Virus record (IMG/VR): IMGVR_UViG_3300027747_004557
Span: 1-25,509 of that record
Length of the DNA stretch: 25,509 bases
DNA from: a virus
Reading direction: 5' to 3' (one strand)
Position 1 is the first letter of the stretch. Every line of letters starts with the position of its first letter. The translations under genes and the position numbers were made by a program. The notes beneath the pieces were generated by a model. That model made no database searches. It was not told the DNA's origin and saw nothing but the letters and a program-made list of their open reading frames with translations. Shown piece by piece: positions 1 to 25,509 of the stretch.

Positions 1-1368
1 AGGATCGTCGGCTACCGCAAGGTTCGCTGGAACGACACCCCCAAGACCCACGAGACCAGCTCCAAGACCGCCAAGCGCATGAAGAGCAAGAAGATCAACC
101 AGCGCAGGATGCCGCCGGGACTCAAGAGGTTCCTCAAGATGAAGCGCTCCCAGGTGAACCGCTCCATCGGCAAGCACATGAAGGAGTGGAACGTCATCGC
201 GGAGAACGTCCTCGGATTCGTGGACATGCAGTTCAACGGCCCCGACGTCAACCGCCTCCAGGTGCTCCGCAAGGACGGCGAGGTCGCCTCCGTCAGGGTT
301 CCGACCGTCGCCCTCCGCAACGAGGCCAGAGTCCTCAAGTTCGACTGGAAGACCATGAACACCGACGTCGTCGTCAAGAGACGCGACAGCAAGAAGATGC
401 ACGAAAGCGAGGACTTCACCACGGCCGTCTCGGAGCTCCGCAAGCTCAACGCGCTCTCTGATTCCAAGGGATTCGAGACCGCACTAGAGAACGCCGTGAC
501 CAAGCTCCCGGGCGTCGTGTACCTCACCGAGGACGAGCTCGCCAAGGGCATCAAGTCCTCGCTCGAGGCCGCCGGGGAAAGGAACTTCGACGACGAGGCC
601 TGCGCCTTCATCGCCGAGGGCCTGCTCCGCACGGCCCACGACTCCTTCTCCGACAGGATAAGCAAGATCATCAGGCTCGCCGGAGGCAAGCTCAACGAGC
701 AGGCCGCCGACCCGTACGCCGAGTTCAGAAGGATCGCCGACGAGTTCTACGCGAAGCTCGACGAGTCCGCCGAACTCGAGATGCAGGCCTTCGTCGACGT
801 CTACGAGTCGCTCCGCCAGGTGCACGAACTCGCCAAGGAAGAGAACAACGAGGACGTGGCGGTCGAGACCGCCTCCCACCTCGACGCACTCATGCCGATC
901 GTCACGGGCAAGACCGCTCTAGACTTCGAGACCCTCGGCGAGGCCGCCGAATGGCTCTACGACATCGTGGAGAACACGATGGGCGACGAGTGGAAGGTCT
1001 CCGAGCCGGTCGTGAGCGCCACGGGCGACCACCCCGAGGTGACCAAGAAGGGCAAGACCAGCCAGTCCCCCGCGGACATGGAAGGCTCGACGCCCGACGC
1101 CCACCACACCAGCGACGGAAAGGACTACAAGGGCGCCGCCGCCAGCGAACTGGAGAACGACGGCTGGAGCAACGTGGGAGGCGAAGGCGTCTACCCCGAA
1201 ATCGACAACCCCTACCTCCCGAAGGCCGAAGTTCCGACGATCACGGGGGAGAAGGACGTCGACTCCGACAACGGACAGCTCGCCCAGTGGGGCGACAACG
1301 ACACGTGGCCGAACCTGCAGAACCCCTACTCGAAGGCCTCGGTAACCCCGAAGTCCGTCAAGGAGTGA
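1..1368 (+). CDS. Unrecognised phage virion-operon protein, 5' partial
   Basis: The reading frame is open from the first base, so the true start may lie left of the window; the first internal ATG is at 79. I do not recognise the family. The visible N-terminal part (about residues 1-60 from the ATG) is strongly basic, rich in K and R. The middle is helical and acidic, with many E and A residues. The C-terminal 110 residues are low-complexity and polar, with a WPNLQNPY-type stretch. It ends one base before the ATG of the prohead protease, and the terminal AAGGAG inside its last codons is the ribosome-binding site of that gene, so the two are co-translated. In T4 the equivalent place, between portal and protease, holds prohead core proteins (gp67, gp68). 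A role in the prohead core is therefore inferred from position only. Confidence 0.75.
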   Translation, partial: RIVGYRKVRWNDTPKTHETSSKTAKRMKSKKINQRRMPPGLKRFLKMKRSQVNRSIGKHMKEWNVIAENVLGFVDMQFNGPDVNRLQVLRKDGEVASVRVPTVALRNEARVLKFDWKTMNTDVVVKRRDSKKMHESEDFTTAVSELRKLNALSDSKGFETALENAVTKLPGVVYLTEDELAKGIKSSLEAAGERNFDDEACAFIAEGLLRTAHDSFSDRISKIIRLAGGKLNEQAADPYAEFRRIADEFYAKLDESAELEMQAFVDVYESLRQVHELAKEENNEDVAVETASHLDALMPIVTGKTALDFETLGEAAEWLYDIVENTMGDEWKVSEPVVSATGDHPEVTKKGKTSQSPADMEGSTPDAHHTSDGKDYKGAAASELENDGWSNVGGEGVYPEIDNPYLPKAEVPTITGEKDVDSDNGQLAQWGDNDTWPNLQNPYSKASVTPKSVKE

Positions 1369-1369
1369 T

Positions 1370-2083
1370 ATGAAACTGCTTCTGGAAAGCGAGCTGACCC
1401 CAGGGTCGGTCTTCGAGAACAGACTCATCCTCGGGGGCTGCGGATGCGCCGTCCTCAACGAGATGGATCTCCACGAGTCCGCCGGCAACGGCGGGATCGT
1501 CAAGTTCAGAGGCAAGTTCCAGGAGGCCGACGCCGTCAACAAGAACAAGCGGACCTACCCCTTCAACGTCCTCAACGACAACGTCAAGGGACTCCAGGAG
1601 ACCATCAAGAACGGCGGGCTGATCGGCGAGCTCGACCACCCCACCGACTCGATCGTCCACTTCGCAAACGCCAGCCACAAGATCACCAGACTCTGGTGGG
1701 ACGGCAAGACCCTCATGGGAGAGGGCGTCATACTGAACACGCCCCACGGCAAGATCCTCAAGGCGCTCATCAACGACGGTGTGCGCGTGGGAATCTCCAG
1801 CCGCGGGGTGGGCAACGGTAAGGTCAACGAGGAAGGCATCCTCGTCATCGGAGAGAGCTACAAGCTCATCACCTTCGACGCGGTCGCCGACCCCAGCACA
1901 AGCCAGGCATTCCAGGAGAAAGTGGTCTCCAAAGAAAGCGTGGCCCACGCGGCATCCCCGGAGGAAACCCGCGCGTCGATAAAAAATGAAGCCAGCGGCA
2001 TACATACCCTGAACAAGGAAATAGTTATTGCCGCCCTCGGCGGAATAATCCAGAAACAGGCCAAAGCCATAAAGAGAGGTTGA
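1370..2083 (+). CDS. 21: Prohead core protease, T4 gp21-like
   Basis: This 237-residue protein is a serine protease of the T4 prohead endopeptidase type (MEROPS S80, herpes-assemblin-like fold). Such proteases act inside the prohead: they cut scaffold, capsid protein N-termini and internal head proteins at L/I-x-E sites, then destroy themselves. Visible landmarks are the GELDHP motif with H90, the GISSRG motif with S143/S144 and the DAVADPS motif with D170 and D174. Their order and spacing match the H-S-D triad of the family. It starts at an ATG preceded by AAGGAG that overlaps the upstream stop codon. Its own stop overlaps the region just before the scaffold gene, so this is an operon. The last 50 residues are basic and lysine-rich, as expected for a removable tail. 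Function is confident; the exact catalytic serine (143 or 144) is not settled from one sequence. Confidence 0.93.
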   Translation: MKLLLESELTPGSVFENRLILGGCGCAVLNEMDLHESAGNGGIVKFRGKFQEADAVNKNKRTYPFNVLNDNVKGLQETIKNGGLIGELDHPTDSIVHFANASHKITRLWWDGKTLMGEGVILNTPHGKILKALINDGVRVGISSRGVGNGKVNEEGILVIGESYKLITFDAVADPSTSQAFQEKVVSKESVAHAASPEETRASIKNEASGIHTLNKEIVIAALGGIIQKQAKAIKRG

Positions 2084-2088
2084 ATCAA

Positions 2089-3009
2089 ATGGAAAAGATT
2101 GTCGAAGCTTTGACTAAGCTGCTCCCCGAGGAAGCGGTATCCGAGGTCACCGAGGCCGTCAAGACGGAACTAGAGTCCGCCAAGCAGACCCTCGAGACCG
2201 AGTACAACACCAAGCTCGAAGAGGCCTACGCGGAACTCTCCGACGAGCTCAAGGGCGCCGAAGAGACCGCCATCAAGGGCTACAAGGAAGCCTACGCCAT
2301 CATCACCGACCTGCGCGCCCGTCTCGAGACCCAGCAGAAGGAGTTCGAGGCCAGTATGGAAGAGGGATACGAAGAGGCCTACCAGATGCTCGTCGCCGAG
2401 AAGGGCAAGAACGAGAACCTCGAGGTCGAGATGTACGAGACCTTCGACAAGAAGCTCCAGGAGATGAAGGAGTACATGGTCGACAAGGTCGACGCATTCC
2501 TCCAGTACAAGGGCTCGGACATCTACGAGAGCGCCCGCAAGGAGCTCGAGAACGACCCGCGCACCAGCGAACACAAGGTCGCGCTCGACAAGATCGTCGA
2601 GGCCGTGGCCAGCTACATCGGCGAAGAAGGGACCGTCGCGACCGACTCGGCCAAGACCGACGAGCTCGCCCGCAAGGTCGAGGAGATCAAGGCCCAGGTC
2701 AAGATCCTCGAGGCCAGGAACATCCGCCTCAGCGCCGAGAACACCAAACTTACCGAGGCCGTCAGGGAGCAGCAGAAGGTGCTCACCGAGTCGGTCAAGG
2801 CCGAGAAGAAAGAAAGAGCCGAAAGAGCGAAGAATGTGCAGGGGAGAGGACGTGCCGTCAACGAGGCGGAGGTAGTCGCCGAATGGACCGGAGACAAGAC
2901 CGCCAAGCCTGCCAAGGCAGACAACGTTGACAATACCCTGGTCGAGAGCATCGACCCGGACCTGCTACGTCAAATGCAGGTGCTAGCCGGGACGAAGAAG
3001 GAAGACTAA
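2089..3009 (+). CDS. 22: Prohead scaffold (core) protein, T4 gp22-like
   Basis: The product (306 residues) is almost entirely E, K, A and L with heptad-like spacing, predicted as long coiled coils over about residues 1-130 and 190-255. There is little else in it. That composition, and the position between the protease and the major capsid protein, are those of the T4 gp22 main scaffold, which forms the core around which the shell assembles and is then degraded by gp21. The TTG at 2080 would give three extra residues, but the ATG at 2089 has AGAGAGG about nine bases upstream and is preferred. The last 60 residues are less charged and end in a short leucine-rich helix, which in scaffolds often contacts the shell. 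Direct sequence similarity to gp22 is weak by eye, so the call leans on composition and gene order. Confidence 0.85.
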   Translation: MEKIVEALTKLLPEEAVSEVTEAVKTELESAKQTLETEYNTKLEEAYAELSDELKGAEETAIKGYKEAYAIITDLRARLETQQKEFEASMEEGYEEAYQMLVAEKGKNENLEVEMYETFDKKLQEMKEYMVDKVDAFLQYKGSDIYESARKELENDPRTSEHKVALDKIVEAVASYIGEEGTVATDSAKTDELARKVEEIKAQVKILEARNIRLSAENTKLTEAVREQQKVLTESVKAEKKERAERAKNVQGRGRAVNEAEVVAEWTGDKTAKPAKADNVDNTLVESIDPDLLRQMQVLAGTKKED

Positions 3010-3047
3010 GGGAAACCATTTCTAGTTAAACCAAGGAGAATTACCAA

Positions 3048-4475
3048 ATGCAAGCTAATGCAAAGTTCCTGAATGAAGCAAGGGAGCTGGAATCTCGTTG
3101 GGCGCAGACGGGTTTGCTAGAGAACATAAGCGACAAGTACACACGTTCTTGCACTGCCGTTCTCCTCGAAAACCAGCGCCTGATCAACGAGTCCTCGACC
3201 GACTCGGGCGACGTCGCCCAGTTCAAGAGGATCTCGATTCCGCTCGTTCGTAGAATCTATCCGCAGCTGATCGCCAACAAGGTCGTCAGCGTGCAGCCGC
3301 TACTCGGCCCGACCGGCCTCGTGTACTACCTCCGCTTTCGCTACGGTAGCAACAAGGGTTCCGTCCGCGGCGCCACCAAGAGCGGCTTCCCGACCGACGA
3401 CGTCAACTCGCTCCAGCAGCTCGCCTCCGGCGACGCCAACCTGAGCGTGTACTACTCGCACCAGTTCGTAGAGAACGAGTCGAGCAGCACCGACGCCGGC
3501 GGCACCAGCACGTCGCACGTCCTCGAGCACACCCCGGTCCTCGCCGGCACGGTGACGGGCACCGTGTACGACGGAAGCGTCGCAGTCCAGACCTTCGTGG
3601 TCTCGGAAAGCGGCTCGTTCACGTTCTCCGACATCAGCACACCCTCGCACAAGGTCACCAGCGCCACGCTGAACCTGACCACCGGCGAGATGGGCCTGAC
3701 GTGGAACAGCGACCCGGGTGCGAACCATGTCGTCGTCTCGTACGAGTACAACATGGAGTGCAACCAGGACCTCCCCGAAATCAACCTCGTCGTTGAGTCG
3801 GAAGAGATCGCTGCCAAGACCCGCAAGCTGAAGGCCGTCTGGAGCTACGAAGCCCAGCAGGACCTCCGCTCGCAGCACAACCTCGACGCCGAGGCTGAGC
3901 TCACCGCCGTCCTGGCACAGGAGATCAACCTCGAGATCGACCGTGAGGTTCTCTCGGACCTGCGCAACAACGCCGGCACCGTGGCCTCGTGGGACTTCAA
4001 CACCGCCCTTGGTGACACCATCAAGGAAAAGTACGAGTCCCTCTACGTCAAGGTCGTCGAGGTCAGCAACGTGGTGCATCGCAAGACGCTCCGCGGCGGC
4101 TGCAACTGGCTCGTGACCAGCCCCGAAGTCGCCTCGATCTTCGAGACGGCCACCGCTGGTTTCGCCCCGGCTCCGTCGGAAGGTTTCACCAGCTCGCTCG
4201 GCATCCAGTATGTCGGCACGGTGAACAACCGCTGGAGGCTCTACAAGGATCCGCTGTTCCCCACGGGACAGATCCTCATGGGCTACAAGGGCGACTCGTA
4301 CATGGACAGTGGTTACTTCTACTGCCCGTACGTGCCACTCACCCAGACGCCAGTCGTGCTCGATCCCGAGTCCTTCTGCCCGCGTAAGGGAATTTTAACA
4401 AGGTATGGGAAGAAGCTGCTAAGAGAGGGCGCGAAATTCTATGCCCGCCTCTCGATCGCAAATTTTGTGATATAG
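3048..4475 (+). CDS. 23: Major capsid protein, T4 gp23-like
   Basis: This 475-residue protein is the shell subunit. The stretch around residues 63-100 (VRRIYPQL, then QPLLGPTG, then LRFRYG) matches the conserved core of T4 gp23 (VRRAIPNL, QPMNSPTG, LRAVYG). As in gp23, an N-terminal delta domain is probably removed by the protease: FLNE before A11 and LINE before S49 both fit the L/I-x-E rule. About residues 165-255 are rich in T, S, V and G with a YDGSVAVQTF / TLNLTTGEMGL pattern, a beta-rich insertion seen in many relatives. The region beginning SYEYNMECNQDLPEINLVV returns to the conserved capsid fold. The gene has a good AAGGAG site eight bases before ATG and is followed within 30 bases by a strong terminator, consistent with very high expression. 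Confidence 0.95.
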   Translation: MQANAKFLNEARELESRWAQTGLLENISDKYTRSCTAVLLENQRLINESSTDSGDVAQFKRISIPLVRRIYPQLIANKVVSVQPLLGPTGLVYYLRFRYGSNKGSVRGATKSGFPTDDVNSLQQLASGDANLSVYYSHQFVENESSSTDAGGTSTSHVLEHTPVLAGTVTGTVYDGSVAVQTFVVSESGSFTFSDISTPSHKVTSATLNLTTGEMGLTWNSDPGANHVVVSYEYNMECNQDLPEINLVVESEEIAAKTRKLKAVWSYEAQQDLRSQHNLDAEAELTAVLAQEINLEIDREVLSDLRNNAGTVASWDFNTALGDTIKEKYESLYVKVVEVSNVVHRKTLRGGCNWLVTSPEVASIFETATAGFAPAPSEGFTSSLGIQYVGTVNNRWRLYKDPLFPTGQILMGYKGDSYMDSGYFYCPYVPLTQTPVVLDPESFCPRKGILTRYGKKLLREGAKFYARLSIANFVI

Positions 4476-4503
4476 GCATGAACACCTGTTCACTATGAAA
4501 ACT

Positions 4504-4537
4504 AAACCCGCTTGGGGAAACCCAAGCGGGTTTTTTT
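4504..4537 (+). terminator. Intrinsic terminator after the major capsid gene
   Basis: A perfect 13-bp stem (AAACCCGCTTGGG pairing with CCCAAGCGGGTTT) closes a GAAA tetraloop and runs into seven T residues. It lies 28 bases after the capsid stop codon. The opposite strand reads the same stem followed by TTTAGTTTT, so it may also stop transcripts of the convergent endonuclease gene, whose stop codon lies inside the T run. Confidence 0.95.
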
Positions 4538-5708
4538 ATGCCTTTACCTGGCAAAATTCAACATGGGAAAGCATCTTGAGTTGCTTCAGGTCTATGCTGT
4601 TTGACTTGAGGTATTTCTCGTCAACATACATGAACTCAAACCCATTTTGTTTGCAGAACTTTTGTCCCGCATCAACTTTGTACCCGACCTCTTGCTCCTT
4701 CATCCTAAAGGCGGGTTTTATTTCAGCCAAGAGTGGGCATTTTGATTTCCTGAAGGCAAAGAAGTCCGGTATGTAGTTCCTGATCACACCAGGAGCCTTC
4801 TCATACTGTATTGCGAATGGTTCATTCTCATACCAAGCCACATCTTCATCATTGTCAAAAATGTAGTGCATCATTAATTCAAGGCTTGACCTGAAGAAGG
4901 CCTTTTCTTTTTTGCACTTGGAGCTCGTGAAATACCCTGTGATGTAGAAGCGCTTGTCCTCGGGGTTAAACTCACCAGACAAAATCTTCTCTGTCATCCT
5001 CTGGCTCTGCTTCTGGTTCCACTCCTCGGGTCTGACAATGCCCTTTGCCCAAGGGGCGGCCCAAGACTCAGCCAGCCAGTCCCGGCAGTTCTCCCGCAGG
5101 TAGTCCTTCATCTCTGGGAGTTGGTTGTAATGCTCAACCCCGTATCTCTGGAGAGTGGTCTGCGCCATCTTGATCCTGACCTCTGGGGTCTGGGCGACAT
5201 TCTCTACTCCGTACCTTTCCATGTTGGTTTTCTTGGTCTTCTTTTTGACCTCCTCGGACTGCATGGCGTGATCAACACCGTACTTCTCCTGTATGGTCTG
5301 GCGCTGGCGCTCCTTGGTCTCTTTGAGGTGCATGGGGTGTTCCACCCCGTACCTTTCCAAGGAGGTCTGCCTGTGTTTCTCCACCCACTGCTTCTTGAAC
5401 TCTTCGTCCTTGAACTTGGCCTTCCTCTCCTCGACCAGCTCCTTTTTGTTCAAGGGCATCTCCATGCCATACTTCTCAAGGCAAGTTTTCTTGATCTTTT
5501 CCTGAGCATCCTTGCTCTTCATGGGGTTCTTGTTTTTCATGAAGCACTTTCGGCAGATGTGCTTTCCTCCGTTGTCGCCGAAGTTCTTTTCGGCATACCG
5601 CAACTTCAGCATTCTCTCTTGGCCGCATGTTTCAAATCCCCCGTCGCAGTCGTACTTTATCTTGACATCGTGGCTCTTGATGACGCCTTCTGTTTTTTCT
5701 AGGTACAT
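4536..5708 (-). CDS. Freestanding PD-(D/E)XK endonuclease, putative homing type
   Basis: This is the only clear gene on the minus strand. The start at 5708 gives 390 residues and has AAGGA eight bases upstream; an upstream ATG at 5738 would run into a palindrome. Residues about 20-60 contain two cysteine pairs (CxxxxxxC and CRKC), a probable zinc site. Residues about 80-195 hold five copies of a (E/Q)(K/R)YG(V/M)(E/D) repeat, spaced about 20-35 residues apart, as seen in phage-encoded homing-type endonucleases and probably contacting DNA. The C-terminal domain has E277 in RSSLE, D315 in YIPDFF and E329/K331 in AEIKP, the ordered residues of a PD-(D/E)XK nuclease. It sits convergent to the major capsid gene, a common site for phage homing endonucleases. 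Nuclease fold is well supported; homing activity is inferred. Confidence 0.82.
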   Translation of the reverse strand: MYLEKTEGVIKSHDVKIKYDCDGGFETCGQERMLKLRYAEKNFGDNGGKHICRKCFMKNKNPMKSKDAQEKIKKTCLEKYGMEMPLNKKELVEERKAKFKDEEFKKQWVEKHRQTSLERYGVEHPMHLKETKERQRQTIQEKYGVDHAMQSEEVKKKTKKTNMERYGVENVAQTPEVRIKMAQTTLQRYGVEHYNQLPEMKDYLRENCRDWLAESWAAPWAKGIVRPEEWNQKQSQRMTEKILSGEFNPEDKRFYITGYFTSSKCKKEKAFFRSSLELMMHYIFDNDEDVAWYENEPFAIQYEKAPGVIRNYIPDFFAFRKSKCPLLAEIKPAFRMKEQEVGYKVDAGQKFCKQNGFEFMYVDEKYLKSNSIDLKQLKMLSHVEFCQVKA

Positions 5709-5720
5709 ATTGTTTTTCCT

Positions 5721-5757
5721 TGCGTGATTGACTACCATATATGTAGTAAGTCACGCA
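5721..5757. promoter_or_regulatory. 37-bp near-palindrome between divergent genes
   Basis: The two arms (TGCGTGATTGACTAC and GTAGTAAGTCACGCA) pair at 13 of 15 positions plus one G-T wobble, around a 7-base loop CATATAT. It lies between the start of the endonuclease gene on the minus strand and the zinc-ribbon gene on the plus strand. It could be an operator, a hairpin in either leader, or a nuclease target. No convincing -35/-10 pair was found next to it. Confidence 0.6.
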
Positions 5758-5775
5758 TAAAATTGAAAGGCCAAA

Positions 5776-6169
5776 ATGAATCAAGAAGAAAAAAGGCTGG
5801 CAGAGAAGAGGGCGGCTTGCAACGAGAGGGTCAAGAAGCACTATGCCGAGAAGATCGCCACCGACAAGGTCCAAGTCTACTGCGAGTACTGCCAGGTGAC
5901 CCACGAGGCCCTCCGGCTCACCTACGACAAGAACATAGCCCGCAACGGCAGGTACATCTGCGAGCGCGAGGGAGGGCACATAGCGGGCAGCAGGCCCAAG
6001 CCACATCTCAGGAAGGCCAATCCCTACGAGGCGGAGGGGAAGAAGGAGTGTCTGGGGTGCAAGCAAGTCCGTCCTTCCCCTTGATTCCTTCAGTTCTGGC
6101 AAGAGCAAGTGCAAGGAGTGCAGGAGTCGGTCTGCAAAGGAGAAATATGCCAAGAAGAAGGCTAGATAG
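5776..6169 (+). pseudogene. Small zinc-ribbon protein gene, broken by a 4-bp duplication
   Basis: Translation from ATG 5776 gives a basic protein with CEYC, then CEREGGH, then ECLGCKQV, and stops at 6084. GTCC occurs twice in tandem at 6067-6074. Removing one copy restores the frame through FSSGKSKCKECRSRSAKEKY to a stop at 6169, a 129-residue protein. The restored end matches the copy at 9642-9870, where the same C-terminal motif (CLGC...L..F......CKECR...NEKYA.KK) is intact. Paired CxxC motifs of this spacing are common in zinc-ribbon proteins linked to phage HNH nucleases, but no HNH motif is visible, so function is unknown. SD-like GAAAGG precedes the ATG. Its last codons (AAGAAGAAGGCTAGATAGGGC) form the leader of a vestigial downstream ATG. 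Confidence 0.75.
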
Positions 6170-6172
6170 GGC

Positions 6173-6202
6173 ATGAAGAAGTTCAAAAAATATTCGGAAT
6201 AA
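6173..6202 (+). other. Vestigial start of a capsid-targeted gene (MKKFKKYSE)
   Basis: Directly after the zinc-ribbon stop, a 9-codon frame begins MKKF, in the same position relative to GCTAGATAGGGCATGAAG as the complete genes at 7322, 9878 and 10537. It then stops. It looks like the remnant of a lost cassette whose body was replaced by the AT-rich gene at 6247. It is too short to be called a gene. Confidence 0.35.
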
Positions 6203-6246
6203 GGCACATTCCTTTAACTTGTCAGTGAATCAATGGCGGGGCTAGT

Positions 6247-7245
6247 ATGAAAATATTTGAAGTGGGTTTAGGATCAGAAAAGATATTAGTATGTCAATAT
6301 GCTCCGAGCATACAAATTCAATCTGCTCTTGATCCCATTTCAAAAGAGTATTTTCTAAAGATATTCAAAAGTAAAAAGCCTAACATAGATGAATTCGCTC
6401 ATTCATATGTGCCAGCAGACACAAGTGGTCAAAGTATGGGTGCTAGAATGGTAGTATACAGCGATGCGAAGATTGTATTGGGCAAGGCTCCTAATCATGC
6501 ATATTTAATGTATCAACCTGGGTCTGTTGGGTCTAGGGTTGAGGGGTATTATTCTACAAAAAAGAAATCTATTGTTTTTTCGGGCGAGGAAAACAGTCAA
6601 TATTCTCAGGCTTTTGATAATCGATCTTGGAAAACTATTTTTTCTCGTCTTTCTATAAGTGGGCTTGTGGATGACAATTGGAAGATAAGGGGCTGTCCGC
6701 CGGTGTGTGGCGAAAGAGAATTCGTTAATGTGGGAGAAATTATATCGGGGTACTGGGATAGTGGTGTAGAGGGAAAAGAAAAAACATTGAAAAGAAAAGA
6801 TGCAGAAAGCTTGGTTCAGAACTTTAGGATTAAAAAGGCAATACAAAATAAAGATTTAAATCACATGGCGTATTTGTACAGATATGCAGACGGCCAGGTT
6901 CACTCGGGCAGAATCAAGACCTTCCTAGAGTGGCTTGGCGGTGGTTTTCTCTACCACGGGGCCGATCCGGACAACAGAGAAAGCATAAGGGCACAGGGGC
7001 TGAAGGCGAGCAATCCTGCCGAGGACGATTCCGACCTCCACGACGAAGGAGAGGAGAGAAGGGGTGTTTGGGTTTTTGAGGACATAGAGGACGCCATGGA
7101 GTGGGGCCAGGACGTGTGGGAGGTTGACGCTCGCGGACTTGAAATGGGAGACCTAGTGGGCGAGGAACATTCCTTTGTAAAGTCGGATATTCCTCCAAAC
7201 CGCATAAGGCTTGTCGTTGCGGCCGGCGAGAGGCTCGCCTCCTAG
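6247..7245 (+). CDS. Two-part protein with a C-terminal ADP-ribosyltransferase-like domain
   Basis: This 332-residue protein has two parts of different composition. Residues 1-220 are encoded by AT-rich DNA unlike all neighbours; I do not recognise that part. From residue 222 the DNA becomes GC-rich and reads RIKTFLEWL, the capsid-targeting-like peptide that begins the neighbouring genes, but with ATC where they have ATG. Residues 234-330 look like an ADP-ribosyltransferase fold of the KptA/DarT kind: YHGA at 236-239 followed by NRESIRAQGL, then GVWVFEDIEDAMEWG (273-287), WEVDARGL and finally SDIPPNRIRLV. In T4 the head-packaged Alt protein is also an ADP-ribosyltransferase with a targeting peptide. 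The NAD-binding role is inferred from motifs. The start (ATG 6247) follows GGGG in a leader repeat. Confidence 0.7.
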   Translation: MKIFEVGLGSEKILVCQYAPSIQIQSALDPISKEYFLKIFKSKKPNIDEFAHSYVPADTSGQSMGARMVVYSDAKIVLGKAPNHAYLMYQPGSVGSRVEGYYSTKKKSIVFSGEENSQYSQAFDNRSWKTIFSRLSISGLVDDNWKIRGCPPVCGEREFVNVGEIISGYWDSGVEGKEKTLKRKDAESLVQNFRIKKAIQNKDLNHMAYLYRYADGQVHSGRIKTFLEWLGGGFLYHGADPDNRESIRAQGLKASNPAEDDSDLHDEGEERRGVWVFEDIEDAMEWGQDVWEVDARGLEMGDLVGEEHSFVKSDIPPNRIRLVVAAGERLAS

Positions 7246-7320
7246 GGCTGTCATCACTTAAAATGAGTTCCTATGGGTCTCGCCAACGAGAAATACGCCC
7301 TTAAAATGGCTAGATAGGCG
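7235..7320 (+). repeat. Cassette leader repeat, copy with zinc-ribbon gene tail
   Basis: The block starts with TCGCCTCCTAGGGCT, overlapping the end of the ADP-ribosyltransferase-like gene. It continues through a diverged spacer to the tail of the zinc-ribbon gene (encoding NEKYALKMAR stop) and GGCTAGATAGGCGC directly before the next ATG. A second copy lies at 8087-8170. Confidence 0.65.
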
Positions 7321-7321
7321 C

Positions 7322-8008
7322 ATGAAGACATTTTACGAATGGTTGAAGGCGGACCCGGAGAAGGAGATTGAGGCGAAGAATGCGCTCAACATGACCGTGA
7401 GTCTGCCGAGTTCGGGTGGCGGGCACATTTTTGACTTCATCGGTGGCCTCACGAGGGGGTTCCACCTGAACACGGTGGTGGGCAGGATGATGACTCCTTG
7501 GACGAACACTCTCACCATTGAGAGTTGGCGGAGGTCGCTCGCCGAGAACCTGAGGGGTGACGACGGCATGCCGAACGACAACTTCATGGCCGCCTACGAC
7601 CTTTTCAAGAACGAGATCGCCATGGCGGTTCGGGACCTGCCCCACAAGTCCGCCAGGGACGTAAGGACGGACGCCGAAGTGGACGTGCTCGGTCCCTCAA
7701 AGGAGTTCCTGAAGGGTTACGAAGGCGATTCGGAGGGTTATCTGACGCACTTGGGGAGGGCCTTTGAAATTTGCATGAAGGTCTTTCCGCCGAAGACATT
7801 TTCTAGCGTTGCGCTCCAGCAGTCGGACAACTTCAGGAACTTCTTGGAGCTGGTGCGGGACGAGTTCATGACGTTCGGGGAGAGGCTGCCCGCGATGAGG
7901 GACGGCGGGCTGGAGCGCAACAGGGATGAGGAGAAGAAGATAAACAGGGCCATACGCAAGTACGAGTCGTTCAGGAGGCGGGTTTTCGGTGGGCTCTACG
8001 GCTCCTGA
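7322..8008 (+). CDS. Unknown protein with capsid-targeting-like N-terminus (MKTFYEWL)
   Basis: The 228-residue product begins MKTFYEWLKA, close to the T4 internal-protein targeting peptide MKTYQEFIAE. I do not recognise the rest. Visible features are a glycine-rich stretch (SSGGGHIFDFIGGLTRG, about residues 30-46), a helical middle and a basic C-terminus (RNRDEEKKINRAIRKYESFRRRVFGG). No clear L-x-E cleavage site for the prohead protease follows the peptide. The ATG follows GGCTAGATAGGCGC, the leader shared with neighbouring cassettes. Base composition is GC-rich like the head operon. Packaging in the head is inferred from the N-terminal peptide and from the neighbouring protease; the biochemical role is unknown. 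Confidence 0.72.
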   Translation: MKTFYEWLKADPEKEIEAKNALNMTVSLPSSGGGHIFDFIGGLTRGFHLNTVVGRMMTPWTNTLTIESWRRSLAENLRGDDGMPNDNFMAAYDLFKNEIAMAVRDLPHKSARDVRTDAEVDVLGPSKEFLKGYEGDSEGYLTHLGRAFEICMKVFPPKTFSSVALQQSDNFRNFLELVRDEFMTFGERLPAMRDGGLERNRDEEKKINRAIRKYESFRRRVFGGLYGS

Positions 8009-8189
8009 TTAGCGGCCTTCGCCTCCGCCAGTTTGTAGGCCGTGTTCACGAGGCGGTCCCAGTTTTTCTCAACTTACTCGGGCGGGTCGCCTCCTAGGGC
8101 TAGTATCAAATAAGATGAGATGGGGAGGCTCTCGGCCAACGAGAAATATGCGAAGAAGAAGGCTAGATAGGAGCAACCAAGGATATCAC
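8009..8189 (+). repeat. Intergenic region with a second leader repeat and zinc-ribbon gene tail
   Basis: Bases 8087-8101 (TCGCCTCCTAGGGCT) repeat 7235-7249, including the last codons of the ADP-ribosyltransferase-like gene. A diverged spacer and the zinc-ribbon tail (SANEKYAKKKAR stop, 8132-8170) follow. Bases 8097-8110 also match 6239-6252 at 13 of 14 positions, where the ATG of the gene at 6247 lies. Bases 8009-8086 hold no gene; on the minus strand they read as a short helical peptide (NWDRLVNTAYKLAEAKAA), perhaps the remnant of a lost gene. Confidence 0.6.
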
Positions 8190-8597
8190 ATGAAAAGTTT
8201 CAACGAATGGCTAAAAGATAAAAAATTAGAAGAAGGTATAGCAGACTATACCCCAGGTTTCATTAGAAAGCCTTTGCAGAATTTGGGCTTGATGGGCAGA
8301 ACCACTGAGGAAGAAGAGGCCGCGGAACGCAGAAGATACTTGAGGAGCCCGCAGTATGCGGCAATGAAAAAAGCGGAAGAGGAAGACGAGAAGAAAGAGT
8401 TGGAAATGATGAGGAAAAAGGCAAGAGAGGATCGCCACGCACGAGGCATGGAAGAAATAAGAAAAAAGAGGGAGGAAGAAGCTCTTGAACGGAAGAAAAA
8501 GGAAGATAGAGGATTGATATATGATTATAAAACAGGAGAGTGGCGTCTTCCAGTGGTAGGCAAAAGAGAAAGAGAAGACTGGCCTTATGGTGGTTGA
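8190..8597 (+). CDS. Charged helical protein with capsid-targeting-like N-terminus, putative internal head protein
   Basis: The start at 8190 is chosen because it gives MKSFNEWLKDKKLEEG. Upstream codons from 8115 only read the leader repeat in a wrong frame. The 135-residue product has the targeting-like peptide followed by L-E-E before G16, a good match to the prohead protease site (L-x-E before G, A or S). The middle, about residues 40-108, is almost all E, K, R, A and M with few hydrophobics, a single long helix or coiled coil. The end (GLIYDYKTGEWRLPVVGKRE) is a short non-helical tail. Size, charge and peptide resemble T4 internal proteins, which enter the cell with the DNA. No enzymatic motif is visible. 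Confidence 0.72.
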   Translation: MKSFNEWLKDKKLEEGIADYTPGFIRKPLQNLGLMGRTTEEEEAAERRRYLRSPQYAAMKKAEEEDEKKELEMMRKKAREDRHARGMEEIRKKREEEALERKKKEDRGLIYDYKTGEWRLPVVGKREREDWPYGG

Positions 8598-8612
8598 TGC
8601 CCACTTTAAAAC

Positions 8613-9608
8613 ATGAAAAATTTCTATGAAATGATGATGCTGATGGAGGCGGAGACGCTCCAGAAGTCCGACCCGGTTGCCTTGAGCAAGGTTGATCCAA
8701 ACGTGGCCAAGGTCGCGGTCGTCAGTGGCCAGAACGATGGGAATATTAAAGACGACCCCATTCAGGCCAACATGAACGCATCGGGCCCTGTTTCTGAACT
8801 CAGGCCCACACAAAGCACCCTCGTGTCTGACAAGGTGTTGACTTTCGCTCTAGCTTACCTGAAGGGCGAAAGTTGGATGGACCTGTCGAAGATGGATGCA
8901 ATCGTATCGGGGGACAAAGCAATAATGGACGGCCATCATAGGTGGGCAGCAGCCTTGATAGTCAATCCTGGCATGTCTGTCAATTACACGCTTATAAATC
9001 TTCCTCTTCAGAAGTTGATAAGCATACTGAATGTCTACACAAAGGGGGCTCTAGGCAAGGATAAGGGGAATCCAGACGCTGGAGAGACGCTTGCCCAAGC
9101 CTTTGCGAATCTGGAGTCAAAGATAAGGAATGCGTTTTCCAATGGGTTCCAGAGTGGCAAGTCGGCCTACGACGCACAGACCATGAAGTCCCTAATGGCG
9201 AAGATGCCAGGATCAAACGGAGATCCCAACAAGGGAATGGAGCAGATGGTGCAGAACGCGAATGCTGTTGCCTCCAATGCGAACATGACAAAGTCTGCCA
9301 CCAACCTCGCCAGGGCCGACATGCCGGTGATAGACAAAGACCAAGTGGCAAAACTAGTTTCGGATTTGAAGTCTGGCGCTGTGGATGTCATGCGGCCTTA
9401 CAGCAGGGAAGTATTGTCCGCTATTGGCGGGCAGAAAAATGTAGCCACCCAACAGCCCCAAGGCCAGGTCAATCAAGCCAACCTGCCTCGGCAGAATCAA
9501 ATGGCGAATCAGGCTCCTCAGCAACAGCAACTTCAAGCCGCCCACACAAGTCACAAGGGGACGAGTCTCAACGAGTGGCTTGTTCTTAGTGGAATCAAGA
9601 GCAACTAA
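8613..9608 (+). CDS. ParB/sulfiredoxin-like protein with capsid-targeting-like N-terminus
   Basis: The 331-residue product begins MKNFYEMMMLMEAE, with L-M-E before A13 fitting the prohead protease rule. Residues about 75-150 hold a ParB/Srx-type core: a predicted strand IVSGDKAIMDGHHRWAAALI with D106-G107-H108-H109-R110, the signature of the nucleotide-binding loop in ParB N-terminal and Srx-like domains. Residues 150-260 are helical with repeated ANA/SNAN stretches, and 275-310 are rich in Q, N and A. The C-terminus contains SLNEWL (318-323), a second copy of the targeting-like motif. ParB-like domains can bind CTP or act as ATP-dependent phosphotransferases or nucleases; which applies here is not clear. 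No helix-turn-helix was recognised. It starts 15 bases after the previous gene without a strong SD. Confidence 0.7.
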   Translation: MKNFYEMMMLMEAETLQKSDPVALSKVDPNVAKVAVVSGQNDGNIKDDPIQANMNASGPVSELRPTQSTLVSDKVLTFALAYLKGESWMDLSKMDAIVSGDKAIMDGHHRWAAALIVNPGMSVNYTLINLPLQKLISILNVYTKGALGKDKGNPDAGETLAQAFANLESKIRNAFSNGFQSGKSAYDAQTMKSLMAKMPGSNGDPNKGMEQMVQNANAVASNANMTKSATNLARADMPVIDKDQVAKLVSDLKSGAVDVMRPYSREVLSAIGGQKNVATQQPQGQVNQANLPRQNQMANQAPQQQQLQAAHTSHKGTSLNEWLVLSGIKSN

Positions 9609-9641
9609 AACTTGACTTGGATTGGCTTATTTCTGGCCTCA

Positions 9642-9870
9642 AATCTGCGAGCGCGAGGGAGGGCATATAGCGGGCAGCAGGCCCAAGCCCCATCTCCGGA
9701 AGGCCAACCCCCATGCGGCCTCGGGATGCAAGGAGTGCCTTGGGTGCAAGCAGGTTTTGACCTTTGACAATTTCGGCACTGACAAGGGCCGTTCGGACGG
9801 TTACGCCAGCAAGTGCAAGGAGTGCAGGAGGAAGGCGGCCAACGAGAAATATGCGAGGAAGAAGAGCTAG
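9642..9870 (+). pseudogene. Zinc-ribbon protein gene, copy 2, 5' truncated
   Basis: From ICEREGGHIAGSRPK to its stop, this copy aligns with the gene at 5776-6169 and keeps the C-terminal zinc ribbon: CLGC, F.NFGTDKG, KCKECRRKAANEKYARKKS. The first half, including the CEYC motif, is missing, and only a TTG at 9622 could start it. It ends eight bases before the next gene. It may be a short functional zinc-ribbon protein, but truncation is the simpler reading. Its last codons carry the purine-rich leader AGGAAGAAGAGCTAGATAGGGC. Confidence 0.68.
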
Positions 9871-9877
9871 ATAGGGC

Positions 9878-10387
9878 ATGAAGACCTTCCTCCAGTGGCT
9901 CGAGAACGCAAACCTCGCGGACATAGAGCAGATTGCAAGCGGCCTCCGTTTCATGCCCACCAGCAAGAAGAAACTAGTTTACCAGTATGTGCAGTCTTCT
10001 GAGAACATGCCTCCGATGAGCTACGCGGTCGCTCAGCGTCAGATGCCCGTCGCGACGATGACTGCGGACGGGATGGAGACGCAGAATGTGGCCGAGCCGA
10101 ATGACGTGATCATGAGCGGGCCGAGCGGGGAGCAGTATGTGGTCAAGGCCGCCAAGTTCCCGAAGCTCTACTATGGTCAGATCGGCGGGCCGGTTCATCC
10201 CGAACAGGGGCCGAGGAATGTCGCGGTGTACACGGGGGATCAGCCGGTGGAATTCACCGCCCCTTGGGGCGAGAGCATGGTTCTGAAGCCGGGCGACTAC
10301 CTCGTGAAGGAAGCGGAGGGCAAGTACTACCGCATCGCCAAGCACGAGTACGAGATGACCTACAACCCTCCGGGCAAGGTGGGGTGA
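9878..10387 (+). CDS. PGDYG-domain protein with capsid-targeting-like N-terminus
   Basis: The 169-residue product begins MKTFLQWLENANLADIEQ, a targeting-like peptide with no clean L-x-E-G/A site after it. Residues about 85-165 carry a beta-rich domain with VVKAAKFPKLY, PVEFTAPWGE, PGDYLV at 138-143 and YYRIAKHEYEMTY. This matches the small PGDYG family, named for its PGDYG motif and of unknown biochemical function. The ATG follows the conserved leader GCTAGATAGGGC. GC-rich composition matches neighbours. Family assignment is by motif; packaging in the head is inferred from the N-terminus. Confidence 0.75.
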   Translation: MKTFLQWLENANLADIEQIASGLRFMPTSKKKLVYQYVQSSENMPPMSYAVAQRQMPVATMTADGMETQNVAEPNDVIMSGPSGEQYVVKAAKFPKLYYGQIGGPVHPEQGPRNVAVYTGDQPVEFTAPWGESMVLKPGDYLVKEAEGKYYRIAKHEYEMTYNPPGKVG

Positions 10388-10394
10388 GTTCTTC

Positions 10395-10531
10395 TCGGAA
10401 TCCAAGACGGGAACATAGGTCTGCGGGGCGGCCACATCGTGGGGAGCAGGCCCAAGAAGAAGAAGGCCAATCCCCACGAGGCGGAGATGGCTCTCAGCGA
10501 ATGAGAAATGTGCGAGGAAGAAGGCCTAGAT
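10395..10531 (+). pseudogene. Zinc-ribbon protein gene, copy 3, eroded remnant
   Basis: The stretch at about 10416-10487 reads LRGGHIVGSRPKKKKANPHEAE in one frame, matching EREGGHIAGSRPKPHLRKANPYEAE of the first copy. It then jumps by deletion to SANEKCARKKA at 10494-10531. No continuous frame remains. The end (GAAGAAGGCCTAGATAGGGC) is kept as the leader of the next gene. Confidence 0.65.
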
Positions 10532-10536
10532 AGGGC

Positions 10537-10959
10537 ATGGGGACTTTCCTTGAGTGGTTGAAGTTGCACGAGGGCGGTGGTCCTCTGTCGGAGCGAGAGT
10601 TCTTCGACCAGTACGCCCAGCACATCGACATCCGCGGGTCTCGGGACGGCACGGCGGCGGCCAACCGGGAGTCGATCCTCAGGGACGGCTTCAGGAGGGG
10701 CATCAACGTCAACGCCCTTCCGCCCTCGCGGGGAGGCTCCCCTTCTAACGTGGTGGGCATGAACTTCGCCCCAAGGGCCGGGGACGTGGTCTATCTCGCC
10801 CCTCGGGGCGCGTGGAAGAGTCGTCCCAACGGGATGGAGATCCAGGACGGCTGGGTGCCGCGTCCGTGGGAGGTGATCACCGTGGGCGAGGACGACGTCG
10901 GCAGGTCAATGTACGATCTATACCTGCGCTCGTGGCTGGCCCACAACGATCGGGGGTAG
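10537..10959 (+). CDS. Small ADP-ribosyltransferase-like protein with capsid-targeting-like N-terminus
   Basis: The 140-residue product begins MGTFLEWLKLHEGGG: the targeting-like peptide followed by L-H-E before G13, a good prohead protease site. Residues 31-125 look like a compact ADP-ribosyltransferase fold: DIRGSRDGTAAANRESILRDGF (D37-G38-T39 in the usual HGT position), GDVVYLAPRGAWKS and PWEVITVGEDDV. The NRESI.R.G(L/F) segment is shared with the domain at 6247-7245, which suggests a common ancestor. The histidine of the usual motif is absent. It is short compared with typical transferases and could be an inactive relative. Leader CCTAGATAGGGC precedes the ATG. It is the last gene of the cassette array; 80 unassigned bases separate it from the first fibre gene. 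Confidence 0.6.
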   Translation: MGTFLEWLKLHEGGGPLSEREFFDQYAQHIDIRGSRDGTAAANRESILRDGFRRGINVNALPPSRGGSPSNVVGMNFAPRAGDVVYLAPRGAWKSRPNGMEIQDGWVPRPWEVITVGEDDVGRSMYDLYLRSWLAHNDRG

Positions 10960-11039
10960 CGTCGAGGCCCTGCGTTTTTGTTGCCCGTTCGGATAGATAG
11001 CTTGGTCGTCGCGGCACAGAGAATGGGGGTTTCCGAAGA

Positions 11040-13631
11040 ATGACGAACATCATAAAGCACAAGAGGAGTTCCACTCCCGGTTCGGTGCCGGCGGCGTCGG
11101 ACCTGTCGCCGGGCGAGATCGCGATCAACGTCGCCGACGGCAAGCTGTTCGCGAGGAAGTCTGACGGCACTGTGGTCGAGCTGACATCGCCTGCGTCGGT
11201 GGACGGCGGGGAGGTCGTGTACGACAGCCTCACGGACGGCCTCGCGGCCTTCTGGCTGATGGACCGCACGGTGGGCAACGTCCAGGACGTCTCTGGCAAC
11301 GGCCGGAGCCTGCTCGTCCCGGTGGCGGCGGAGACGGCGACCCCCAGCGTGCAGGACGACGGTCTCCTGCTTTCTAGGCGCAACTTCATGTACTGCGACC
11401 ACGGGTTTACGGGCCGGAGGTCGGTTGCGTTCTGGCTGAAGCTGTACGCCTCTCCCTCGTCGGAGTTCTCGTTCATGTCGTTCGGCCAGTTCGGCTCATC
11501 GGAGGGCGCCGGCCAGGTCCGGGTGGGTACGGACCGCAAGATTTCGTGGGTGGAGCAGGCGGAGGGCTGGGCCGCGGTGGTCTCGTCCGCGGCGATACCT
11601 TTGGACGCGTGGACCCACGTGGTGCTGGTGCGCGAGGCGGCGACGGGGTCGTCCACGGCCAAGATATACATAAACGGGGCTTTGGACGCGACGGCCACTG
11701 GGCGTCCCGCGTCGATATCGGTTTCGGCGGGCGACGTGCTTTCTTTGGGTTCGTTCGGTTCGGAGGCTGTGGGCCTGGACTGCGCGGGCGTGTGGGACAG
11801 GGCTCTGACGGCGGAGGAGGCCTCGAGGCTGTTCGGCCCGTCCGAGGCGTACTCGCTTCCCCCTCTGGGCATCGCCCCGATAGACCCTTCGGCCTTCATC
11901 AATGTCGTGTCCGCTTCGGCGGTCGCGTCCTTGTCCATATCGGTGACGGGTTCGACCGGGTCGCTGCTGCCGGCCTTCGACACCGGCATCCACGACTACG
12001 TCGTGCTGACTGGTTCCGCCACGGCCGGGGCCCCGGTTTCCTTCACTCTCACAGTCAACGGCTCGTCGGCTTCTGGCGCCGGGGCCGTGAACAACCTCAT
12101 CAAGCTTTCGCACGGCTCCGACTCGTACTACATCAGGCTCCTTCCTTCCGACATGCCGTTGGGCACAGTGACGACCGCACCCAGGGCGGGCTACATATCC
12201 GGCTACTACGTGGCCACGAGCAGAAGGGACATCAACGCGGCGAACTACAACATAGTGTACAACAAGTACGGCCTCCCGGTGTGGTACGTGCAGAACCCCG
12301 GCACGCCCCACCTCCACCAGCCCGGCGAGGACAGGAACAGGCTCGCGGTCAGCCGCAACGGCGTGGGCACGAGGTACCTGATGCAGCTGTCTGACAGCGG
12401 CATCCCGACGCGGGCGCTGAACTTCCTGCCCACGGTGCGGAACGGCAACACCTACTCCTACGATTTCGGCAACCACGAACTGCTGGAGGTCAGGAGCCCG
12501 CCGGACCGCAGGGGCAACGTCATATACAACACTTTCGTGGCCACGCCCGCCGGCGGATCGCAGGCCGAGACCGACAAGGCGTACGGCGTGTACGTGCAGG
12601 AGCAGACCCCGGACGGTACGATAGCGTGGGAGTGGTGGACGAGCGACAGGTTCGACCAGACCTCCCTCGCGAAGAACGCCTCGTTCTTCCACATGAACTC
12701 GGTCGACGTCCACCCGGTCACCGGGGACATGCTCCTCAGCTGCCGCCAGTGTTCCGCGATCGTGTGCCTCGACTACGCAACCAAGGACGTCAAGTGGGTC
12801 ATCCAGGGGTCCTCGCAGCCGTGGGGCGGGATCGCCCAGTCGGCTAACCAGGCGACCCTGGACGGGGCCCAGTTCCTGACGCTCGAGGGCGAGCCGGAGC
12901 TGAACGGGTACCAGTACGTCGGCACCGAGGGGCAGCACCACGCCAAGTGGGCGACCCACGTCGACCCGCTGACGCCTGGCAACGAGGTCATATCCATCTT
13001 CGACAACCAGACGGGCTTCTTCCCTGGTGGCGGCACGCCGACCCTTAAGACGATCACCTCGCTTGTGCAGAGCGGCACCACGGTGACGGGCGTGTCGGCG
13101 GGCCACGGCTTCACGACGGGCTCGTACGTGAGGATCACCGGGGCGAACCAGAGCGTGTTCAACGGCATATTCACGGTCACCGTGGTCAACTCGAGCACCT
13201 TCACCTACACGGTGGGGTCGTCCGGTTCGGCGACGGCGACCGGCACCCTGCGGGGCCTGAAGGCCCTGACCTACTTCCCGCACAGCGTGAACTCGCCCGC
13301 GGCCAGAGGCGTCGTCTACGAGATAGACCTGACGCAGGGCAAGGCAATACACAGGTGCAGCGCCTTCTGCCCGACGGGGACCTCCGGTTACCTCGGGGGC
13401 TACCAGATCATGCTTCACGAGAACGGCGTGTACAGCCACGTGCTCGACTTCAACCAGCAGCACCCGCAGCTCATCGAGTACGCGGACTCCGGCGACGGGG
13501 CGAGCCCCGGGGCGGTGATATTCGCCGTCGACTTCGCGGGGGACATATACAGGATCACCAAGGTGCCGAAGGACTTCTTCGACATCGACTACCTGCGGGC
13601 GACCGCGGGCCTTTCACCGACCATAAACTAG
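11040..13631 (+). CDS. Tail fibre/adhesin with LamG module and arylsulfotransferase (ASST) propeller
   Basis: The 863-residue product has four parts. Residues 1-50 resemble the Mtd-type fibre N-terminus (KHKRSS..., LSPGEIAIN, DGKLFARKSDG). Residues 64-275 are a LamG/concanavalin-like module (AFWLMD ... WTHVVLVRE ... AGVWDRALTAEEASRLFG). Residues 285-375 form a cadherin-like beta sandwich (LLPAFDTGIHDYVV). Residues 376-863 match the ASST family: SGYYVATS, YNKYGLPVWYVQ, FHMNSVDVHPVTGDMLLSCR, EGQHHAKW, ISIFDNQ, RGVVYEIDL. H551, N553, R569 and H633 sit where, from memory, E. coli ASST has H356, N358, R374 and H436 (same 18-residue H-to-R gap). Residues 665-739 are an inserted beta domain. ASST enzymes move sulfate from one phenol to another. 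No signal peptide, as expected for a virion protein. Sulfotransferase activity is inferred. Confidence 0.85.
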   Translation: MTNIIKHKRSSTPGSVPAASDLSPGEIAINVADGKLFARKSDGTVVELTSPASVDGGEVVYDSLTDGLAAFWLMDRTVGNVQDVSGNGRSLLVPVAAETATPSVQDDGLLLSRRNFMYCDHGFTGRRSVAFWLKLYASPSSEFSFMSFGQFGSSEGAGQVRVGTDRKISWVEQAEGWAAVVSSAAIPLDAWTHVVLVREAATGSSTAKIYINGALDATATGRPASISVSAGDVLSLGSFGSEAVGLDCAGVWDRALTAEEASRLFGPSEAYSLPPLGIAPIDPSAFINVVSASAVASLSISVTGSTGSLLPAFDTGIHDYVVLTGSATAGAPVSFTLTVNGSSASGAGAVNNLIKLSHGSDSYYIRLLPSDMPLGTVTTAPRAGYISGYYVATSRRDINAANYNIVYNKYGLPVWYVQNPGTPHLHQPGEDRNRLAVSRNGVGTRYLMQLSDSGIPTRALNFLPTVRNGNTYSYDFGNHELLEVRSPPDRRGNVIYNTFVATPAGGSQAETDKAYGVYVQEQTPDGTIAWEWWTSDRFDQTSLAKNASFFHMNSVDVHPVTGDMLLSCRQCSAIVCLDYATKDVKWVIQGSSQPWGGIAQSANQATLDGAQFLTLEGEPELNGYQYVGTEGQHHAKWATHVDPLTPGNEVISIFDNQTGFFPGGGTPTLKTITSLVQSGTTVTGVSAGHGFTTGSYVRITGANQSVFNGIFTVTVVNSSTFTYTVGSSGSATATGTLRGLKALTYFPHSVNSPAARGVVYEIDLTQGKAIHRCSAFCPTGTSGYLGGYQIMLHENGVYSHVLDFNQQHPQLIEYADSGDGASPGAVIFAVDFAGDIYRITKVPKDFFDIDYLRATAGLSPTIN

Positions 13632-13649
13632 CGAGACCACCAGGAGAAA

Positions 13650-16600
13650 ATGTCAGCGAAAATACAGTTCAAGAGAGGCACGAGGGCGGACCTTCACGCC
13701 GTGAACCCTGTCCTGCTGAGGGGCGAGGCCGCCGTCGAGATCGACACGGGCAAGGTCAAGTACGGCGACGGCGCCACAGCCTGGCGCGACCTGCCGTACG
13801 GGCGCGTGGAGGTCGTGGACGGCGGAGTTGTTCCCGGGGCTTCATCGGTTACCACAACCATAAAGCTGAGGAGGGGGGCCGCGTCTGGCCTGTACGACGC
13901 GAACCCCGTGCTGGCCGCGGGCGAGCCGGCGCTAGAGACCGACACGAACAAGTTCAAGTACGGCGACGGCGAGACGGCCTGGCGCGACCTGCCCTACGCG
14001 ACCTTCGACGCGATCGACGGCGGCGAGATATCGCCCGTGCCGCCGGGTGGCACCGAGGAGTTCAGCCCGCCCAACCTTCCCGGCCTGGCCCTGTGGCTCG
14101 ACGCGTCCGACGCCAACTACGTGTCGATGGTCAACAACAGGGTGTCGCAGTGGAGCGACAAGTCCGCCAACAGGAGGCACTTCTTCCAGTCACTCAAGGC
14201 GTCCCGGCCCGTCAACTCCAACACGGTCAACTCCCTCGGGGTGGTGACGTTCGACGGCGAAAACGACGCGATGCTCTCGAGCTTCGAGCTCGGTTCGGAG
14301 TTCACGCTGTTCGTCGTGCTCAACGCCAGGGGCAGCAGCACGGACGGCAGGGTGCTCACGGCCCTGAACCACGCGACGGACACCGACCCGGCCGGGTTCA
14401 TACCCTGCATCACCGAGGACGGCAACAACGTCGGGGTGCGTGTCGGTTCTGAATACTTGGGCATGCAGGAGATCACGACCTTCGCCCCGGCGGTCTACGG
14501 CCTTTCGTGCTCCGCGGAGTCGTTCACCACCAGGCTGAACGGCCTGAACCCCCTGGCCGTGGAGAACTCGATTTCGGATTCGTTCACGGACTTCGCCCTC
14601 GGCTCCTCCCGAGCCAGCTACGCGTCGGGGGCCTTCGACGGCGACGTGGCGGAGGTCGTCCTGTACGAGGGCGTCCTGTCCGACGAGGACCGGCAGACGG
14701 TGGAGGCCTACCTCCTTGGCCGCTGGGGAATTACGCAGGTCGTGCACCCGCTTCTCAACGGCATGACGGCGTTCTGGCCGATGAACGAGGAGAACGGCAG
14801 CCGGGAGGACGCCAGCGGCAACAATAAGACATTTGTCGTGGGGACTGGCGCGGCCTCACAGGTGGTCAATTCTAGTTCGGGTGTAATTGGCCGCGCAGCC
14901 ACATTCACCGGCGATAACTATTTGGAAGCTGACATTGTTACGCCGGTCACTTCGTTTTCTTGCTGGTTCAAGATTGATCCGGCCAACGCACAAAAAGCCT
15001 ATCATCAACTTATTGGTCAATGGAAATCCGGCGGTTCGTGGATATTGAATCACACGCCAACCGGCATAAACATGACCATTAATAACGGTGACGCGTCAAT
15101 TTTAGAAAACGGCGTCAATCTCGCTGACGGCCTGTGGCATCACGTCGTCGGCACGTACGACAACGGCACTTATCGCCTGTATGTCGACAACGAAGTCTAC
15201 GGCAGCGTTGCGTCCACAGCCCCTGCCAACTCTTCCGAAACTCGCAAACTCCGTGTCGGCATTTGTGACTACGACGACGGTAACGATTACCGTACGATCG
15301 GTTCTATCGACTCAGTCGGCGTTTGGTCTCGTACGCTTTCGCCGCTTGACGTAGCGATGTTATACAACGCTGGTTTCGGTAAGGAAGAATTCGCTGTCGA
15401 CCTTTACGGCGACAACGTGTCGCTCCTGCTCCACATGAACAGGCTGCCCAATGCGGCCACGGGAGGCGGAGGAACGGATCAGTACTGGGACAACGTGTCG
15501 CTGCTTCTTCATATGGACGAGGACTTCGCCGATTCGTCCGCGAACGACAGGCAGGTGGTCACCTCCGGATCGGTGTCGATAAGTGCCTCGGAGAGCAAGT
15601 TCGGCGGCGGCAGCGGGTCGTTCGACGACATGGCCTCCCATTTAGAGATGGAGACTTCGGTGGGGGACCTCGGGCCGGGTGACTTCACCCTAGAGTGTTG
15701 GATTTACACGAACGTGGAGCTCGGGTACTACAGGACGCTCTGCGGGAATTTCGGGGGGTGGATCGGGCCGAGCCGGGTCTGGCAGCTATTGAACCTCAGC
15801 GGTAGCGGCACTCTGGGTCTGATGTACGTGGACGACTACGGGTCGGGCCACGACGTCACGGGCGTAAACGCGACGATACCCGTCGGTGAGTGGTCGCACT
15901 ACGCGCTAGTACGCAGCGGGGGAACCGTGCAGTCGTTCGTGAACGGCGTGAGCCAAGGTACCGATTCTTTGGGGCAGGACTTCAGTTCGCCCACTCAGGA
16001 CGGAAGCCCGGCCCCGTTCTGGCTGGGTCACACGCCCGAGAACATCTACGGACGCAACTGGTACGGCTACATCGACGACCTCCGCATCACAAAGGGCGTC
16101 GCTCGTTATACGGCTGACTTCACCCCGCCGACGGTCGCGTTCCCCAACGGGCCGGTTACAACTGCTTCAATGCCGGAAGTCTCCACCGCTCTCCTATTGC
16201 ACTTTGACGGGGCCAACGGCAGCACGACGTTTACAGACTCGTCGCCGAATATGCTGACGGTTACGGCGCATGGAAACGCTGTTATTAGTACGGCACAAAG
16301 TAAATTTGGCGGAGCAAGCGTGTATTTTGATGGATATGGCGATTTATCTTTTACTCCAACAGATGCTACTAAATTTGGAACTGGTGATTTCACTGTTGAG
16401 TTTTGGTTGCACGCTACCGATGCTCCACAAGATAACCAAGTAATTGTATCTCTTTGTGTTTGGCCAAATAGCACAGGATTTGTCATAAATTACGGAAATT
16501 CAGTAATTACAATTCTGGATGGAAATTTTAATAATTATCGATGTGTTGAAGTAGGTTCATTTAATCAGTGGCACCACTACGCATTTGTGCGTCAATCGGG

Positions 16601-19600
16601 CGAGGTAAATGTATATGTTGACGGAATGTCCGCTGCGTTTACTGCGCAACAGGGCAATCTAGATGGAGACTTCACAGATGGACTTCAATATATTGGACGC
16701 CCAACGGACGTTGACTACTATAAATTGTTTGGCTATCTAGACGAACTCCGCATCGTGAAGGGTCAGGCGCTTTACGCGGCGGACTTCACCCCGCCGACAA
16801 TTCCGTTCGCCAGCGCCCCAGCGCCATCGCCCGTCCCTTCGCTGCTCCTGCACTTCGACGGAGCAGACGGCGGCACGACATTCACGGACAATGGCGCGAA
16901 GCAGTTGACGGTGACGGCCAACGGAAATGCACAGATCAGTACTATCACTAAGAAGTTTGGAAGTGGAAGTTTCAAAGCATCCATTAACCCGGAGAGCGAT
17001 CTTACAATTCCCAATAACCCAGCCATCTCTCTTGGCGGTAGCGATTGGACGATTGAGGGATGGGTGTATTTGAACTCTTTGCGAAACTACAACGGACTCG
17101 TGGGCAAGCGGGTAATGGATGGGACCGAAAACGGGCTGGGCGGAATTTTGATTTTAGATGATGGCTCGCTGCACGTTACAGCCAACACCGAAGGGATTTC
17201 CGGGTGGCCCGTCAACAACGACGTTGCGAACGGTTTCGTGACTAATCAATGGCAGCATTTCGCAGTCGTTCGTAGCGGAGACACGATCTACGGCTATCGC
17301 GATGGAGTGCAGGGTACTCCATGCCCCATCAGTGGAGCCATCACAGACTCAACGCAAGACATGACGGTGGGGAGTGCCGCAGCTACCGGCCAATTCTTGG
17401 ACGGCTACATCGACGAATTCCGCATCGTGAAGGGTCAGGCACTGTATACTGAAAATTTCAATCCCCCCGCGGCGCCGTTCCTCGACCCTATCTTCACGAC
17501 GACGGGCGGCGGCTCCGACCCCACGCCCGACGCCTTGGCGTTCTGGCACCTAGAGAACGCGGACGGGCTGTCGAGCATCCCGGCTGATGTCGGCAGTTAC
17601 ACGATGAACGTTGCCGGCTACAGCAGTACGACGGGCCACACGGGCAACGGGTTTAGTTTCTCTGATTCTTCCCAAGGGCTGTGGACCAACGAGCAGATTC
17701 TCAATGCCAAAACAAACCCGACGAGTTTTAGTTGTGCGTTCTGGTACAAGCAGCCGGACGGTACGACATACGTGGACGTGTGTGGAAACTATTTTGGAAG
17801 TCTCGGTTTTGGTTTCTTTACCAACACCACTTTTTACGGACCGAAACAAAACGGTATGGCCTTCCTCATCGGAAAAGGTGTGAACTACGCCGGCAATTCG
17901 TATACGGTTTTAGAGTCAAATCTACCGATTGAAAATGATGTCTGGTTCCATGTAGTCGGCACCTACGACCGGCCCACACAGACCGCAAAACTTTACATAA
18001 ACGGTGTGGAAGTTGCCTCACAGAACAATGTCCCTTGCACCGGCGGCGAACACCCCTACTGGCACGGATTCGCGCTTAACGGCAGTGCCAGATACTCGGA
18101 CAAGGAGGGCGGACAAACCTGCAGTTTCGACGAGGTCGGCATCTGGGACAGGGTTCTGACGCCGGCTGAAATATCTTTCCTCAGCGGATCTTCGGCTGGT
18201 GCGCCCAGCACCTACTTCTACGACAATTCCAAGCACCACCACGAGGTCACGGCCAGCGGTGCCGCGCAGATCAGCACGACCGAATTCAAGTACGGCAACG
18301 CGAGCGGGAAGTTTGACGGTATGGTTGGCACCAAAGTGACCGTGTTAGACAGCAACCCGGCCATTTTTGAATTTGACGGTGATTTTACGGTTGAGGCTTG
18401 GGTGTATCCGACAAGCGTCAGCGGTAACAAGGAGATCGTCTCGCGTTACACTGGCTCAAACAACGCATGGGTTTTCCGTTTGCAGGATGGCCAGTTGGCG
18501 TGGTACGCGGGAGCAGACACCGGGGATTACTATCAATACGGAACTGTAGTCACCGGGCAGTGGCAGCACGTCTCCATTAGTCGCAGCGGAACCAGCGTGA
18601 AAATGTTTGTCGACGGTGTGCAGGTCGGCAGCACCCAAACAAACAGCGGCACGATGACAGCCGGTACAGCCGGGTGCACGATTGGGGCATCAGACGAGAG
18701 TAGTTTTGAGTTCCCGTTTGACGGCTACATCGACGACCTCCGCATCACAAAGGGCGTCGCGCGTTATACGGCGGACTTCACTCCGCCGACACGCGAATTT
18801 GCGGATCCGCTCGATACAGCGCCCCCTGTTGGCGACCCATACGCGGAAGACGTTGTCCTGCTTCTGCACATGGACGGCGCGGATGGCAGTACTGTATTTA
18901 CAGATAATTCGTATCTGCAGAATACGGTGACGGCCAGCGGCAGCGCGGCTGTTAGTATAGCGCAGAGCAAATGGGGCGGCGCTAGTTTAGACGTTACAGC
19001 CGCCGGTAAAAAACTCGTTGTAGACGCCGGGGACGCTTCAGCGCTCGGTTCCGGCGATTTTACACTTGAGTGCTGGCTATATTGGACTGGTCAAATCAGT
19101 GGTTTTTATTCGTGGGGCGCCATTGCGGCAACCGCCACTGCGCCAAATCCGGGCGGGTGGTACTTTTTAATTGACACCAATACAAACAACGGCGTCGCAA
19201 ACGCCTTGATGTGGATCGACGCGGAATCTGGTTTTCTGTCCGGCACCGCGTCTGTGCCCGTAAACCAATGGTGCCACGTCGCTGTTGTGCGAACGGCGAG
19301 TGTTATCAAAATGTACCTCAACGGCGTTTACTGCGGCGGCGGAAACTCGCCGACCAACATAAACGATAATTTGCCGCTAGCCATCGGTGCGGACAACGGC
19401 GAGGCTGGTTATGTACTTGCCTATATCGACGACCTTCGCATCACAAAGGGCGTCGCGCGCTATACCGCGGACTTCACGCCGCCGACTGCCACGTTTCCAA
19501 ATCCGTTTGTGCCTGAAAATACGGCTGACCTATTGCTCCATTTCGATGGCGCGAATGGCAGCACAACGTTTACGGACAGCAGTGCGAACGCGCTGACGAC

Positions 19601-22600
19601 GACGGCGACGGGAGGCATCCAACTTTCCAACACCCAAAGCAAATTTGGCGCAACGAGCGCGCATTTTCCGGCGGATTACGGGTTTAGTGCGAGCGGCTAT
19701 TTAACAACAACAAATGCGTCCGGTGCTTTGGATTTACAGGCTGATTTTACGATAGAGTGTTTCTTCTACCCGACAACATACGACAACGGCGGCGCGAATG
19801 GCGGTTGCCAGTGTTTGTTCGCCGGGGCCAACGATTTTACATATGGCGTGATGATGTACTTGGACGGCACAATCGGCATGTGGGCGAGCAGTGGCAGCGG
19901 CTGGAATCTTGCAAACGGTGTTTTCGGTAGTAATTATGTGACATTGAATGCTTGGAATCATATCGCTTTCGTGCGTCAGGGCTCTGTCTTCACTCTGTTT
20001 TTAAACGGGCAAGTGGAGGCGCAAACTGACTCTGGAGTTTCTGACCCCGTGGCGGCGGCTGATTTGAGAATTGGCGTTTGGGGCAACGGACAAAGCCCGA
20101 TAAATGACGGCTACTTTGACGAGTTTAGAATTACAAACGGCACTGCCGTCTACACCGCGGACTTCACACCACCGACCGCACCGTTCACGGGCGGATTCAC
20201 GCCCAACCTTGTCACGGGCAACGACCTGTGGCTGGACGCGGCTGATTCTGATTTCACGACCTACAACGATACGGTTCTCGGCTGGAGCGACTTAAGCGGC
20301 AGCAACAACAATGCGTCCAACGCTGACTACGCACCTGTCCCGACACTGGCAACGGGCGCGACACCAACGGGCAAGGACGCCGTGCACTTCAACGGCGACC
20401 CGAATGTGTTAAAGGTCAATCACCAGTTCGCCCTCAAGGACTCCAGCGGTTTTGTGGTGGTGCGGCAAACGTCGCAATCGAACGGCTCGGGCTACCCCAG
20501 GATACTCGGATTCCAGCCTCTGACCGGACAGGACGACTTCCAGAACGACGGTCTCTGCCTTGTGATCAACCAGGACGGCGGCGATGCAATTGAGGTATTC
20601 TCCGGCAATCAGAATTGCAGTGCGAATGTGACACTCCCGCTCGGTTGGAGCGTCATCGGACACACGATTGATTCTGAAGGAACCGTACGCCTCCGAAAGG
20701 ACGGAGTGGAGGTGGCCTCGTTCTTGAATTCATCTATGGCCTCCATGGCTGGCGCCGAACTCCTTCTGGGCTTCGGAGGGGGATTTCAGTCGTACGAATC
20801 CCTGCAGGGTGACATCGCCGCCGTGGTGCATTACGACCACAAACTGGGCATTGGAGCACTCGCAGCCGTCGAGAAGTATTTGACAGACAAATTCTTGTCC
20901 GTCGCCGGCGGTCTCACAGAAGGGCTGCTTGCGTTTTATAGGCTTGACGACGCGGCCGATTCCAGCGGCAACGGCAACACCATGACCATAAACTCTCCGA
21001 GTTTCACACCCGGGCTGATCGGCAACTGCCTTTCAATTCAAGGCGGAACATACGGACACGTTCAGTTCCCCAGCACCAACAGCGATCAAATTCTGGCAAA
21101 CGGCGTTTCCGTAATCTGCTGGTTCAACTGGAGTGGCGACAACTCCACATATCACAGGATATTTTCAAACTCCTTGTTCAACGCCCAGATTTACCCCGGA
21201 GGCAATTTCGCAGTCGAAGGACCCTACAACCATGATTTCGGATACTCTCCGACCGCAAACAATTGGCACCATGTTGTTGTGATGCTGAAATCGGCGGGTT
21301 CAAATGTAAATCGAATAGTTTACTACGATGGCGGTAAAATACTCGACGAAACATTTTCGGGGTGGAGCAGCACAAATTCGCAGCCTTTTGATTTTTATTT
21401 GGGCGATCCATCATTTAATTTTTCAGGCCAGGTGGATGCGGCGGGCGTATGGACTCGACTGCTTACGGACTCAGAAGTTGCACAGCTCTACAACAATGGT
21501 AACGGCACGGAAACATTGACTGGTGGCGGAGGAAACTCGGGAGGCCAGACGGCACTGCTCCTGCACTTCGACGGCGGTGAGGGCGACAACCAGTTCATTG
21601 ATTCGTCGCCAAATATGCTAACTGTAACCGCCGGCGGAAATGCTCAAACCAGCACAAACGAGATTAAATTTGGTCCGACAGTTGCGTATTTTGATTTTGT
21701 TAACAACAGTTATTTACAAATTGCATCAAACGACGCATTTAATTTGACTGGCGACGAGCCGTTTACGGTTGAATTCTGGATGAATATGATTTTGTATTCA
21801 GATAGTTACACAACGGTTATCACTCGCCGAACCGGGGTCAACTGGCAGTGGTTGTGTGGTTTTAGTAATCCGGCGACAAGGAATTTATATCTTAGCGCTA
21901 ATAGCAGCGGACCCGTTTCTGAATTGATGACGCCGTTTGAGTTGAATTTGAATCAGTGGTACCACGTTGCGGCGTGCTACCAGAACGGAACTATGTCGCT
22001 GTACGTCGACGGCGTTTTGGCGGATTCTGGGCCGTGGGCCGTTCAACCTGATAATGGCGCCGATCTTTGGATCGCACAGCAGGGCAGCGGCGGCGAGTTC
22101 TTCCATGGCTTCATCGACGAACTCCGCATCGTGAAAGGCGAGGCTGTTTACACCGCCAATTTCACGCCGCCCACTCAAGCATTCGGCGGACCGAGTTTTG
22201 AACCAGCCAGTGACCCGTATTACGCCGACGTGAAATACTTGAATCGCTTCACGAGCGCATCAACGTTAGAACCAGAATGGCGCGGATCAAAGTATGGCGG
22301 CGGAACAACGCTTCCGTCGTTTGATACAGCGCCAAGCGGCTGTCCAAACTCTACGGCGCTGTTTGGTACGCAGGGCGTCGGCATGTATTCAAATGCCCCG
22401 CTGGACGGTTCTGGGTTTTTGCCGAATATCGTACAAGACTTCACGTATGAATTCTGGATGTACACCGAATCTGTGGACCCGTCTCGCGGGGCAAATGATT
22501 ATGCGTTCCCTGTGCTGCGCAGTGACGGGGGAGATCCGTTTTCTGTTACAATGTCGGGCGACAAAAGTTTAAGCATCTCAAGCTACGACGGCTGCTTGCC

Positions 22601-22901
22601 CGCCGATTCCTACAGTGTTGTTGCACGCACAGCAGCAAATATTGTCAAACTTGGGCGTTGGCAACATATTGCCTTGGTCGGAAAAGCCGGGCAATTTACA
22701 GCGTTATTTGTGGACGGCGTTAACGCTTGTTCCGTGAATCAGTCGCCGAGTTGTAGCGGAAACCCCGCGTACTGGGAAGCAATCGACGGGCACGACTTTG
22801 ATATGTATGCCAACGTGTATATGTCAAACATGCGCCTGACGCAGGCCGCGCGGTACGAAAGTAATTTCTACCCCGTGTTTGTGAATTTTTATGAGCAATA
22901 A
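13650..22901 (+). CDS. Giant 13-module LamG tail fibre/adhesin
   Basis: This 3083-residue protein starts after CAGGAG with two tandem Mtd-like N-terminal domains (residues 1-57 and 70-120, each with KYGDG..AWRDLPY). Thirteen LamG/concanavalin-like modules follow, starting near residues 142, 368, 613, 844, 1064, 1295, 1521, 1735, 1959, 2191, 2422, 2633 and 2863. Three subtypes are visible: LWLDA.D (142, 2191); AFW.(M/L)...GVW.R.L (368, 1295, 2422); and LLLH(F/M)DG...DDLRITKG.A.YTADFTPPT (the rest). Module 1521 lacks its first strand and the last is divergent. LamG folds bind glycans or proteins, so a host-surface binding role is inferred. AT-rich and GC-rich modules alternate, which suggests mosaic origin. 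The stop is two bases before the next ATG. Confidence 0.88.
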   Translation: MSAKIQFKRGTRADLHAVNPVLLRGEAAVEIDTGKVKYGDGATAWRDLPYGRVEVVDGGVVPGASSVTTTIKLRRGAASGLYDANPVLAAGEPALETDTNKFKYGDGETAWRDLPYATFDAIDGGEISPVPPGGTEEFSPPNLPGLALWLDASDANYVSMVNNRVSQWSDKSANRRHFFQSLKASRPVNSNTVNSLGVVTFDGENDAMLSSFELGSEFTLFVVLNARGSSTDGRVLTALNHATDTDPAGFIPCITEDGNNVGVRVGSEYLGMQEITTFAPAVYGLSCSAESFTTRLNGLNPLAVENSISDSFTDFALGSSRASYASGAFDGDVAEVVLYEGVLSDEDRQTVEAYLLGRWGITQVVHPLLNGMTAFWPMNEENGSREDASGNNKTFVVGTGAASQVVNSSSGVIGRAATFTGDNYLEADIVTPVTSFSCWFKIDPANAQKAYHQLIGQWKSGGSWILNHTPTGINMTINNGDASILENGVNLADGLWHHVVGTYDNGTYRLYVDNEVYGSVASTAPANSSETRKLRVGICDYDDGNDYRTIGSIDSVGVWSRTLSPLDVAMLYNAGFGKEEFAVDLYGDNVSLLLHMNRLPNAATGGGGTDQYWDNVSLLLHMDEDFADSSANDRQVVTSGSVSISASESKFGGGSGSFDDMASHLEMETSVGDLGPGDFTLECWIYTNVELGYYRTLCGNFGGWIGPSRVWQLLNLSGSGTLGLMYVDDYGSGHDVTGVNATIPVGEWSHYALVRSGGTVQSFVNGVSQGTDSLGQDFSSPTQDGSPAPFWLGHTPENIYGRNWYGYIDDLRITKGVARYTADFTPPTVAFPNGPVTTASMPEVSTALLLHFDGANGSTTFTDSSPNMLTVTAHGNAVISTAQSKFGGASVYFDGYGDLSFTPTDATKFGTGDFTVEFWLHATDAPQDNQVIVSLCVWPNSTGFVINYGNSVITILDGNFNNYRCVEVGSFNQWHHYAFVRQSGEVNVYVDGMSAAFTAQQGNLDGDFTDGLQYIGRPTDVDYYKLFGYLDELRIVKGQALYAADFTPPTIPFASAPAPSPVPSLLLHFDGADGGTTFTDNGAKQLTVTANGNAQISTITKKFGSGSFKASINPESDLTIPNNPAISLGGSDWTIEGWVYLNSLRNYNGLVGKRVMDGTENGLGGILILDDGSLHVTANTEGISGWPVNNDVANGFVTNQWQHFAVVRSGDTIYGYRDGVQGTPCPISGAITDSTQDMTVGSAAATGQFLDGYIDEFRIVKGQALYTENFNPPAAPFLDPIFTTTGGGSDPTPDALAFWHLENADGLSSIPADVGSYTMNVAGYSSTTGHTGNGFSFSDSSQGLWTNEQILNAKTNPTSFSCAFWYKQPDGTTYVDVCGNYFGSLGFGFFTNTTFYGPKQNGMAFLIGKGVNYAGNSYTVLESNLPIENDVWFHVVGTYDRPTQTAKLYINGVEVASQNNVPCTGGEHPYWHGFALNGSARYSDKEGGQTCSFDEVGIWDRVLTPAEISFLSGSSAGAPSTYFYDNSKHHHEVTASGAAQISTTEFKYGNASGKFDGMVGTKVTVLDSNPAIFEFDGDFTVEAWVYPTSVSGNKEIVSRYTGSNNAWVFRLQDGQLAWYAGADTGDYYQYGTVVTGQWQHVSISRSGTSVKMFVDGVQVGSTQTNSGTMTAGTAGCTIGASDESSFEFPFDGYIDDLRITKGVARYTADFTPPTREFADPLDTAPPVGDPYAEDVVLLLHMDGADGSTVFTDNSYLQNTVTASGSAAVSIAQSKWGGASLDVTAAGKKLVVDAGDASALGSGDFTLECWLYWTGQISGFYSWGAIAATATAPNPGGWYFLIDTNTNNGVANALMWIDAESGFLSGTASVPVNQWCHVAVVRTASVIKMYLNGVYCGGGNSPTNINDNLPLAIGADNGEAGYVLAYIDDLRITKGVARYTADFTPPTATFPNPFVPENTADLLLHFDGANGSTTFTDSSANALTTTATGGIQLSNTQSKFGATSAHFPADYGFSASGYLTTTNASGALDLQADFTIECFFYPTTYDNGGANGGCQCLFAGANDFTYGVMMYLDGTIGMWASSGSGWNLANGVFGSNYVTLNAWNHIAFVRQGSVFTLFLNGQVEAQTDSGVSDPVAAADLRIGVWGNGQSPINDGYFDEFRITNGTAVYTADFTPPTAPFTGGFTPNLVTGNDLWLDAADSDFTTYNDTVLGWSDLSGSNNNASNADYAPVPTLATGATPTGKDAVHFNGDPNVLKVNHQFALKDSSGFVVVRQTSQSNGSGYPRILGFQPLTGQDDFQNDGLCLVINQDGGDAIEVFSGNQNCSANVTLPLGWSVIGHTIDSEGTVRLRKDGVEVASFLNSSMASMAGAELLLGFGGGFQSYESLQGDIAAVVHYDHKLGIGALAAVEKYLTDKFLSVAGGLTEGLLAFYRLDDAADSSGNGNTMTINSPSFTPGLIGNCLSIQGGTYGHVQFPSTNSDQILANGVSVICWFNWSGDNSTYHRIFSNSLFNAQIYPGGNFAVEGPYNHDFGYSPTANNWHHVVVMLKSAGSNVNRIVYYDGGKILDETFSGWSSTNSQPFDFYLGDPSFNFSGQVDAAGVWTRLLTDSEVAQLYNNGNGTETLTGGGGNSGGQTALLLHFDGGEGDNQFIDSSPNMLTVTAGGNAQTSTNEIKFGPTVAYFDFVNNSYLQIASNDAFNLTGDEPFTVEFWMNMILYSDSYTTVITRRTGVNWQWLCGFSNPATRNLYLSANSSGPVSELMTPFELNLNQWYHVAACYQNGTMSLYVDGVLADSGPWAVQPDNGADLWIAQQGSGGEFFHGFIDELRIVKGEAVYTANFTPPTQAFGGPSFEPASDPYYADVKYLNRFTSASTLEPEWRGSKYGGGTTLPSFDTAPSGCPNSTALFGTQGVGMYSNAPLDGSGFLPNIVQDFTYEFWMYTESVDPSRGANDYAFPVLRSDGGDPFSVTMSGDKSLSISSYDGCLPADSYSVVARTAANIVKLGRWQHIALVGKAGQFTALFVDGVNACSVNQSPSCSGNPAYWEAIDGHDFDMYANVYMSNMRLTQAARYESNFYPVFVNFYEQ
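16065..16132 (+). repeat. LamG module-end repeat, copy 1 (68 bp)
   Basis: The bases encoding GYIDDLRITKG.ARYTADFTPP differ from the copy at 18723-18790 at three of 68 positions. Such conservation at the end of otherwise diverged modules offers homology for recombination within the gene. Confidence 0.8.
18723..18790 (+). repeat. LamG module-end repeat, copy 2 (68 bp)
   Basis: Nearly identical to 16065-16132 (three mismatches by eye) and similar to 19419-19486. It closes the seventh module of the giant protein. Confidence 0.8.
19419..19486 (+). repeat. LamG module-end repeat, copy 3 (68 bp)
   Basis: Same encoded motif as the copies at 16065 and 18723 with a few more silent differences. It closes the eighth module. 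More distant versions end the modules near 16795, 17455, 20170 and 22170. Confidence 0.75.
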
Positions 22902-22903
22902 CC

Positions 22904-25264
22904 ATGACACAACCAATTGAAATTCGTATCAAGCGAGGAACATCCACATACCTTGCCGAACTCAACCCGGTTCTGGATTCAGGGGAGCCGTGCCTTGAGA
23001 CAGATACTAACAAAGTAAAGTATGGTGATGGCACTACGCCGTGGAACCTGCTCGCGTACGCTGTTGGTGCCTACGCCAACATTGGTACCAACAACACTGT
23101 CACGGGCACGGACGGCTTCATTGGCGGCGGCAACACCAACACGGTGTCCGGCCTCAACGGCTTCGCCGGCGGAGGCGGTGAAAACTATGCCGAGGGCGCG
23201 AATTCCGCGGTTGTCGCCGGATCTGGCAACACTGCGTCCGGCGCGAACTCGTGCGTGCTGGGCGGGTCGGGCAACTCGGCAGAGGGACAGGGGTCTGTGG
23301 TGCTCGGGGGCTCCAACGCCTCCGAGGGCGAATATTCGGTCGCGATCGGAAGACAGTCGCTTTCTGGCGCTCATGGTCAGGTCGCCATCTCGTCAGGCTT
23401 TTTTGAAAGCCGTGGCGACGCCCAGATGGGAATGTACCAGCTCAGGGCGAAGACCATGGACGACACGCCGTCCAAACTCTTTCTGGACGGCATCTCCAGA
23501 AAGATGGTCGTCAGGCCGATGTGTTCGTGCGGATTCACCGTGAGGCTGCTTGCCTACAACATCACGGACGACATGTGTTCAATATGGGTTTTCAAAGGTG
23601 CTGTCAGCAGAAAATCAAGTGGCATATATCTTTCCGAATCCATGGTGACCGAATCCTGGTCTGAACAGGACGGTCTGGAGGCGGGCGTTTCGGCGGACAA
23701 CTCGGACAAATCGCTGTCTGTGGATGTGACGGGATTGGCGGGGCGCACGGTCTACTGGAGCGCCGTGGTGGTCACATCGGAGACTATCGGTTCGGATTCG
23801 GGTTCCGGATCGGTTCCGGTTGGATTCGTGGAGGTCTCGGCCGATTCCCAGATAATGTCACTCTCGGCGAGCGTGCAGGGCGGTCAATCCATGTTTCCTT
23901 CCTTCGACGCATCCATCCAGGACTACTGTGTGAAGGCATCCTCTGTTTCAGGAGCGCAGCAGTATGAGGTCTTGGTGAACGGATCCCCGGTTGCCGGGAC
24001 TGCGGATGTGAACAGGTGCATCAGAGTCAGCCACGGAATGCAGGAGTATTTCATCAGGGTCATACCGAGCGACCTTCCTCTTGCCACGGTGACGGAAAAG
24101 CAGAGCGGATATGTTCCGGGGTACTACCTTTGCTCCGTCGCCCCGCACTACTGCGTCGCCTATGACGAGAACGGCGTGCCGTTCTGGTATGTGGCGCACC
24201 CTGAACAGCACGGGTGCAGCGTTCACTTCGGCGGGGACAGGAACAGGATACTCCTCAACTCTGACTCCGACGGAGATCCGGCGAACGACACCCCGAGGCA
24301 CTTGCTTGAGTTGTCGGAGTACTTCATGGCTGACAGGCAGTTCTCCATAAAGAAGGACAGCCGGATGCTTAACACCATAAATCCCGACAGGAGCATATCG
24401 TGGGACTTCCACGAAGGCCACGCCGTCGCGGGGCCGGCCGGCAGGAAGGGCAACATCATGGCTCTCGCCTACCTCGGCACCAACACTGGCGACGAAAACG
24501 GGTTCTACCTGCAGGAGCAGGACCCCCATGGCAATGTCGTGAAGGAGTGGTACTCCAAGGATTATTTCACACTGCCCGGCGACCAGTACCACTGCAACTC
24601 CATAGACGTGGACCCGATCACCGGCCAGGTTCTCCTGAGCCTACGGACCACGAGCTCCGTGGCTTGCATAGACTGGCCCACCGGCCAGGTCCTTTGGGTC
24701 TTCTCCAACTCCGGCAACCAGTCGACCTACAACAGCCGCGTCCCCGGAAGCACTTCGGGAACCAAATGGCTTTCGCCCTACGGCGAGCCGGTTGTGGGCG
24801 GTTTCCAGTACACGGGGCCCGACGGGCAGCACGACTGCCGCTGGCACTCGGACATACTATCCAACGGAAACAGGACCATATCCATATACGACAACCAGTG
24901 GTACAATTCTGGACTTCCGAGGGGCGTGGTGTACGAGATAGACCTGGATAACGAACGGGCTGTATTCAAGTCCCATGTGTATAGGAACGACGGCCAGAGG
25001 CCGTGGCAGTACACGGGAAGCTTCACTCTTGTGAAGGAGGAGGACGGGTCGCTGAGCCATGTCGCCTACTGGGCGACGACGAATCCCTGCCTCGTCGAGT
25101 ACAAGGGCTCGTCCTCCGACCCGAGCGGAAACATCGTTTTCTCCATGTCCATGCCCGCGGCAGAGTTCAGGTTCGGTTTTTATAGAATAGTGAAGGTCAG
25201 AGGGGACATGTTTGACAAGGCGGCCCTGAGGGCCACATCCGGACTGGCGGTCGGCACCCAGTAG
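22904..25264 (+). CDS. Tail fibre/adhesin with YadA-head-like stalk and ASST propeller
   Basis: The 786-residue product starts two bases after the giant gene, with no clear SD, so coupling is likely. Residues 1-47 are the Mtd-like N-terminus (IKRGTSTYLAELNPVL). Residues 48-160 are YadA-head-like repeats (NTVTGTDGF, GSGNTASGANS, GSGNSAEGQGS, SVAIGRQ), which form trimeric beta-rolls in bacterial adhesins. Residues 160-305 are a beta-rich connector. Residues 309-390 are a cadherin-like sandwich (MFPSFDASIQDYCV). Residues 390-786 are an ASST propeller: VPGYYL, VAYDENGVPFWYV, YHCNSIDVDPITGQVLLSLR, GQHDCRW, ISIYDNQ, RGVVYEIDL. H563, N565, R581 and H643 have exactly the relative spacing I recall for H356, N358, R374 and H436 of E. 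coli ASST. Unlike the gene at 11040 it has no inserted domain and no LamG module. Confidence 0.86.
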   Translation: MTQPIEIRIKRGTSTYLAELNPVLDSGEPCLETDTNKVKYGDGTTPWNLLAYAVGAYANIGTNNTVTGTDGFIGGGNTNTVSGLNGFAGGGGENYAEGANSAVVAGSGNTASGANSCVLGGSGNSAEGQGSVVLGGSNASEGEYSVAIGRQSLSGAHGQVAISSGFFESRGDAQMGMYQLRAKTMDDTPSKLFLDGISRKMVVRPMCSCGFTVRLLAYNITDDMCSIWVFKGAVSRKSSGIYLSESMVTESWSEQDGLEAGVSADNSDKSLSVDVTGLAGRTVYWSAVVVTSETIGSDSGSGSVPVGFVEVSADSQIMSLSASVQGGQSMFPSFDASIQDYCVKASSVSGAQQYEVLVNGSPVAGTADVNRCIRVSHGMQEYFIRVIPSDLPLATVTEKQSGYVPGYYLCSVAPHYCVAYDENGVPFWYVAHPEQHGCSVHFGGDRNRILLNSDSDGDPANDTPRHLLELSEYFMADRQFSIKKDSRMLNTINPDRSISWDFHEGHAVAGPAGRKGNIMALAYLGTNTGDENGFYLQEQDPHGNVVKEWYSKDYFTLPGDQYHCNSIDVDPITGQVLLSLRTTSSVACIDWPTGQVLWVFSNSGNQSTYNSRVPGSTSGTKWLSPYGEPVVGGFQYTGPDGQHDCRWHSDILSNGNRTISIYDNQWYNSGLPRGVVYEIDLDNERAVFKSHVYRNDGQRPWQYTGSFTLVKEEDGSLSHVAYWATTNPCLVEYKGSSSDPSGNIVFSMSMPAAEFRFGFYRIVKVRGDMFDKAALRATSGLAVGTQ
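22964..23062 (+). repeat. Perfect 99-bp repeat in fibre N-termini, copy 1
   Basis: These 99 bases, from AACCCGGTTCTGGATTC to CTCGCGTACGCT, are identical to 25359-25457. They encode NPVLDSGE through WNLLAYA of the fibre N-terminal domain. A second identical block (ACCAACAACACTGTCACGGG onward) follows in both genes. Confidence 0.92.
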
Positions 25265-25301
25265 GCACCCAGTCGGCACTCCTAAAACAAAAAGTGGCAT
25301 A

Positions 25302-25509
25302 ATGAGCAACATGGAAATAAGAATCAAAAGAGGCACCGCGTCCTACCTGGCGTCCCTGAACCCGGTTCTGGATTCAGGGGAGCCGTGCCTTGAGACAGAT
25401 ACTAACAAAGTAAAGTATGGTGATGGCACTACGCCGTGGAACCTGCTCGCGTACGCTTCCGGCGCGGACGCGTCGGGAACCAACAACACTGTCACGGGCA
25501 CGGACGGCT
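25302..25509 (+). CDS. Fourth tail fibre/adhesin gene, 3' partial
   Basis: The frame begins ATGAGCAACATGGAAATAAG and stays open to the window edge (69 residues). It reads IRIKRGTASYLASLNPVLD, the Mtd-like fibre N-terminal domain, then NNTVTGTDG, the beginning of YadA-head-like repeats. It is a paralogue of the gene at 22904, with a diverged first 18 residues and then perfect nucleotide identity over 99 bases. The start may be either of two nearby ATGs (25302 or 25311); no strong SD is seen, only AGTGG upstream. The C-terminal head domain is outside the window. Confidence 0.85.
   Translation, partial: MSNMEIRIKRGTASYLASLNPVLDSGEPCLETDTNKVKYGDGTTPWNLLAYASGADASGTNNTVTGTDG
25359..25457 (+). repeat. 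Perfect 99-bp repeat in fibre N-termini, copy 2
   Basis: Identical to 22964-23062. The flanks on the left encode the same protein motif but differ in codons, so the identity has a sharp edge, as expected from recent duplication or gene conversion. Confidence 0.92.

Follow-up and report, generated by a model that had tools for sequence, protein, structure and literature searches.

Why should neighbouring genes with unrelated bodies begin with a common peptide, close to the head genes of a phage? The question is raised by the window, the whole stretch of 25,509 nucleotides analysed here (IMG/VR record IMGVR_UViG_3300027747_004557), the source of which is a T4-like giant phage, environmental and uncultured. 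The first-pass annotation had listed five such starts, MKTFYEWL, MKSFNEWL, MKNFYEMM, MKTFLQWL and MGTFLEWL, and had read them as a capsid targeting sequence (CTS) of the T4 kind. All five were found where it had placed them, in intact genes starting at 7322, 8190, 8613, 9878 and 10537 (Table 1), as were an internal IKTFLEWL at 6913, inside a fused ORF, and a vestige at 6173 reading MKKFKKYSE-stop.

Tag peptides and gene bodies of the array

The shared start of the window genes is not due to chance. In the window's called genes, the core K[TSNKRI][FYL]..[WFYM][LMIV] was counted after 4 of the 29 early Met residues versus 1 of 8078 other positions, the G2 variant at 10537 being left out. F4 is found in all five tag genes and W7 in four, 8613 having M7. 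The bodies had been described as unrelated, and pairwise body DNA z-scores are indeed about 0, the highest being 3.3. As in T4-type CTSs, proteins with otherwise unrelated sequences thus share a short peptide at their very N-terminus. None of the exact tag peptides was found in a literature search.

Relatives of tag gene 1 (40% identity; L008 and L014) and of tag gene 2 (68-75%; L068 and L045) are all tagged, and the L146 relative of tag gene 3 adjoins a prohead-protease-like gene. The PGDYG label of tag gene 4 was borne out by the Pfam match; bodies of PGDYG genes are 79-85% conserved in L013 and L029, where the tag is kept and the middle is swapped. No relative was found among the compared loci for the body of tag gene 5, nor for the N part of the fused ORF. 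The remainder of this ORF is regarded as the relic of a gene in which the tag was once N-terminal, because in L013 a free-standing MKTFLEWM gene, with its own ATG and upstream box, encodes this domain at 81% identity.

The label ADP-ribosyltransferase (ART)-like given to the 6913 domain rests on motifs and is tentative. The domain has no significant Pfam match, and its AF2 model reached a pLDDT of 37 (2 sequences). For an ART-like family that is tagged in relatives, structure prediction reached 60 (6 sequences); Foldseek and VIA-align 2 returned only helical-bundle matches from the middle part of this model, and no ART chain was among the matches listed, so that the models were uninformative. 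Another tagged family of the relatives has a KptA match (E 0.001). As to the ParB/Srx-like label of 8613, the DGHHRW motif is present, and weak matches to ParB-like free serine kinase fall on it, but the ParB_N and ddrB-ParB models are silent, and the label, resting on the motif, is likewise tentative. PDB sequence searches with 6928-7242 and 10537 gave no match, and no window body matches any PHROG or Pfam family named after T4 internal proteins.

Table 1. Features of the head-gene region and of the tag-gene array; positions are those of the window, and a slash marks the protease-type site.
Feature	Position	Strand	Remarks
Prohead core protease, T4 gp21 type (S77)	1370..2083	+	PF03420 1.6e-28, phrog_207 1.6e-49
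Scaffold-like (gp22 position) protein	2080..3009	+	flanked by protease and capsid genes; matches of coiled-coil type only
Major capsid protein gp23	3048..4475	+	PF07068 1e-84, phrog_138 2e-82
DUF7487 + TnsA-like endonuclease gene, directly 3' of gp23, antisense	4536..5738	-	PF24308 2e-27, PF08722 3e-10
Remnant, zinc-finger C-terminal part of TnsA-like endonuclease, out of frame near end	5776..6168	+	
Late-promoter-like box TAGATAGGGC, abuts vestige ATG	6163..6172	+	
Vestige of tag gene	6173..6202	+	upstream 60 nt common with intact cassettes, z 10 to 15
ORF fusing an AT-rich orphan N part (GC 0.38) with the relic of a tag-domain gene (from 6913)	6247..7245	+	
Relic, IKTFLEWL + ART-like domain (tentative) LYHGADPDNRESIRAQGL, ATG and box lost	6913..7242	+	
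Box TAGATAGGCGC, abuts ATG of tag gene 1	7311..7321	+	
Tag gene 1, MKTFYEWL, 228 aa	7322..8008	+	
Leader copy with TAGATAGG, short way 5' of tag gene 2	8164..8173	+	
Tag gene 2, MKSFNEWLKDKKLEE/G, 135 aa, charged, repetitive	8190..8597	+	protease-type site LEE/G
Tag gene 3, MKNFYEMMMLME/A, 331 aa, DGHHRWAAA motif	8613..9608	+	phrog_2859 3e-11
Second remnant of endonuclease zinc-finger 3' end	9643..9870	+	
Box TAGATAGGGC, abuts ATG of tag gene 4	9868..9877	+	
Tag gene 4, MKTFLQWL, 169 aa, PGDYG domain	9878..10387	+	PF14083 8e-8
Third endonuclease 3' remnant, more decayed	10426..10530	+	
Box TAGATAGGGC, abuts ATG of tag gene 5	10527..10536	+	
Tag gene 5, MGTFLEWLKLHE/G, 140 aa, orphan body	10537..10959	+	

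Comparison with the T4 capsid targeting sequence

A CTS is carried by T4 IPI, IPII, IPIII and Alt (Mullaney and Black 1996; PMC3012670, PMC9026906), and IPIII mutants indicate that positions 4 and 7 matter for targeting, positions 8 and 10 for processing (PMC9026906). The conserved positions of the tag are those tested in IPIII, i.e. aromatics at 4 and 7, followed by L/I and E. A scan of 82 kb of T4 with the strict motif found ipII and ipIII only, ipI being a near miss. This control rests on the strict motif because the loose one, which admits only F at position 4, misses the T4 internal proteins (Y or variant) and matches two other T4 ORFs.

The site [LIVM]xE[AGSN] follows 38 of 92 tags versus 11.3 in shuffles (3.4x; maximum 23 in 2000 shuffles). 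The residue after the cleavage-type site is A, S, N or G in 35 of 56 cases, and all six members of one family feature [LI]xE/A after the tag. In the window, protease-type sites are found in 8190, 8613 and 10537, while 7322 and 9878 have no clear one. Since [LIM]xE[AGSN] is also in excess in other genes (18% versus 8% in shuffles), part of the cleavage-site signal is general N-terminal composition.

In the window, all tagged genes lie downstream of the T4-type protease, scaffold and capsid genes, and the S77 prohead protease, a scaffold core (recognised by position only) and a gp23 shell, with which a CTS operates, are found in one phage. The protease is presumed to be the enzyme cutting the tag; the scaffold-like protein, identified by position, is presumably its receptor. 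The array had been placed next to the capsid and protease genes. It is indeed beside them, but between it and the capsid gene lie the TnsA-like endonuclease gene, which is antisense, and a broken remnant of a zinc-finger region.

A search of related phages for the peptide had been proposed. When the same pattern was counted in seven related records, it was found at 101 of 1240 ATG starts versus 9 of 1240 at internal residue 31. Tagged genes are spread genome-wide in relatives, about 9 to 27 per long record, with roughly 10 to 27 candidates in each scanned record above 130 kb, and 105 tagged proteins fall into 88 body families. Bodies with family matches include ArdC-N anti-restriction, SNF2 helicase and PARP/KptA-like (ART) domains, as well as RNA ligase, AAA_33 kinase and tRNA nucleotidyltransferase. 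Tagged DnaJ, sigma factor and thymidylate kinase bodies have ordinary intracellular roles, and count against the packaging reading. In 35 kb round the gp23 gene of Flavobacterium phage immuto and 41 kb of LR756508 the tag is absent, save for one weak match, and the expanded system is therefore not general to all gp23 phages.

Several tagged bodies being nucleic-acid or nucleotide enzymes, and the tag being a potential short amphipathic helix, the peptide might send proteins to a site in the infected cell, such as the replication compartment or a membrane, rather than to the prohead. This is quite improbable: the motif is confined in T4 to internal head proteins, primase and DNA polymerase carry no convincing tag with box, and a prohead-protease-type site after the tag would be needless in a cell-localisation signal. 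It is unlikely, too, that the tagged proteins are structural or assembly parts of the prohead core, of the gp67/gp68 type, and are not injected. A conserved tagged protein of 100-130 aa, encoded near head genes in many relatives, would fit a core role, as would the highly charged, repetitive product of 8190; however, a conserved assembly part would not be expected to vary in body among near relatives, as these proteins do, or to contain enzyme and anti-restriction domains.

The CTS reading of the first-pass annotation is supported by the residue match, the specificity in T4, the enriched site, the unrelated bodies and the constraint on the peptide, and we infer from the sequence, with good support, that the tagged proteins are packaged. 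Frequent occurrence of the peptide in non-virion proteins had been named as an argument against this reading. Primase and DNA polymerase were rejected as tagged proteins, as neither is preceded by a box and most records share a similar primase start; their matches to the loose motif look like regex false positives. Tagged RNA-repair, helicase, DnaJ and nucleotide enzymes could be packaged or not.

Leader copies and the late-promoter-like box

Intact relatives of the remnant endonuclease are 370-507 aa long and end inside the box. In the array, the 3' end of the TnsA-like endonuclease, box included, is repeated before tag genes; hence leader and tag are common while bodies differ. The remnant at 5776..6168, the 3' end of which holds a copy of the late box, is 85% identical in DNA to 9643-9755 over 113 nt. 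Pairwise DNA z-scores for the 60 bases 5' of the starts 6173, 7322, 8190, 9878 and 10537 range from 8 to 15. In 0.77 Mb (window and near relatives), all 16 unique exact copies of TAGATAGGGC abut an ATG, and all precede tag genes, except those at the MKKF vestige of the window and at one aborted MKFP-stop. The box precedes 53 of 112 tagged versus 48 of 1128 other genes in related records (odds ratio 20, p 7.5e-34). Many tag ATGs have the T4-late-promoter-like box only 4-5 bases away, and no Shine-Dalgarno, an arrangement that suggests leaderless late mRNAs. Tag gene 2 has its own AAGGA.

Cassettes have both upstream DNA and tag DNA in common, and box and tag are strongly linked. The shared start could accordingly be a by-product at the DNA level: a leader that enhances translation of leaderless mRNAs and was copied through recombination, the peptide itself having no role. 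Yet the third bases of the F and L codons are free to vary, while the F, W and L residues are fixed; the peptide is kept in tagged genes that have a Shine-Dalgarno and no box (8190 and relatives); and the PGDYG gene retains its tag where the adjoining sequence has been replaced. Such an origin is highly improbable, and the codon pattern indicates that the constraint on the tag acts at the peptide level.

A probable head-packaged cargo system

The sequence establishes that the tag is shared, matches that of T4 and is followed by an enriched cleavage-type site, that the bodies are unrelated, that the box is linked to the tag and that the leader is repeated. On these grounds we consider it very probable that the tagged proteins are head-packaged cargo belonging to a late regulon, in an array grown by a cassette process. 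Each array protein would bear a T4-type CTS at its N-terminus, M-x(1-5)-F-x-x-[W/F/Y]-[L/I/V/M], which would bind the prohead scaffold core; in many proteins the gp21-type protease would then remove the tag after an [L/I/V/M]-x-E site. Mature bodies would remain alongside the DNA inside the head. Most likely they pass into the host cell on infection, and there they may act against restriction and further early defences or mend the resulting damage. Tag genes would form a late regulon, the box near the ATG in the place of a ribosome-binding site implying leaderless late mRNAs. Beside the capsid gene, where successive tag genes are preceded by copies of a 3' end, box included, from a TnsA-like (homing-type) endonuclease gene, a cassette process would keep leader and tag common and exchange the bodies.

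The array system is a much enlarged, new form of the T4 internal-protein system. The two have in common an N-terminal tag whose positions 4 and 7 are aromatic, L/I-x-E processing (here a site read from sequence), unrelated bodies, the gp21/gp22/gp23 head system and, possibly, ADP-ribosyltransferase-like cargo. They differ because T4 has a handful of tagged proteins, whereas here tagged genes are many in each long record and an array lies beside gp23, the late-promoter-like box abuts the ATG, and 3' ends of an endonuclease gene are repeated; moreover, no PHROG or Pfam match links the window bodies to T4 internal-protein families. In phage P1 an N-terminal signal of DarB packages anti-restriction cargo into the head (PMC9024508). 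A similar use of an N-terminal peptide is predicted here from genes, but P1 Dar proteins have no consensus N-terminus, while one consensus serves many bodies in the window system. ArdC-N, ART, SNF2 ATPase and possibly ParB/Srx domains are shared with polyvalent proteins (Iyer et al. 2017, PMC5512222). These are multidomain proteins (2-15 domains), whereas here mostly single domains carry a common, presumably removable tag; tag proteins of the window are 135-331 aa long and have at most one recognised domain.

Tag and adjoining box let probable giant-phage cargo be listed from sequence alone. The listed proteins are candidate anti-defence proteins, and the tags candidate signals to load chosen proteins into large capsids; the predicted tag-linked leaderless late promoter is a testable point on gene expression in these phages.

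More tentatively, and with some doubt, the array may be part of a dedicated cargo-cassette system of giant T4-like phages, in which a portable 5' module captures new bodies and builds a private, fast-changing injected arsenal. The module would consist of the endonuclease-gene 3' end, the leaderless-mRNA late promoter and the capsid targeting peptide, and the arsenal of injected counter-defence and RNA-repair proteins.

The antisense endonuclease gene right after the capsid gene recalls T4 segD, a homing endonuclease gene between genes 23 and 24. The segD product is of the GIY-YIG type, while the window endonuclease is TnsA-like. Unlike at segD, a second, sense TnsA-like type is found here, the 3' end of which is now the repeated leader.

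Tagged genes next to the head module

The window, 25.5 kb of a virus record, hosts a T4-type head module followed by an array of genes starting with a common peptide (the tag, MKTFYEWL type). All the peptides named in the first-pass annotation were found at their positions, and in the called genes the tag core follows 4 of 29 early methionines vs 1 of 8078 other positions. The annotation had likened the tag to the T4 capsid targeting sequence (CTS), and regarded the array as a modular set of head-packaged proteins; both observation and main idea hold at the sequence level.

Features of the window
Position	Feature	Remarks
1370-2083	S77 prohead protease	T4-type head module
2080-3009	gene at scaffold position	T4-type head module; assigned by position
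3048-4475	gp23	T4-type head module
4536-5738	DUF7487/TnsA-like endonuclease gene	antisense
5776, 9643, 10426	TnsA-like endonuclease leader	decayed copies
6186-6912	AT-rich orphan insert	38% GC vs 57% in the window; in frame with relic tag gene
8190	tag gene	predicted site LEE/G
8613	tag gene	predicted site LME/A
10537	tag gene	predicted site LHE/G
11040-25264	likely host-binding fibres

Mutants of T4 IPIII indicate that, among the first ten residues, 4 and 7 serve targeting, 8 and 10 processing (PMC9026906). In the window and related tags an aromatic residue is fixed at 4, another is found at 7 (M in one window gene), L, I, V or M occupies 8, and E is enriched shortly downstream. The strict motif, run over 82 kb of T4 sequence that covers the head genes and the three ip genes, marks ipII and ipIII only, ipI being one residue short. 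Among 1240 ATG genes of seven related records (1.5 Mb), 101 open with the tag in a broader version; shifted to residue 31, this pattern occurs in 9.

Sites of the prohead protease type ([LIVM]xE, then A, G, S or N, at most 14 residues after the tag) follow 38 of 92 W-type tags (shuffle mean 11.3, maximum 23, 2000 shuffles), though a smaller excess is also seen at N-termini of ordinary genes. [LI]xE/A directly follows the tag in 6/6 members of one tagged family. In the window no such site follows the tags of genes 7322 and 9878. The T4 control and the enrichment of cleavage sites both uphold a CTS-type tag, and presence in virions and injection of the tagged proteins are predicted. In 72 tags F, W and L are fixed, and the third position of F and L codons varies almost at random; since the fixed F and W follow from how the set was selected, the information lies in the free third positions. 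As judged from the codons, the peptide itself is under selection.

Promoter-like box and cassette leader

Many tag genes are preceded by a box. In 0.77 Mb from the window and close relatives, the 10-mer TAGATAGGGC has 16 unique exact copies, all 16 directly abutting an ATG, which opens a tag gene in all but two (the window MKKF vestige and one aborted start, MKFP-stop). TANATA plus 4-5 bases and ATG, an arrangement resembling T4 late promoters and leaving no room for a Shine-Dalgarno sequence, precedes 112 genes in the seven records, 53 of them tagged; among the remaining 1128 genes 48 are tagged (odds ratio 20, p 7.5e-34). With the spacing of T4 late promoters, transcription would begin on the ATG or close to it, which implies leaderless late mRNAs for boxed genes. 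The gp23 gene has an ordinary AAGGAG upstream. A recurring box-preceded family of ~175 aa (L182:11523-12056, and similar proteins in the compared records G002, G003, L042 and L055) includes clearly tagged members (MRFHNWL, MEFTKWL) and others whose start is degenerate (MENLWLE).

Among the array's tag genes the 60 bases before the start resemble one another (z 8 to 15). The bodies are dissimilar (z about 0, highest 3.3), bearing out the claim of unrelated bodies under one tag. The shared upstream stretch, or leader, is the 3' end of a gene encoding a TnsA-like endonuclease whose zinc finger is C-terminal; intact endonucleases of relatives (370-507 aa) end within the box, the tag gene being immediately next. 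Recombination via the repeated leader, aided by the endonuclease, may exchange bodies, and would account for swapped bodies under an unchanged start. The TnsA-like gene immediately behind window gp23 lies where T4 has segD; several differing TnsA-like types are found there in relatives.

By body, the 105 tag proteins of the seven records and the window form 88 families. The PGDYG body is 79-85% identical between loci, and the tag is retained although the intervening stretch is replaced (zinc-ribbon-like segment in locus L013, Q-rich linker in L029). In L013 the ART-like domain stands alone as a tagged gene of its own; in the window its ATG and box are gone, and it continues an AT-rich orphan segment (GC 0.38) lying ahead of it in one fused ORF.

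Domains of the predicted cargo

PGDYG is the sole firm domain call in the window; for the ART-like and ParB-like labels of the annotation the motifs are present, at motif level only. Tagged proteins of relatives include an ArdC N-terminal anti-restriction domain (G002; 26 bits, cut-off 22.6), two SNF2/DEAD helicases of ~950 aa, proteins resembling PARP/KptA (E 0.001 both for Pfam PARP and for a profile against solved KptA), two AAA_33 kinases of polynucleotide kinase type, RNA ligase, tRNA nucleotidyltransferases, RNase T, NUDIX, DnaJ and FMN reductase. Polyvalent proteins, delivered with DNA by phages and plasmids, have ArdC, ART and SNF2 as hub domains (PMC5512222), and P1 DarB is an anti-restriction protein packaged in the head by an N-terminal signal (PMC9024508); the tagged cargo would fit injected counter-defence. 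Its RNA-repair side may answer tRNA-cleaving defences.

The ParB-like protein (8613-9608) carries near its C-terminus a second tag-like EW peptide, (T/P)SLNEW(L/A)-LSGIK, conserved in L045:13135-14166.

Novelty and range

In T4 reviews the CTS is proposed to enable T4-like phages to package a variety of proteins, hence no new principle is involved. No description of the scale, the linked box or the endonuclease-derived leader was found in the literature searched; these aspects are readily testable.

Exact leader-plus-tag DNA was found in a handful of IMG/VR contigs only, thus the array is a narrow-lineage feature. The tag and box regulon spans records, one of 533 kb, with gp23 about 83-98% identical to that of the window; the regions sampled from a Flavobacterium phage and from LR756508 did not show it.

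The likely fibres include a 3083-aa protein containing numerous LamG-like repeats, flanked by two arylsulfotransferase-fold proteins, the last having an Mtd_N-type start and YadA-head repeats. In the unrelated contig L146 a relative of the 8613 body immediately follows a gene reading like a prohead protease. Several proteins around the latter (918-4407) share another start pattern (MKITESYIREIIKEEI, MKLTKEVLKRIINEEI, MKKNELKKILKPLIKEC), which may be a second kind of N-terminus for head targeting.
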